Shown here piece by piece: positions 1 through 64,000 of a stretch of DNA of 64,000 bases (the stretch's first letter is position 1; each line of letters starts with the position of its first letter). This DNA is from a virus. A program made the position numbers and the translations under genes. A model generated the notes under the pieces. The model had not been told where the DNA came from, ran no database searches, and worked only from the letters and a program-made list of their open reading frames with translations. The stretch is taken from positions 1-64,000 of IMG/VR virus record IMGVR_UViG_3300008259_000147. One strand, given 5' to 3'.

Positions 1-102
1 GCCAGTACACCCTGGTTTAGTGATAGGAGTGCATTTACCTGCTGTACCTCTCTTCTTTATAGAGGCAGTAGCTTTCTGTATCCACTTCTTATCCTTAGCC
101 AT
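1..102 (-). CDS. Small basic 'MAK' protein, 3' end cut by window edge
   Basis: Thirty-four codons are visible from ATG at 102 to the window edge; the C-terminus lies outside. The peptide starts MAKDKKWIQKATASIKKRG and continues with KCTPITKPGCTG, so it is Lys-rich with two cysteines seven to eight residues apart. I recognise this as a type of short basic protein common in aquatic phages, usually of unknown function, often ending in another basic stretch. The start is preceded by an AT-rich leader almost identical to that of the 49-residue basic gene at 1864-2013, which supports both starts. It is the last visible gene of the minus-strand block and follows the lipoprotein gene by 17 bases. Role unknown; a DNA-binding or minor virion protein is only a guess. 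Confidence 0.7.
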   Translation of the reverse strand, partial: MAKDKKWIQKATASIKKRGTAGKCTPITKPGCTG

Positions 103-113
103 ATTATAATATA
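95..113 (-). promoter_or_regulatory. Duplicated translation-start region, copy 1
   Basis: These 19 bases include the ATG-GCT-AA start of the small basic gene at 102 and the AT-only leader before it. They match positions 2006-2024 at 18 of 19 bases. No Shine-Dalgarno-like purine run is present, as expected for Bacteroidota-type initiation. Either the two small basic genes are duplicates at the 5' end or the AT-rich leader is itself functional. Confidence 0.4.
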
Positions 114-119
114 ATGAAA

Positions 120-491
120 TTAATTGTAATGACCATTATTATACCACCTTCTTAGTGTAAGATATTCGCAGCTGTCTAGACCTAATCCTAATGTGTCTAC
201 ACCTAAACTATCTAATGCTACAGGAGGCATTGTTTTTTGGATAAATACTTTCTTATTAAATGTACCACTAATGCAAGTAGCATTTAATTGATCATAATTA
301 TAGAAGTTCCCATTTGGTGAACCTGTGCCATGACAACCACTCCCTGTATTGCAGTGAGCAGTAATAATAGGTTTGATATCTCTCTGATAAGAAATACTAG
401 TAGGTACACAAGCAGGTGCTGCTTTCTCTACCTCAGGTGCATCACTCTTGCAGGCTGCAAAGAATAATGCAATAATTAATAGCTTTTTCAT
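120..491 (-). CDS. Lipoprotein with cytochrome c-like C-x5-C-H motif
   Basis: A 123-residue protein with a lipoprotein signal peptide: MKK, a hydrophobic stretch LLIIALFFAA, and Cys14 as the likely lipidated residue (lipobox F-A-A-C, acceptable but not ideal). The mature part begins with a short linker, then ISYQRDIKPIITAHC. This resembles the start of heme-binding domains in Bacteroidota and Planctomycetes proteins, where 'DI.PI' precedes the Cys-Cys-His motif. Here the motif is C47-x5-C53-H54, a wider spacing than classical CxxCH. A later TMPP segment offers Met88 as a possible sixth ligand, and the C-terminal LRRWYNNGHYN matches the usual ending of such domains. Extra cysteines (28, 73, 108) could form disulphides. 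In a phage this looks like a host-derived envelope moron. Heme binding is inferred, not shown. Confidence 0.65.
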   Translation of the reverse strand: MKKLLIIALFFAACKSDAPEVEKAAPACVPTSISYQRDIKPIITAHCNTGSGCHGTGSPNGNFYNYDQLNATCISGTFNKKVFIQKTMPPVALDSLGVDTLGLGLDSCEYLTLRRWYNNGHYN

Positions 492-512
492 GATGCTAAT
501 ATAAAAATAATT

Positions 513-767
513 TTAACATTTCCACTTCCTCAAAGACTTGTTAATCCTTGAGTTAGGATCTCTTGCAGTTTTTGCAGAGGTAAGTTTAGCTTTCATACCT
601 TTCATCCTAGCACAGAATGATTTCTTTCTAGGACCACCTTCTGGTTGTGGAGCTTTCAACCCTGGTTTCCCAGGGTTAGCTCTATTGTATGAAGCTCTGC
701 CTTTAGCATTAAGTCCACCTGATGCAGACTTACCCTCTTTTCTTTGCCAAGCTGGTGATTTTGCCAT
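513..767 (-). CDS. Small basic protein, DUF6321-like
   Basis: An 84-residue, strongly basic protein. The N-terminal half carries MAKSPAWQRKEGKSASGGLN followed by AKGRASYNRANPGKPGLKAP, the pattern I know from DUF6321-type small proteins found in many aquatic phages. The C-terminal half (SFCARMKGMK, then DPNSRINKSLRKWKC) is also typical of the longer members. No enzyme motif is visible; the family has no established function, and abundant Lys/Arg suggests nucleic-acid contact or a minor capsid role. The start at 767 is chosen because it begins the conserved MAKSPAWQRKEG motif and is preceded by an AT-rich leader. It lies between the beta-domain fusion gene and the lipoprotein gene, with gaps of 15 and 21 bases. 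Confidence 0.75.
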   Translation of the reverse strand: MAKSPAWQRKEGKSASGGLNAKGRASYNRANPGKPGLKAPQPEGGPRKKSFCARMKGMKAKLTSAKTARDPNSRINKSLRKWKC

Positions 768-782
768 ATTGTAAATTTTTAA

Positions 783-1580
783 TTATCCTATTACCCAGTT
801 TGAACCATCTGAAAATACTGGTACTACAAAAGCTCCAGCACCACTAGCTACATTTCCAAAATTACCAACTGCTGGTGAAGGAGAGTCATTAATCATTGCT
901 CTCATACCTGCACTACTTGGAGCAGCTGGTAACATACTATAATTTACAAGTGGAAATGCAATTGTTCCATTATTTGGATTAAATATCCAAGAAATACCAC
1001 TTCCAATAAATATACTACCTTCAATATTATCTACACTAGCACCACCTTGTATATAAACTATACCACCTGTACTAGCAGTTTGTGTAGTATATCCTCCTCT
1101 AATGGTTACATCCCCTCCAAATGCTTGAGTTCCAGATGTACTAGTACCTGCATCTCCTGCATATACTCTTACATTACCACCATCTCCTGCATTAGCTATT
1201 CCATCACTACTAGAACCATCTCCTGCATAGAAATAAGCATTACCACCAGTGTTTTCATCGTTTAGAAGTTTATCACCAGCTTGTATTGTAGCTCTATCTG
1301 TAGCATTAATAAGGATATCATCTCCATTAATAGGATCTGTAGCAATTGTTAAATCACCTGTATTTAAAAGAAGAAGACCTGTATCATTTAATACAAGTTC
1401 TCTAGTTCCAGCAGATAATTTACTTCCTGAACTATAAGTCTTTGCTGTCTTAGCAGCTTGTTTAAATTGTTTAGATGTAGGTGCCCCTTTAGCCCCTACT
1501 TTTCTCATTTTCTCTCCACTGCCTGCAGCTATTCTAGCTCTCTTTGCATGGATGTTTGCGTAAAGTCCTGCTTTTGCCAT
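783..1580 (-). CDS. Small basic phage protein fused to beta-rich domain
   Basis: A 265-residue protein with two parts. Residues 1-43 (MAKAGLYANIHAKRARIAAG, then SGEKMRKVGAKGAPTSKQFK) match a small basic protein that is normally free-standing in aquatic phages. From about residue 45 the sequence changes to Gly/Asp/Thr-rich short strands (NDTGLLLLNTGDLTI, repeated GDGG/GDAG turns), like a beta-helix or head-fibre domain. It ends with a small cap (MINDSPSPAVGNFGNV ... GSNWVIG) often seen at the end of phage fibre-like proteins. An in-frame ATG four codons upstream (1592) would add MYIT and overlap the stop of the upstream gene. I prefer 1580 because it restores the conserved MAK start and leaves a 2-base gap. 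Possible role: a virion-attached decoration protein anchored by its basic end. Confidence 0.7.
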   Translation of the reverse strand: MAKAGLYANIHAKRARIAAGSGEKMRKVGAKGAPTSKQFKQAAKTAKTYSSGSKLSAGTRELVLNDTGLLLLNTGDLTIATDPINGDDILINATDRATIQAGDKLLNDENTGGNAYFYAGDGSSSDGIANAGDGGNVRVYAGDAGTSTSGTQAFGGDVTIRGGYTTQTASTGGIVYIQGGASVDNIEGSIFIGSGISWIFNPNNGTIAFPLVNYSMLPAAPSSAGMRAMINDSPSPAVGNFGNVASGAGAFVVPVFSDGSNWVIG

Positions 1581-1582
1581 GG

Positions 1583-1867
1583 TTATGTACATTTTAAAGA
1601 TTGATAAATTTGTCTAAGATACGCTGGATAAATTTTAGTTTTATACCTAAGCAATACTCTCCACAGTGCTTCAGATTCTCCTAATTCACAATACTTTACA
1701 AGTTGCACATAAAGCTCTCTCATGTCTCTATACTTCCAATTGTAAAGTCCACCTCTAAGAGCTGGATTCTTTACATTATTATAAGCACCATAACCACTAC
1801 CTATATAGGGTTTGTTATTTAACTTAAGGATAGCATTCCATAATGCTTGTTTATGAGCGGGTGTCAT
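1583..1867 (-). CDS. Uncharacterised 94-residue protein
   Basis: I do not recognise this 94-residue protein. It is basic and rich in aromatic residues (Tyr and Trp), with a predicted-looking helical first segment (TPAHKQALWNAILKLN), a Gly/Tyr-rich turn (GSGYGAYNN) and a helical C-terminal half (DMRELYVQLVKYCELGESEA). No signal peptide, membrane segment or catalytic motif is visible. The start at 1867 overlaps the stop of the upstream 49-residue gene in an ATGA arrangement, which implies translational coupling and supports both gene boundaries. It ends 2 bases before the preferred start of the basic/beta fusion gene. The context of small basic virion-type proteins suggests a minor structural or DNA-associated role, but that is only an inference from position. 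Confidence 0.6.
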   Translation of the reverse strand: MTPAHKQALWNAILKLNNKPYIGSGYGAYNNVKNPALRGGLYNWKYRDMRELYVQLVKYCELGESEALWRVLLRYKTKIYPAYLRQIYQSLKCT

Positions 1868-2013
1868 TTTCCTTGTCTGTTATAAAGTTTCTTATAGTTC
1901 TTGCTTGTCTTCAGGCCACTGGTTTTCTTCTTAGAATGAACCCCAGGTCTTCTGACTTTAGCCTTCTTAATGAATCTTTTAACTATACTGCTGCTTGATT
2001 TAGTTTTAGCCAT
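1864..2013 (-). CDS. 49-residue basic phage protein
   Basis: A short gene: ATG at 2013, TGA at 1866-1864. The product begins MAKTKSSSSIVKRFIKKAKV and continues RRPGVHSKKKTSGLKTSKNY to KKLYNRQGK. The RPGVH-(S/A)-K-x-K ... SKNYKK core is a pattern I recognise from very small conserved proteins of Bacteroidota and other aquatic phages, with no assigned function. Roughly one third of residues are Lys or Arg, which would suit DNA binding or ribosome/virion association. The stop overlaps the next start (ATGA). The start region repeats the 19-base leader seen before the small gene at 102, good evidence that the start is right. Confidence 0.75.
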   Translation of the reverse strand: MAKTKSSSSIVKRFIKKAKVRRPGVHSKKKTSGLKTSKNYKKLYNRQGK

Positions 2014-2024
2014 ACTATAATATA
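2006..2024 (-). promoter_or_regulatory. Duplicated translation-start region, copy 2
   Basis: Second copy of the 19-base segment seen at 95-113, differing at one base. It covers the start codon and first codons (ATG-GCT-AA) of the 49-residue basic gene plus its AT-only leader. There is no Shine-Dalgarno sequence. The leader follows the end of the giant 2267-residue gene by 35 bases, so a local promoter is possible, but I see no clear Bacteroidota promoter pair here. Confidence 0.4.
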
Positions 2025-2048
2025 CTAAGATTTTAGGTAAGTATCAAG

Positions 2049-5000
2049 TTATTTCTTTTTCTGATACATTGTTTTAAGTGCTGGTACTGGATCTATAAAG
2101 TCTTGGATATTTTCAAAACCAGTTAATTTATAGAATTGAGCCAATACTTTTGGAGTACCTTTAGGAAACCTAAATGTTTTCTTTTTGTAATATCCTTGCT
2201 CAAATGCATATTCTGAATCAAAACCTTCATAAGCAATGAGATATACTAAATTCTCAAATCCATCTTTAATTTGAATACCTTCATTAAATACTGAAGTAAA
2301 TGTACTAAAGTTCTTTATAAAGTCTTCTCCTTTTCCTATAAATGGAGCATATAACATTGATCTAGATTCATTTGACACCTTAGCTAATACCCTTAAAGCT
2401 TGGCCTTCAGCCCAACTCAATTTTTTAACCTTATCCTTATCATCATCATCATAAACAAGACCTCTACATAATATAAAAACTATTGTCCAAATAAATCCAT
2501 TCATGATTTCTCTTCTTGCTTGAGCAGCTTTGATACGATAGAATTCATTAGTTTCAAGTTTACCTGTCTTTTCAGCAATTATTTCAGGAAGTAGTGAAAG
2601 GAAGCCTTGGCCATAACCTAACTTAAAAAATATATCAGCAACTGCTGTCCACCACCCTCTTTGAACCTGACCACTATTCCAGTTTTTAGGATCACCCATT
2701 CCAAATGAACCTTTAAATCTATTCTCTGCAAATGGAACTAAGTACTTTCTGAAGAAGAAAGCTAATGTACCAATCATACCACTTTCAAACTGGGTTTGAT
2801 TTTGTTTAGCATAGTTACCTTGATGTTGCAAGTATTCCATTCTAGTTTTAGATCTTATAGATTCTAAATCATCAATAGTCATGGCAACATCACTTCTTAT
2901 ACCAGGTATCATTGTACCATTATCTATAAGTGCATCATAAGCACTAATTTGCAATAAGTCTCCATTAGAATCCTTTTTAAACATTGGATTATTAGAAGCA
3001 TCTAATTTTAAAGAGCCATCTGGATTTGTTTCATAAACATTATACTTATGAGCAATTAAATTCTTTAATAAAGTAGTTGTAGAAATTTCAACCTCACCCT
3101 TATCCTGAATTACATATGCTAAATCTCCAATAGCCAAAGCTCTCTTAAGTAATCTTTTCTGTTTAGATTGTCCTGCAAGATCAAGAAGCTTTTCTTGGGA
3201 ATTCATGGAAGTATTAAAATATCTAGATATTTTAGTTGCCATAGATACATCATCTATTTTACCCCAATCAGCAATAATATTCCACATAAATCCATCAGGG
3301 CTATACATTTGTTTTTTAGCCCAAGCCCAATCTTTATAAGTACCCATTCCATACTTTTCACCCTGAGCTGCTAAGAACATCTGAACATTACCCGAAACTA
3401 AGTTACCAAGTTGCATTGCAGGATCAAATGCTAATCTGCTATAACTAATTAGACCTGTAATTTGCTTTAATGTCTTTCTAAGTCTTAATTGATTTTTACT
3501 ATCTATGCCATCATAGTATTGGCCATACACAAATTTGTTTCTTTCGAACTCAAGCATATCAATTACTTTTTGATATTGCTTTCGAACAACTTCATCTTTA
3601 ATTAGATTCATAGATGATTTTAAAAAGTCAACAGATGGAGATAACAACAAGTTAGCTTCTTCCATTGCATCATAGATTTCATATTCTAATCCCCATTTTA
3701 ATATGGCATTGATACCATCTTTAGTTCCTAAACTAGTATCTAATCTGTAATTGTGACTAAATCTAACTCTTTGTTTACCTGAAATACCATATTCATTAGT
3801 TGCTTTTTCAAGTTCAGAACTATTGGCCAAGATGTGTTTGTTAACCCATTCTCTACCTTCTCTTATTGCACCTTCTAATCCATCTTGAGCAATTGTATCA
3901 ACAGCATGTTGTGTAACACCAGGAAAGAAAAATTCTAATTTATTGGCCGACATCCCAACTTGCTTGTTATAGAATTCATCCATAACATATTTGTTATAGA
4001 ATTCAGCAAGTTCTTTATCTTGCATCATTCTCATATATCTAGGATTTACCCACATCGCATCAGATGTCATCTCAAATCTACCTATATCAGCATTATATCT
4101 ATGTCCTTTAGGCATTGCATAATTCCCAGGGCCATATCTTTTTCTTTTGAGGGAAGGGGTATAGTTTGGATTATATGCTTCAGGTTTTAAAGATCTAGTT
4201 CTGTATTTAGAATTAGGTATTCTAATTAATAAACTAGGATTTGTTGGCATAGCCATTGTATTAAATCTTCTAGGTGCTGTTGCAACCTTGCCATTCTTTA
4301 CAATTGTACCTAGTGTATATTTTGAAGTATTATTTCTGTTATACCATTTTTGAAATGCTATATCTTTTATGTTTAGTTGTGCTTGTAACTTAGCTTTTTC
4401 TGCAACATCTGTAGTTTCACCTATTTGTTTATTTATTCTAATGATTTCACTCATGCGTTCATTCAACTCTTTCATATACTCAGGTCTATTTTGAGTTTGA
4501 CGCATTGAATCTAATTCTTTATCAATCTGATTTATTCTTTTTCTTGCAGCTTCACTTGGTTTAACACCTGTAGCTGATGAGTAAATCTCATCTATTGCTT
4601 CTTCTATTTGAGAAAACTGTTCATAATCTTCATCAGACATATACAAAGGATTGAAGATAGGCTTACTACTAAATACACTATTGAATCTGTATTTGTTCAT
4701 CATCTTTCTTCTTTGCTCATATAAGTCATCTAACACTGGATCAGAACTTCCATACAATTCTCTTTTTTCTTCTTCAAGTGCTCTTAAGTCTTCAAGCCAT
4801 GTAGGATCTGCTACTAAATCTGAATTTCGTTCTAAGAATAGTTTATACTCTACACTATCTTCTGAGTAAGTTTTTAAAACTTGTCTTCTAGCATATTCAA
4901 ACTTATCTTCATTTACATGAAAGTCATAGTACATATGCATTTTTTCATATACTGCGGCTATTTCAGGATTCTCTAAGATTGCTTGTTTTTTCAATAATGA

Positions 5001-8000
5001 AATTTCAGATTCTAAATCTTTTATTTCTATCATGTCAGAATCATCAATCAACCAATCTTCATTACTATTTCTAGATTTTATAGTTTGGATTTTAATATTA
5101 ATTGCATCAATTCTATCCTGTATCTCCACAGGTAAAGAAACTTTTAACAGGTACAATTCAGGAATAGTCTCTGTCTCTAAATTATCTACTTCCCACTTAG
5201 CTTGTTCTAGTTTAAGTTTTTTAAGTTTCTCATTTATTTCTTTTAATTGAGCCTTTTTAAAATCCTCACTACCATCTGATTTTTTTATAGTGCTTCTATC
5301 CTCATATAATTTTCGTATTTCATAATCATATTGATCTTGAATTTCTCTACTTTTATAATCATAAGGTGTAAGGAAAGACATAAAATTACGAGACTCACCT
5401 TTCTCAAAATCTGTTTCTGATACCATCTCACTAATTGCAGTATTAAGTGCTTGATAACTACCATACTTACTACTGTATTTTCTAACAAAACTATCAAACT
5501 TTAATTTGGCCATTCTATCAAAAAATCTAATACTTGCATTTTGTGTAGCATTAGATGCATAATATGCCAAAGCACTAATAGCTAATTCAGAATTACCAAG
5601 AGATGCTTTTAACTCATCACCTGACATACCTAATTTAATTGTAGAACCAATATAAAAATCAGACTCTGGATTAGTAAAAGTGTTATCAATGTATAAGTCT
5701 ACAAAGTTTCTATCAAACTTTTTGTTATTTAAAAAATACTTTATTTTATCTAACTTCTTTTGAGCTTCTTCTTTCATGTCACCTGTGATGACCTGTGTTT
5801 TAGCCTTTCTACCAAACATCTTTCTAACCTTACCACCTAAATAAAAAGTAAAGTTTTGAAGTACTGTTGCATCACCTGCAATTATTCTTTCAAGCTTTTT
5901 CATTTCAGGTTCAAAAAGTAATTCCATTTGAGCCATCATTTCTTCAGCAGTTATTTTTGGTGTAGATAAAAGCACTTTCACAAATTGCTCTCTAGCCATT
6001 TCAACATAAACTCCTTGACCAATTAATGCTGAGTCAATTGATTTATTAATCTCTGACATGATATCAGAATCTTCTGTTACATCAGAATTATTAATCAATA
6101 ATGTTTTAAAGAACTCTAAAAAGTTCTTCATGTCTTCTAGCTGATAATATCTATCACCTAATATGTTAATTACTTTTTCTTTTCCTGTAGAAGATGCTGC
6201 TACTTCTTCAGAGTCTTTTCTTAAGTTTGAAATTATTTCTCGCACTTTATCATAAAGACCTTTTAAAATTAATTCTTTAGGCAATTCTTTAAGTACTCCA
6301 TCTTCAATAGTTTGTCTACTAAACCAATCTCTTGCTTCTAAGAAAAGTCTTTTTCTAGCCTCTGCCTCATTTATCTTTGTTTGATCAGCATTATTCTTTT
6401 TAAGATTTGCTATTTCTGAGTTTATTTGACTTAACTGTTTATCTAAATTTTCTTTTAGATTATCAGATATAATCTTTAAAGTATCTTGAGGTATAGATGA
6501 TATGTAATTAATATTTTCTTTCACCTTAGCTTCAAGTTCTTCATCTGTTGTTTCACCAGGAACTTCAATAGATGTAGCAAGTGCTCTTAGTACTTGCTTA
6601 TACATAGGACTTAATTCAGGAAGTGGATTACCATACTCATCTAAATCTAAACTTAATCCTTGATCACCTTCAATATTTACAGCAGCCACATGCATATCTT
6701 CATATACCCACATGTCATCCATGTTTTGAAACTTTGCATTAGGTGAATAAATAATATTTATGATTTTATTATCCTTAGTGGTTATACCAATCCTCTTTAG
6801 TAATCTTTCATATACTCCAATCTGAGATAAGAAAATACTTGCTTTACTTCTTCCAGAAAATCTTTCAAATGCTGGATGAACACCATCTTCTAATGCTGTA
6901 GTATATCTTTCTTTAAAGATTGCCAAATGAGAATAGTTCTTCATTGGAAACTTAGCTCTAGTAGTCTTATAATCTCCAATAGAAGCTGTGCCATCTTTTC
7001 TAATAATTAGATAATCCAATCTACCCACGATAGCTCTACCCATTGAATCATATTCAAATATTGTAATCTCTGGAATAACTATATCACCTTTTGTAAAAGG
7101 ATCATTGATAATACCTACAATGTTTACTAAATGATCTGACAATACTTCTTCTCTAATTTTAGGTAACATTTTACTACCCTTTTCATTTAGGCCAGGAAGC
7201 TCAAGCATATCTAAATTCTTTTCATAAAAATCATGAAAATAATCAGGATTATTATTTAGTATCTGCAATGGAGTATATCCAAATTCTAAAGAATCAATAG
7301 TGATGTGATATAAAAAGTCATGAACAAATGTTCCAAAATTTGCAAACTTGTCAAATCTTTTTGCAAGTTTTTCATCATGCAGCGGACTACCTACAAACTT
7401 AGTTACAGATACTGTTTTAACATCATCTTCTATTAATTGTCTATAATCTCTAATGTTTTTTAAAAGTATTTCTACAGTAGTAACAATATTAGCTTTTGCA
7501 GGATCTTTCTTTAATTTTTTTAATAGATTTTCTAATCTCTTTATCTCATTAGCATTGTTCTCTAGCTTTTTTTCTTTTGTTGTTTTGCCTTCTTCTTTAG
7601 CTTGTTTCTCTACAGCCTCTTCTTCATTGTAATCATCTGACTTTGAAATTAAGTTAAATCTTGGTTCTATTACTTCGGCTCCTGATAAGACAATATTAGT
7701 ATCATCTAAAAATACAGCTACTTCTCCTATTGTAGAATTCAAGGGAAGTTGATCCATAGCATCTAACTGGAAACCAAATGTGTCATTTAAAAGATTCTTT
7801 AACCACTTTATAAATTGCTTAACAGATGTAGCAAAAGAACTAGCTGATGTTTCTTTTTCTTCTTGGACTCTCATATAAGAATCCTTTATAGCCCTAGTAA
7901 CTAACTCAATATCTCTAGCCTGTTGATTGAATCCTCTCTCATTAGTGTATTCACTTTCAATTTGAACAGCTAAACCAGGGTATTCTTTTAATGCCTGATT

Positions 8001-8852
8001 TCTTAATCCAATAAATAAAGTTTTTCTTTCAGTGACTAGTTTATCTACAAACAAATGCATTAATTCTTCTAATGCTATAGAAGTATTTACCTTACCTCTA
8101 ACTAAAAACACTTGGTTCTTAATTGTAACAGCATTAACTGTAACACCATTAGATATTAAAACTTTAGGATTAGCTCTAAGAATTTCTTGCATTTCATCTT
8201 CAGTAACCCAATTTACTTTAGCACCCTTAAATTTCTTTAATAGAGGGGCTATTGTATTTTGAACAACTAATTGATCAACTATATTTTTAACTTGCGCAGT
8301 TTCCATTGGAACATCAGGAGTTAAAATTTCTGTAGATCTTGATGGCTTATTGTGCAATGCTATTTTATACCTCTGTTCTCCATTAATAACCCTAGATTTA
8401 AAAGGTGTAGCTTCTAAATTAGGGTAACTCATGCTTAAACCAATTTTAAATTTACTTACCTCTTCCGAAGTAAGTTCAATAGACTGAGTAAAAGAAGCAC
8501 CAACATTGTTATCAGAAGGAATTAAATACTTATTTGTTAATTGTAGTGGAGTTAATGTAGAATCATTAGTGTAATCTGTTTGATACATTCTATTTTCAGG
8601 GTAATAGATTCCATGCAAAGCATCTATTTCACTAAACGTATTAGCAGAAAACACTACATTGTCATCAGTCATTGCAGCATAATCTACAATAGGTCTAGCA
8701 ATTCCAAATTGTTCTTTTAATCTATTCTTGAGTCTATTATCTGTTTCTTTTAAAGTATTCATATCCAATACTTTACCAGAAGCATCAATGGCTTTATCTT
8801 TTTCAAATTGATTAACTAGTGCTCTTCTAGCACCTACGCTACATATTTTCAT
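2049..8852 (-). CDS. Giant internal virion protein with RecB-like nuclease domain
   Basis: A 2267-residue protein starting MKIC, as does the polymerase giant just upstream (gap 11 bases). Residues ~230-350 hold a zincin-like module in which HExxH is degenerate (E262-E-L-M-H266), followed by an amphipathic helix around 340. Residues ~490-640 contain a PD-(D/E)xK (RecB/Cas4-like) signature: acidic E595/E600, then G-R-L-D613, then G-D627-Y-K629-T-T. A long Lys/Glu-rich region with coiled-coil character spans ~780-1500. The C-terminal third looks like a structural ejection protein, with one strong hydrophobic helix near 2117-2133 (GFIWTIVFILCRGLVY) followed by an Asp run. Its place at the end of the giant cargo genes suggests it is packaged and injected. 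The nuclease might act on host DNA or on the incoming genome; that is inference. Confidence 0.75.
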   Translation of the reverse strand: MKICSVGARRALVNQFEKDKAIDASGKVLDMNTLKETDNRLKNRLKEQFGIARPIVDYAAMTDDNVVFSANTFSEIDALHGIYYPENRMYQTDYTNDSTLTPLQLTNKYLIPSDNNVGASFTQSIELTSEEVSKFKIGLSMSYPNLEATPFKSRVINGEQRYKIALHNKPSRSTEILTPDVPMETAQVKNIVDQLVVQNTIAPLLKKFKGAKVNWVTEDEMQEILRANPKVLISNGVTVNAVTIKNQVFLVRGKVNTSIALEELMHLFVDKLVTERKTLFIGLRNQALKEYPGLAVQIESEYTNERGFNQQARDIELVTRAIKDSYMRVQEEKETSASSFATSVKQFIKWLKNLLNDTFGFQLDAMDQLPLNSTIGEVAVFLDDTNIVLSGAEVIEPRFNLISKSDDYNEEEAVEKQAKEEGKTTKEKKLENNANEIKRLENLLKKLKKDPAKANIVTTVEILLKNIRDYRQLIEDDVKTVSVTKFVGSPLHDEKLAKRFDKFANFGTFVHDFLYHITIDSLEFGYTPLQILNNNPDYFHDFYEKNLDMLELPGLNEKGSKMLPKIREEVLSDHLVNIVGIINDPFTKGDIVIPEITIFEYDSMGRAIVGRLDYLIIRKDGTASIGDYKTTRAKFPMKNYSHLAIFKERYTTALEDGVHPAFERFSGRSKASIFLSQIGVYERLLKRIGITTKDNKIINIIYSPNAKFQNMDDMWVYEDMHVAAVNIEGDQGLSLDLDEYGNPLPELSPMYKQVLRALATSIEVPGETTDEELEAKVKENINYISSIPQDTLKIISDNLKENLDKQLSQINSEIANLKKNNADQTKINEAEARKRLFLEARDWFSRQTIEDGVLKELPKELILKGLYDKVREIISNLRKDSEEVAASSTGKEKVINILGDRYYQLEDMKNFLEFFKTLLINNSDVTEDSDIMSEINKSIDSALIGQGVYVEMAREQFVKVLLSTPKITAEEMMAQMELLFEPEMKKLERIIAGDATVLQNFTFYLGGKVRKMFGRKAKTQVITGDMKEEAQKKLDKIKYFLNNKKFDRNFVDLYIDNTFTNPESDFYIGSTIKLGMSGDELKASLGNSELAISALAYYASNATQNASIRFFDRMAKLKFDSFVRKYSSKYGSYQALNTAISEMVSETDFEKGESRNFMSFLTPYDYKSREIQDQYDYEIRKLYEDRSTIKKSDGSEDFKKAQLKEINEKLKKLKLEQAKWEVDNLETETIPELYLLKVSLPVEIQDRIDAINIKIQTIKSRNSNEDWLIDDSDMIEIKDLESEISLLKKQAILENPEIAAVYEKMHMYYDFHVNEDKFEYARRQVLKTYSEDSVEYKLFLERNSDLVADPTWLEDLRALEEEKRELYGSSDPVLDDLYEQRRKMMNKYRFNSVFSSKPIFNPLYMSDEDYEQFSQIEEAIDEIYSSATGVKPSEAARKRINQIDKELDSMRQTQNRPEYMKELNERMSEIIRINKQIGETTDVAEKAKLQAQLNIKDIAFQKWYNRNNTSKYTLGTIVKNGKVATAPRRFNTMAMPTNPSLLIRIPNSKYRTRSLKPEAYNPNYTPSLKRKRYGPGNYAMPKGHRYNADIGRFEMTSDAMWVNPRYMRMMQDKELAEFYNKYVMDEFYNKQVGMSANKLEFFFPGVTQHAVDTIAQDGLEGAIREGREWVNKHILANSSELEKATNEYGISGKQRVRFSHNYRLDTSLGTKDGINAILKWGLEYEIYDAMEEANLLLSPSVDFLKSSMNLIKDEVVRKQYQKVIDMLEFERNKFVYGQYYDGIDSKNQLRLRKTLKQITGLISYSRLAFDPAMQLGNLVSGNVQMFLAAQGEKYGMGTYKDWAWAKKQMYSPDGFMWNIIADWGKIDDVSMATKISRYFNTSMNSQEKLLDLAGQSKQKRLLKRALAIGDLAYVIQDKGEVEISTTTLLKNLIAHKYNVYETNPDGSLKLDASNNPMFKKDSNGDLLQISAYDALIDNGTMIPGIRSDVAMTIDDLESIRSKTRMEYLQHQGNYAKQNQTQFESGMIGTLAFFFRKYLVPFAENRFKGSFGMGDPKNWNSGQVQRGWWTAVADIFFKLGYGQGFLSLLPEIIAEKTGKLETNEFYRIKAAQARREIMNGFIWTIVFILCRGLVYDDDDKDKVKKLSWAEGQALRVLAKVSNESRSMLYAPFIGKGEDFIKNFSTFTSVFNEGIQIKDGFENLVYLIAYEGFDSEYAFEQGYYKKKTFRFPKGTPKVLAQFYKLTGFENIQDFIDPVPALKTMYQKKK

Positions 8853-8863
8853 TTTAGTTTATT

Positions 8864-11800
8864 TTAACAGAATGGGTCATTATCTTCTGACAATTGTTCA
8901 CTTTGTGTTTGTTTATTAGCAGCTTCTAAAGCATATAACAAAGGAGTGCTATAGTTGTAGTTAGACAAATCTACTAAATATCCACCTTCTCCACCTCTAA
9001 TTCCTGGAATAATTGGTTGCCAAACAAGCTTTATACCTGGAATTCTAGTCATAGCATTATATATAGCACCTGTTTCAATAGGTCTATCATTTGATATATT
9101 AAATATTTGATTTATAACCCTATTTGCAGCATGCTTATCTGTTTTTCTAAAAGCTGCTAAAGCCTTAATTCCTTTTTCAATTTCAGATTGTGGTACTTTG
9201 TCTTCACCTATTTTAACAATATATCTTGGAATTAAATCAAGTTCTAAAGCAGCTTCATATTTAATGTAATCAGCTTCTTCTTTTGTAAAAGCTACTTCAT
9301 CTTTTCCTGCATATATCAGAGCTGTACTTTTACTTCCTTGAGTAAGATTAGTAATGTTATAACCACTGAAATACATAGGCATAGCTTTACCATGATTCTT
9401 TATATGTTTTTGTATGGTATAGTGAACTAAAGGAGCAAAATATTTAAGTTCTAACTCAATTGTATCAGCTATAACTTCATCTTCTGGAAATGATTGATTT
9501 CTAAGTTTTTCAGTTTCCTCTTTTATTGCTTCATATTTTTTAAGTAACTCTTCTTTTGCAAATCCTTTTTCATTTTCACTTAATGTAGGAGTTTTAGATT
9601 GTAACTCTACTTCTCTCAATGCAACATTAGTTTCTAATAATCTTTGATTATATTGCATATTTTCAAATATTTTAACAAGTTGCTCTTGAGAAATATTTTG
9701 AAATGGTGTAAGAGAATTGAATTTAGTTAAAACTTTTTGAGAAGATATAAGTGATTTTTTTTCTAGAAATGCACTTTTAGCTTGATTTTCTAAAGATCTA
9801 TTTAGTGCATTAGCCAACAGTACTTTCATGTTTGTTTGTACTTTAGTACCTTCTGTTCTAGGTTTAATTCCTGCACGAACAAATCCAGCAATACTCCTAG
9901 CGTCTGTAGCTAGATCTACACCATATTTAGAACCAACTAGCTCTTTAATTAAATCATTTAATCTAGAGTTAAGAATAATTGAATCTGCCTCATCTTTAGG
10001 AATAACTACATCATCAATTCCCATATCTAACAATTGATCAGCATTATATGGTCTTTTATTTATTTGTTCTAACTGAAAAGTTAAGTCTATAAGCAATTGT
10101 CTACCCTCCTCACTTTCGTTTAATAATGCAAAAAAACCACCTTTATTTTTTATATCATTTAATATCAATTTTCTAGTATAGTAGTTATCTAATTTTTTTC
10201 TAATTTGAATCATATCGTATAAAATATCTTCAATACGAGGTAAAAGATTAATTTGCTCATCAATTTTTTCTAAGAAAATTTCATGTTTACGCTTGCTTGG
10301 AAGTCTATCTTGCGAATATAAATCATAAAGAATTGTATTAAGTGTTGTCGCATTTCCTAATAAAGCTTTTTTTCTTATATCTTCTACAAAAGGGTTAACA
10401 CTCACTTCTTTTAGTTTTCCTGATTCTATACGTTTAATCCTATCATCTGTATTTTTTGCTAAATCTTTTAGATAGTCATTTATCGCATCTTGTAAACCTT
10501 TTTTAGTATTTTTTTGTAGTTTTAATAATTCTTCAATATTATCATTTTGTATTTCATGTAATAATACAGCATCTTTAAATTTAGAATTACCTGTATAAAA
10601 ATATGTAAGATTGGCCCAAGCAGAAGGAGATAGATGAAAATGTGATCCTTGTCCATAACTTGTATGAAATGTATCATTAAATCTTAGTGATATTTTATTA
10701 TGCTTGACAGAACCCGTACCTCCATTAACTCCTAATATTCTAGCAACTCTCATTCTTTCTTGAGGAGGTAATGCCATTATCTGGTCCTCAGTCATATTAT
10801 TTACATCATACCCTATTTCTTCTAGTTCTTCCTGAATATCATCAGCTGGATCATAAGAATTTTTATTTCTAGGATTAATTGAAAATGTTTGATCAATTCT
10901 ATAATCTAAATAATTTTGTTCATTTGCAAAACCCAATGCATAATTAAATTCTAAGAAGTTATGAATTTCATTAACTAACTCTTCTGCTGTTATTGATCTT
11001 TTATTTGGATTTTCTTTTGCTATTGCATTTTTTATAGCTTCAATCATAGCAGACTCTTCTTTCTTAAGACCATCTACTTTAAGAGTTTCTGTTAAAGAAA
11101 TAGGAATACCTTTTATTTTGTTTTCCAATCTTGTTAACTCAGCATCATATTGTTCATTAGAAATTTCTTTTTTTAAATTTTTTTTAACTAATTCCACTTT
11201 TTGATCTATAGTTTCAGGAGAATCTTTTCTACCATACTTTTCAAGTATTAATGGTAATACTTTAAGAGTTGGTGTAATTTTTTCATAGCCGTTATTAGAG
11301 ATTAAGTTTTTTAATTGACTATCTGTTAATTTTTTTGTAAGTGCTGGCACAGCACTTTTTTTATAATCAAAACTCTCAATTAAATCCTCATCTAGTTTTA
11401 TTTCATCAATAGTTAAAAAACTATCAATTGTTTTTGATAAGTATCTAGTTCTTTTTTTATACCTATCATTTATTAACTTATCTATAAATTTTCTATCATC
11501 TTTTACTTCTTCTAGTTTTCTACTATGATTATCAACCATTTCTGGAAAAGTAGTTAATAACCAATTAAGCAGCTCACCTCCAAAATCAAAAGCAGTAGTT
11601 TCAATATAGTGCTCTCTCCAACTTTCCGCCATAGCTTTTTCAATCAACCCTTCTATTGCTTTTCTAGTTAGTCTACCTCTATTCCTCTCAAAATAATCTC
11701 CACCCGCTTGACTATACATACTAACATTAGGAAAAATATTATAAAGCTGTTCATCATCAAATCTTCTCAAAGCAGATTCTAATAATTTTTTACTATTTCT

Positions 11801-14800
11801 AACATTGAAACTAAAAACCACCTCATCTATATCAGTAATTTTATTTGCAAGAGTACCATATTGCTTAAGATCATCAAATTTTATATCTTCAAACGATGCT
11901 TCTGTTATTTTATCTGCAAAATAAATATAGTCATGTATTTTTGCATACTCCTTCATGGTCATTAAATCTGACATATCTGAAGTTAAAATTTTCATTGCAG
12001 CCACTTCAAATGGATCTTGCGTACTAGCAAAATATCCTGTAAAAGTTTTTAAAACTTTATTAATCCACTCAACAAATGCTTTAAGGAAAGAATAATCTTC
12101 AGGAGCTCCATTTTTTTCTTCTATTTTTTTAATTGCTTCTCCAATTAATTGACCAATAGATTCTTCAGTAAGAGCATCAATAATTGATGCATTATCAGAC
12201 ATTACAGACTCATACTCTTCTCCATATTGATTTTTCAATAGTACTTCTAATCTTTCACCTGTTTTTGCAGATTTCCACAACAAATCTTTTAATGGAGAAT
12301 TTGTCTTTAATAATCTATACCACCAGTGAGCTGCCTCCTCTGGCATCTTATTCCATGCGGCAGGTCTTTTATTAATGTCATCAATAATATCTACAGTACC
12401 TTTTACAAAGTTAGCAGCTGCCAATGCACCTTGGACAACAGAACCATCTTGTCTTAAAAACTCAGGAACTAATCTTTGTTGCACTCCTACAGTTTCTAAG
12501 AATTGAGAAACTGTATTTAAAGTGTTTATGTGAAACTCTATTGTATTATCGTTTTCACTATCTAATCCGAATAACTTTTCTTCTGAAGATCCAGGATCTT
12601 CTTTTCTAACCTCACCACTAATTGTTTCTGGTGCATAAGGTATTAACCAATACTCGCTAATTGATTTAGAGTTTAACCAAGTATTGAATGTAGTATCCTT
12701 AGTTGCTTCTTCATAAGAACTAAATCCTAATTTATTTGCAAACTCATTTAATTGTTGTTCATTCATAGACTTACCTTCCATGAATGCTTTACCATTTCTA
12801 GCAGAGTATCTTACACCTACAGAACTTATATTTAAGATTTGATTACCAGAAACATATCTAGCACCAGATATTTGAGTAAGTAGAGTTTTAGAATCTACTC
12901 TTAAGTTTGTAGTTCCTTGAACTACTTTAACATCACTAGGTAATGATTGAACAATATTTGAACTAGGTGCATTTACATTTGATGTACTATCTACAAGCTT
13001 TTTAATTTCTGTAGCAACATCATTTCTAAATGCATTAGGTGATATTCTATCAGCACCTTGTCTATCTACCACTACATACTTTGCTGTAGTACCTCTTAAT
13101 AAGAATTGGAATTCATCTGTACTCTTATATGAATCAAATAGATTTGCAAAGAACTCAGTTGTAAAAGGTTTACCATCTAATTCTGTAAGTAGGAATACTT
13201 GGTCCCCATTAAAGTTGTTTATCTGATATAATGGGAAAGAGTAATTACCATCTCTAGTTTGATAGATACCCTGAGGTAATAATAATCTATTTACCACATC
13301 TCTGTTTGTATCTGTGATGCCAGATAGGTCAAACATCAATTCATTATTACTATCTGCTTTCCAAAGTTCAAATCTTGTATTACTTCCCTTAAGACCTCTT
13401 TTAGTATTTATCCCAGCATTTACAGGAAGTATTTTTCTAATACCTTTTGGATTAGTTCTTACAGTGTAAATAAAGTCTTTGTTTTTTGGTAGAATGGTAT
13501 CTACAATACTCTTAAGTAATGTTAAAGAAATATCAGAATATTTACCTGGCAAGTACTTATCACTACCTGGATAAAAACTTAATCTAAGTGCTCCATTACC
13601 AATAGATTGTTTAGTTAATGTTGAAACAAGTTTTCTTAGAATAGAGTTTGTATAAGTAGCAGCTGTGTCTTTAGATATAGAAGGTAATGAATATATCTCT
13701 TTAAACACATCATTTAAGCCTTTTATGTATTTAGCAGATGTCATACCTTTTTGAGTATCCAACTTATACAACTTGTCTTGGATTATATCCAATCTCTTAC
13801 TCATGTGAATGAATAAATCAGGTGCAATTATCTTTAAGAATCCTTCATTTCTAGATATACCACCATCTTTTACAATACCATGAACAGCAACATTTACTGC
13901 CATTTTATAAACAGACTCATCAGAATCAGTTAGTAATTGATAGAAATCATTAATAACTCTATTTTGATTTTCTGATGATAATTTACCACCTAGTAATGAT
14001 GTAATTACTTTTGTCTTTCCTTTACCTGAAACTAATGCAGGCTTTATTGTCAAAGACTTTAGAAATTCATTCTTAGGAAACTTGCGCTTTAAAATATTTA
14101 AATCCTTTTCAATTTTATTATTTTGCCAATAAGAAATACTTGTGGCATCATGAATTGCTTTAACAAATACATCTTCTTGAGACATGTTGTTTTCATCAAT
14201 ATTGTCAATCCTTGATTGAACATATGCATTTAATGATGATAATCCAAGAATTGATTTCAACTCAAGAACTACATCTTCTATGTTTACTGATTTATCGTAT
14301 CTAAATAATGAAGTAAATGCTTTGAACAAATTAGTTTCATCTAACAACACTTCTTTTGATCTAGTTGACATTTCAGTAATACCATCCTTTGCAAGTTTTT
14401 CTAAGTAAGGATGTTGTTTAAAGATATCAGGTGCATTTTCAAAAATCTCATTGTTCTCTATAAAATCAACTGCATCTTTAATTCCAGATAATGTTCTAAA
14501 TGAAGGTCTTAATTTTTTAATTACATGAGCAAGCTTTCCAATCTTAAATGAAATAGCATTTCCAACTTTTAAAAACTCATTGTAAAATGACATTAATACA
14601 ATACTACCAAGCTCACCTGCAATAATTTCTCCTTTATTATTCTTAATAGTAATGTTAAAATTATCTAAAGTATTTCCTTCTACACCTGATTCAACATCAT
14701 TAAACTCTATCGTAATATTACTATGATCAATTTCAAATTTATTGATTTTGTTTTTAGATGGTTTTAATACTCCAAACTTTTCAAATGCTGTTTTATTAGC

Positions 14801-17800
14801 ATTTACTAATGATAGAGTTTTGTTATTTAAGAATACAGAGAATCCCATTCTAAATGAAATACTTCTAGAATAACTAGGGTCATCATTCAAGCTATATTCT
14901 TTAATGGCAGATGCAATTAAATCTACAGAGTTAATTAATCTAGCAAACTGAGAAGGATATCCATAAATGTATAACGCACCTACAACACCTGCATTAATTT
15001 TAGAAATTTTTAATGGTGCTAAACTTTGATGCTTAGCGTCATCTAATGAAACATCTGTTGCACCTCCCATCTTTTGAACAGACTCATCTATAGGCTTATT
15101 AGTTTCAATAGCCTTACCATTATGTACAAACTTAAATGTAAAAGCTTTTGAGAGTTTTACATTTGATGATCCAATTAAAGCTGCTGATTTTACTTGATTT
15201 GCATTAGCTGAAACTGAATCTAGTGTTCCATTATTAACAGATCTAATTCGACCTACTGTTTGAAACTGGTATGGATCAGATTTATCAATTCCTTTAAAAT
15301 CTGAAATAGAATCAACTATTTTTCTATCTGCTTTGTATTCATTAATTGCTTTTTCACCATCTGCATTTTTTATGTAAGTTTCATATACATCAGGGTTTCC
15401 TAATAACTCCATCTTCTCTAGTAAGATTTCATTATGCAATCTTGAGTGAACAGGATTACCTTCTTTTTTAGTAAATGCCTCAAGTGCATCAGGTGTAGAT
15501 GGTAGATTATAGTTGTTTATTACATTAACAACTGCAATCAATCTATCCATCAACTTAAGGATATTACCTAAACTCTTGTTAGATGATACAACATTAGCAC
15601 CCATTAACTGACCTAAAGACTCTAGGCCTGTTCCTTTCTTTTTGTTCTTATCATTTGTAGTTTGAATAGATAATGTTACACTCTTTCCTTTTGATAATTC
15701 TTTAAATACATCAGGAGATAATAAGTTTAACACATAGTCTTCAGTACCAGAAAAGAATTCGCGGACTTCATCTCCAAATAATCCAACAGCATTTGCTAAT
15801 GATCTAGTTTTAAATTCTTGATCAGAATTAATTCTGTCTTGCTCGCTATCTACAAGATCTGCAAAAACAGGATCAGTTGCCATGTAATGTAAATACTCAA
15901 GAAACTCAGCATTCTTTTTACTAAGTCCTAGTTTAGTATATCCACTATAGTCCCCATACTTAACTAACTTACCTAATGTATTTCTATAATAATCATATGT
16001 CTCTGCATACAATGCATCAATATCTAAGTCAGATCCAGCCCAGAAGTGAACTTGAGAAGGTACTATGATAGAGTTACCATAAGTAGCATCTATATAGTCA
16101 ACTACTTTAGCTCTAACCATAGATCTTTTATCAGCTGTTGGAATACGAGCTGCTAAGAAATCAGTGTAAAGTTTTTCAAAAAATTCTACTTCTTCTTTTG
16201 TAGAAGCTAATTCACGAGGAATAATTACTTCTACTACATAATCTATTAGCTTACCATTCTCATCATATGTTTCTTTTACAGTAGGGTATCTTCTTTTATA
16301 TCCTGCATATCGTTCAGGATTTGCATCTAATTCTTTTCTAGGAACAGGCTTATCATTTTCATCTACAATTAATTGATAACCTGCCACTGAAACATGGTAG
16401 AACTTTTTACCTGCTACTTTAGGACCAAATATTGAATTGTTAAATAAACTGAAAAAATAAAACATTGGTTGTTTACCTAAAATAGATAAATTCAAATTAA
16501 ATTTATTTTTATTGTTGGTATCCAGTGAGTAAAACTTTAATAAGTTTTCTCCAGCACCTTGTTTCATTAACCCAGCTTGAATTGCTTTAGTAACTAAAGT
16601 CTTAGGGTCATCAGTTTTAAATACTCTTTCTAATAACTGTAATCTTGATTTTACAATTTCTAATTGCAAATCAAGTATCTTTTTAGCACCTGGAAACTTC
16701 TTATGATCTAACTGAGCAGGTAATATCAGTTTCTTCTGAATACTATCTGTTGTTTTTTTAGAAATACCTGCAGTAGAAACTTGCTCATATACTAAATCAT
16801 TTGGTATAGCATGAGCATTATATTCTAAGTTAATGTAACCATCTTTATTAATTACAGGTTTAACACTATCATTAAATGTCATCTCACCATGCCCTTCTAG
16901 AATATTATTTTCTAATAGGTTCATGTTAATGATTAATGGTTGTACAGTTCCTTTTTTAGATACAGTGTCATCAAATGCTACATCTACTCTAAAGTATTCA
17001 AGAGCATTTAATAAGTGATGATTAAAAGCTCTACCTAATTTTGGTTTAAAATAGCTATGGATTTCTTTAATGATTTCTCTATGTCTAGCTAATGCATCAT
17101 CAGTGTATGTAGGATTGTCCATCTCTAATGCATCTAATTCCTCATATAATTCTGCAACACGATCTGGATCTGATACAAAGCTATTATCACTTCTATTAAT
17201 GTAATGCTCTGAATCTTTATAATAAAAGTAAGGGTGTCCCACGGCTGGTTTATCAGAACCTAAAAATATACCATTGTCATTAAGCTGTATAATTTCATCA
17301 GTACTTAATGTAGTGTATCTTAGCTTTTTAAGCATTGCTTCTAATTCAGGCGAAAGAATACCATCTTTTCTAAACTTTTTAATTCTTCTATCTATTCCAC
17401 TCCAACCTTGACCATCTGCTATTTTCATTTCTCTATCTCCACCCATTTCTTCATCAGTGGTAAGAGGTATTCCTGGATTATTAGAATCTAAAAATGCAGA
17501 AAGACCTTTGAATACTGCAAATACACTATTGTCATTGGCTTCTAGAATATTAATATTTCTATAGTTGTTACCTGCAATTACACCTGACTTTTGACGCTTA
17601 AAGAAGTTTATAACATTGTCAACACCAACAGCTAAATCCCCATCAAAAAGTTGGTTCATTTCTAAAGAGTTAAACCAAAAGTTATATCCAAAGTCTTCTA
17701 TAAAAAGATCTTTTAAAGGAGCTGTTTTATCTTGACTGTAATAAAATTTTTCTTCTATTTCTCCACTCTCTTTTCTTTCAACTACCTTATCATATTTAGC

Positions 17801-20800
17801 TAAAGAAGTGAATTCACCATTTACTCTAAATCCACTAGGAATATCATCTAATTGAATATCAATTGATTTAAAATATTGTGCAAGCTCTGCTATTTGATCT
17901 TCAGCATAGTCAAATAATAATTCAGATAAAACCTCATCTACTGTATAGTCATAAGGATTATTATTAGCATCATAATATGTTTGTGATAAGATGTCTTCAA
18001 ATGCTGTACCTGCAATTGCTGCATTTTTTAATATGCTATGGATATTACTTAAGCTGTCATTTTCTTCTCCAGCATAAGAAACTTCATAATCTCTTTCAAA
18101 AAATCCTTTTAATCTATTAAAGTTGTAAGCTCTTAATGTAAGATCTGATGATGTAACATTACGATCTTTAGTTGTTCTGCAATTATAATTTTCATATCTT
18201 ATTTTAACTGCATCTCTTGTAGACCACTCATTAGCAATTCTATTATACTCTTGTTTAATGATTTGTTTTAATTTACTCTTAACTTTTCTTGCACGAGTTT
18301 TCTTATTAGTATAATCATCATACAAACTAGTCATGTTAAACTGAGTACTAGTTGCTTCTAACTGAGTAATAGGTTTTTCAAACATGATAATCTCTTGACC
18401 ATAATTACCTGTTACAGAAAATCTATTAGCAAATAAACCTAATACACTTAATGCATACCCTTTATCACCTAAAGCTTTGTAAGTACTTTGTCTTCTATTG
18501 CCTTTACCAAACTCTTGGAACATCCCCCCAGCAACACTAATGTCAAAATTCTCAAAGAAGATACGAGCTGTATCTTGATCTATTGCAAATTGACTTTTAT
18601 CATTTGGATTAAATGTAGTATTATTTATTATGGCAGCTAATGTTGGATTGTCTTCAAAGAATTTAGTATCACCATAATACTTTAGTAAAGTAGCTGCTAG
18701 GCCTTTCCATCTAACTTCATTTAAAATTTGTACAGAAGGAACATAAGGAATAGATTGATTAATAGGTTTGTTATCCTGATTTAAAATAGTATTGCTGACT
18801 AATGAAGGATCATACTTGATAGCAAAAGGAACAATACTTTCATACTCAGACATAAAACTATTAACTGCACTAGTTTTAATAGCATCTGTTTTATTAAGAG
18901 AATTTAATATTGTGTTATACTTATCTATGAAATCCTGAATATTAAAATAATTTCCAGCATTTAAAAACTTTTTATTTTGAGCAAGTATAGGATCAACAAA
19001 AGTAGCTTTTTCTTTATAGTTCTCTTTAACAGAAGCAGCTACTGCAAACTCAATTACATTTCTAGGTATGTTTAGATTAGCATAAGATGTAATTGTATAT
19101 AACCTGTTTACAGTATAATCAAATGTTTCTTGATTAGTTGGTATAACATAATTATAGTTTTGAACTAAACTTTTAAGTTTTGCATATACTGGTAAATTAG
19201 ATTCTAATTTAAATGATTCAAGTCCAATTTCTAAATTAGTTCTAAGCTTATCTAATACTACTTTAGTGTTATATCGCTGTATTAAACTATTAACTCTAAA
19301 ACTATTTTTAACAGGAGACCTGTCAAAATTTTCTCTTTCATCTGTAGATACTTCTTCATAATTAGTATTTATACTAATAGCAGATATGTTTTTGTTTGCT
19401 CTATAAAACACATTAACAAACATGTTATAGAAAGGCATACCCAAAGATCTAGTTGGTAAAAAGTTATGCAATGATGCTTGTTCATCTAGTGTTTCATATA
19501 CAGCCTTTAGAGTGTTATAATCATCAATTGTTTGAATCATGTCTTCACGGATGTAGCCTAATTCACTAGCTAATCCTGATTCATTGAAGTTATCAATATT
19601 ACTTTTTAAATATTGGATATGAGTGTAGATAGCTTCAATTATATTCTCTTTTGGAGTATTATAAGTAATCTTTCTTATTTGATTAATTACATCACGGCTA
19701 TTTACCATTTTATCAAATGCCACTCCTAGTCTTTCATCAACAAAAGTATACTTGATATACTTGATTAACTTTTGAAATTCAATACTTCCCTCATATGGCT
19801 TATAAGTAAGAATACCTCCATCCTCAAAATTCTCTCCCATTTCATCCTCATCACTCCTATCAAAATATGAATCATCTTCATTTTCATCAGACTCATCTCT
19901 TTCTGTTTGATCTTCTTCAGATGTTTTATCTTTAATAACTCCTACACTTCCAAATGATTTTTGCACTAGCTGTTTAACTTCTTCATATGTCTTATATGAA
20001 AAAGCATTAGAGCCATCTATATCTAAGAATGAATAACCATTAAGATCTAAATCATCAGTTAGGTTGTCTAATATAAAGTCTTCATTAACATCTGTTCTAT
20101 GTGCAGCTCCCATCATGAATCTCATGTTTCTAAACATGGGCTCATATGTAGCAATTATTTCAGCAGAGTTTGGATTATCATCTGTAATAAAGTTGTTGAT
20201 GTTAAAATAGTTGATTAAATCTCTAGTTATTTCATCATATACTTGATTAAAACTTTCCTGATTTCCTTTGACAATGTCACCAGATCTTTTAAGCATCTCT
20301 CTAGTAATTCTGTCAACTAACTGATCTGTAGTATAGTTGTCAACTTGCTTATAATCCATTTGAACATTGTCCCCAACTTTGATAAGCGAAGTAGGGATAC
20401 TAGATAACGCATAAGCCCTAGGTGCAGCATACTTATCACCAATTACATCAGCATATTCTCCTTTATCAATCTTACCATATAAGTCATTAATTGAATTTTT
20501 AGCATCTCTGTATCCACGGCTCTTAAATAAATTAATAAAACCATCTAATAAAGAATAAAGCATTTTAATTAATGCATTCTTAGGTTCTGACTTATTTAAT
20601 TTATAATCTCTAAATCCATCTGCTAAATATTCTTCATAGATATAATCTACAATGATGTTATCTTCAACTCCTGCAAAATTTCTTTTCTTTCTAAATTCAT
20701 CCAAGTATACTTTTTCAGAACCAACTTGAAGATACTTACCAATAGAATCTGTTTTATAACTACCTAAGATAGTTTTAGCTGCTTCTAAGTATCTAAGTCT

Positions 20801-23800
20801 TTCTTCAGTTGTCAATGCTAATCTGAATACAGCATGAAATGCTTCATGATATATAACTCCACTTATAGGAAGAAGTTTGTTTAATGTGATTACATTATCT
20901 TCAATATAACCTAAAACAAAAGCAGACTCAACTTTATCAGCAATTATAGTAGGATCAATCTTAACAGATGATCCTAACATTCTTTTTACATCATCAATTT
21001 GTTTTTGAATTTCTTTACTTGCAACAAATGATAAACCATTTAAAGAAGTAACTAAACTATTAGCTCTATCAGATCTATCAGGTCTAATGCCTATCTTTCT
21101 AATAGAAGCTGGTTTTTTTTCTTCAGTCTTAACAGGAGTAGCTACTGTAGTTGTTTTAACTGTTGCAGCAGTTCCTAATGAAGGTTTTGCTGGTGTAATA
21201 ATAAGCTCTCTTAAACTATTCTCTAAGTTATGCTCAAACACTTTATAGTTTAATAAAGGATTTGTAGATTTTTGTCTAGATGCTAATTTAAATTCTAAAG
21301 TATTAAGATTTCTAAATAACAAATACTTAATGTCCTTAGGATTTACTAAAGTTTTATTTTCTGGGTTTTTATCAGCCTTCTTAGATTCTTTTTCTATAAG
21401 GTTGTTTAAACTTGTATTTAGATTACTAATAGTGTTTTTAAATTCATTTTCAATCTCTGCTAGTACTTTCTTAGCAGTAGGAGTTAACAAATGTTTATTG
21501 TCTTCTATTTTAGCCTGAAGAATGTTTCCAAATCTCAACATGTTTTCTACAGAAGAAGAATATTCTTTAGGATTAATATTCAACTCTCTGTAAAGAATGT
21601 TTAATTGCTTTTGTATATCATAGTAATCAAAACTAAATTCAATAGACAAATTAGCTTTGTTAAGATTTTCTGCATATGCATAATCACCCGATGCTCTAAA
21701 TCTAACACCAAACACAGGCTCATCATTCCAAATTCTTAAGAAATCAATATTTGCAGAAATACCTTTGTATGCATTAAAACCCCATCCTCTATTATTAAAA
21801 GTTCTAATCAACTGATTTAAAGCATCCGCAGTTTCTTCTGAAAACTCTGGCCTAAAAGTTTGCAATGCACCTAATGTAGATAAAAAGTTTACAACCTCTG
21901 ATACTTCTGTAACAGGAGCAGCTCTATACATTGGCTTTAGAATCCACTCATTATTCTTAGTCCTTAATAAATAAAAATCATTGTATTTAGAGTTAACTGT
22001 ATTCTTTAAAAGATCTGCAATTTTAGATTTAGATAAATTTTCCTTTTCAAATACTTTCTCATAAGAAAGTTCTTCATTGTTTTCATCAATGATTGTGTAT
22101 CCTTGTTCAATTGAAGGTTCAAAAATAAATCCTAGTAGTGCATCCTTTTTAACAATACCAATGATGTTTTCTTCTCTTATGCTACTAGGTATAGCTTTCC
22201 CAGCAGACATTTGAGCTATTCTTACTGGTACTAAAGAATTAGTTGCCACTAAGTTTTCTTTAAACTTATCTAAAGTCTGAACAGGTTTGTATAAACCATT
22301 TTGTTCTTTTACAAAATCTGTAGAAGAAAATACATTAGATATGTCAAAGTATTTAGAAAACATTTGATGAGGAATTTGTAAAACAGTATCTTCATCCATC
22401 ATTTCTAAGATTTCAGATTTCATTTCTTTTATCTTAGCTACAATGTTTTTTATATTTTCTATTTCTGCATCTGTAGGCATTTCATAAGTATATGCTTGAG
22501 CAGGGTTTTCATCAGGACCTTTTTGTACGTATTCTTCATATTTTTTAATACGTGTTGCTTCTTTGAAAATCTTTAAATCTTCATTGTTTGTCCAATCAAT
22601 AAATCTAATTGTGCCATCAGGATAAACAAATCCTAAAGTATCTAATGACATTAGGTAATCCCAGTTCTGATCATCCTTAGAAGATATGATTATATCTAAA
22701 CCAGCTCTTGGCATTAGGTTAGTTACAACAGGAGCTGCATTAGGGTTTGAAGCTAAGTAACTAAATTGAGTAGGTGTTAATCCAGTTTCAAAATCAATAG
22801 GATAACCTTGCTCATTTAATAAAGCAACTCTAGCTCTATTTGCTAAAATTCTTCTTCTATCAGCAATGATTTTAATTTGATTTGCTAGACCTACACCTAA
22901 TGATAAACTATCTGATATTTTTTGATTACCTGTTCTATTATCTGAAGGAGTTTCTGATTGGATGCCTTGTTCATAAATTCTAACATCTTCAAACCCAACT
23001 CCATTTTTAGCAAGGTTTGCATTCAATCTATATTGACTTCCTGAAGAGTTTGTAATTTCTAAATTATCTTGACCATACACAGGAGTAATATAATCAGTTG
23101 GCTCTACAGTGTATAATGTTAATTCACTTTCATTTTCTCCAGTATACTCAGGGCTATAAACAAAGTATTGATCATTCTTGAATACAAGAAGTTTTATCTG
23201 ACCATCTTTCTTTCTAACATATTGCATTTCTCCAAGTGAAGGAATGGCTCTAACATTAATTAGTTTTGATGCACTTTCTTCTATTTCAGATAACTCAGCT
23301 TTCTTCTGATCAATTAATGCTCTTAATGAAGTAGCAGAAGTATTCTTTACTTTAGATATAGCTTCTAAAAACTTATTGTATGCATTAATCTTAGCAGAGT
23401 TATCATACAATGCATCTTTATTTATAACATCTTCAAACTCTGCAAACAAATCATTTAATGTAGCATCAGATGCTTTTGTAAGCTTTGTAAAAATGTTATT
23501 TAATTTCTGAGCAGTTGTTAAAGGTTTTTTTGTTTCTTCTTTCTTAGCTGTAGTACCTGTACCTAAAAATCCTCTCTCTTGCCACAATCTGTCATCTCTT
23601 TCTTGTTCTCTTAAGTCTTCTAGTCTTTCTCTTTTAGGACCAGCTGCAGAAAGATCTGTCAATGCTGCTTCTTTAAGTTCATTATTTACTTTTGATATTT
23701 CGCCTGCTGTAGTAAGTTTTTCTCCTTTTACTTCAGGCTTACCTTCTGCAGCTAGTTCTGAAAAATATTTATTGGTAAAAATAACTTTAGATTGATCTAT

Positions 23801-24592
23801 TTCTGCTATTATTTTATCAATGCTAGATTTCCAAGATTGTAAAATTTCAGGATTATCTCCTCTTTCAGTAGTTCTTTTTATAAAAGTTTCTTTACTTGTA
23901 GTAATTATTTTATCAAAATCATTTAAATTTTCTTTTAAAAATAACATATCGGAAACTACAAGCATTTTCCCACTTCTTTTAGATTCAGCAACAGCCTCTT
24001 TCCAAACTTCTCTCATAACAGCTTCAAATTCTGCTTTGTTTGAATCATTTCTCCATTCATTTAATCCTTTACTGTTTTGTTTATTTGCAGGTAAACCTAA
24101 TTTTTTTGCAACTTTGGGTTTAAAATCAGTATCAAAATCTAATACTCCAGTAGGATTTTGTTCTTTAAAAGTAGTTTTTCCTAATCCTGGATGTCCCCAA
24201 ATAATTTTATCAGTAGCTGACAGTTTAATTTCCCCACTTAAATCAGCTTCATCTGCTGCTACAGGTTCTGTAAGGATTGATTCAATACCTTTTAATAACT
24301 CTTTAAAGTCTGTAGATGTTTCATTTAATTTATCCTTTACTAAATCTGAGATTTTAATAGGCAATCCTTCTGTAACAATACCATTAGTTTCAGTGGCTGA
24401 TTCTACATTTAAAGCATTGTTATATACTATACCCATAAACCAAATAGCATGGACCTTTGCCTCATCTTCAATAGGCATTGCCATAATACTTTTAATAGAT
24501 TCCCTATAGTATCTATATTTTCCTCTATCATAGTTGATTGACTTTATGAATAATGTTTTAAGATTTTCGTAAGGAATTCTACAAATTTTCAT
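8864..24592 (-). CDS. Giant virion RNA polymerase multidomain protein
   Basis: A 5242-residue protein. Residues ~128-290 form a P-loop NTPase/kinase-like domain: Walker A G133-HPGLG-K139-T, then DFDTDFK. At 1249-1253 there is a canonical zincin motif (H1249-E-A-F-H1253) with E1321 in EEYLAD as likely third ligand. An acidic linker lies at ~1557-1597. The polymerase core includes RIPT at 2816 and G-S-D2855-L-D2857-I-D2859, the magnesium-binding DxDxD of crAss-like virion RNA polymerase (characterised in phage phi14:2, related to YonO and cellular two-barrel polymerases). A degenerate zincin (E4085-EAA-H4089) follows. The last ~600 residues resemble the phage 'EIQSD' large polyvalent domain (HEIQND near 4681). 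Expected role: packaged polymerase injected to transcribe early genes. Length is far beyond the ~2000-residue phi14:2 protein, so this is a fusion-type giant. Confidence 0.88.
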   Translation of the reverse strand: MKICRIPYENLKTLFIKSINYDRGKYRYYRESIKSIMAMPIEDEAKVHAIWFMGIVYNNALNVESATETNGIVTEGLPIKISDLVKDKLNETSTDFKELLKGIESILTEPVAADEADLSGEIKLSATDKIIWGHPGLGKTTFKEQNPTGVLDFDTDFKPKVAKKLGLPANKQNSKGLNEWRNDSNKAEFEAVMREVWKEAVAESKRSGKMLVVSDMLFLKENLNDFDKIITTSKETFIKRTTERGDNPEILQSWKSSIDKIIAEIDQSKVIFTNKYFSELAAEGKPEVKGEKLTTAGEISKVNNELKEAALTDLSAAGPKRERLEDLREQERDDRLWQERGFLGTGTTAKKEETKKPLTTAQKLNNIFTKLTKASDATLNDLFAEFEDVINKDALYDNSAKINAYNKFLEAISKVKNTSATSLRALIDQKKAELSEIEESASKLINVRAIPSLGEMQYVRKKDGQIKLLVFKNDQYFVYSPEYTGENESELTLYTVEPTDYITPVYGQDNLEITNSSGSQYRLNANLAKNGVGFEDVRIYEQGIQSETPSDNRTGNQKISDSLSLGVGLANQIKIIADRRRILANRARVALLNEQGYPIDFETGLTPTQFSYLASNPNAAPVVTNLMPRAGLDIIISSKDDQNWDYLMSLDTLGFVYPDGTIRFIDWTNNEDLKIFKEATRIKKYEEYVQKGPDENPAQAYTYEMPTDAEIENIKNIVAKIKEMKSEILEMMDEDTVLQIPHQMFSKYFDISNVFSSTDFVKEQNGLYKPVQTLDKFKENLVATNSLVPVRIAQMSAGKAIPSSIREENIIGIVKKDALLGFIFEPSIEQGYTIIDENNEELSYEKVFEKENLSKSKIADLLKNTVNSKYNDFYLLRTKNNEWILKPMYRAAPVTEVSEVVNFLSTLGALQTFRPEFSEETADALNQLIRTFNNRGWGFNAYKGISANIDFLRIWNDEPVFGVRFRASGDYAYAENLNKANLSIEFSFDYYDIQKQLNILYRELNINPKEYSSSVENMLRFGNILQAKIEDNKHLLTPTAKKVLAEIENEFKNTISNLNTSLNNLIEKESKKADKNPENKTLVNPKDIKYLLFRNLNTLEFKLASRQKSTNPLLNYKVFEHNLENSLRELIITPAKPSLGTAATVKTTTVATPVKTEEKKPASIRKIGIRPDRSDRANSLVTSLNGLSFVASKEIQKQIDDVKRMLGSSVKIDPTIIADKVESAFVLGYIEDNVITLNKLLPISGVIYHEAFHAVFRLALTTEERLRYLEAAKTILGSYKTDSIGKYLQVGSEKVYLDEFRKKRNFAGVEDNIIVDYIYEEYLADGFRDYKLNKSEPKNALIKMLYSLLDGFINLFKSRGYRDAKNSINDLYGKIDKGEYADVIGDKYAAPRAYALSSIPTSLIKVGDNVQMDYKQVDNYTTDQLVDRITREMLKRSGDIVKGNQESFNQVYDEITRDLINYFNINNFITDDNPNSAEIIATYEPMFRNMRFMMGAAHRTDVNEDFILDNLTDDLDLNGYSFLDIDGSNAFSYKTYEEVKQLVQKSFGSVGVIKDKTSEEDQTERDESDENEDDSYFDRSDEDEMGENFEDGGILTYKPYEGSIEFQKLIKYIKYTFVDERLGVAFDKMVNSRDVINQIRKITYNTPKENIIEAIYTHIQYLKSNIDNFNESGLASELGYIREDMIQTIDDYNTLKAVYETLDEQASLHNFLPTRSLGMPFYNMFVNVFYRANKNISAISINTNYEEVSTDERENFDRSPVKNSFRVNSLIQRYNTKVVLDKLRTNLEIGLESFKLESNLPVYAKLKSLVQNYNYVIPTNQETFDYTVNRLYTITSYANLNIPRNVIEFAVAASVKENYKEKATFVDPILAQNKKFLNAGNYFNIQDFIDKYNTILNSLNKTDAIKTSAVNSFMSEYESIVPFAIKYDPSLVSNTILNQDNKPINQSIPYVPSVQILNEVRWKGLAATLLKYYGDTKFFEDNPTLAAIINNTTFNPNDKSQFAIDQDTARIFFENFDISVAGGMFQEFGKGNRRQSTYKALGDKGYALSVLGLFANRFSVTGNYGQEIIMFEKPITQLEATSTQFNMTSLYDDYTNKKTRARKVKSKLKQIIKQEYNRIANEWSTRDAVKIRYENYNCRTTKDRNVTSSDLTLRAYNFNRLKGFFERDYEVSYAGEENDSLSNIHSILKNAAIAGTAFEDILSQTYYDANNNPYDYTVDEVLSELLFDYAEDQIAELAQYFKSIDIQLDDIPSGFRVNGEFTSLAKYDKVVERKESGEIEEKFYYSQDKTAPLKDLFIEDFGYNFWFNSLEMNQLFDGDLAVGVDNVINFFKRQKSGVIAGNNYRNINILEANDNSVFAVFKGLSAFLDSNNPGIPLTTDEEMGGDREMKIADGQGWSGIDRRIKKFRKDGILSPELEAMLKKLRYTTLSTDEIIQLNDNGIFLGSDKPAVGHPYFYYKDSEHYINRSDNSFVSDPDRVAELYEELDALEMDNPTYTDDALARHREIIKEIHSYFKPKLGRAFNHHLLNALEYFRVDVAFDDTVSKKGTVQPLIINMNLLENNILEGHGEMTFNDSVKPVINKDGYINLEYNAHAIPNDLVYEQVSTAGISKKTTDSIQKKLILPAQLDHKKFPGAKKILDLQLEIVKSRLQLLERVFKTDDPKTLVTKAIQAGLMKQGAGENLLKFYSLDTNNKNKFNLNLSILGKQPMFYFFSLFNNSIFGPKVAGKKFYHVSVAGYQLIVDENDKPVPRKELDANPERYAGYKRRYPTVKETYDENGKLIDYVVEVIIPRELASTKEEVEFFEKLYTDFLAARIPTADKRSMVRAKVVDYIDATYGNSIIVPSQVHFWAGSDLDIDALYAETYDYYRNTLGKLVKYGDYSGYTKLGLSKKNAEFLEYLHYMATDPVFADLVDSEQDRINSDQEFKTRSLANAVGLFGDEVREFFSGTEDYVLNLLSPDVFKELSKGKSVTLSIQTTNDKNKKKGTGLESLGQLMGANVVSSNKSLGNILKLMDRLIAVVNVINNYNLPSTPDALEAFTKKEGNPVHSRLHNEILLEKMELLGNPDVYETYIKNADGEKAINEYKADRKIVDSISDFKGIDKSDPYQFQTVGRIRSVNNGTLDSVSANANQVKSAALIGSSNVKLSKAFTFKFVHNGKAIETNKPIDESVQKMGGATDVSLDDAKHQSLAPLKISKINAGVVGALYIYGYPSQFARLINSVDLIASAIKEYSLNDDPSYSRSISFRMGFSVFLNNKTLSLVNANKTAFEKFGVLKPSKNKINKFEIDHSNITIEFNDVESGVEGNTLDNFNITIKNNKGEIIAGELGSIVLMSFYNEFLKVGNAISFKIGKLAHVIKKLRPSFRTLSGIKDAVDFIENNEIFENAPDIFKQHPYLEKLAKDGITEMSTRSKEVLLDETNLFKAFTSLFRYDKSVNIEDVVLELKSILGLSSLNAYVQSRIDNIDENNMSQEDVFVKAIHDATSISYWQNNKIEKDLNILKRKFPKNEFLKSLTIKPALVSGKGKTKVITSLLGGKLSSENQNRVINDFYQLLTDSDESVYKMAVNVAVHGIVKDGGISRNEGFLKIIAPDLFIHMSKRLDIIQDKLYKLDTQKGMTSAKYIKGLNDVFKEIYSLPSISKDTAATYTNSILRKLVSTLTKQSIGNGALRLSFYPGSDKYLPGKYSDISLTLLKSIVDTILPKNKDFIYTVRTNPKGIRKILPVNAGINTKRGLKGSNTRFELWKADSNNELMFDLSGITDTNRDVVNRLLLPQGIYQTRDGNYSFPLYQINNFNGDQVFLLTELDGKPFTTEFFANLFDSYKSTDEFQFLLRGTTAKYVVVDRQGADRISPNAFRNDVATEIKKLVDSTSNVNAPSSNIVQSLPSDVKVVQGTTNLRVDSKTLLTQISGARYVSGNQILNISSVGVRYSARNGKAFMEGKSMNEQQLNEFANKLGFSSYEEATKDTTFNTWLNSKSISEYWLIPYAPETISGEVRKEDPGSSEEKLFGLDSENDNTIEFHINTLNTVSQFLETVGVQQRLVPEFLRQDGSVVQGALAAANFVKGTVDIIDDINKRPAAWNKMPEEAAHWWYRLLKTNSPLKDLLWKSAKTGERLEVLLKNQYGEEYESVMSDNASIIDALTEESIGQLIGEAIKKIEEKNGAPEDYSFLKAFVEWINKVLKTFTGYFASTQDPFEVAAMKILTSDMSDLMTMKEYAKIHDYIYFADKITEASFEDIKFDDLKQYGTLANKITDIDEVVFSFNVRNSKKLLESALRRFDDEQLYNIFPNVSMYSQAGGDYFERNRGRLTRKAIEGLIEKAMAESWREHYIETTAFDFGGELLNWLLTTFPEMVDNHSRKLEEVKDDRKFIDKLINDRYKKRTRYLSKTIDSFLTIDEIKLDEDLIESFDYKKSAVPALTKKLTDSQLKNLISNNGYEKITPTLKVLPLILEKYGRKDSPETIDQKVELVKKNLKKEISNEQYDAELTRLENKIKGIPISLTETLKVDGLKKEESAMIEAIKNAIAKENPNKRSITAEELVNEIHNFLEFNYALGFANEQNYLDYRIDQTFSINPRNKNSYDPADDIQEELEEIGYDVNNMTEDQIMALPPQERMRVARILGVNGGTGSVKHNKISLRFNDTFHTSYGQGSHFHLSPSAWANLTYFYTGNSKFKDAVLLHEIQNDNIEELLKLQKNTKKGLQDAINDYLKDLAKNTDDRIKRIESGKLKEVSVNPFVEDIRKKALLGNATTLNTILYDLYSQDRLPSKRKHEIFLEKIDEQINLLPRIEDILYDMIQIRKKLDNYYTRKLILNDIKNKGGFFALLNESEEGRQLLIDLTFQLEQINKRPYNADQLLDMGIDDVVIPKDEADSIILNSRLNDLIKELVGSKYGVDLATDARSIAGFVRAGIKPRTEGTKVQTNMKVLLANALNRSLENQAKSAFLEKKSLISSQKVLTKFNSLTPFQNISQEQLVKIFENMQYNQRLLETNVALREVELQSKTPTLSENEKGFAKEELLKKYEAIKEETEKLRNQSFPEDEVIADTIELELKYFAPLVHYTIQKHIKNHGKAMPMYFSGYNITNLTQGSKSTALIYAGKDEVAFTKEEADYIKYEAALELDLIPRYIVKIGEDKVPQSEIEKGIKALAAFRKTDKHAANRVINQIFNISNDRPIETGAIYNAMTRIPGIKLVWQPIIPGIRGGEGGYLVDLSNYNYSTPLLYALEAANKQTQSEQLSEDNDPFC

Positions 24593-24603
24593 AATTGTGT
24601 AAT

Positions 24604-27600
24604 TTATCTTTTACAGATGAAGTCTTTAAATAAAGAATCATCATCATATGGATTTTGTTTAGTTTTTTGTTTCTTAGATGCTTTTAAATCTTTTGGATTT
24701 AACTGAGCCATATCAATAGCTTTGTCTATATCAGGTGCTGTAAATAGATTAGCAGCAGGAAGTAGCTCTTCCATTTTAACAGCCACTTCTTTTCTATGCT
24801 TTTCTATTTGATCTTTTGCATTATCAACAGCTTCTACTATTCCTGTCTTTTTTGTTTTTGAAACACCTCTAGTACCTCTAGTACCTTGTTTTGGTCCTTT
24901 GGTTGTAGATTTTCCAGAGCCATCAGCAGTTTTATCTTTTGCTTTGCTAGACTTTGTTGCTTTTCGTTTTGGTTTGGTAATGATTTGTTCTCCATATTTT
25001 CTATTAATAGGATTTATAATGTGCTTACTAATATAGTCAATTGCATTAACAACATATACACTTTGTTCTATTTTTTGAAGTTTTTCATAAGTGTCTTGAG
25101 CCCATGCTGATAACTTCTTAATTTCTTCTTCTGATAATTGATTTCTTGTTTTATTGTTAAAGTACTTGTCATAGATATCTGCAACATCATCAGGCATTGC
25201 ATCAATCATATCATTAACTATATTCTTAGTAATCTGACCTTTAGATCTAAGTTTAACTCTAACTGTCTCTGCAGGAGTAATGCTTTCTAAAACTTTATTT
25301 GCTTCATCTAGTGTTTCTTGTGTAACATTTACACCATTTTGAATTCTAGAAATTCTTGCAGTATTTACTAAAAAAGCAACTTTACTATCAGGATTTCTTT
25401 TAGCTTCTTCAATTGTCAAAAATACAGTATTTCCATCTTGATCTGTATATGTTATGCCTAAGAAACTACCTTTCTCATCTTCTTGTATTGTGTATTCTCT
25501 ACCATCAATTCGAAGAGTACTTTCTGAAATATACTCAACTGTATGTCTATTAATGGTTTGGCTATTAGGATTAACTCCTGTAATAGTTTGTTCTTCTTCA
25601 GCTAATCCATCTTCAATAAGTTCAAGACCAACAATATCATCTAATATCAAATCATTAGACTTATCAACCATTTCAAGTCGCCCTGTTTGTTCATTTGTTT
25701 CCCATATAAATGATGTAGACCCATAAGAATTATCCTCACCTATTTCAATGATGTCTTCTGTACTATCTAACTGAATGTAAAAACCTTTTTCATTACGCTG
25801 TAATGTTCCTTTTCTACCTTGGTATATTACTTGCTTACCTACTAGATTCTTAAGTTTCTTTACTTCATTTGCAATTACTTGATGTTCTTCAGTTGATTCA
25901 GGAGTTTCTGTTGTACCAGCTTCTTTATCATATAGAGCTTGTTCATAGTTCTCTATAAAGAAAAACAAATCATCGGTACTCATATCAAATAGTTTGAAAC
26001 CTTCTTTGTCTTTAAAAAAGTTTTCAATTTGTTCATCAGGAATTAAATGACTAATTTGCTTATTACCATCTGCATCTTTATAAACTCTTTGAAGCTCTCC
26101 TAAAAAATTACCATCATCATCTTGCTTTGCTTCGTAATGATCTGATAAGAATTCAACAGCTTCTTCTTCAGTCATTAATCTAATATTAACAGGAGCTGAT
26201 GCAAGCATATTAAATGCTTCTTTTTGTAAATTTAAAAAGGCTGCTTCTGCTTCTTTCTTTTTTACTTCAGATTGTTCTACTTGTTCATCATTGAAATCAT
26301 TGATCATTTTATTAATTCTTTCTAAATGATCATATAACTTTTTACTAGTTTCAATAGATGTAAAAGGTGAACGAGCTATCTTTAATAACTCATCCATGTC
26401 ATTAGGATTATTGTTTACATATCTTTCAAAGATCCCACTCATCTTTGCAAGCTCAGTGTACTTATCATGCATCAATCTTGCAAATGCACCAACCCTGGCA
26501 TCTTCAAAAGAATGCATTAGTTTCAATGAGTTCTTAGGATCTGCTAGAAGATTTACAGAATACATATATTCTTTATAGTCTCTGTTCAATCTTTGATAAT
26601 CATTGATGTCTTGAAGAATATTAGTTATCTCTGTTTTAGAAACTACAGTTTTTATATTATTTTGTTTGTTCTTAATTGTATAATATTCAGCAAGAATACC
26701 TGATAAGTTATCTTGTTCTTCTGCTGTTAAAGTTGTAAAATCTAAAGGAAGAGAAACCTCTTGAGTTTCCTCTTGATTATTTTCTTCATTTATTGAAGTT
26801 TGCTCTTCTATTTTATAAGCTGCTGCATTCCATTTCTTTAGTACTTCTAATTCTTTTTTCTTTAACTCAATTAGATTAAGAGTCTCCTTTGTTTTAACTC
26901 CTTCTATTTCTTCTAATGTTTTTATTTCATTATTTAATATGCTAACTTGTACTTCCCCTAATTGATAATCCGTAATAGTATTGAAAGTACTTGTTGCAGC
27001 ATTACCTATTGATTTATTTTTTTCAGAAATATTTCTAGCAATTTCACCAGCTCTTGTCAGACTATTTTCTGCTTTAGCTTCATTAAATGCTATATTATGA
27101 ATAGCATCTTGTAAAGCAGCTACAGAAAAACTATATCTTTGTTTTGCATGAGGATCAGTTCCAACATTTTCTATTGTAAAATACTGACCAAATTGATTAT
27201 TATATTTGTCATATAATTCTGAATATCTTTCTAATTTTCCAGTTAGATCTGACATAAATTCTGCAGGAGAACTTTTTCCAAATTCTTCTACATCAATACC
27301 AGTAGCTTCTTTAAATTCTTTAGGATCATATTCAGTTCCATATGCATTTAAAAAAGTTTTGAATGCATCAAAGGTTCCTGTTCTCTTTGCATAAAGAGCT
27401 TGAGTTATAATTGCAGAAGAGCTGTTGTTAAAGTATTCATATTTTAAACCACTCTTTGCAGCATCTGTCATTGCAGAATTAAAAGATAATTGAGACTTAA
27501 TATTTCTAATAGGCTCTTCTAATACTGAAGAAGGTTTTGAACCTAACACATTCAAGCTTTCTAACATCTTATTTAGTTGCTCTCTGTGCTCTTTAGATTC

Positions 27601-29271
27601 ATTAAGTCTTGTTGACACTCTTTCCATAGTTCCTGTGATAGGACTAATGAATAACCCTGTCATTGCACCTTGTAAAAAAGTAGCCCACCCTTTTTCAGAA
27701 ACTTGATCATCAACTGCTGCTTTAAAATCATCACTCCAAGTAGATACTTTACCATCATAAATATCTTTATAATGCTTTCTTAAAGAGAAATTAATCCCAT
27801 CTTGAATATTCTCTTGTAAACCTTCTAGTAATTGAATTTTACCCAAGCCTCTAGCAAAGTCTTTACCTACTTGTTTTGCAACAGCTTTTGATCCAAACAA
27901 TTTATAGATATCTCCTGCATCTGAAAATGCTCCTAAAAATTTTCTCTTGTATGTTTTGAATATAGCTTTCTCACCAACTCCTGCAGTAATCCCATAAAAC
28001 TTACCAGCATCATTAGCAATAAGATTTAAGAATTTAGAATCAGCTCCAAACTTTCTAAAGAAATTACCAAATGCTATCTTATTCATTATTGCTAATACAA
28101 CAGCATTTCTACCAAAATCTTTTGTAGCTCCTTCTAAAGCATTCTGTCTAAATAATTGTTTAGTAGCTTCATCAGGATCATTGTTATCATTTTTTTCTTT
28201 ATATGAGCTAATAGCATCTTCGTATATATCTGCATATGTACCACCACCTTCTGTAGCTGCTTCTGACACTGCAAAATTATATTCTTGATAACCTCTTGCT
28301 AAACCACCTACACCAATTCTAGCAATTTCTGCTTCTGTAAATGCAGCTACTCCCATAGTAGCTCTTGCCGCATTTGCTTTTTGAATTAAAGAACCTGCTT
28401 CTATAACACTTCCTACAATTGGAATATGCTTTCCAGCATTTGCAAATTTTTCAAATAATGTCTTCTGACCTAGTCTGCCAGTATTTTCTGTAATCATTCT
28501 TTCAGCAGACTCTTTTAATGCTTTTTCTTTAGCTGCTGTACTTATGACATTTGTAGTTTCTCCTATTTCTGCTGCGACAGTTGCAGATCTAGCTGCAGCA
28601 CTTCCTTGAAATAGTTTAGATAAGTTTCCAAATTTTTTAAATAAAAAAACATCTTGTGCAAATCCTGCCATTGTACCTAAAGTAAAACCAGCATTTTGAA
28701 AAGCAGATGACAAAAATTGTCTTGTAAAAATATCATGTTGACCTACTCCTTCAGGATAGTATATAGGATTATCTAAAGCTGTTTTTTCTTGTTCTTTTCC
28801 AATTGCAGCAAACTCAGCTTCTGTCTTACCCAAGTAACTTGTATCAAAGTGATACATTGCTCTTAGTAATCTAGGAAATCCTGTATTGTATTCTCCATAT
28901 GCTGCTATGCCATTATCAAGCATACCAGATATACCCGTTTTTAAAGCATCTAACTTTGACCAATTATCTGCTGCAACTTTTTCATTATCAGCTAGAGGAT
29001 TCATGAAAGGAGCATATTCAGCACTAGGCCTATATCTCTTTAAATCATCAGGATTATAATATTGAGTAGTTGGTGCAGATGGGCCTGGAATAAATACTTT
29101 ACCACTGTGCAGAGTCTTTCTAAAAATATCATTGTCATCAAGTGGATTAGGATTTGATACTCCTAGTTGTCCACTTGCAATTGTATTTGTTATTTGACTA
29201 CTTGAAGACATTAAAGGGTCTGATGATTCAAAACCAAAATCCCCAGGTTTAACACCTAATATTTTTTCCAT
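24604..29271 (-). CDS. Large internal virion (cargo) protein, 1555 residues
   Basis: I recognise this as the type of large internal protein that accompanies the polymerase in crAss-like phages, but no enzyme domain is evident. The N-terminal third includes LLRAMYHFDTSYLGKTEAEF and several moderately hydrophobic Ala/Gly-rich helices (~190-220, ~300-330, ~530-550), which could contact membrane during ejection. The middle (residues ~560-1100) is charged and helical with coiled-coil character. The C-terminal region at ~1430-1490 is a Lys/Thr/Ser-rich low-complexity tail (KPKRKATKSSKAKDK and following), likely flexible and able to bind DNA. It starts 2 bases after the 967-residue gene ends and ends 11 bases before the polymerase start. 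Co-expression and packaging with the polymerase are therefore likely, by inference. Confidence 0.65.
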   Translation of the reverse strand: MEKILGVKPGDFGFESSDPLMSSSSQITNTIASGQLGVSNPNPLDDNDIFRKTLHSGKVFIPGPSAPTTQYYNPDDLKRYRPSAEYAPFMNPLADNEKVAADNWSKLDALKTGISGMLDNGIAAYGEYNTGFPRLLRAMYHFDTSYLGKTEAEFAAIGKEQEKTALDNPIYYPEGVGQHDIFTRQFLSSAFQNAGFTLGTMAGFAQDVFLFKKFGNLSKLFQGSAAARSATVAAEIGETTNVISTAAKEKALKESAERMITENTGRLGQKTLFEKFANAGKHIPIVGSVIEAGSLIQKANAARATMGVAAFTEAEIARIGVGGLARGYQEYNFAVSEAATEGGGTYADIYEDAISSYKEKNDNNDPDEATKQLFRQNALEGATKDFGRNAVVLAIMNKIAFGNFFRKFGADSKFLNLIANDAGKFYGITAGVGEKAIFKTYKRKFLGAFSDAGDIYKLFGSKAVAKQVGKDFARGLGKIQLLEGLQENIQDGINFSLRKHYKDIYDGKVSTWSDDFKAAVDDQVSEKGWATFLQGAMTGLFISPITGTMERVSTRLNESKEHREQLNKMLESLNVLGSKPSSVLEEPIRNIKSQLSFNSAMTDAAKSGLKYEYFNNSSSAIITQALYAKRTGTFDAFKTFLNAYGTEYDPKEFKEATGIDVEEFGKSSPAEFMSDLTGKLERYSELYDKYNNQFGQYFTIENVGTDPHAKQRYSFSVAALQDAIHNIAFNEAKAENSLTRAGEIARNISEKNKSIGNAATSTFNTITDYQLGEVQVSILNNEIKTLEEIEGVKTKETLNLIELKKKELEVLKKWNAAAYKIEEQTSINEENNQEETQEVSLPLDFTTLTAEEQDNLSGILAEYYTIKNKQNNIKTVVSKTEITNILQDINDYQRLNRDYKEYMYSVNLLADPKNSLKLMHSFEDARVGAFARLMHDKYTELAKMSGIFERYVNNNPNDMDELLKIARSPFTSIETSKKLYDHLERINKMINDFNDEQVEQSEVKKKEAEAAFLNLQKEAFNMLASAPVNIRLMTEEEAVEFLSDHYEAKQDDDGNFLGELQRVYKDADGNKQISHLIPDEQIENFFKDKEGFKLFDMSTDDLFFFIENYEQALYDKEAGTTETPESTEEHQVIANEVKKLKNLVGKQVIYQGRKGTLQRNEKGFYIQLDSTEDIIEIGEDNSYGSTSFIWETNEQTGRLEMVDKSNDLILDDIVGLELIEDGLAEEEQTITGVNPNSQTINRHTVEYISESTLRIDGREYTIQEDEKGSFLGITYTDQDGNTVFLTIEEAKRNPDSKVAFLVNTARISRIQNGVNVTQETLDEANKVLESITPAETVRVKLRSKGQITKNIVNDMIDAMPDDVADIYDKYFNNKTRNQLSEEEIKKLSAWAQDTYEKLQKIEQSVYVVNAIDYISKHIINPINRKYGEQIITKPKRKATKSSKAKDKTADGSGKSTTKGPKQGTRGTRGVSKTKKTGIVEAVDNAKDQIEKHRKEVAVKMEELLPAANLFTAPDIDKAIDMAQLNPKDLKASKKQKTKQNPYDDDSLFKDFICKR

Positions 29272-29273
29272 TA

Positions 29274-32177
29274 TTAGCTTAACTTTACATAGTTATTTGA
29301 ATTATTTACCACATTCTGAGCATGTGTTCGCTGATTTTTTTCCATGTCGCTGATAATATAATTTTTAACTGTATTTAAAGTTTGCTCTATTAGGCTATTA
29401 ATTTCTTGGCTTTTTCCAGATTGATTATTTAAATACTCGCCATATGTTATATCTGCAGGATATTCTTTCCATCTACCTCGTGCTTTTACTCCTACATATA
29501 GTTCACTCTTTACTTTATCAAAAGTAATATAACCATCTTCAATTCCATGAGTAAACATGTAACTTGGTAAATCTACTTTACTACTTCCTTTAGCTAAACC
29601 ATCAATAATCCAACTAACAGGTTCACCTGCTTGTCTAAAGTAGTTAGCTACATTTGATAAATCACCATACACAGGATAGTTATATGTTTTACCTAAGAAA
29701 GATGTTTCTCCAGTAGCTCCCCAAATATTATTAGCATCAGATGCACTAACATAAAAAACAGCACTTGGTTCATCAGCACCACCTAGCAATGGAGTACCAT
29801 CTTTCTTTGTCTGTAAAGGAACTTCTATTCTAAAATCACCAGTTGGTAATTTTGCAATATTAAAACTTGGTACAAAGTAATTAGCTAATTGAGCACCTAA
29901 ATTTCCATACTTAGTTTGCCATTTACGATAATCTTCTATATCTTCTTTACTTCCTTTGTTTGAACCAATGCCATCTATCTTATAAGCTTTTTGAATTAAT
30001 TCTCCAATTGCATTATAATTAAAACTTTTAGGGTCGTTTACTATGTTTGCAGTACTTGACCTCTCACCAGCTCTATTTTTAAGAGCAGCATAGTTTGGTA
30101 TAATTCTTTCTAAAAATGCATCTCTTTTTTCTTCAGTAAATGCATAACCACCCACAAGAGGTAATCTTGAATACCAAGAATTACTAGCATCTGTTCTAGG
30201 AATTGTTCTACCAGTAGGTTTACCATCTTTATCTTTTTCTTCTACCCAATATTCGGTTGTCTTATAAGATTCAGGTAAGTTTTTAATCATTTCTTCTTCT
30301 TTCTTCTTTAAAGAAACATAATCACTAAATGCAAGAGCACCTTGTCGAACTTTATCATTTGCTTCTTTATACTTAAGGAAGTCACCTGAATAACTTCTAA
30401 CTCCTGCAAGAATAGTATTAGGAATATCTGAAGTTGAATTTATCGCATTAATATTGCCATTAATTAACTTTAAAAAACCTAAAGCAGTGTTATAATCTTT
30501 TTTGTATTGATCATTTGCACCTTGAAATGTCTTACTACCAGGTTTACCATATGTAGCATAGTTTTGCATTACATTCATTAATGCAGATTGAGCAGCTGTG
30601 TGCAGATACTTATCAGAATCATGAGTAGCTGCTTGTAAAACAGTTTCATTTAAATAACCATCTAATGCTGTTGTCTGAAGATCTGATAATTGATTTTGAT
30701 ACATTTGATTAAGATCTATATCTTGCTCAGCACTTCTTGGTGCACCAGGTGTTATTTTTCCAGTACCAAAGTTACCACCACCCCCACCAGATCCACTTCC
30801 TCCACCAGCCCCAGCTAATGCTTTTTCAAAATCAAGTCTAGCTTGAAAAGTAGCTTTGTCTTTATCATTATTTAATTTATAATCTTCTTGTTTTTTAAAT
30901 ATTTCCCAATCTAATTTTTTCTCTTCAATACCATATAAGTAATCTGCATTTTTTCTTTTTAAATCTAAATCAAAATTATAACCTGCCATGAATTTTTGCC
31001 AAGCATGATTTTCATCTTGAAGTACTTTTTGATTTACTTGTATTGAGCGTTCTGCATTACTCATTGCATATGTCTGAGCCCATCCTTTAGCTAAACTATC
31101 TTTCATTGATGGCAGTAAAGAATACTCAGGATTATTCATAAACTGTTGAAATACATTCTGAATCTGTTGGTCTTTATCTGTTTGATTTGAAGCTAAATCA
31201 GCTAACTCTGTTTCGTATTTAGTTTTTAACTCAGATAATTGATTATACATTTGCTCATCTTGACTTCCTTTTGGAACATAGTTCTTATACTTATTTTTAA
31301 TCTTTTTAAGTTCTATGTCTATGTTAGCTATTCCATCATTTAATCCTTTCTTATAATCTTCATGATTTGCATAGATACCTAATGAATTATCTTTAGCAAC
31401 TTGCTGATAAGCTTGCTCTTTAGTCATGTTAGGATCAGATTGCATTAATGCATCTATCTGCTGTCTAACTTTAACTTTACCTGAGACTAAGAATTGTTGA
31501 TCATATGTATCACCCATTTGCTGTCTAGCCCAATCTGTAAAGTTTGGAATAGCTTGTCTGCCATTTACATCAGTAACAATATAAGCACCTGTTAATCTAT
31601 CTTCTTTTATCTGTAGTTTTTGCTTAGCAGCTGCTTCATTCAATACATTTTGAATATTAGCAAAAGGTACAAATTTCTGAGGAGATACTTTAAAGATACT
31701 ACCATTACCTCTTTTAGCATTTTTCATATCCTGCTCAGCATAACCCATAGCAGCTTCCATTACAGGGCTATATTGAGAAAATACTTTTTCATCAGTAGAT
31801 GATCTAACTTGTTCTAATTTAGATCTTTCTGAAGCTTGCATTGATGAAAAATTTAAATCAGTTACAAATTCTCTATCCTTCACCAATGGCTCCATTAAAG
31901 CACTTGCCACAGAAACATTTCCTGGATTAGAAAAATCTACTCCACTAAGATTATTTAAATACTCGTCTATTTTTTTAAAGTACTCAGATCTAAATTTCTT
32001 ATTATCATCTGAAGTAATGTTAGCATTAAGTAATGAAGTAATTGTTGATTTATATTTATTGAATCCTTCTAGATATCTTCCTTGTACAGATGCTGCTGCT
32101 TTAGTAAGCATACTAAAGTCAGGAGCTTCCACACTTACATTTGCTATTACTGAAGATGGATTAAATGCTGTTGCCAT
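29274..32177 (-). CDS. Coiled-coil internal virion protein with Gly/Ser linker
   Basis: A 967-residue, mostly helical protein without recognisable enzymatic motifs. The N-terminal half (to ~450) is Lys/Gln/Glu-rich with coiled-coil character (for example QDEQMYNQLSELKTKYETEL). Residues around 455-475 form a natural flexible linker made almost only of Gly and Ser (GAGGGSGSGGGGGNFGTG). The C-terminal half appears globular, with mixed strands and a KDGKPTGRTIPR turn. Such two-lobed, linker-joined proteins fit a cargo or ejection role inside a podovirus capsid or tail. The start at 32177 has an AT-only leader and no Shine-Dalgarno. The neighbours are the 1088-residue cargo protein upstream (16-base gap) and the 1555-residue protein downstream (2-base gap). 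Confidence 0.65.
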   Translation of the reverse strand: MATAFNPSSVIANVSVEAPDFSMLTKAAASVQGRYLEGFNKYKSTITSLLNANITSDDNKKFRSEYFKKIDEYLNNLSGVDFSNPGNVSVASALMEPLVKDREFVTDLNFSSMQASERSKLEQVRSSTDEKVFSQYSPVMEAAMGYAEQDMKNAKRGNGSIFKVSPQKFVPFANIQNVLNEAAAKQKLQIKEDRLTGAYIVTDVNGRQAIPNFTDWARQQMGDTYDQQFLVSGKVKVRQQIDALMQSDPNMTKEQAYQQVAKDNSLGIYANHEDYKKGLNDGIANIDIELKKIKNKYKNYVPKGSQDEQMYNQLSELKTKYETELADLASNQTDKDQQIQNVFQQFMNNPEYSLLPSMKDSLAKGWAQTYAMSNAERSIQVNQKVLQDENHAWQKFMAGYNFDLDLKRKNADYLYGIEEKKLDWEIFKKQEDYKLNNDKDKATFQARLDFEKALAGAGGGSGSGGGGGNFGTGKITPGAPRSAEQDIDLNQMYQNQLSDLQTTALDGYLNETVLQAATHDSDKYLHTAAQSALMNVMQNYATYGKPGSKTFQGANDQYKKDYNTALGFLKLINGNINAINSTSDIPNTILAGVRSYSGDFLKYKEANDKVRQGALAFSDYVSLKKKEEEMIKNLPESYKTTEYWVEEKDKDGKPTGRTIPRTDASNSWYSRLPLVGGYAFTEEKRDAFLERIIPNYAALKNRAGERSSTANIVNDPKSFNYNAIGELIQKAYKIDGIGSNKGSKEDIEDYRKWQTKYGNLGAQLANYFVPSFNIAKLPTGDFRIEVPLQTKKDGTPLLGGADEPSAVFYVSASDANNIWGATGETSFLGKTYNYPVYGDLSNVANYFRQAGEPVSWIIDGLAKGSSKVDLPSYMFTHGIEDGYITFDKVKSELYVGVKARGRWKEYPADITYGEYLNNQSGKSQEINSLIEQTLNTVKNYIISDMEKNQRTHAQNVVNNSNNYVKLS

Positions 32178-32192
32178 ATTATAATTTTAAAT

Positions 32193-35100
32193 TTATTGTC
32201 CAAATGGGCTTAGTATTGCACCACCAGTACCTGTTCCTCTATTGCGTTGGTAAATTGAATTAAGATAATTTCTTGCAGCAGTATTTGCAGCATCAATTGC
32301 TTCTTTTTTATCTAGGCCATACCCATTAGGGTCTGAATACATTTTGTAATAATAATCAAATGCATCATTATAATCAACACCTGATCCACCACCTGTTAAA
32401 GGAGTATCATAAATACTTTTCAATGTAGGGTTTACAGCAACACTATATGGTGTTTGGAACTGATAAGGATACTGTGCATTTATCAACATCTGATTTAATA
32501 CATTATTATAGCCTTTACCAAAAGCACTTGCAAATCCTGCATCTTTAGCATTTTGATTCATTGCGTTTTCTTTAGCAATTGCATTAATGCTATTCATATA
32601 ATCACTCTTTTCTTTCTCACCCAGCATTGTAAATTGATTAATGTTTTGAACATTAGCCGCTTGAGTCTTTAAGAATTGATCTGTATTTAATGCTTCTGTT
32701 TGTTGTTGAATATCTGAAGCAGCTTTTAATCCTTTTCCAGTAACACCTAATGCAGAACCTCTTGCTTCAGGACCTGTACCCATTCCTTCAACTGTTTGAG
32801 TAACAGCACCTATTGGTTCATAGTTTTCATTTCTATAAACAGGAGACATTAAAGAAGGATTTGGTAATCCATAGTATGCATGATAATCAGGTATTTTCAT
32901 ACCTGCTGCAGCAATCATAGCAGCTTGATCTGAAGGAAACCATTGACCTAATCCATAACCTGTAGGTGATTGAAATCCTGGTTTCCGTGTAGTTATAACT
33001 TCTTCTTCTGGTGTTTCTTCTGGATCCTTCTCAGTTTTAGTTTCAACTTTTTTAACTTTCTTTTTAATACCTGGTGCAGACCATGTATAAATACCAAACT
33101 TTTTATCTTTTTGATATGGGCCTTTTTTATTGACAAAATACTCAGATAAACCATTGGCCTTTCTCCACTCATTGTATTTATTTTGAAACCATTCTACAGC
33201 TTTCTCTCTTGTTGCGTTATCTCTAGATGTAGCATCTGCTCTCCATGAATCAACACCACTACCATAATCTTTAAGAATAGTATCATGACGAGTAATAAAG
33301 TTGTCTACATCCAATGCTTCTTGTGCATTAGTTTCAGAATTAGTTACTGTATAGTACCCTAAATCTGGATCATAATGTTGTGTATCAAATGCTCCAAACT
33401 TTTTATTAGGCATTATTACTTCAAAATCATCTGTATTTTGAAGAGCTGTTTCTGGAATAAGTTGAGTAAATTCTCCAGTATCTGCAAACTTTTGTAATTC
33501 ACCACCTGTTTTCTTAGGCCATAAATAACTACCTGTTGTATCCTTAGGATGATAATTACCACGTCTTATTTTTATTACTTTCTTTTTCTTTTCTGCTGCA
33601 GCTTTGGCTGCTGCTTCTGCTCTAGCTTTAGCTTCTGCCTCTGCTTGTGCTTTAGCAGCTGCTGCTTGTGCTTGTGCTTGTGCTATACTATCTGCAGCTG
33701 AATAATTAGTTAGTACTTTATTAGAATCTACTGCTACCTTGTTAGAATCTACCATAGGGGTAGTTCTAAACATGCTATCTGCAATATGATATGCTACAGG
33801 ATCCCTCATCATCTTTTTAATATCATCATTAGATGCTGTAGGATAAAGTTGTTTAAATATATTAAACATTGCTAAACTATCTGCCTGAGCTTTTGCAAGT
33901 TTACCAGTATCAGTAACAGAAGGAACTGTAGGAGTTCCTATAGGATTTGCAGGTATGCTTTTACCAGGATTACCAGGTTGAGGTCCACTAAGTAAATCAG
34001 TAGTTGCATCTACAATTCCTAATCCACCAGCTAAACCTACCCATGGTAAAACTTTTTTTAACAAAGGAGATCCTGCATAGATATCTTTTGCTTGTTGCCA
34101 TCTTGTATATGCTTCTGCAGATGCATTTGCTTGCTCTGCTGTAGCACCAGCTGACTCTGCTGCTGCATAAGCAGCTTCATATGCTGCTGCTGCTTCTTCA
34201 GATTCTTGAAGCCCTTGCTCTGATGGTCTAGTCCATCTTCTGCCTTTTTTTACAGCATTGGCTGCAACTTTTTCTGCTTCTGCAGCTGCTTCTGCAGCCT
34301 TTGCTGCAGTCTCTGCAGTTTTAGCTGCTTTAGTACCTCTAATTGTATTTAGAGTCCATTTACCAGCATTCCACACTAGTTTACCAGCTTGTGTTATTCC
34401 CCATAAGCCTCCAGTAAGACCTAATACATCTAACATGCCAGCATCACCTGTAGGCCTTATTTTTGGCACAGCCCCAGATTGCCATGTATCAAGTCTTTGT
34501 CCATCAGGAGTTTGCCAATATTCAAATCCAGGTCTTTGTTCATAAGATTGACGAAAATAATAATCAAGTGGTAACTTACCTTCTACCACCACCTCATCCA
34601 TCAATGGACTTATGTTGCCTGTAGATTGATCTACAAAATAATTTTGACCTGGTCTTCTAATGCCTACTGGAATACTTTGATCACCTGGATCATAAAATAC
34701 TCCTGGATCAGATGGATTAGCTTCTAACTTATAACCTAATCTTCTTTCAAGATCATCTAAAGTTTCATATTGGTATTTATGATCACTACCAGACCTTGTC
34801 ATCCACTTTGTTTCTTCACCATCTTGTGCTCTACGTAGTGTTCCACCTCTTTTCATTTTTTGTGGACCTTGTGGGTGTTTAAAATCTGATCCTAACAAAG
34901 GCATAGCAATAGCAGGAATTCCATCAGGAAATCCTTTCATACCTTCTTGCACAAGTGCCAACTGACCCAACTTTTTCATGTTGTTGTCAATCATCAACTG
35001 AGCAGTCTTCTTTGTCATTGCATCCGCATTAGGATCATTTAACAATGCTTTATATTTATTGAGATCATATCTCTGAGCTACCTTAGCAGGAGTCACTGCT

Positions 35101-35459
35101 TTACTACTAGACATATTAAAGATACCCTTCAATAAATCTTTATTTTTTATTAAAAGACCTCTATAGTCAGAGAATACAAAGCTACCATCTGGAACATTTA
35201 ATGGTGTACCACCTTGAGAGTGTCTCTTGCCACCAATCTTAGCATGTTCAACCATGCCATCATTGTCAAGATCTCCCACCACAGTTTCTCCTCTCTCAGC
35301 CTCAATAGTAGCCTCATCTCTTGGTACAGCAGAAAGTGTAGTAGTTACATTATTACTTGCTGTTTTATTTTCGTAGTTCCAAATACTACCTGTTACAAGG
35401 CCATAGTTGCGCTGGTCTCCCATACTACCACCTCTGACTCTATTAATTTTTACTTTCAT
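32193..35459 (-). CDS. Internal virion protein with separator motifs
   Basis: A 1088-residue protein with an N-terminal region I associate with crAss-like and other aquatic phage virion proteins: PRDEATIEAERGETVVGDLD, then IGGKRHSQGGTPLNVPDGSF. Within it D63-L-D65-N-D67-G-M-V-E71 looks like a calcium-binding EF-hand/dockerin-type loop. Residues ~205-214 and ~652-662 carry the separator GGTLRRAQDG and GGELQKFADTG, shared with the two genes upstream. Two Ala/Glu-rich helices, near 375-450 and 590-625 (runs such as AQAQAQAAAAKAQAEAEAKA), suggest coiled coils. The region between 800 and 830 is acidic and Lys-rich. No catalytic motif is visible. Its place between the 922- and 967-residue proteins suggests an internal or ejected structural role. 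Confidence 0.65.
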   Translation of the reverse strand: MKVKINRVRGGSMGDQRNYGLVTGSIWNYENKTASNNVTTTLSAVPRDEATIEAERGETVVGDLDNDGMVEHAKIGGKRHSQGGTPLNVPDGSFVFSDYRGLLIKNKDLLKGIFNMSSSKAVTPAKVAQRYDLNKYKALLNDPNADAMTKKTAQLMIDNNMKKLGQLALVQEGMKGFPDGIPAIAMPLLGSDFKHPQGPQKMKRGGTLRRAQDGEETKWMTRSGSDHKYQYETLDDLERRLGYKLEANPSDPGVFYDPGDQSIPVGIRRPGQNYFVDQSTGNISPLMDEVVVEGKLPLDYYFRQSYEQRPGFEYWQTPDGQRLDTWQSGAVPKIRPTGDAGMLDVLGLTGGLWGITQAGKLVWNAGKWTLNTIRGTKAAKTAETAAKAAEAAAEAEKVAANAVKKGRRWTRPSEQGLQESEEAAAAYEAAYAAAESAGATAEQANASAEAYTRWQQAKDIYAGSPLLKKVLPWVGLAGGLGIVDATTDLLSGPQPGNPGKSIPANPIGTPTVPSVTDTGKLAKAQADSLAMFNIFKQLYPTASNDDIKKMMRDPVAYHIADSMFRTTPMVDSNKVAVDSNKVLTNYSAADSIAQAQAQAAAAKAQAEAEAKARAEAAAKAAAEKKKKVIKIRRGNYHPKDTTGSYLWPKKTGGELQKFADTGEFTQLIPETALQNTDDFEVIMPNKKFGAFDTQHYDPDLGYYTVTNSETNAQEALDVDNFITRHDTILKDYGSGVDSWRADATSRDNATREKAVEWFQNKYNEWRKANGLSEYFVNKKGPYQKDKKFGIYTWSAPGIKKKVKKVETKTEKDPEETPEEEVITTRKPGFQSPTGYGLGQWFPSDQAAMIAAAGMKIPDYHAYYGLPNPSLMSPVYRNENYEPIGAVTQTVEGMGTGPEARGSALGVTGKGLKAASDIQQQTEALNTDQFLKTQAANVQNINQFTMLGEKEKSDYMNSINAIAKENAMNQNAKDAGFASAFGKGYNNVLNQMLINAQYPYQFQTPYSVAVNPTLKSIYDTPLTGGGSGVDYNDAFDYYYKMYSDPNGYGLDKKEAIDAANTAARNYLNSIYQRNRGTGTGGAILSPFGQ

Positions 35460-35477
35460 AAACTTTTAAAATTTATT

Positions 35478-35508
35478 TTTGTAAATGCTGCTTATTTAAA
35501 TTTACAAA
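35478..35508. repeat. AT-rich inverted repeat in intergenic gap
   Basis: Perfect 9-base arms (TTTGTAAAT at 35478-35486 and ATTTACAAA at 35500-35508) flank a 13-base loop. They sit in the 64-base gap between the 922- and 1088-residue genes, in a block where most gaps are below 20 bases. It could be a weak RNA hairpin or a protein-binding site; the low GC makes chance occurrence quite possible. Confidence 0.3.
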
Positions 35509-35523
35509 TATTTTGTGAAATTA

Positions 35524-38292
35524 TCAAATAAATTCTACACTTCCTCCAGCTGCATATATTTGCTGAATGAATGCATCTTGTTCTTCAGGACTAAGAGTTG
35601 ATAAATCTACTTCAGAACCATCTTCATAATCATCTAATATGCTACCACCCATTTTAGCTTCACCGATTTGAGTTAAATATGCTGATGGAAAATTGTTATA
35701 TCCAAAGTTTTGATTACCAGGAGTATATGCATTCATTCCCATGTAGTTAGTAGTACCAACAGGACTTGGTGTACCATTTCTTGTAGGAGCTTTATTAGCA
35801 GCTCCTTTGTATGCCATTCCTGTACTCACAGTATTAAAGTTATCTTGAGCATTTTTATAGAGAGCTTTTCTATCATTTTCTTTAATTCCTGACATTACTC
35901 CAGATTGAAAGGCCATAGTATTCATATAGTTATTCATTCCACTTAATGGTGTACGATATGAGAATGTCCAATGAGCATCTCCACCAGGAGCATACTTTTC
36001 AATTCCTCCTCCAAACTCATATCCATTCCAACCTTTGCCGCGACCTCTTGCCCAATGCTTATAAGCCCTATCATCATTTCTATATAAGCCAGTATTAAAA
36101 TCATCATCTGCATTATACATTTCATTTAATGCATCTTGTCTTTTTTGCATTCTTGAAGCTTCCCAACCTCTTCCATTAGGATTTCCCCATGGTTTATACG
36201 GGTTATAATCAGTATCATTTATTCCTTTTCCATAGTTTCTAAAAGCTCTTTCTAAATTATGATATCGTGTTTCATCAAAATTAGGATCATTCATCATATC
36301 TGCATATTTAGGGTTATAAATATTTTGATCATAATCCCAACCTTTTCCTCTGTAATTTTCATTTTTAATACCTCTCTCATATTGTCGTAATGCTTTATTC
36401 TGATTACGATATGCATTTATATTAAAATTAGTATCTGCTAACATAGCATTCATTCTATCTTGCAAATTACTATTTTTATTATTTGAATTTGAGTTTTGAT
36501 CATTGTTTTCAGAAGTTTGATCACTGTCATTATTTCCAGAACCTTGATTATTATTTGAACCAGGTCCACTATTTGTATTAGGTCCACTATTTGTACCAGC
36601 TCCTTGACCAGAAGCACCAAAGTAATAAGGAACTGCTGCTAATGCTCCTGCATTTTTAGCTCTAAATCTTTGTTTCTTACCATCAGCATTGTAGTAAGTA
36701 CCTCTAAATTTAGGCTTGCCCATCAGTCCCATCATTCCCATTGGATTTGCACCCATGCCAAAAGCACCTAGTGCTTGTCCTAATAATCCAAGACCTGCTC
36801 CTGCTTGACTACCTAAAAGTTGAGTAATTGCATTACCTCCAACATATGATGCATATGGATTAGAAAAATTAGAACCACCTGGATTAGAACCACCACCTGA
36901 ATTACCAGAACCTTGATTATTACCACCTTGGTTATTACCAGGATTAGTTGACCCTGCTCTATTTGAACCAGCTACACCAGGGTTGTTGCTATAATACATG
37001 TCATAATAACCAGATTCATTTGCTGGTAAATTATATGCTGTACCATCATCCCCTTCATAATACCACTCATTAAATTTATTATCAAATTTTATTTTTCTAT
37101 TTTGACCACTTAAATCTTGATATACATAATTTGGATCATTATAGTTAATTCCATCTGCAGCTTTAGGTAAAGATCCACCATTCACATATTTTGCAAAATC
37201 ATTTACACTACCAAATTTACCTTTCTTCTTTTTCTTAGGATTGTGATCCATACCACCTTCTTTTAAAATTTGATATAACTCATCAATATTAGATTGACCA
37301 CCCATCTCAAACATAAAGTTAGGTGTAGTTTCACCTGCTCTATCATATGGTAAATATGTTTGAGCTTGAGGAAATGCTTCTCCACCTGCTTTCATTGCAC
37401 CCAATGCACCTTGCATTTGCACTTGCAAATTTGCAGGTAATTGATTTATAGGAATTTGCCCATTCATAGCTTGTTGCATAAGCATACCTTCTTTATCAGA
37501 TTTACCATACAAATCTGAATACATTGGATTATTTATTGGATTACCCATTCCCATCATAGAATCACCCATGTTTCCAAAACCACCAAGGAAATTGCCTAAA
37601 TTACCTAGACCAGCTTTAGGCAAAGATTGCCCACCTGCTTCATATAAGTCATCCATCATATAAGCAGTACCACCATTAGCTTTATAATACCAATTAAGAT
37701 TTTGAGCTTGTGGTGATGGATTATAATTGTCAAAACAATCAATGCAAGGTTGGCCACCCATCTCGGCCATCCCCATTTGCTCTTGATCTTGTTGCATCAT
37801 ATCTTGTTCATCTTCTTGAGATACTTGTTCTTCTTGAGATGCTTGTAATTCTTTAGCAACAGCTGTCACTAATCCTTGGGCCTGTTCAACTGACATTCCC
37901 ATTTTTACAAGTTCTTGCATAATTTGTTTGGGATCAGCACCTTGCTGAAGCCCTTGAGCAACCATACTGATTATTTTTTGTTGTTGATCAGAAGATGCTC
38001 CACCTTCTTGAGCGTATTGCATTGTATTCATTTTATCTGAGTTTGAATAATTAAATGTACCTAATGAGTTAGCAGGTATTTCAACTGCCATGTTTCCTGG
38101 AACCACTACATTCTCTTGACCAGGTTGAGCAAATATAACATCTCCTGTTGGACTTAGTATGTAAGTGTGATCTATTTGATTCTTAAAAGTAAGAGGAGTA
38201 TATCCATCTCTGCCTTTAATGATTGCACCATTTGTAGGATCTACATCTAGTCCTTGCTGGTCTGTTCTAAAGTGTATTGGTTTTCTATCCAT
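35524..38292 (-). CDS. Gln/Asn/Gly-rich virion protein with tandem repeats
   Basis: A 922-residue low-complexity structural protein. Residues ~100-175 are Gln-rich and helical (QQKIISMVAQGLQQGADPKQ), ending in an acidic Gln/Met tract and a CxxC pair (PCIDC). Three separator-type motifs follow: GGQSLPKAGLG at 220-230, GGEAFPQAQ at 303-311 and GGSLPKAADG at 372-381. Next come Gly/Met-rich and Asn/Ser/Gly-rich linkers. Residues ~610-755 hold three diverged repeats of about 45-55 residues sharing N(F/Y).. Y(R/H)N...A.R....GI and GRGW/GKGW. The protein ends at residue 922 in EEQDAFIQQIYAAGGSVEFI. Stop is TGA. I infer an internal or tail-associated scaffold-like protein; similar Gln-rich proteins occur in crAss-like genomes without known function. 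Confidence 0.6.
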   Translation of the reverse strand: MDRKPIHFRTDQQGLDVDPTNGAIIKGRDGYTPLTFKNQIDHTYILSPTGDVIFAQPGQENVVVPGNMAVEIPANSLGTFNYSNSDKMNTMQYAQEGGASSDQQQKIISMVAQGLQQGADPKQIMQELVKMGMSVEQAQGLVTAVAKELQASQEEQVSQEDEQDMMQQDQEQMGMAEMGGQPCIDCFDNYNPSPQAQNLNWYYKANGGTAYMMDDLYEAGGQSLPKAGLGNLGNFLGGFGNMGDSMMGMGNPINNPMYSDLYGKSDKEGMLMQQAMNGQIPINQLPANLQVQMQGALGAMKAGGEAFPQAQTYLPYDRAGETTPNFMFEMGGQSNIDELYQILKEGGMDHNPKKKKKGKFGSVNDFAKYVNGGSLPKAADGINYNDPNYVYQDLSGQNRKIKFDNKFNEWYYEGDDGTAYNLPANESGYYDMYYSNNPGVAGSNRAGSTNPGNNQGGNNQGSGNSGGGSNPGGSNFSNPYASYVGGNAITQLLGSQAGAGLGLLGQALGAFGMGANPMGMMGLMGKPKFRGTYYNADGKKQRFRAKNAGALAAVPYYFGASGQGAGTNSGPNTNSGPGSNNNQGSGNNDSDQTSENNDQNSNSNNKNSNLQDRMNAMLADTNFNINAYRNQNKALRQYERGIKNENYRGKGWDYDQNIYNPKYADMMNDPNFDETRYHNLERAFRNYGKGINDTDYNPYKPWGNPNGRGWEASRMQKRQDALNEMYNADDDFNTGLYRNDDRAYKHWARGRGKGWNGYEFGGGIEKYAPGGDAHWTFSYRTPLSGMNNYMNTMAFQSGVMSGIKENDRKALYKNAQDNFNTVSTGMAYKGAANKAPTRNGTPSPVGTTNYMGMNAYTPGNQNFGYNNFPSAYLTQIGEAKMGGSILDDYEDGSEVDLSTLSPEEQDAFIQQIYAAGGSVEFI
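36030..36465 (-). repeat. Three tandem protein repeats in the 922-residue gene
   Basis: Three diverged copies encode ADTNFNINAYRNQNKALRQY, NDPNFDETRYHNLERAFRNY and DDDFNTGLYRNDDRAYKHWA. Each is followed by a Gly-Lys or Arg-Gly turn and a K/R-G-W motif. The shared pattern is D-x-(N/D)-F-(D/N)-x3-Y-(R/H)-N-x3-A-(L/F/Y). The copies differ strongly at DNA level, so the duplication is old and kept by selection on the protein. Confidence 0.6.
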
Positions 38293-38300
38293 TTTATTTA

Positions 38301-40277
38301 TTATTTATAGCCTCTTGCTTTTAAGGCATTTATTATTGTATTATACATTTGATCATCTATATCTGCTTTTGCATCCACTTTAGTTTTTTTATCGTTTGGA
38401 TCATTAATTATTAGCTTACCATCTTTGTCTTTTTTACCTTCATAATATTTCATATAACCATCTCTAATTTCTTTATGAGTTATAATATCTTTTAGCTTTA
38501 AGTTATATGTATCTAATAGTTCACTAATAGCTTCTACAGTAGATTCTAATTGATTAGGTGTAAGAGGTGGTGCATAACCACCACTATCATTTCCTGGATT
38601 TTGAAGTTCTATACCATATGAAAAATCATTTACATTATCTCTATTTTCATATCTAGAGTGACCTGCGTGAGCTGTTACTTGTTCTGGTGAAGCATAAACT
38701 CTTCTTGTACCATTTGCTAATACTGCAAGATGTGCATCATTTTCACCAGGTCTCATAAATTGATTATGTAAATCTATATCAGATTGTGTCCAATCACCTT
38801 TTGCATCAGGTTTAAATGCAGTCCAATGTAATACAATTTTTTTCATTTCATTTTTTAAAGCATGTCCTTTTTTATAACTTTCATCTTTTTCAGTTCTAAT
38901 ATTAGGACTTTGATAGTATTCTACTTTGTGTCTGCTAGGGGTTGTGCCTGTACCTGCAATATACAATACATTACCTGCTACACCACCTGAATTTAATGCA
39001 TCATATTCTTTTAGTCTATCAGAGGTAAAAGTTTTATCTTTAAATGAAAGTCCTTTTGAATAAGTTCCATTATCTGTTGCATAAACAGTAACATATTTTG
39101 AATTACCTTTTATCTTCTTAAATTCATTTTTAATATGTTTAAGACTACCCATTACAAAGTATGTCTTTTTAGTATCAGGGTTTTGCATAATAAATTTACC
39201 ACCTTCTACAGAACCAAAATAATCTTCATCACCATTAGTTCTTGTCATGATATTGATACTACCTTTTTTTTCAGTCTTCTCATCATCTGATAACATATTA
39301 GTAATAGGTATTTGATAATTATTATTACCATGATCTAAATCAGGTTTTGTTCTAGATTTACCATCTATTTCATCAAACGATACCACCTTGTTAGAAAATG
39401 TTTGTGAAATTAATACATCCTTTCTGTTTTTAAAATCTTTGAATGTACCAGCTACAAAATTTCCATTTGCATCAACTCCAAAGTATGTGCTATTATCAGA
39501 TGCTGCCTTATACTCACTTGGAGCAAGGAATGGTCTAAATGCAGTTATTATTGCACCATCTGATTGGAAAGGTGTATAGTCTCCTCTATTTCTAACTTTA
39601 AATTTCATATTAGCTAAATTTATATTACCTGCTAATAAAGTTTGACCTGTTTTGTTTGTTACATTTGGTATTTCAACTTCTTTTAATTGAACTTTATTTT
39701 TGTTAAGTTTGTTATAATATTCAATTGTTCCTAGTGGTTTAGGTGTTTGCTTTTCACTAAAATCTATTTTAACTGCATCAGGATCATCTCCACTATACAT
39801 TTTATATTTTCTAGTTAATCCATTTATTGCAAGATTTTTATAGTAGTTAGCTACGTCAGCTGCTTCATTATAAGTATTTTTAATATCTCCAACTACAGTT
39901 GCTAAATAATCTTCTGTTCCACCAACAAGAGTTGATAATTCATTTTGAATGTTTTCAGTCAATGAAGGTTTTTGTTTAACTACTTTTGAACTAGAATTAC
40001 CTTTTACATAACCATTAAAAGGATCAATGTTTATTTTAGGTGATGCAACTGATCCACTTGACCAAAGATATTGTAATGAAGGTTCTTGTTTTTTAGGAGT
40101 AGGATTATATCTTTGTTGATAGTTATATTGATTAGATTTTAACAATCCTAAAATATCTTTTTCTTCATTGCTATAACCCATCATTTGATATGTGTTATCC
40201 AAAAACCCATATAAGTTTTTCTTAGCAATATCATTATCTGAAATATCTAGCCAATTATCTTTTCCTTTATCTGTCAT
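38301..40277 (-). CDS. Virion N-acetylmuramoyl-L-alanine amidase
   Basis: A 658-residue protein whose last ~180 residues are an amidase_2 (T7 lysozyme/AmpD-type) domain. It has KKIVLHWTA with zinc ligand H484, HAGHSRYENRD, the core SYGIELQNPG, and ITHKEIRDG with H601 and nearby acidic D606. Such zinc enzymes cut the bond between N-acetylmuramic acid and L-alanine in peptidoglycan. The first ~480 residues are unrecognised: a short N-terminal helix-rich part, then beta-rich sequence (residues ~180-460) that may anchor it in the virion. Its length and position among cargo genes suggest a virion-carried lysin rather than the free endolysin, which is encoded at 52656-53198. The start overlaps the end of the 1663-residue gene by 11 bases. 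Confidence 0.85.
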   Translation of the reverse strand: MTDKGKDNWLDISDNDIAKKNLYGFLDNTYQMMGYSNEEKDILGLLKSNQYNYQQRYNPTPKKQEPSLQYLWSSGSVASPKINIDPFNGYVKGNSSSKVVKQKPSLTENIQNELSTLVGGTEDYLATVVGDIKNTYNEAADVANYYKNLAINGLTRKYKMYSGDDPDAVKIDFSEKQTPKPLGTIEYYNKLNKNKVQLKEVEIPNVTNKTGQTLLAGNINLANMKFKVRNRGDYTPFQSDGAIITAFRPFLAPSEYKAASDNSTYFGVDANGNFVAGTFKDFKNRKDVLISQTFSNKVVSFDEIDGKSRTKPDLDHGNNNYQIPITNMLSDDEKTEKKGSINIMTRTNGDEDYFGSVEGGKFIMQNPDTKKTYFVMGSLKHIKNEFKKIKGNSKYVTVYATDNGTYSKGLSFKDKTFTSDRLKEYDALNSGGVAGNVLYIAGTGTTPSRHKVEYYQSPNIRTEKDESYKKGHALKNEMKKIVLHWTAFKPDAKGDWTQSDIDLHNQFMRPGENDAHLAVLANGTRRVYASPEQVTAHAGHSRYENRDNVNDFSYGIELQNPGNDSGGYAPPLTPNQLESTVEAISELLDTYNLKLKDIITHKEIRDGYMKYYEGKKDKDGKLIINDPNDKKTKVDAKADIDDQMYNTIINALKARGYK

Positions 40278-43200
40278 ATAAACCTGCTTGTGAGTTTAAT
40301 TTATTATACTCATGAGCACCTATACTATGCCATTCATTTAATTGATTAGGACTTGAAAAAGCAGCAGAAGGACTATTCCAATTTTTAAACTGTTGGTTGC
40401 TTAAAGGAAAATCACCTCTTTGTTGTACATAGTATTTATCTCCTTCTTGTTTAGTTTCAAAGTATCTATTAGGTTTACCATGCACCATGCTAAAAATAGA
40501 CATATCATTAGGATCTGTTCCATAAATAGATTTACCAAATCGTGCCTTAGATAATAAACCTCCTTGAGCTTTAGGTAAAAACTCACCACCTCTTTCTTTA
40601 TAAGTTGATGGATCTACCATATCAAGGTTAATTCCAAAATCCTTTAAAAAGAACTCTACTGTTCCTTTATTTCTTTCACGATTTGGAGCTTTCTTAGTAC
40701 CTCTAGCATATTGTTTTGCAATAATATTTCTATATTTTAATCTATCAGCATCTGACTTTGCTTGATTATAATCAACAATTGCATCAAGAAACTTAGGAAA
40801 AGCTTTTGAATATTTTTCAGTATCTTTTTGAAAAAAGTCTGGCCCTAGATTATACACATAATCTTCTATAAGTAATTGTTGATTATAAGGTAATGTATCA
40901 AATGTTAGATTTCTATCTTTAAATCTTTTATTATATCCTTGTACAGATTGATCATAATGAGAATTAAAATCATCTTTCATTAATTTAATAGCTTGATCAT
41001 CTGTAATTCCTTTTGCAAATCTTTTAGTTTTTACATCTTCAGGTGTTAACTTATGACCATAACCTATTGTAGGAAGCCCACCTTCATGAGATTTATAAGG
41101 CATCCATACATTTAATTTAGAATCCCAACCCTTTTTTACACCATTCTCTTGATATTTTAACCAATCATAATAATCATTAAGCTGTCTAGTTTTTAATTTT
41201 TCTTTATCTACAGTGGATTGGTTGGTTTGAGGAGAATCTGAATCATTAACTAAATTATTCCAAAGAGACTTACCAGCAAGCTTGAGAAAATCAATGTTTC
41301 CAAAAAGAACAGGGTTGGTCATAATAGCTGAACCAATTGTACCAAGATCACCTATAAATGAGTTTCCTCCATCTTGTTTTTTAGCAGGATAAAACTTTTT
41401 ATTAGAAGTGTTGGTAACATCTGCATCTGTTAAACGAACATACTGATCACTAGCATGTTGTCTACCATACCATGTATTTCCATAAGCTGGACTTAATGAT
41501 CCATCAGGACCTCTATGATACCAATAACCTGTTGCTTTATCATAAACAGATCCTTGTTTTTGATCTTGAGATCTAGACCAATATGTTACACCAGGTGTAT
41601 CTGCTGTATATGTATTTTTATAATAAAAATCTCTACCATTATTTAGCAACACTCTTCTCTCTTGTTCTGAAAGTTTATAAATATCTTTTTTATATTTATT
41701 CCATTCATTATCTAAATTTTGTTGTAAGGTAGGTGTCCAAGCATCTGTTTTAATATCTACATTATATGAACCTCTATTTGGTAATCCTGATTGCCCTATG
41801 CTTTTTAAATATTGATCAAGCATGTATACTCTAGGATCTCTTCCTGCATTATACATAAAATCTCCAGCAGATGCTTTTTCCATTGCTGTAGGAAATGCTC
41901 CAAGTTGAGGATAATATTTATCCATGTACCAATTTACAGCATCATCTTTACTAGCACCAACTGGTAATGCAGGATTACCAAAGTTAGATAAACCATAACC
42001 ACTAGCACTACCTCTATTATCTTCCCATGTCATTGAGTTGTATCCCATGTTCTGCACACTATCTCTTGGAGATACTTGTCCATACTTCCATTGATATTTA
42101 TCTAATGATCCACCTTCTCCAAAAAACTTATTTTGCAACATTTTAAATTCCATATCACTTAATATGGCGGCAGCATCTCTTACTTTAGCTCCTTTAGTTC
42201 CTATAATAGGAGTGATTAAATTAGGACCTACTCTTAAAGTTTTATCTTCAAACAAAACACCAGATGGAATTTGATTTATATCAAAATCAGGAAAATATCT
42301 ACTGTAATTTTTTCTGAGTCTTGATGTATTTCTTAATTGGTTTACTTGGTTATTTAAACCTATTGGCATAGGATCTGCAAAAACTTTGACATAGTAAGGA
42401 TTATTACCACCATATCTTTCTCCTATCCATGTAGGGTCTTCAGCAAAATAAAGAATGTCTTTATTTGATCCTTGTAATAATTGATCATGCCCACCACTTC
42501 TTCTACCTCTGTTAATAACATTTTCAGGAGCTGTGCTTGTTCCCATTATTTCTGCAACATCATAAGGGTTATCTGGATTTTTTCCTAAGCTCGCCATCCT
42601 CTTTCTAAATAAAGGATCATTTATAATTTCAGGACTTACATCCACAACTCTGTATAAAGGTCTTTGATTATACTGCGTTTGTAACCAACTTTCAAAACCT
42701 TCTGGAGATTCTGGCAAATATTTAATTAATCCTTCCTTTTGATAACTTTTAGCTAAGTTATAAGCACTTAATACATCTTGAGAAATTGGTGTTGATTTTT
42801 TAAATAACTCACTAAATGATTTTGGAAATATTCCCATTTGAGGATTGACTCCAAAAGCCATCCTACCTGCATTATCAAATGCATTAACAAATCTTTTAGT
42901 ACCTTTTAAACCTGTTCCAACAAAAGGATTTTGAAAAGTTGCTCTAGTAGATCCTTCAGGTGCTAATTTAGTATCATCTCTAAATTCACCTTGTGCAGGA
43001 TTATAATATTCATAATTACCGTAACCAGGTTTATTAGTATATATTTTAGATTCTTTTTGAGCAGCTTGTGATTTCTTAAAAGCTTTTGCTTGTTCTGCTT
43101 TTTCAATGCTACCATATGTTGCAATATCTTTAGCCACAGATTGTGCAGCTACATTTTTTGGAGCAACAGTTACAGTACTCCTTACATTAGCTGGATTAGT

Positions 43201-45258
43201 TTGCCCTAATGCTTGATTAATTAATTGAGCACTTACAGATCCTGTAAGTTGATGTTTAGGAAGTGAGCCTCCTTGTTTAGCATATTGAATATTATCAAGC
43301 ATTTGATTTTGATCAGGCTCATTTCTAGATATGGTATTTAACATATCTATAATTTGATCATCTGTATAAACACCTCTAAGTTGTTCTAATGCATCATAAC
43401 TACTATCAGTTAAAGGTTTATAAGAGCCAAACATATCTATAGTAGCCTTTTCTGTAAAAGGATTATAAATACCTTGATTTTTCATTTCAAACCTTAATGC
43501 ATTTAATCTAGCTCTTGTTTCAGTAGGACTAGCTACATAATAATTAAATTCATCCATGCCTACCATTTTAGGATAATGACCAAACATATTAGGTTTTTGT
43601 CTTTTACGAGCAGTATTGTATGCATATTTCCCCATCAAATTTATATCTGAAATAGGAATTAACGGACCACCAAAATCACTTGCATGACTTATTTCATGAA
43701 CATCAGTATCTAAAAGATTATCTTTTGAAAATGGTGTATTGGTTATTCTAGAGATAGGAGAATTTCTAATTTTAGAATCATCAGTTGGATAATAACCCAA
43801 TGCATTATAAGCATTTGATCCTTCGTATCCAATAACCTCCATATTATCTGATGTTCCATAACTATCAAGATAATTTCCACTTGTGTCATACCAATCCCGA
43901 AGATCATGTTTCCAATATTTTTGCTTTAATTTGGGATTTATATTTCTTGCAAAATTCCAATATGATGAAGGATACTTATCCAATTCAGTTCTACTAAATC
44001 CAGATACACCTTTATCTTCAGGATATTTTTCATCTATCTCCTTACGTGAAAATTTAACATCTATATTATTAATATTTTCTAATCTTTTATCTCTTATTTG
44101 TTGCCAAAATGGATCTGTAGAGTAAAATGAATATGTGTCAGTATCAAATGACAAAGGTCTATGATTAGTAAAAAACTGTTCCCATCCAGTTGGATTATCT
44201 TTTTGAACAGATCTTTGTAACATTTGTTGAGCCATTGGAGAATTTGTCCAATCTCTCATAAAGTCTCTTCCTTGTTCTACTAACTGATCATAATAGTTAA
44301 CTTCTACACCTTTCATCATACAAGTTTGAAATTCTTCATTCCATACTTGACCTTCAGGACATTCTCCTTTATTTCCAGATTGAGCTCTACGCAATGAGCC
44401 CCCTTGTCTATATCCATAATCTTGAGCATATGGACTAGGCCCTTGAAATTGCTTTTCAAAGTTTCTAGCTTCTCCTTCTAAAGTCCAAGGAGTATCATAC
44501 ATTGCAGGGTTAACATATCTATTATAAACTACTTCAGGAGAAGCAAAATTGAATGATGGATTGTTAGATAAAAATTCATCAGTAATATATTTTTGATCTA
44601 ATGCTCTTCTATTCCAATATTGCATTGCTGCATCATTCCCTGAAGGAATAGTTGGTTCTTTTAAAGGACCAGGATAAAATTCTGAATAACCAGAGTCTCC
44701 ATTTATGTCTTGCCAGTAATGAAACATTTCATGAGGAACAACTCCTGGTATATGTTTATCTGCATCTGATAAATGTATAGTCTTAGTTAAAGGCTCATAA
44801 AAGCTATTACCTTGATTTGTAGTATCAAAGTATACACCACCTTGACCACCTGTTTGACGAACACCCTCTTTCATTGAATCTAAAAACAAACTTTTTGGAG
44901 ATGCAGGATCTGCAGAATGCTGTCTCATAAGTTTATAAACTATATCATACTGAAGTCTTTCTGCAGGAGTTAACTGATTTGTAACATATAAGTATGTATC
45001 TAAATTCTCTGGATTCCTATCTGCTTCTGGATTTACCTTAGGCATATTTGAAGTATCTCTTATACACTTTTTTGTAACAGGATCTTTAATCCATCCTGTA
45101 GGACAACCACCTGTTTGTGTTTCTTTCTTTACAGGTTTTTTTGGTGTATTAAAATAATAGTCTACCATACCTTGCTGAGCTTTAGGTAATGGCAATGCAC
45201 CACCTGAGCGCATTACTCTCTTTTGTTGGATAAGGTGAAGAAGCTTGTCAGTTTTCAT
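40267..45258 (-). CDS. Beads-on-a-string virion protein: two zincins, ART-like, lysozyme
   Basis: A 1663-residue protein with domains split by GGxLxKAQxG-type separators (19-30, 286-295, 663-673, 1049-1056, 1557-1567; a variant AKKQDGG at 1292-1298). Between the first two is a zincin (H176-E-M-F-H180; GEARNFE is a possible third-ligand region). Between the second and third lies another zincin (H521-E-I-S-H525, then SPTETRARLNALR). Between the third and fourth, ~862-1010 resembles an ADP-ribosyltransferase fold (LYRVVD, GTSTAPE, LYFAEDPTWIGERYGG). After the fourth, ~1060-1230 is lysozyme-like with MYNAGRDPRVYMLDQYL. A GH24-like domain follows (YQENG, then HEGGLPTIGYGHKLT with E1392 and T1397); the usual catalytic Asp appears replaced by Ser. 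Likely virion-borne wall-piercing and effector protein; the ART assignment is tentative. Confidence 0.75.
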   Translation of the reverse strand: MKTDKLLHLIQQKRVMRSGGALPLPKAQQGMVDYYFNTPKKPVKKETQTGGCPTGWIKDPVTKKCIRDTSNMPKVNPEADRNPENLDTYLYVTNQLTPAERLQYDIVYKLMRQHSADPASPKSLFLDSMKEGVRQTGGQGGVYFDTTNQGNSFYEPLTKTIHLSDADKHIPGVVPHEMFHYWQDINGDSGYSEFYPGPLKEPTIPSGNDAAMQYWNRRALDQKYITDEFLSNNPSFNFASPEVVYNRYVNPAMYDTPWTLEGEARNFEKQFQGPSPYAQDYGYRQGGSLRRAQSGNKGECPEGQVWNEEFQTCMMKGVEVNYYDQLVEQGRDFMRDWTNSPMAQQMLQRSVQKDNPTGWEQFFTNHRPLSFDTDTYSFYSTDPFWQQIRDKRLENINNIDVKFSRKEIDEKYPEDKGVSGFSRTELDKYPSSYWNFARNINPKLKQKYWKHDLRDWYDTSGNYLDSYGTSDNMEVIGYEGSNAYNALGYYPTDDSKIRNSPISRITNTPFSKDNLLDTDVHEISHASDFGGPLIPISDINLMGKYAYNTARKRQKPNMFGHYPKMVGMDEFNYYVASPTETRARLNALRFEMKNQGIYNPFTEKATIDMFGSYKPLTDSSYDALEQLRGVYTDDQIIDMLNTISRNEPDQNQMLDNIQYAKQGGSLPKHQLTGSVSAQLINQALGQTNPANVRSTVTVAPKNVAAQSVAKDIATYGSIEKAEQAKAFKKSQAAQKESKIYTNKPGYGNYEYYNPAQGEFRDDTKLAPEGSTRATFQNPFVGTGLKGTKRFVNAFDNAGRMAFGVNPQMGIFPKSFSELFKKSTPISQDVLSAYNLAKSYQKEGLIKYLPESPEGFESWLQTQYNQRPLYRVVDVSPEIINDPLFRKRMASLGKNPDNPYDVAEIMGTSTAPENVINRGRRSGGHDQLLQGSNKDILYFAEDPTWIGERYGGNNPYYVKVFADPMPIGLNNQVNQLRNTSRLRKNYSRYFPDFDINQIPSGVLFEDKTLRVGPNLITPIIGTKGAKVRDAAAILSDMEFKMLQNKFFGEGGSLDKYQWKYGQVSPRDSVQNMGYNSMTWEDNRGSASGYGLSNFGNPALPVGASKDDAVNWYMDKYYPQLGAFPTAMEKASAGDFMYNAGRDPRVYMLDQYLKSIGQSGLPNRGSYNVDIKTDAWTPTLQQNLDNEWNKYKKDIYKLSEQERRVLLNNGRDFYYKNTYTADTPGVTYWSRSQDQKQGSVYDKATGYWYHRGPDGSLSPAYGNTWYGRQHASDQYVRLTDADVTNTSNKKFYPAKKQDGGNSFIGDLGTIGSAIMTNPVLFGNIDFLKLAGKSLWNNLVNDSDSPQTNQSTVDKEKLKTRQLNDYYDWLKYQENGVKKGWDSKLNVWMPYKSHEGGLPTIGYGHKLTPEDVKTKRFAKGITDDQAIKLMKDDFNSHYDQSVQGYNKRFKDRNLTFDTLPYNQQLLIEDYVYNLGPDFFQKDTEKYSKAFPKFLDAIVDYNQAKSDADRLKYRNIIAKQYARGTKKAPNRERNKGTVEFFLKDFGINLDMVDPSTYKERGGEFLPKAQGGLLSKARFGKSIYGTDPNDMSIFSMVHGKPNRYFETKQEGDKYYVQQRGDFPLSNQQFKNWNSPSAAFSSPNQLNEWHSIGAHEYNKLNSQAGLYDR

Positions 45259-48200
45259 CGTGGACTTAGAGTTTCTTTTGTTGTTACTACTTTTAAATTC
45301 ATTTTTTCAGATCCTGATTGCAATCTTCTTAAGATAACTCTATTTCCATAGTGTCTAAACTTCTTCCTTTGCAAAGGTGACTTAGCATAATTAACAGCTT
45401 GAGGATTTAGATTCTTCCTATAGCCATTACATTCTGTGATAAAGTTAGTAATTTGTAAGCCATTAAACTCACCTCTATCTCTTGTAGCATCCCAGAATTG
45501 ATTAAATCTGTATTTATTCTCTTCTTTAGCCACATGAATATCTATACTATCTAAATTTATCTTAGGGTAATTTAACAAAGCTACAGGATTATTTTTAGGT
45601 TTAATATGTAAATTTAATAAACCTGAGGTTTGTTCTGTATTATAAATAAGAGCTTGATCAAAGTTTCCATCCAACACATGATATCTATCTACACATCCTG
45701 TGTTGTATTTGAATACTTCTAAGTAATACTCCACACTTTTTATTGTAGTAACCGAAGCACCTGTGTTTACAGGAAACTCTATCTCCCATCCATAGTTTAC
45801 ACCATAGTAATTATTATAGCTATTACATAATACATTGTGTTTCCAAAAGTCATTACCTTTTATAGTGTAGAAATGATCATTTGTAGAGAACTCTAAGTTA
45901 GGATGCCAGTCATGAAAACTTATCCACATCTTAGTTTTAGGATCATAACTAATAGTCCAAGAGCAATCTTCAAAGTAGTTAGTATCGCTAGGATCAATTA
46001 AAGTTTTATTAGATGTGTTAATAGGAATTAAAGTAACTACAAATTTATTAATAAGATTTAATTGAATATTGGCAGGTACTTTAGAATCAATCAGTGTAAT
46101 ATTAATTTTAAAACTACCATCTGAAATATAAGGAAATGCTTTTTTAATATTTGGTGCTTTTTCTATTTCAGTGGCCACACAATTTACAAATGATTCAATA
46201 CCTGCATTTGTAGGAACTGTTGCAGTGTAAGTACATGTTGCAAGATCATATCCATTTATATTTCCAGATATCTGATAGCCATCTTGTAATTGAGTTGTAC
46301 TTGATCCATAAGTAACTTTGAAATTATATGAGTATGATGTTACTCGGAAGTTTTTAGTGTCAGGCATATACTCTATATCTGTCCCTACTTCTATTCCAGG
46401 CAATAACTTATAATCCTTTTTAGAGAAATATACAATCTCATATTGATTATCATATGTTGTTTGACATCCAATTCCTTTTACAGGATTATCTGTTAAATCG
46501 TAATTTGGAAAAGATTTTGTCAAACTGTATATCAGATTTTCTGCAAACCAATATCTCATACCATTCATAGAAATATCAACTATCTGATTACCAGCTAACT
46601 GCATAATCTTTCCATTTCTTTGACTCATGTAGAAAATACCATATGTAGTATTAATTACACTTCTTGTAGATTGACAAGAACCATATTCTAATTCAAGATC
46701 TGCATTTACAAGAGCTTGAAATGGTTGGTTAAATAAACCACCATCACCAATTGTAATTCTATTACCTGTAGATGTTTGTAATTCATCTACCCCATTAATA
46801 GTTGTAGGTGTTGCATCATCAAAGAAAATAGCAGAACCTGTTCTATTAATTGGCTTTACATTAGTAATTACATTTTCAAAATCTTTGTAGTTGTTGTTTA
46901 AGTATATTCTCCAGTTATCTCTAGATTGTTCATACTGCTGCTGCAAACTATAAACCATTCTAGCAGGATAATATTCAAAACAAGATGCAGGAATATCTGG
47001 ATCATATGATCTAGGCAAAACACTTGACCAACTTGTATTATTTATTGAAGCTTTTGATACAGATAAACTATAATCATATTTAAAGAACTCTGGCACTTTT
47101 ATAATGTCTGTTCTAAATAACTCATATAGATTAGTGTTGCCATATGGATTATAGAATTGCTCAGAAGGTAGAGCACCATAATCTCTACTTGCTAAATTAA
47201 TCTCAGACTCACAATAAAAATCCTTAACCCCATTTACAAAAAGATAGAAGTATCCATTCTTAATATAGAATGTCTTCTTTAACATATCCTGAATTCTTAA
47301 TCTATATGAATTTGGATCTCTATCTAAATGATATAATTTACTTGGGCCAAGTACCCAACTAGTAATTGTACCAACTGGATTAGTTACTAATTTTGCAAAC
47401 TTGCGAGCAAAATCTCTAATAAATCTTAAAGGATTTAAACTAAGTCTAGGAAATGCACTTGTGTTAATTGAAATATCATTAAAGTCTATTCCTTCAAATG
47501 TAGACCAATATCTAGGATACGCAACATTAGCATATAGCTTATAATCAAAGTCAGTTCCATCAGGCATGTTAAATAGCCATTGATTAAATAATGGAAATGT
47601 ATTTTTCTCAGTATATCTATTAATGTAGACATCTCCTCTAAAATAAACAGAAGAAGTGTGAGGATAGTTTTTTGTATATACAATCTTCTCTACACAAGTT
47701 GATACAGGAATCTGAGTTATAGATGATAATTGACCATATGCACCTTTTAAATCTAACTTTAATCCTACATAATAAGAAGAAATGTTTAAAGTAAAATTAT
47801 TATTTGTTGTTGTCCAAGCTTTTAATTGATTTACAGTTCTTCTACTTTGATCAATTGTTGAAGGATTTACTAATGTTCCAATTGTATTTATTATTGCAGT
47901 ATTTGGTCTAAATAAATTATTCACGGTATATGTTCCATCAAATACTTGAACACCTGACTCAACATATCTAGCTGCTTTAATTTGTCTTCTGTAGTTTTGA
48001 TTTTGAGGATTCTTTTTTGAACTATAAAATCCATGGCTATTATATTGTAATGCATATTGTCTCCAAGGCAAAAGTTCCATTACAAGCTTCATAGCATTAC
48101 CAAATCCTTGAGCTAACATGAATCCACCAATGCTAAATATTAAATTCATCTGAGTAATAAAACTCATTATGTCAGGAAGTATTCCAGGTTTTTTAGTAGA

Positions 48201-50498
48201 AGGATTTAAAGTAGTAAGTTCATTTCCTTCAGAGTTCATTGTTGGAGCTCCTACCCAAGATCCTGAACCAGCAGGACCTAAAAAACCTCCTGCAAAAGTA
48301 CCACCCAATGCTGCAGCATATGCTAATGCTGCTTTTCCACCAGCACCACCTGCAACTCCAACAGCAGTTGTTAAAGGAATTGAAGTAGGGTCTTTTGCAG
48401 TGTTACCTTTCACTGTTGTCTTTTTTCCAACTAAAGCTAAAATAGCAGAACCAAGTCCTAATAGTAGACATCCTATAAATGCACCTTGTGATGGAATTTT
48501 ATGTTTAGGATGACCATAAGGTGGTGTAAAAGTTCCTATAGAATTACCATAGTATTCTGAATAAACTCTTACCTCATTTGGATTTAAATAAGTTCCTCTA
48601 AAATTAAAATCAGGAGTATGAAATGTAAAGTAATCTTTTCTATATAGTGTTATAGGATTCTTAGTGTCATCATGCTCTTGTGGTCCTGGAGGATTATACC
48701 ATGTGTTTTTGTATAAATAATAATCAGGATCTAAACAATTGTATGGATAGTTCTGATATAGTGCTTTTGCATTAGGTTGATTAGGTATGTCATACTCAAA
48801 CATATTATTAATCAAACCTTTTGCAATAACTGTTTTATTACCAGTTCTTGATCCTCTTAATATTTCATATCCAACAATTGATTTAATAACATCTCCATTC
48901 TCATCAAGAGGTGGTTTTATATTTTCAAATTGTATACCTAATAATTGAATTGATTTATTCGCATTATCATAAATTGGAGAAACTATGTCATCTGGAAATT
49001 TATGATGCCTAATGTATTGTCCACACAAATCATAGTCACTAATTTGTGAATTAGGATAAGGGGTTGTAGTAATAGTACTCCAAGTATATTCACTAGGATT
49101 CCAAATTCTAGGTTTGTTGGGATATCTATTTTCAGATTCCCAATAAGCCATATATCCTTTGTTTCTAATTTTTGCACCATCTGCTGTTGAGCCAGATCCT
49201 CCAAGTGAAATCCCTGTGTTATAGACTCTCCACTTTTCAGCTGATGTAGCTCCATTATTATCATAAGGAAGAACATCAGGACCACTAACTGTTATGTTAT
49301 CCCAGCCTGGTCTAATAGGTCTTCCTGGAATATGATAAGATGCAGATTTATCACCTGTCTTATAAGCCCATCTAATAAAGAAAGAATATATCTCATCTCT
49401 CATATATCCTGTTTCATTATTACCTTTTACATAATAATCTGCAGGATATTCTACTTGTACCCATTTTGTAACAATTTGATTTGCAAGAGGCTGATAATTA
49501 AAATCAGCTTTGCTTTTCATTCCAGTTCTTAATAGATAAAAGTTTAATAAAAACATCTTGTCAGATGTTTCATATATTGTCTGATTAATTGGAATATCTT
49601 CAAGTGGTACTTGAACTAATGTATCATTGTTATTATCAATGTGTACTTTAGTTTGAGAAGTATTAAAAAAACCAACACGCTTTGCATTAGTTACAGAATT
49701 AATAGTGCTTATTAGTACAACTTCATATTCCTCAAAGTTTGTATCTATTTGAGTAAATGTTAAATCTATTGATCCACCATTATTCTCATGATCCCAAATA
49801 CTTACAATATTACTCGGCATAAAGTAATTACTCACTCTTAAACCATTGATGCTATAAGCAACTACTACTTGATATGATCCATTAAATAATGTACCTGAAC
49901 TATTAGATCTTACAATGGAGAAACAAGGTAGATCTATTAGATAGTGTAATCTTGTTTTATCACAATCTAAAACAGGAGGATCATAATAAATTGGCTCAGG
50001 ACAATCAGGATTAGTTGTATCATATTGTTTAATCAACCAAGGAATTTTATCAAGATTAATAGCTCTATCTGGATTTAATCCATCTGCAAAATAAAATGTG
50101 TAAGTACAATCAAAATTAGATTGAGTAACTCCTGTAATTAAATTTGATCTTTTAAATCCTAAACAACTAGATGAAATATATCTAGTATACTCACAACTAT
50201 TTTCATCAAATATTCCAATCTCACTTGTTATGTCATTTGTAGAACAAACAAACCAAGTTGTCGCATCTCTGCGAACAATTCCAATAACATCAAAATTAGT
50301 AGATGTGCAATATTGAGTAGATGGCTCATTTCCAATAGTACCCCCATCTCCTAAGTTAGAACTTGTCATAGCATTAATTGCATTAGTCCAAACTCCCTCA
50401 GGAACATAGCTATCATTAAAATCTTTGTAAAGTCCTTTAGTATAAGTATTAGACTTTGCATCAATTAAATTTTGAGTGTTATCTTGCTGTTTAGCCAT
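45255..50498 (-). CDS. Tail knob/stabilisation protein (P22 gp10-like, crAss muzzle type)
   Basis: A 1747-residue protein. Its N-terminal signature (YVPEGVWTNAINAMTSSNLG, then GTIGNEP) is that of the large crAss-like tail stabilisation/muzzle proteins compared with P22 gp10. These form the beta-propeller-rich distal tail below the ring proteins. Most of the chain is Asn/Tyr/Thr-rich beta sequence. A striking hydrophobic insert spans ~674-811: FIGCLLLGLGSAILALVG (674-691), a Gly/Ala-rich stretch (~709-746) and a third segment with NLIFSIGGFMLAQGFG (~777-811). It could be a membrane-active loop. Position directly after the ring genes and the small zincin fits tail assembly. The start overlaps the zincin gene by 8 bases and the stop overlaps the next start (ATGA). 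'Muzzle' is inferred from order and signature. Confidence 0.75.
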   Translation of the reverse strand: MAKQQDNTQNLIDAKSNTYTKGLYKDFNDSYVPEGVWTNAINAMTSSNLGDGGTIGNEPSTQYCTSTNFDVIGIVRRDATTWFVCSTNDITSEIGIFDENSCEYTRYISSSCLGFKRSNLITGVTQSNFDCTYTFYFADGLNPDRAINLDKIPWLIKQYDTTNPDCPEPIYYDPPVLDCDKTRLHYLIDLPCFSIVRSNSSGTLFNGSYQVVVAYSINGLRVSNYFMPSNIVSIWDHENNGGSIDLTFTQIDTNFEEYEVVLISTINSVTNAKRVGFFNTSQTKVHIDNNNDTLVQVPLEDIPINQTIYETSDKMFLLNFYLLRTGMKSKADFNYQPLANQIVTKWVQVEYPADYYVKGNNETGYMRDEIYSFFIRWAYKTGDKSASYHIPGRPIRPGWDNITVSGPDVLPYDNNGATSAEKWRVYNTGISLGGSGSTADGAKIRNKGYMAYWESENRYPNKPRIWNPSEYTWSTITTTPYPNSQISDYDLCGQYIRHHKFPDDIVSPIYDNANKSIQLLGIQFENIKPPLDENGDVIKSIVGYEILRGSRTGNKTVIAKGLINNMFEYDIPNQPNAKALYQNYPYNCLDPDYYLYKNTWYNPPGPQEHDDTKNPITLYRKDYFTFHTPDFNFRGTYLNPNEVRVYSEYYGNSIGTFTPPYGHPKHKIPSQGAFIGCLLLGLGSAILALVGKKTTVKGNTAKDPTSIPLTTAVGVAGGAGGKAALAYAAALGGTFAGGFLGPAGSGSWVGAPTMNSEGNELTTLNPSTKKPGILPDIMSFITQMNLIFSIGGFMLAQGFGNAMKLVMELLPWRQYALQYNSHGFYSSKKNPQNQNYRRQIKAARYVESGVQVFDGTYTVNNLFRPNTAIINTIGTLVNPSTIDQSRRTVNQLKAWTTTNNNFTLNISSYYVGLKLDLKGAYGQLSSITQIPVSTCVEKIVYTKNYPHTSSVYFRGDVYINRYTEKNTFPLFNQWLFNMPDGTDFDYKLYANVAYPRYWSTFEGIDFNDISINTSAFPRLSLNPLRFIRDFARKFAKLVTNPVGTITSWVLGPSKLYHLDRDPNSYRLRIQDMLKKTFYIKNGYFYLFVNGVKDFYCESEINLASRDYGALPSEQFYNPYGNTNLYELFRTDIIKVPEFFKYDYSLSVSKASINNTSWSSVLPRSYDPDIPASCFEYYPARMVYSLQQQYEQSRDNWRIYLNNNYKDFENVITNVKPINRTGSAIFFDDATPTTINGVDELQTSTGNRITIGDGGLFNQPFQALVNADLELEYGSCQSTRSVINTTYGIFYMSQRNGKIMQLAGNQIVDISMNGMRYWFAENLIYSLTKSFPNYDLTDNPVKGIGCQTTYDNQYEIVYFSKKDYKLLPGIEVGTDIEYMPDTKNFRVTSYSYNFKVTYGSSTTQLQDGYQISGNINGYDLATCTYTATVPTNAGIESFVNCVATEIEKAPNIKKAFPYISDGSFKINITLIDSKVPANIQLNLINKFVVTLIPINTSNKTLIDPSDTNYFEDCSWTISYDPKTKMWISFHDWHPNLEFSTNDHFYTIKGNDFWKHNVLCNSYNNYYGVNYGWEIEFPVNTGASVTTIKSVEYYLEVFKYNTGCVDRYHVLDGNFDQALIYNTEQTSGLLNLHIKPKNNPVALLNYPKINLDSIDIHVAKEENKYRFNQFWDATRDRGEFNGLQITNFITECNGYRKNLNPQAVNYAKSPLQRKKFRHYGNRVILRRLQSGSEKMNLKVVTTKETLSPR

Positions 50499-50883
50499 TT
50501 TGATTATCTACTTTTTCAAATTCTTTTTTGACTTTTTCACTGCCTATAAATTTATAGAATTCTTCACACAGAAACCCCATCAACCAAGCACATGTTTCTT
50601 CATCTGTAATATCTCTATCTTCTGCTATTCTTTTTGCAGCATGAAATAACTCATGACCTATTGTGTTATGATTAAGAAACTTAGCATCTATCATTACAAT
50701 GTATAAGCCACCATCTACAGTAATAGTAATACCTTCTGCTTCTTCAGCTGCAGTACCAGGAACTAATGTTCCCTTTGCATATTTCTTTTGTAAATACTTT
50801 TCTGACTTTCCCATCTCATTTGTTATTACAAATAAGATAGAACAATTGAATGTATTTACTCTTACTTTTTTAGTAATTCTCAT
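50491..50883 (-). CDS. Small zincin metallopeptidase-like protein
   Basis: A 130-residue protein with an intact zinc motif H77-E-L-F-H81. It is followed 14-15 residues later by D-E95-E96-T-C-A-W-L, giving the usual third ligand and helix of phage gluzincin/IrrE-like domains. The segment before it (GITITVDGGLYIVMIDAKFL) would be the strand pair that lines the active site, so this is nearly a minimal catalytic domain. No signal peptide is visible, so it should act in the cytoplasm. It sits between a tail ring gene (14-base overlap) and the tail knob gene (8-base overlap), so it is likely made with them and may cleave virion precursors. An alternative start at the internal Met24 would remove the overlap. 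The substrate is unknown. Confidence 0.75.
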   Translation of the reverse strand: MRITKKVRVNTFNCSILFVITNEMGKSEKYLQKKYAKGTLVPGTAAEEAEGITITVDGGLYIVMIDAKFLNHNTIGHELFHAAKRIAEDRDITDEETCAWLMGFLCEEFYKFIGSEKVKKEFEKVDNQNG

Positions 50884-51982
50884 AAGGTCCCCTTACAGTT
50901 TTAAACCCACCATACCACGCATAGCTATTAAACATATTATAATACTTAGCATACATTGCTTTTCTATTTTTCTCCCACATTCTCTTTAGTTCACCAAAGT
51001 CAGGAGTATTAATAAAGCTAAGAGCATTTGTTCTTGCAGGTCTAAGCTTAGCTTGTATAAGCTGTAACTTTTGACTAGTATTCTCACCATTTAAAAATAA
51101 GTTCTCAAGTATTCTTTCTTTAAGAGCATATTCATAATAGTCATTAACTACTGGATGATCAAGCACTAATAAATTACCTTCATCATCTTCCATTACAGAT
51201 TCATAGTTAATATATACTCTACCTTCTTTAAAATTAATAGTATGAATAAATCCATCTCTAATTTTAAGTCTATAATTATAAGAACCTACATTTCTTAAGT
51301 TACACTCTGGTTCCCCATAGTTATATGGTAAAATCTCAATAGGAACTGGTCTAGGAAATTCTCTAATTAACCCTGGTCTTGTCTCTGTAATCTTACAACC
51401 ATCTGGACAATTGTCCACAGAAATAGAACAATTGGCTACAATGTTAGCAGCAGCAATAATGTTAATTCTTGCACCTGCGTAGTGTTCAAATACTTTAATC
51501 TTTACTTGATCAGGATTGATAATTACATATTCAAAGTTTACATAATCTTTACTTGAATTTTGAACAGTAAGTACAATATTAGTTGAAGCTAAATTATGAG
51601 TTACAATGTTATCTCCAACAGATAAATCAGCCACTTGAATCAATGGTCTTGCATTTGTAATCTCTGCAAGTTTTAACATTTGATCATACATTGTCTGAAT
51701 CTGTGATGATACACAACTTGTATATGTATCATTACCAACCCCACACAACATTGCAAAATTCATTACATAAAAATCAGCAGGAAGTTTAGCTCTGCCATCT
51801 TTTACATCAATCATTTTACCCCTTGATTGATTAATCTTTAAACCAAGTTCATAATTGATCTTAATTGCAATCTTTAATAATTCTTGAGGATTGATAAAGT
51901 TATCCTGATCATAAGTGTAGAAATCACTTCTGACAGAATTCATTAAATCATCAAAGTTTCTATATTGGAGTTCTGTCTTCAT
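50870..51982 (-). CDS. Tail ring protein (crAss-like)
   Basis: A 370-residue protein whose first 130 residues follow the crAss-like ring/connector pattern: MKTELQYRNFDDLMNSVRSD, then ELLKIAIKINYELGLKI, then GRAKLPADFYVMNFAMLCG. This is a helical N-terminus followed by a loop with Lys-Leu-Pro before a hydrophobic strand. The middle is beta-rich, with a Cys cluster (NCSISVDNCPDGCKI) around 188-202 that may be structural. The C-terminus is helical and basic (ELKRMWEKNRKAMYAKYYN). In phi-crAss001-type virions such proteins stack as rings between portal and tail knob. Its neighbour upstream is the second ring protein with a one-base overlap (TAATG), which supports joint assembly. No enzymatic motif is seen. 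Confidence 0.8.
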   Translation of the reverse strand: MKTELQYRNFDDLMNSVRSDFYTYDQDNFINPQELLKIAIKINYELGLKINQSRGKMIDVKDGRAKLPADFYVMNFAMLCGVGNDTYTSCVSSQIQTMYDQMLKLAEITNARPLIQVADLSVGDNIVTHNLASTNIVLTVQNSSKDYVNFEYVIINPDQVKIKVFEHYAGARINIIAAANIVANCSISVDNCPDGCKITETRPGLIREFPRPVPIEILPYNYGEPECNLRNVGSYNYRLKIRDGFIHTINFKEGRVYINYESVMEDDEGNLLVLDHPVVNDYYEYALKERILENLFLNGENTSQKLQLIQAKLRPARTNALSFINTPDFGELKRMWEKNRKAMYAKYYNMFNSYAWYGGFKTVRGPYENY

Positions 51983-52656
51983 TACTTAGTGTTGCTTAAG
52001 AAGTCTTGATTAATATCTTGAGGAACTTGTAAACTTGTAGTTAAATCTTTCATTACACTTTGTTCCATTTCTCCATATAAGTACATAGGTACTGAGAATG
52101 GCTCATCTTGTCTATAAATACAATCATGGTCTGTATCACAATTGTATTGACCAATACCAGATCTAAATAATCCTTCCACTCTAATTGCTGGCCAATCTAC
52201 ACTAGGTACATAGATATAGTCATTTACAATGTAGTAGTAAGGAGTCTTGTTATATCTAAATGTCTTCTGCTTAATCATAGCTTGATAAGTAGAAGGAAAA
52301 GTTAAAGTAAGTGGAGTAGTTCCATCTATACTTGTAATAGATCTAATGATAGGACCATAACTACCCTCATACGCAGGGGGAATTTTATCCTTGCTTCTCT
52401 TAATAGTACAGCCTGATTCTATGCAAAAACAACCAGTGTCTGCTTTATCTACATCTATTAAACAGAAATAGTCTAAGGTGTGAAATATATTGTTGTACTT
52501 TCTAAGTACACCTTTATCATCCTCTCTTTTAATGAGCCATGATACGTGTTTGAGAATTAAAGAAAAGATATATCTATCTGTAACAAAGGCATCTATGTTT
52601 ACAGATTTAATCTGATTCCTAATTCTACTAATTGCTTCTGATACTGTTGCTACCAT
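51982..52656 (-). CDS. Tail ring/adaptor protein (crAss-like)
   Basis: A 224-residue protein with the layout I recognise from crAss-like head-tail ring proteins, functionally comparable to P22 gp4. It has an N-terminal helix (VSEAISRIRNQIKSVNIDAF), then VTDRYIFSLILKHVSWLIKR, then the conserved Cys-bearing CTIKRSKDKIPPAYEGSYGP followed by IIRSITSIDGT. Next are a hydrophobic beta segment (YNKTPYYYIVNDYIYVP) and a conserved VEGLFRSG. The C-terminus is acidic and Gln-rich, ending SNTK. It sits between the lysozyme gene (one-base TAATG overlap) and the larger ring gene (one-base overlap). No catalytic residues are expected. Confidence is high for family and moderate for exact ring position. Confidence 0.82.
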   Translation of the reverse strand: MVATVSEAISRIRNQIKSVNIDAFVTDRYIFSLILKHVSWLIKREDDKGVLRKYNNIFHTLDYFCLIDVDKADTGCFCIESGCTIKRSKDKIPPAYEGSYGPIIRSITSIDGTTPLTLTFPSTYQAMIKQKTFRYNKTPYYYIVNDYIYVPSVDWPAIRVEGLFRSGIGQYNCDTDHDCIYRQDEPFSVPMYLYGEMEQSVMKDLTTSLQVPQDINQDFLSNTK

Positions 52657-53198
52657 TATTTACAAGTTTTACCAAAGTAATAATCTGCTTCGTCTTTTCT
52701 TCTTTTGACTAATCCAGCAAGTGTTTTGCCATCAGCTTTAATCCACTTATTAAATTCATTTCTAATTGTTTCATCTTCAGGATCTGCATTTACTTTTTTA
52801 AGTAATGTACTTTTCTTAAGATTACCAATTCCTACATTGTATGTAAAGCTAACTAATGCATCAAACTGACAATCATTTAACTCTACTCTAACTACATCTG
52901 ATACCATACCAGCAAACTGATTTAGTACATCTGAGAATAGTTTTTCAGCTTCTGCTTTAGTAATAGTCTCTCCAGGTTTAACAGGAGTGCCATCAGCATA
53001 GAATGTATTACCATAGCCAATAGTCCATACACCTCCTGCATCAGGATATGCTTTAGACATATAGCCTTCAAACTTCTTTATCTTTTGAGTCATCTCATCT
53101 GATACACTATATACACCAGTAAGCTGCTCAGTTTCTTCTTTAATTTCTGTTACACCTTTAATAAGGCCTCTCAAGAAAGTTAATAATGCTTTCATCAT
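52656..53198 (-). CDS. GH24 endolysin (T4/RrrD-type lysozyme)
   Basis: A 180-residue muramidase with the complete GH24 triad. KKFEGY supplies catalytic E44, YPDAGG supplies D53 and WTIGYG supplies T59. It is followed by the family's FDALVSFTYNVG and LAGLVKRRKDEADYY elements. It should hydrolyse the N-acetylmuramic acid to N-acetylglucosamine bond in peptidoglycan. The N-terminal ~30 residues (MMKALLTFLRGLIKGVTEI) are amphipathic and may be a signal-arrest-like or membrane-associating helix, but they are not a clear signal peptide. No holin is visible nearby. The gene overlaps the upstream conserved gene (ATGA) and the ring gene (one base). This is the best candidate for the lytic enzyme, distinct from the two virion-type lysins at 38301-45258. 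Confidence 0.92.
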   Translation of the reverse strand: MMKALLTFLRGLIKGVTEIKEETEQLTGVYSVSDEMTQKIKKFEGYMSKAYPDAGGVWTIGYGNTFYADGTPVKPGETITKAEAEKLFSDVLNQFAGMVSDVVRVELNDCQFDALVSFTYNVGIGNLKKSTLLKKVNADPEDETIRNEFNKWIKADGKTLAGLVKRRKDEADYYFGKTCK

Positions 53199-53773
53199 AG
53201 TTCTAATGGATTATAATTTTCTAATCTATATTCATCTAATTCTTTTCTTTCATCTTGATACATAGCACTTCTGTACAAGCTTGCAATCTTTAAAGTATGA
53301 TCAACTTGAATGTATTTCTTCCAGTTTTCAGGATACTTTCTGCCAACCTCTTTTGTAAAGTTTCTACAGGCTTTAAATCCCCACAACTCATTAAATTTAA
53401 ATTTGTATTTAGTTTCATAATTACTGTAAAAGATTTTAGCTAAGTAGTTATCACTTTCCCAATTTCTATGTTGTATTACTTTTAAATAATGATCTGTTGT
53501 TTTAAAGTCTACATTCTTTCTAACTTTTGGTTGACAAGTTCCAAGAAACATATAACCTAATTGCTCAGGTAACTCTATACCATCTCTTGTGTCAATTATT
53601 TCTTTTGCAATCAATTCATTAGCAGCAATGATAATCTTCTTTATACTCTTTTGGTCTTTGACTAGGCACTCCTTAGACTTATAGATATCAGATACCCATT
53701 CATCTGATAATGTGTTCAATCTAGGTGCTTTATACCTCGGACCCTTTCTGTTTAATTTCACTGCACTATTCAT
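53195..53773 (-). CDS. Conserved crAss-type protein of unknown function
   Basis: A 192-residue basic protein. I recognise the general type as a conserved crAss-like gene beside the lysozyme and ring genes: a helical N-terminus, then ELPEQLGYMFLGTCQPKVRK, and a Tyr/Lys/Trp-rich C-terminal half (YKFKFNELWGFKACRNF, then KYIQVDHTLKIASLY). No catalytic motif, membrane segment or signal peptide is visible. The alternation of aromatic and basic residues suggests a compact beta fold that may bind nucleic acid or another virion protein. The start at 53773 lies 42 bases after the metallophosphoesterase stop, in an AT-rich gap. The stop overlaps the lysozyme start as ATGA. Function remains open. Confidence 0.7.
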   Translation of the reverse strand: MNSAVKLNRKGPRYKAPRLNTLSDEWVSDIYKSKECLVKDQKSIKKIIIAANELIAKEIIDTRDGIELPEQLGYMFLGTCQPKVRKNVDFKTTDHYLKVIQHRNWESDNYLAKIFYSNYETKYKFKFNELWGFKACRNFTKEVGRKYPENWKKYIQVDHTLKIASLYRSAMYQDERKELDEYRLENYNPLEL

Positions 53774-53815
53774 ATATAATTTACAAAATTTTTTTGATTT
53801 TTAAAAGATAAATTT

Positions 53816-55120
53816 TTAAAGTTTATAATTGTAGTTAAACTCTGCAACTTTGCCATTTACAGGATTGTACAACTCAAGTACAGCAGCTCTTTTATTGCCA
53901 GTGAACTTATTATGATAATGCCAGTAATCTGTTGCTGAAAGTGAAGGTAACACTTTTATTGTAAATCCATGTATTTCATTATCAGTTACAAACTCAGTTG
54001 TCTTTTTAGTGTGCAAGTGACCTGTAAATAAAGTTCTATAACTAGTTTGGCCCCACTCATATGGATGCTCAGTTGCGTATACTAATGGAGTCATCTTTTT
54101 AGATATATCACCATGTTCAAAGCAAAACATATTCTCTCCATACACAAGCACCTTTCTTTCAGCATATTGGCTAGAGAAAGTAAAACCATCTGCATCTCCA
54201 AATGACTGAGATAATGCATGTACTAAGTGAAATGAACTAAGTCTATCGTGATTCCCTGGTATAAACATTACATGCACATTGTTAGCATAGTTTCTAACTA
54301 ATGACAAAAGTAGATATAATCCTTCAAAGGCTTGAATGTAAGCATCTTGTGCAGACATACTTGCTTCTACAGGTGTACCCTTAGTTGTAGTGTTGTTGAA
54401 TGTATCTACTTGTAGAGTATCTCCTCCTAATACAATCACAACCTTTTCTAGATCATAGCTATCACGACATTTATCTAAAAGATTATTCACTGTGTTTATA
54501 GCTATGCTAGACATTGACTCATTACCAGGCTTTCCAAAATGAAGATCTTGTAAACTAAGAATACCACACACACCTTCTAAAAGATCTGACTTTTTAGTTT
54601 TAAAGGTAGTTTCTACTTTAGGAAACTTGTAGTCAGAAAGCATACCATAAAAATTAAGGAGGTCAGTTTCCTCCTTATGTATCTGTGTCACTAATGCTGA
54701 GATTAACCAACCTGTTCCTTTTTGTTTGTTCCAGTATTGAGATAATCTCCACTTAGTTGTATCTATGTTTAGTATTTCTATAATCTCTTCTGGAGTCTTT
54801 GGTTCTTTAGAAGAGTAAGCTTCTAAAGTCATTTTACCAGAATCCATATCACTATGAGATTTTATCACCCCTCCTTTTTCTTCAATTGTTTTGTAAATAC
54901 CAAGCTCTATTTTAGTAGGGCAGACTTCTCCTATAATTGATTTTTCTATTGCATCTTGTATTGCTTCATCTACTGTTTCTCTATAGTGCAACATCTTTTT
55001 ATACACTAACCTTTTAAGAGAAACGTATTCATCTAAAGGCATTCCTATTCTATTTGCAGAATACTCATCTGACTTTTTCCATTTGACAATGGAGCTATAT
55101 ACTTCTTTTATCTTATTCAT
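53816..55120 (-). CDS. Calcineurin-like metallophosphoesterase
   Basis: A 434-residue protein. The C-terminal ~250 residues carry every signature of the calcineurin-like phosphoesterase fold: D192-L-H194 (first metal site), G-G-D234, G-N290-H291-D292, E-H336-G-D and G-H368-L-H370. These form a two-metal site that cleaves phosphodiesters or phosphomonoesters; related phage and cellular enzymes act on nucleic acids, cyclic nucleotides or nucleotides. The first ~170 residues are helical and may include a DNA-binding helix-turn-helix (SANRIGMPLDEYVSLKRLV), as in some phage phosphoesterases. It lies between the fibre module and the conserved crAss-type gene, just downstream of the hairpin at 55135-55167, whose 3' end is 14 bases before the start codon. 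The substrate cannot be told from sequence. Confidence 0.85.
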   Translation of the reverse strand: MNKIKEVYSSIVKWKKSDEYSANRIGMPLDEYVSLKRLVYKKMLHYRETVDEAIQDAIEKSIIGEVCPTKIELGIYKTIEEKGGVIKSHSDMDSGKMTLEAYSSKEPKTPEEIIEILNIDTTKWRLSQYWNKQKGTGWLISALVTQIHKEETDLLNFYGMLSDYKFPKVETTFKTKKSDLLEGVCGILSLQDLHFGKPGNESMSSIAINTVNNLLDKCRDSYDLEKVVIVLGGDTLQVDTFNNTTTKGTPVEASMSAQDAYIQAFEGLYLLLSLVRNYANNVHVMFIPGNHDRLSSFHLVHALSQSFGDADGFTFSSQYAERKVLVYGENMFCFEHGDISKKMTPLVYATEHPYEWGQTSYRTLFTGHLHTKKTTEFVTDNEIHGFTIKVLPSLSATDYWHYHNKFTGNKRAAVLELYNPVNGKVAEFNYNYKL

Positions 55121-55134
55121 CTTTTATATTTTAG

Positions 55135-55167
55135 GGTGAACCCCCTTATTGCTAAGGGGATGTCACC
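55135..55167 (-). ncRNA. Stable RNA hairpin with GCAA tetraloop
   Basis: On the minus strand the 33 bases fold as GGTGA-CAT-CCCCTTA-GCAA-TAAGGGG-GT-TCACC. The inner stem is a perfect 7 base pairs closed by a GNRA-type GCAA loop. After a 3/2-base internal loop, an outer 5-pair stem follows. It is GC-rich in an AT-rich genome and lies in the longest intergenic gap, between the 325-residue fibre gene and the metallophosphoesterase start. No U-tract follows, so a classic terminator is unlikely. RNA processing, mRNA end protection or translational control fit better. Confidence 0.55.
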
Positions 55168-55194
55168 TGCTCAGGGCTACCAACAACCTGAATA

Positions 55195-56172
55195 TTAAAT
55201 GCATGGAAGACAAGGTTGACCATCTAGTGTGGGTGGACTTGTTGATGTATCATAATTATATTGACTAGGATCACAAGGTCCTATGTCTGTAGCATGTGCT
55301 CCATTTGTTACTACACCTGATGAATTAAATCTAGGAGGCAACAATACACCACCACCTCCACAAAAATAAGTATTGGGCTTACCTATAGAACAAATACTAA
55401 ATGGAGTTCCTATTCCATTAACTGTTGGAGGATGTGGAATAGCATTACCACAAGATAGTTGATTACCATCGCAATCTGTCCATTCTATATACCATTCATC
55501 TCCTGTATCAATTCTATACATGCTACATGTAGGTGTAACCACTGATTTAGAAGGACAATTTATAGTTGTTTCAGTACCAGTTGAAGTTGTTATAATTACA
55601 TTTACAGTAATATAATATGTAGTAGCAAATGCAATACCTCCTGGTATATTATTTTGATCTAAGATATAAATATAAGGAGAAGGTAAATTTGCTATTGCAT
55701 CTACTTGATCTAAAATATATGTAGCTAGTGGTGGTTGTGTTAAATCATCATATACTATTATTTCATATCCAACAACACTTGTTGAAGAAGAGAAAGGATA
55801 TATTGTAACAGGGATATAATAACCACCGCCATTTAAATTCCATACCCAACTTCTTATACTGACATCAGCACATTGAAATGAATAGTAATCTCCATCAATA
55901 GGACTAAATGTTTCAGTGACACCATCTTGACATACTTGCCTCATTCTAAATTGATAAGTTGTATTACTTAAGAAATCAGGAGGATTACCTATGTTACCTT
56001 GAACTCCTGTTAGAGTTCCTGTAAGAGGTGTAATATATCCATTGATATTTCCAATGCTATTAGTAGCAGTAACCCAAGGACTAAATGTTCCATCAAAGTT
56101 TACTTTTCTATACTCTAAGTATCCACCTAAAGCAGTTGGGTCAAATGTGTAAGTTAAATCAAATGTTATCAT
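55195..56172 (-). CDS. FN3-like tail fibre accessory protein
   Basis: A 325-residue protein that I read as two fibronectin type III-like beta sandwiches (residues ~1-105 and ~106-215) followed by a Cys-rich C-terminal tail. The first has the FN3 feel: FDLTYTFDPTALGGYLEYRK, then TTYQFRMRQVC. The second begins VSIRSWVWNLNGG and contains GYEIIVYDD. The last ~110 residues contain paired cysteines (CDGNQLSCGN, CSIGKPNTYFCGGGG) and end DGQPCLPCI, perhaps forming disulphides or a metal site. Its start overlaps the stop of the 1879-residue fibre protein by one base (TAATG), so the two are likely translated together and may assemble together at the tail. No enzymatic motif is visible. Confidence 0.7.
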   Translation of the reverse strand: MITFDLTYTFDPTALGGYLEYRKVNFDGTFSPWVTATNSIGNINGYITPLTGTLTGVQGNIGNPPDFLSNTTYQFRMRQVCQDGVTETFSPIDGDYYSFQCADVSIRSWVWNLNGGGYYIPVTIYPFSSSTSVVGYEIIVYDDLTQPPLATYILDQVDAIANLPSPYIYILDQNNIPGGIAFATTYYITVNVIITTSTGTETTINCPSKSVVTPTCSMYRIDTGDEWYIEWTDCDGNQLSCGNAIPHPPTVNGIGTPFSICSIGKPNTYFCGGGGVLLPPRFNSSGVVTNGAHATDIGPCDPSQYNYDTSTSPPTLDGQPCLPCI

Positions 56173-59100
56173 TAGAAGTTTATAGTTACTGAGTTAATAA
56201 ATGGACAACTAGGGTTTTGTGGATTATCAAATGTAAACAGAAGTACATCTCCATTACTTAAGTTAACACTATCTGCTTTAATTACAAATGCTAACATTGA
56301 GTTTAGTGTATTGTAAGTAGGGAATGTTGCTAAGTTAGTATAACTTGGAACATCATAGATAGTACTTGTTGTAGTGTTCTCAACAGACAATAAAGTGTTA
56401 GATGTACTAAACATTGTAAACTCTATAATCTCATTTGCATTTACTGTAATGTTAGATCCACCAGGAATACTTGCCCAAGTAGTATCAGTGTTTACTTTCC
56501 ATTGACCAAATGTATCAGAAAGATTACTAAATGAGTAAAGATCATATGTATCAGTTGCACTAGTTAAACCATCACTTGATGTAATGTTTAGATAATCGTG
56601 CGTATCATCTTGATAAGTTCTGTTACCAAGATCTAATCTAAACCATAATCTAGTGGGAGTATCTGTAAGAGCATATGCACTAAAATAAGGAACACCATAT
56701 GCATTTTCTAATGTAAATACAGTACTTAATTTATTATAAGGATTTGTCATTCTGTTAAATGAACTACTTCTAACTAAGCTATTAGTTATTGTACTAAATA
56801 CATAAACAGGTTCTGTAGGGTTATTAGAGTACAAATAAATTTCATCTGTATCTTCAGAGTATTGGAATCTTCCACCAAAACTATCAGGATTTCCCCAAAT
56901 ATCTAATAAACCATTTATAAATGATAAATCAATTGTTGCTATTGTTGCTAATGTAGCATCATCTAATACTTTAATTACATAGTTGCCACTAAGAGAAACT
57001 GAACCATCGCTAACATATGTACCTGGAGATGCTCCTGTATAAGATATCTCAAATCCAGTAGGATCTGCTGCTATAATAGGCACTCTAGTTAAATTAAATG
57101 TTGAAGGAATTATCCCACTAATGCTAATAACTTTTCCAACTGCAAAACTGTTAGGTATATCATATCTAATAGTTTGAGCAATAGGATTATATGTAACACC
57201 TGTAATTCCAGAAATAGTACAAGATGGATTTTTGCTACCCATTACCCAATAAGTATTTTGAGTAGGAACATGAAGTAAAAATGCATTACTTAATTGTCCA
57301 TGACCTCTGCCTACAGATGGTGTTCCCAAACCACGAAATAATTGATCAGGTGTAGCAACACATGGTGAACTTGTAATTCCTGTTGTATATACTTTAGGAT
57401 TTTCTCTCTGTGTAAATAAATCATCTGATTCATACTTTAATACAAATGTAGTTCCTGCATTATTGTATCCTGTTATACCATTACCTGCACCAGTTCCTGT
57501 AAGAATAATACTTCCTTTATTATCTATTGCCATGCTTCCAAAATTACTTGCTGTATAAATACTAGCCCATACTGCATCTATTACAGTACCACCACTTGTA
57601 TATGTAGCAGTTGCATTATAGTCATTAGCAATAGTAAATGTAGTTGGAGTTACTGAAAGAATAGTTGCATAAGTAGTTGAACTAGTATTGCTATTTGGAA
57701 AGTTTAATTCATCTACTGGAGAACTTACAATTCCTGATATTTTAACAACTTCCCCCACTGCATAATGATGAGGAAATATTCCATTATACCCAGCATTAAT
57801 AGCATTAGGTCTTACACTATATGTAATTGTATTAAGAACATTATCTATAGATACATCATATACAGTTGTTTGTTTTCCACTTAAATATGTACTTACAGCT
57901 AGTCCTCCTATATTTGATGCAACATTATATTTACCAGTAATACCATTATCATTTACACCATATGAACCAACTAAGTTATTGGGATTAATTACATAAAATT
58001 GAGCACTTACATTACTTTGAGTTATAGGAATTGTAATAACTCTTTCATTAAAAGAATCATAAGCTATATAAGAAAATTGACTATATGCATCTAAAATTGT
58101 TCTTTTAGATTGAACTAATGAACCATTAGATTGAATATTCCATATCCTAATTAACTTACTAGCAGGACAATCTCCTGCAGCTCCTGTACCCCATATTTGA
58201 GCAACACCAGATTCAGTGTGTGATTCTGACATATAGATTTGATCAGAAACAGCTTTTTTCCAAAATATTCTACCATTAGAATCTACTTTAATTCCTAATC
58301 CACCATAGCAATAATCAGTGTTATAATCATTTATTCCAAAAAATTCACCATGATAATTAAGATTATAAGAAGTGGCTGCTCCAGAATAAGAACTAACACC
58401 TGTACCTACTAATGCTTGATCTACAGTATTAGTTGCATAATCGTACACAAATAAGTTTGCTACATCATAAACATATTTAAGTTCTGTACTAAATGTTTGT
58501 TGTAAGTAATTCATTACAACAAACTTTCCTCCACCTATATGAGTTGCTCCTTGTATTCTTTCTATGCCACCCTGCAATCTAGATAAAGGTGAAGCAGGAC
58601 CATATTCATATCCATCAAATTTTTCATATACAGAAGGAACAATTTCAACATTCCATGCTTCTGTAACAACATTGTATTGATAAAAATTTCTTGTGTACTT
58701 TCCAGTAAAGTATAAGAAATCAGAATCCATTGATATCTGACCACAAATGTTTTCATCCCATAATCCAGAGCCTGCTATAACACCTACTTGAGCTGTTTGA
58801 TTAAATACATAAATATTCATATCATCAACATCAGATCTTGCATCTCTAGCAATACCATATACTAAATTTGAATTAGGATCTGCCACCATTTGTAATGATC
58901 CATCTACCTGAGTAGTAGTACCAGGAAAATCTTTATACAGTTGAATAGTAATTATAGGAGAACCTGAACTAGGAATTACTTGAACCACTCCACCATCAAG
59001 GGACACAAATACTTTATTATTATTTGTATTATAACAAGTACCACCATCTTTTATTTCATAAAGTAAGTACTCACTTGTATCATCTAATCCCTGAAGAAAG

Positions 59101-61811
59101 TTAATTTGTTTGTCTATCCTATTGCTATTTACATATAAACGTCTGCCATAGCTATCAGGAACAACATAAGTTGGATTTAGAACTGGAGTAGCAATAAATC
59201 CATTGGATCCTCCATTTCTTCCATTCTCAATTAAATACCTAGCAGTATTTTCCCAACTTCTAGAAGTAAAGTTTTCATTATAATCAACTATAAGATAACT
59301 ACTAAATAGTCCATAACTATCTCCTGATAAAGAAGCAAATGTAGAATATGTAACATTTGTTGCTGTTAAAGTACTATCAATTGCTGCTGATATTGCAATA
59401 GTATCTCCTGATATTCCTCGTAAATTATAATAAGGATCTCCTGCATCATAATATGTTTTAAATCCTAATTGTTGTGTATCAAAATTATATACCTTAAAAA
59501 ATCCTGTATCATATGAATTGCCTACAGGCCAATTTTTTGTACTATCTTGAAATAACTCTGATCTAACACCATCATTGCGCCCTACTACCCAATTAGGTAC
59601 TCCCGTAGGACATGGTGGAGCAACAGGGCCACCAGCAATACAAGCACAAGGCATTGTAGAACAAAGTATAGGTTGTTCAGGAGGTGCACTTGTAATAGTA
59701 CCCATTGCTGCAGTTGGTCCAGTTGTTATATTATTCCAAGCTGTAATATTACCTCTTTTTAAATAATTAGTTTGAGCATAAGTACCTACATGACCCACAC
59801 TCCAAGTCCCCACTAATGGATTTAATACAATACGAAAGTTGTTAGATGAACCATCAGTAAATACATACAAGTAATTATCTGTAGTATTATACTCCATTAA
59901 TCTTATAGGAGTTGTAGGACCATTAAATAGAAGAGAAAGATCTTGACTATCTACAAAAGTAGTTCCATTATACACTGATACTGTAGTGTTATCTGCAACA
60001 TAAATATATCCTGTATTAGAATTAGTTGCAATGTTTAAAGAGTAGTCTCCACCACTAACAATATGATCTAAAGAATATACAGTAGTAGGTGGTGCTTGTT
60101 CAACTAATGCCATTGTCCAAATAGGTATATCAATATCGTGACCATAACTAGTTGGAGGATCTACAAGATTAACATCTGATGCTATAATTTCTGCAGTAGT
60201 TGATGTATAATATGATGCATATAAAAAGTCATTATAACTTACAGAAGAAGAAGTTGCATATGCAAGTGAACCAGCTTGTGAAATTTGAGGAATATCAGGA
60301 CCTCCTTTTGTAAGGATATTAGGTCCTTCAAATATTACAGATGCACTTGTATAAGTAGAATCAGGCACATCTATTTTAAGATATGGTAATCCTGCAATTA
60401 CTACTGCAGATGCTGTATAAACACCAGCATTGTTAATTGCAGTTGCAATTTGAGTTAATGCTTGAATTAAAGTAAGGCCTGAATAGTTTTGATTAGTTAG
60501 TATAATAACATTTTGTGCAGGTTGCAAGTCTACAGTAATAGTCATATTATCAGTAAGTTCTGCATACCCTGATGCAGTGCCACCTGTTTGATAAGTACCT
60601 GCAGGAGTAAAAGATCCAACTGTGAATGAATTGGGAGTTGCTGCAGTAATTGTTTTAGAAGTTGTTGCAAAAGCAAAAGTATCTGGATTTATACTATTTA
60701 CAAATACTTCTTGTCCTACAGTAAACGCATTAATACCACCTGTGTAGGTATAAGTAGTGCTACCACCTGATACTACAGCATTTGTAATAGTATATCCTAA
60801 TGCAGTACCACCACCTGGCGCAGTTGTTTGAATCTTAATAGGAGCATAGATATTATAACTTCCATTACTTGAGGTAATGGGATTACCTGCATTATCTAAT
60901 AATGGTAGAGCAGGTGATACTCCATCAGATGTACTAAATGAAAAAGTATAATCATTAACATTTGTTGTACCTGTACCATCACCTATTGTGAAATTTACTA
61001 ATCCTGTCAAAGGATCAAAGCAAATAGCACTACTTAATAAAGTAATATCAGGATCAGGACTATTAGTAAAAGTATATACTGGGGCTGATGGGGCTAAAGT
61101 ACAAGTAGTATCAACAGTACTAAAGTTAATAGTTACACCTAATGCAACTGTATCAATTATAGTTGTAAGCTGAAACTTGTATGTATTTCCTTGTCTAAAT
61201 AAAAGAGGATCTGTTGTAGTACCATCACATAAGAAAGGATTAAATCCCACCATAGTGTCTAATCCATAGTATCCCACACCTGATGCACCTGTATTTGGTA
61301 CAGTATAATCTAGAATTTGCTTAACACAACTTACAATATTTGGTGTAGTACAGCCATCTGCTATTTGATAAGATGTTCTACCAATAGGTATGGCAGTAGG
61401 GCCAGCACCACAATCATCTAAAAATCTATCATCAAATGTAGTATCATATACAAGTATTTCTGTATTTGTTACATGAGTGGCATCAGGATAGTTTACAGAA
61501 TAAAACATAGTTTGTTCTGAGTTTACAACTGGCCCTTGCCAAAATGATATTATAGGACACACTATATTTATATAGGTAGCTTCATCTACATAAGATCCCC
61601 CACCTACGCAAGACTTAGTAACAGCTACTCTATAGATTGTATTAGGATTTAATCCTGTAATTGTATAAGTAGTTGTTGTAGAAGGAAGAGGAGTTGTATT
61701 AGCAAGTACCCAATTATTTAATCCACTGGCATCCCATACTTTGTATAGTACATCATACTCATCAGTTGGTAATTGATTTATAGGGAGGGCCCAAGTTAGT
61801 GTAATATCCAT
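56172..61811 (-). CDS. Giant FN3/beta-propeller-like tail fibre protein
   Basis: A 1879-residue fibre-type protein. Residues 1-85 form an FN3-like sandwich (ITLTWALPINQLPTDEYDVL, then YTITGLNPNTIYRVAV). Much of the middle (about 540-1320) reads like a beta-propeller: recurring short strands with NGYIYVADN, NLVYGIARD, NRIFWKK-like units. Three diverged copies of a Thr/Gly-rich module of about 80 residues occur near residues 337-417, 1327-1413 and 1537-1607. The C-terminal ~200 residues are Thr/Ser/Asn-rich beta sequence ending PQNPSCPFINSVTINF. Composition is typical of receptor-binding or adhesion structures. It lies between the small 100-residue gene (16-base gap) and the 325-residue FN3 gene (one-base overlap). 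A role in host or surface glycan binding is inferred. Confidence 0.7.
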   Translation of the reverse strand: MDITLTWALPINQLPTDEYDVLYKVWDASGLNNWVLANTTPLPSTTTTYTITGLNPNTIYRVAVTKSCVGGGSYVDEATYINIVCPIISFWQGPVVNSEQTMFYSVNYPDATHVTNTEILVYDTTFDDRFLDDCGAGPTAIPIGRTSYQIADGCTTPNIVSCVKQILDYTVPNTGASGVGYYGLDTMVGFNPFLCDGTTTDPLLFRQGNTYKFQLTTIIDTVALGVTINFSTVDTTCTLAPSAPVYTFTNSPDPDITLLSSAICFDPLTGLVNFTIGDGTGTTNVNDYTFSFSTSDGVSPALPLLDNAGNPITSSNGSYNIYAPIKIQTTAPGGGTALGYTITNAVVSGGSTTYTYTGGINAFTVGQEVFVNSINPDTFAFATTSKTITAATPNSFTVGSFTPAGTYQTGGTASGYAELTDNMTITVDLQPAQNVIILTNQNYSGLTLIQALTQIATAINNAGVYTASAVVIAGLPYLKIDVPDSTYTSASVIFEGPNILTKGGPDIPQISQAGSLAYATSSSVSYNDFLYASYYTSTTAEIIASDVNLVDPPTSYGHDIDIPIWTMALVEQAPPTTVYSLDHIVSGGDYSLNIATNSNTGYIYVADNTTVSVYNGTTFVDSQDLSLLFNGPTTPIRLMEYNTTDNYLYVFTDGSSNNFRIVLNPLVGTWSVGHVGTYAQTNYLKRGNITAWNNITTGPTAAMGTITSAPPEQPILCSTMPCACIAGGPVAPPCPTGVPNWVVGRNDGVRSELFQDSTKNWPVGNSYDTGFFKVYNFDTQQLGFKTYYDAGDPYYNLRGISGDTIAISAAIDSTLTATNVTYSTFASLSGDSYGLFSSYLIVDYNENFTSRSWENTARYLIENGRNGGSNGFIATPVLNPTYVVPDSYGRRLYVNSNRIDKQINFLQGLDDTSEYLLYEIKDGGTCYNTNNNKVFVSLDGGVVQVIPSSGSPIITIQLYKDFPGTTTQVDGSLQMVADPNSNLVYGIARDARSDVDDMNIYVFNQTAQVGVIAGSGLWDENICGQISMDSDFLYFTGKYTRNFYQYNVVTEAWNVEIVPSVYEKFDGYEYGPASPLSRLQGGIERIQGATHIGGGKFVVMNYLQQTFSTELKYVYDVANLFVYDYATNTVDQALVGTGVSSYSGAATSYNLNYHGEFFGINDYNTDYCYGGLGIKVDSNGRIFWKKAVSDQIYMSESHTESGVAQIWGTGAAGDCPASKLIRIWNIQSNGSLVQSKRTILDAYSQFSYIAYDSFNERVITIPITQSNVSAQFYVINPNNLVGSYGVNDNGITGKYNVASNIGGLAVSTYLSGKQTTVYDVSIDNVLNTITYSVRPNAINAGYNGIFPHHYAVGEVVKISGIVSSPVDELNFPNSNTSSTTYATILSVTPTTFTIANDYNATATYTSGGTVIDAVWASIYTASNFGSMAIDNKGSIILTGTGAGNGITGYNNAGTTFVLKYESDDLFTQRENPKVYTTGITSSPCVATPDQLFRGLGTPSVGRGHGQLSNAFLLHVPTQNTYWVMGSKNPSCTISGITGVTYNPIAQTIRYDIPNSFAVGKVISISGIIPSTFNLTRVPIIAADPTGFEISYTGASPGTYVSDGSVSLSGNYVIKVLDDATLATIATIDLSFINGLLDIWGNPDSFGGRFQYSEDTDEIYLYSNNPTEPVYVFSTITNSLVRSSSFNRMTNPYNKLSTVFTLENAYGVPYFSAYALTDTPTRLWFRLDLGNRTYQDDTHDYLNITSSDGLTSATDTYDLYSFSNLSDTFGQWKVNTDTTWASIPGGSNITVNANEIIEFTMFSTSNTLLSVENTTTSTIYDVPSYTNLATFPTYNTLNSMLAFVIKADSVNLSNGDVLLFTFDNPQNPSCPFINSVTINF
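56990..60800 (-). repeat. Three dispersed copies of a beta module in the fibre gene
   Basis: Copies at about 60560-60800, 57570-57830 and 56990-57200 share the plan N-x-F-x-V-G-(Q/E/K)-x-(V/I)-x-I-(S/N)-x-I. An I-x-(A/S)-x-(T/D)-P-(T/N)-x-F-x-(V/I) strand follows, and each closes with a Gly-Thr-Tyr or Ala-Thr-Tyr turn and Ser/Gly-Gly-(T/S). The span listed includes unrelated fibre sequence between copies. This is an insert-type beta domain reused within one protein. Confidence 0.55.
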
Positions 61812-61827
61812 TTTATCTTTTATTTAT

Positions 61828-62130
61828 TTATTCAACTATTTGCCAATAGACTGTACCATTGTCATTTATGTTAGTACTGCGTATCTCAAAACTTACATTA
61901 GGAATGGTGTTAGGAGAATATACATATAAGTTACCAATTAAAGTGGTAGTATCTTGATTTCTTGTTATCAATACAGCCTTGCCTGCATTGAAAGTATTTA
62001 CTGTTACTTTACCTAGTGCAATATCAGCAAAGCCTGATGTCTCATAGTTTACATCAGGAGTTATCTCAACATTTGTGAGTTCTTGTTCTCCTGTTATAGG
62101 ATTTAAAGTATATGTTTCTATTCTTGCCAT
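61828..62130 (-). CDS. Small fibre-module accessory protein
   Basis: A 100-residue protein made mostly of predicted short strands: MARIETYTLNPITGEQELTN, then ALGKVTVNTFNAGKAVLITR, ending WQIVE. It has no signal peptide, membrane segment or catalytic motif. Size, beta content and position between two fibre genes suggest a fibre chaperone, adaptor or a small trimeric spike, but I cannot assign it to a family. The start overlaps the stop of the upstream fibre gene by one base (TAATG), and 16 bases separate it from the giant fibre gene, so it is co-translated with the fibre. The existence of the gene is well supported by this packing; function is open. Confidence 0.65.
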   Translation of the reverse strand: MARIETYTLNPITGEQELTNVEITPDVNYETSGFADIALGKVTVNTFNAGKAVLITRNQDTTTLIGNLYVYSPNTIPNVSFEIRSTNINDNGTVYWQIVE

Positions 62131-64000
62131 TATGAGTAAAAATATACTGCTGGTACTGTAGTAGTTAACAATGATAAAGTTAATGCACTAGTATTTGCAG
62201 GAAGTGCTGCATAAGTAAATGTGCCACTATAATGTGTATAATTAGCATTGTTTCCGCCAGCAGGTGCTAAGCTGGCTAATGGATATAAGTTAGATACTGG
62301 ATGACTGCTAAATGTAACATTTGCTACAGAGTTATTTACTGAACATAACCATGCTACTCCTGCTGGTAAAGTTCCACTTAGACCTGTTAAAGTTTTTCCT
62401 GCTATTGAATCACATGTAAATTCACCACTATCTAATATTAAAGCACTAGGGTAACCATTTACATCTGAATAAATTCCAAGTCTTCCTCTACTTCCTGCTG
62501 TACCTGCATTAGTTACATTGCACCCAAGCCTTGTAACAGTGATAGCATTTGCTATGTATATTTTGTAAAATTTAATTATGTTTCCAGGTAATGAGATAGT
62601 AGATAAACTGCCACCACCTTGCACTCCTAAGTTCCAATAACCTGCTGTAACATAATTAGGTTTGCTATTAAATGTAGTCCAATCAGTACTACTCAAATAA
62701 CCATTAGTTGATGTTGTTGCTTGAGTAATAGCAAGAGTTCTATCAGAACTTAAACTACCACCACCTGTTAAAGGTGCTGTTGTATTAATCAATAATGCAG
62801 GACTAACAGGTGTATAACCTAATATTGTCGCAATAGATGCAGTTTTCCATTGTGTAACTGCACTATCAAAATATAATGTATTTCTATCTGCAGGACTCTG
62901 AGCTTGTACATCATGCAACTCTTTTAACTCATAACCATTCTGTACTTTAACATACATTCTTCCTGCTGCACCATTTGATGCAGTAGTAACATAACCAAGA
63001 TAAACTAAATGATTAGGAGCATATGGTTTTACATTGGTAATAGTTCCTGCTGTTGCACCTAAGTAGATATAATCTCCATCTGCCCATGTAGCTGTTGGAA
63101 ACAATGTAAGTCCATCTAATTGTCCTTGTACTATAACAAGTCCTTTCTGATTAGCACCAATAGATGTAGATTGAACTACACCAATTGTCTGAGCAGATGT
63201 TCCATCAGTTGTGTTGTATGCTAACTTAACTTTTATTCTATCTCCTTGTCCACCGAATACATATACAGGTTGACCTTTGTTGATGGTGATAGATTCAGCA
63301 TTGGTTACATACGCAAGGAGAGTGTTAGGTGCTGTACCTATACATTGGAATCCTACTAATGTAGCATTATATACTAATAGCATCTCTGCCCCATTCACAA
63401 TATCACCACCAATTAATGCACCATCATTGTTTCTGTATAATGCAACCGCACCTAATCCATTAATATCAATAGTTGCACTTGTTGTATTACCATTGATAAA
63501 CCTAATCAGATAACAATCTCCATCTGCATAGCCTATTACTCCTGTAATAGTAGTTGTGTAAGTATCAGTTCCTGCTGCCGTTCCTTTAGTAATACTTCCA
63601 CTAACATTAGCACTCAAAGTAGTGCCTGATAAAGTAAGACCTGACCCTACAGTAATCTCTTCCATTATACCTGCTGTCACAGAGTTTCTACCTACTAACT
63701 TTCCTTTATCAACTGAAGAAGAAATATCAGGAGTAGTTCCTCCACTAGAAGTTAATAGACCTGTTGCTGTTACTGCTGTAACTCCACCACCTCCACCTGA
63801 AGCAGCAATAGTAACATCTACTTTATTATTTGTAGGATCATCTACTGCAGTAATTGTAATATTAGTTCCTTCAATAAAGTTTAAAGTTGGTTCTTGCCCT
63901 ACGTCTACTCCATTTTTCTGAACTTTTGTATCAGAACCACTTTGAAGCATTTTGATTAATTGCTCTAATAAATCATCTCTATCAGTTGCAATAGGAAATG
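62130..64000 (-). CDS. Tail fibre protein, 5' end beyond window
   Basis: At least 606 residues, and the frame remains open to the window edge. Codons before the Met at 63950 read PIATDRDDLLEQLIK, an N-terminal pattern I know from phage fibre proteins, so the true start lies outside. The N-terminal region is a short strand-rich stalk (VTAVTATGLLTSSGGTTPDI). The middle, about residues 150-345 counted from Met63950, resembles capsid- or fibre-associated beta domains (QPVYVFGGQGDRIKV, VIVQGQLDGL). Next comes the widespread fibre element APLTGGGSLSSDRTLAITQA with NGYLSSTDWTTFNSK. The C-terminal ~170 residues look like a carbohydrate-binding or trimeric tip domain. Likely role: receptor recognition. 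It is the first gene of the visible block. Confidence 0.8.
   Translation of the reverse strand, partial: FPIATDRDDLLEQLIKMLQSGSDTKVQKNGVDVGQEPTLNFIEGTNITITAVDDPTNNKVDVTIAASGGGGGVTAVTATGLLTSSGGTTPDISSSVDKGKLVGRNSVTAGIMEEITVGSGLTLSGTTLSANVSGSITKGTAAGTDTYTTTITGVIGYADGDCYLIRFINGNTTSATIDINGLGAVALYRNNDGALIGGDIVNGAEMLLVYNATLVGFQCIGTAPNTLLAYVTNAESITINKGQPVYVFGGQGDRIKVKLAYNTTDGTSAQTIGVVQSTSIGANQKGLVIVQGQLDGLTLFPTATWADGDYIYLGATAGTITNVKPYAPNHLVYLGYVTTASNGAAGRMYVKVQNGYELKELHDVQAQSPADRNTLYFDSAVTQWKTASIATILGYTPVSPALLINTTAPLTGGGSLSSDRTLAITQATTSTNGYLSSTDWTTFNSKPNYVTAGYWNLGVQGGGSLSTISLPGNIIKFYKIYIANAITVTRLGCNVTNAGTAGSRGRLGIYSDVNGYPSALILDSGEFTCDSIAGKTLTGLSGTLPAGVAWLCSVNNSVANVTFSSHPVSNLYPLASLAPAGGNNANYTHYSGTFTYAALPANTSALTLSLLTTTVPAVYFYS

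Follow-up and report, generated by a model that had tools for sequence, protein, structure and literature searches.

The locus analyzed here raises the question of whether a phage carries a cytochrome of its own and what such a protein would do in an infected cell. It is located in IMGVR_UViG_3300008259_000147, the record of a virus that infects freshwater bacteria and a linear fragment of 78,655 bases (78.7 kb), of which positions 1 to 64,000 are referred to here as the window. An ORF of 123 amino acids was identified on the minus strand, with the start codon ATG at 491 and the stop codon TAA at 120 (Table 1). A preliminary description of this DNA had named a lipobox, the sequence DIKPII, the pattern C47-x5-C53-H54, a TMPP and a C-terminal L(R)RW..NG pattern, all five of which were found in the ORF; it left the strand unstated and overlooked a second conserved pair of cysteines, C28 and C108. 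Most likely, the gene codes for a working c-type cytochrome of the phage, which would be tethered to the envelope, where it would manage the flow of electrons in the course of infection.

Table 1. Features of the cytochrome locus in the window (positions of the window; all on the minus strand)
Feature	Position	Strand	Evidence
Downstream phage gene (MAKDKKWIQKA...), truncated by the contig end	1..102	minus	counterparts in 12 related viral contigs, fetched through their capsid gene, are 55-61% identical
Predicted c-type cytochrome lipoprotein gene, 123 aa	120..491	minus	ORF; matched by two host-only profiles (E = 1.2e-15 and E = 2.5e-13); groups with the five other phage copies in a single clade
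C-terminal W116..NG120 motif (L113-R-R-W116-Y-N-N-G120)	132..146	minus	W116 and G120 invariant in 47 members
Cys108	168..170	minus	invariant in all six phage copies
Loop after MPP (residues 91-103), exceeding that of the other phage copies in length	183..221	minus	alignment A4
MPP (within T87-M-P-P90), Met88 being the likely distal haem ligand	222..230	minus	M88 and P89 invariant; aligned to MP of cytochrome c6
Haem-attachment motif C47-x5-C53-H54 (C47-NTGSG-C53-H54)	330..353	minus	C47, C53 and H54 invariant in 47 members, spacing 2-7
DIKPII helix (D38-I-K-P-I-I43) before the haem motif	363..380	minus	identical or near-identical in phage copies; model helix 35-47
Cys28, proposed disulphide partner of Cys108	408..410	minus	at least 90% conserved; pairing putative
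Signal peptide and lipobox, Cys14 being the lipidated residue	450..491	minus	MKKLLIIALFFAAC in the sequence; all 47 aligned members have Cys14
Upstream phage gene, DUF6321 family	513..767	minus	Pfam E = 6.5e-19, PHROG E = 8.8e-39; 596 viral contig stretches

Homology to cytochrome c lipoproteins of Bacteroidota

Searches with the single protein gave no match in IMG/VR, in the GTDB genomes or in phage records, and no PHROG family was found for it. Among 50,697 annotated phage records there was no convincing match, with weak matches (E = 0.2) in two records of the same size only. Relatives were therefore recovered via degenerate DNA patterns of the motif. The preliminary description had proposed to look for host homologues, and the motif pattern led to 18 genome loci, 15 of which encode Bacteroidota lipoproteins sharing the size and layout of the window protein. 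A C-x5-C-H match in L179 was rejected as a chance frame of 27 amino acids.

A profile of the CX5CH host proteins matched the window protein with 57.4 bits, whereas the best of 20,000 composition-preserving shuffles reached 11.4 bits. Since this first host set had been selected by its motif, 25 host domains with spacings other than C-x5-C-H were used for a second profile. Here, the window protein (E = 2.5e-13) was the sole significant match among 15,399 viral open frames, the next one having an E-value of 0.29; chance does not account for the pattern. The signal is concentrated in the segment from DIKPII to CxnCH, as residues 57-123 taken by themselves do not outscore shuffles. Against solved cytochrome c6 chains, the combined profile A2 gave E = 4.5e-6 with the CXnCH and MP sites in register, and the deeper profile A5 gave weaker matches (8e-4 for cytochrome c6), nearly all of them to cytochromes c. 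The host-only profiles and the match to cytochrome c6 bear out the earlier reading as a Bacteroidota-type cytochrome c-like lipoprotein.

The predicted model of the window protein, made with 47 sequences, has a pLDDT of 83 and helices at residues 35-47, 66-75, 77-84, and 107-118, which are those expected of a cytochrome c. A Foldseek search of the model against the PDB returned nothing significant, the single match being a cytochrome c (E = 6.1, TM 0.30). An earlier model with a pLDDT of 69 matched no fold, and a structure search among viral models gave no match. Judged from its sequence, the window protein falls into an extensive family of cytochrome c lipoproteins from Bacteroidota, and by descent and ligand residues it is very probably a c-type cytochrome.

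Haem linker and conserved cysteines

The residues C14, C47, C53, H54, M88, P89, W116, and G120 are invariant across the 47 aligned sequences. The lipobox reads FAA-C14. In Capnocytophaga, the surface-lipoprotein export signal is C-X-K-(D/E)2-X (PMC5080379). No exact match to it was found in the window protein, which has an acidic C-K-S-D-A at this site, and such signals vary by genus; the relative in L244 shows C-K-H-K-D-E, which is shifted by one and likewise no exact match.

The wide C-x5-C spacing had been taken earlier as a hint that haem is not bound. This part of the preliminary description found no support, as host relatives from a single conserved family of operons use linkers from CX2CH to CX7CH yet keep Met-Pro, Trp and Gly, and five phage copies have CXXCH. 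In 61 aligned rows, including some near copies, the linker has two (10 rows), three (3), four (22), five (19), six (3) or seven residues (4), and Met-Pro is kept in every row. Due to this retention across linkers of 2-7 residues, a wide spacing is normal among these proteins and does not speak against haem. Genes with CX2CH, CX4CH, and CX5CH are found in one operon type with YceI and DUF5777, and one of them also adjoins a CX7CH gene. Haem is probably attached to the window protein. Wherever a row has no second upstream cysteine, its C-terminal one is missing too, and this joint loss suggests a disulphide between C28 and C108, which probably forms in the window protein.

Relatives in other phages

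Scanning viral contigs for a CXXCH pattern revealed intact relatives in L244, L259, L262, and L272, and a profile scan added a fifth one in L278. All five have CXXCH, MPP and an ending of the form C-x7-W..NGH. A copy on contig L256/L281 was left out because it is broken by frameshifts, like many genes of that contig; many further CXXCH matches (L240-L276) in large multi-domain proteins, which are possible bacterial contamination, were not counted. Loss of Cys-Cys-His in phage homologues that keep the rest had been named beforehand as the finding that would speak against a cytochrome, and every phage homologue retains these residues.

The phages of L244, L259, and L262 are close relatives (terminases 96-99% identical), and the L244 terminase is 34% identical to that of Cellulophaga phage phi14:2. 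The terminase and portal of the L278 phage belong to the same PHROG families; the portal of L272 differs. In the tree, which rests on few columns and is unsure in its deeper forks, the window protein and the five other phage copies form one clade (support 100/95), with the host proteins of L298 and L316 placed nearest, though weakly (93/48). A single phage clade makes an old phage family more likely than repeated recent captures. The dN/dS values between phage copies (0.15-0.60) indicate purifying selection. More distant cytochrome c-like genes lie outside the phage clade at L252:6796-7143 (175-kb contig) and L273:2408-2686 (74-kb contig).

Genomic context

The gene is located 120 bases from the record end and at the end of the virion module. 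It is separated by 17 bases from the downstream phage gene, and both flanking genes lie on its strand. Carriage by a phage, within the virion module and downstream of the giant genes, was thus read correctly in the preliminary description: phage genes are present on both sides, and the giants encode 2,267 (2049-8852) and 5,242 amino acids (8864-24592). For the 2,267-residue giant, only distant relatives (about 30% identity) were found, in nine related records.

In the nearest capsid relative G001 (92%), the order of the flanking genes is identical with a different gene of 67 amino acids at the cytochrome position, and the cytochrome is absent throughout G001. Since the closest capsid relative lacks it, the gene is dispensable, and its phage flanks together with this absence indicate an accessory gene of the phage. 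As a host-type gene amid phage genes and variable among relatives, it corresponds to an auxiliary metabolic gene or moron.

The major capsid protein (L002:11073-12698) has hundreds of relatives among viral contigs; its more distant matches are to a Leptolyngbya phage, Cellulophaga phages and crAss-like phages. For the portal fragment of the record, the matching portal family is phrog_6547, and the portal of the crAss-like L244 phage has a match in this family too. The record is distantly related to crAss-like phages. Among named phages, the capsid protein is best matched by Leptolyngbya phage Lbo-JY46 (28% over 99%), which infects a cyanobacterium. No Shine-Dalgarno site was found in the 35 genes checked, as is expected for a phage of Bacteroidota. 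Despite this absence, the host is uncertain, because among named isolates a cyanobacterial phage gives the best capsid match. A ferritin gene lies in the structural module on the minus strand (L002:7571-8167, record position 71571-72167; Pfam E = 6.1e-22), and ferritins above the cut-off were also found in G001, G011, G015, G031, G039, G040, and G065.

A partner protein and the host operon

In L244, L259, and L262, the cytochrome gene is followed by a gene for a protein of 403-414 amino acids that contains CATSGCH as well as a choice-of-anchor V domain (84 bits against a cut-off of 42). The L278 phage has its choice-of-anchor V gene 23 kb from the cytochrome, among tail genes and 82% identical to that of L244. 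This identity stands against terminases of the same phages without BLAST-detectable similarity. The phage proteins (L244:5204-6415, L323:12783-13964) carry FN3-like domains and are strongly constrained (dN/dS of about 0.1, high dS). No choice-of-anchor V protein occurs in 11 related long phage records without the cytochrome, and none was found in the record of the window, a linear fragment.

At the host loci L298, L302, and L316, a CX4CH choice-of-anchor V protein adjoins the cytochrome ahead of YceI and DUF5777, and two of these three proteins have a T9SS sorting domain above the cut-off. The Bacteroidota operon (L228, L231, L232, L236, L289-L303, L316) comprises a tRNA_anti-like OB protein, a diheme cytochrome, the monohaem cytochrome lipoprotein, YceI and a DUF5777 beta-barrel, with choice-of-anchor V as an occasional member. 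It looks like a trans-outer-membrane redox system. The literature search found no paper on DUF5777, the marker of this operon.

Proposed function and alternatives

The best explanation, which we hold with moderate confidence, is a phage-borne monohaem class I c-type cytochrome lipoprotein that would serve as an electron carrier during infection; electron transfer, assigned from the family, is likewise a somewhat probable role. The protein would be expressed late, from the operon of virion genes, and the host machinery would secrete it, add lipid to Cys14 and attach haem to Cys47 and Cys53, with His54 and Met88 as axial ligands. Placed in the host envelope, it could act as a one-electron carrier that keeps or redirects outer-membrane electron flow during virion assembly, to the presumed benefit of the phage. 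In some related phages, it might cooperate with the second CXnCH protein, the choice-of-anchor V type found in the same host operon.

The main rival is superinfection exclusion or receptor masking, in which the cytochrome fold would serve a lipoprotein of the envelope that keeps other phages out, in the manner of Llp of phage T5, with haem perhaps for stability only. It would fit a lipoprotein with moron-like presence and absence among relatives, a gene at the edge of the virion module and a long branch in the tree. However, both haem cysteines, the histidine and the methionine are retained in every phage copy, even in divergent ones, none of which a pure blocker needs, and the association with a second CXnCH protein also speaks against this unlikely alternative. 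Ferritin genes in the record of the window and in the L278 phage could point to haem or iron handling, in which the protein, alongside the phage ferritin, would take up or store haem or iron on behalf of the infected cell instead of carrying electrons. But ferritin is common in related records that have no cytochrome, and the idea that both genes travel together was therefore dropped; moreover, the motif suits covalent haem with a methionine ligand and not exchangeable haem, and this role is improbable.

To about the same degree, it is improbable that the protein is packaged in or attached to the particle, with the late operon reflecting a structural role: small basic genes of the virion module flank the cytochrome in the window and in L278, whose partner gene sits within the tail genes, but the N-terminal lipoprotein signal directs the protein to the envelope. 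An accessory function in lysis, as an outer-membrane lipoprotein acting like a spanin partner, is suggested by L272, where the cytochrome comes after a short gene that is holin-like by eye. It is very improbable, as other relatives have separate lipoproteins that appear spanin-like by eye, and the conserved haem and disulphide cysteines would be useless there. Least credible is an assembly artefact fusing a host gene to the end of a phage contig; the gene does lie near the contig end, but a phage gene follows on the same strand after the short gap, the sequence clusters with phage copies and not with hosts, and five other contigs hold relatives amid phage genes.

Returning to the electron carrier, relatives in at least five other viral sequences suggest that these viruses bring their own electron-transfer piece into infected cells. 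A more far-reaching and doubtful idea is that a minimal kit for electron transfer across the envelope, consisting of the haem lipoprotein and a secreted CX4CH protein, has passed from a host outer-membrane redox operon to crAss-like and related phages of freshwater Bacteroidota. Such a kit would tune the respiration of the infected cell or let it discharge electrons outside.

Comparison with known systems

A literature search on c-type cytochromes in crAss-like phages found no paper; lipid-anchored electron carriers with covalent haem would be a new class of cargo for crAss-like and related phages. The family also opens a way to study the uncharacterised host operon in which the cytochrome lies with YceI and DUF5777, and the linkers from CX2CH to CX7CH form a natural set for asking how cytochrome c maturation tolerates spacing.

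The cytochrome lipoproteins of this host operon (for instance, L290, L298, L316, and L188) resemble the window protein in the lipobox, the second cysteine, DI.PII, C-xn-C-H, MP and Trp..Gly, and members with CX5CH and CX7CH exist among them. In contrast, the phage copies form their own clade with an NGH ending. Neither YceI nor DUF5777 was seen beside the phage copies, and the neighbours of the window protein are phage genes. Cytochrome c6 and PccH (PDB 3dmi, 4rlr) are alike at the profile level only, with haem and methionine sites matched for c6 and the haem segment alone for PccH; their aligned sequences have CXXCH, unlike the C-x5-C-H of the window.

Among phage envelope proteins, Llp of phage T5 is a lipoprotein for superinfection exclusion, which is encoded outside the core gene set and blocks other phages. 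The window protein is likewise a phage-encoded envelope lipoprotein outside the core genes; Llp is not known to have a haem motif. Small electron carriers brought by phages are represented by the plastocyanin and ferredoxin of cyanophages. Compared with these, the carrier proposed here would need covalent haem and would be lipid-anchored in the envelope.
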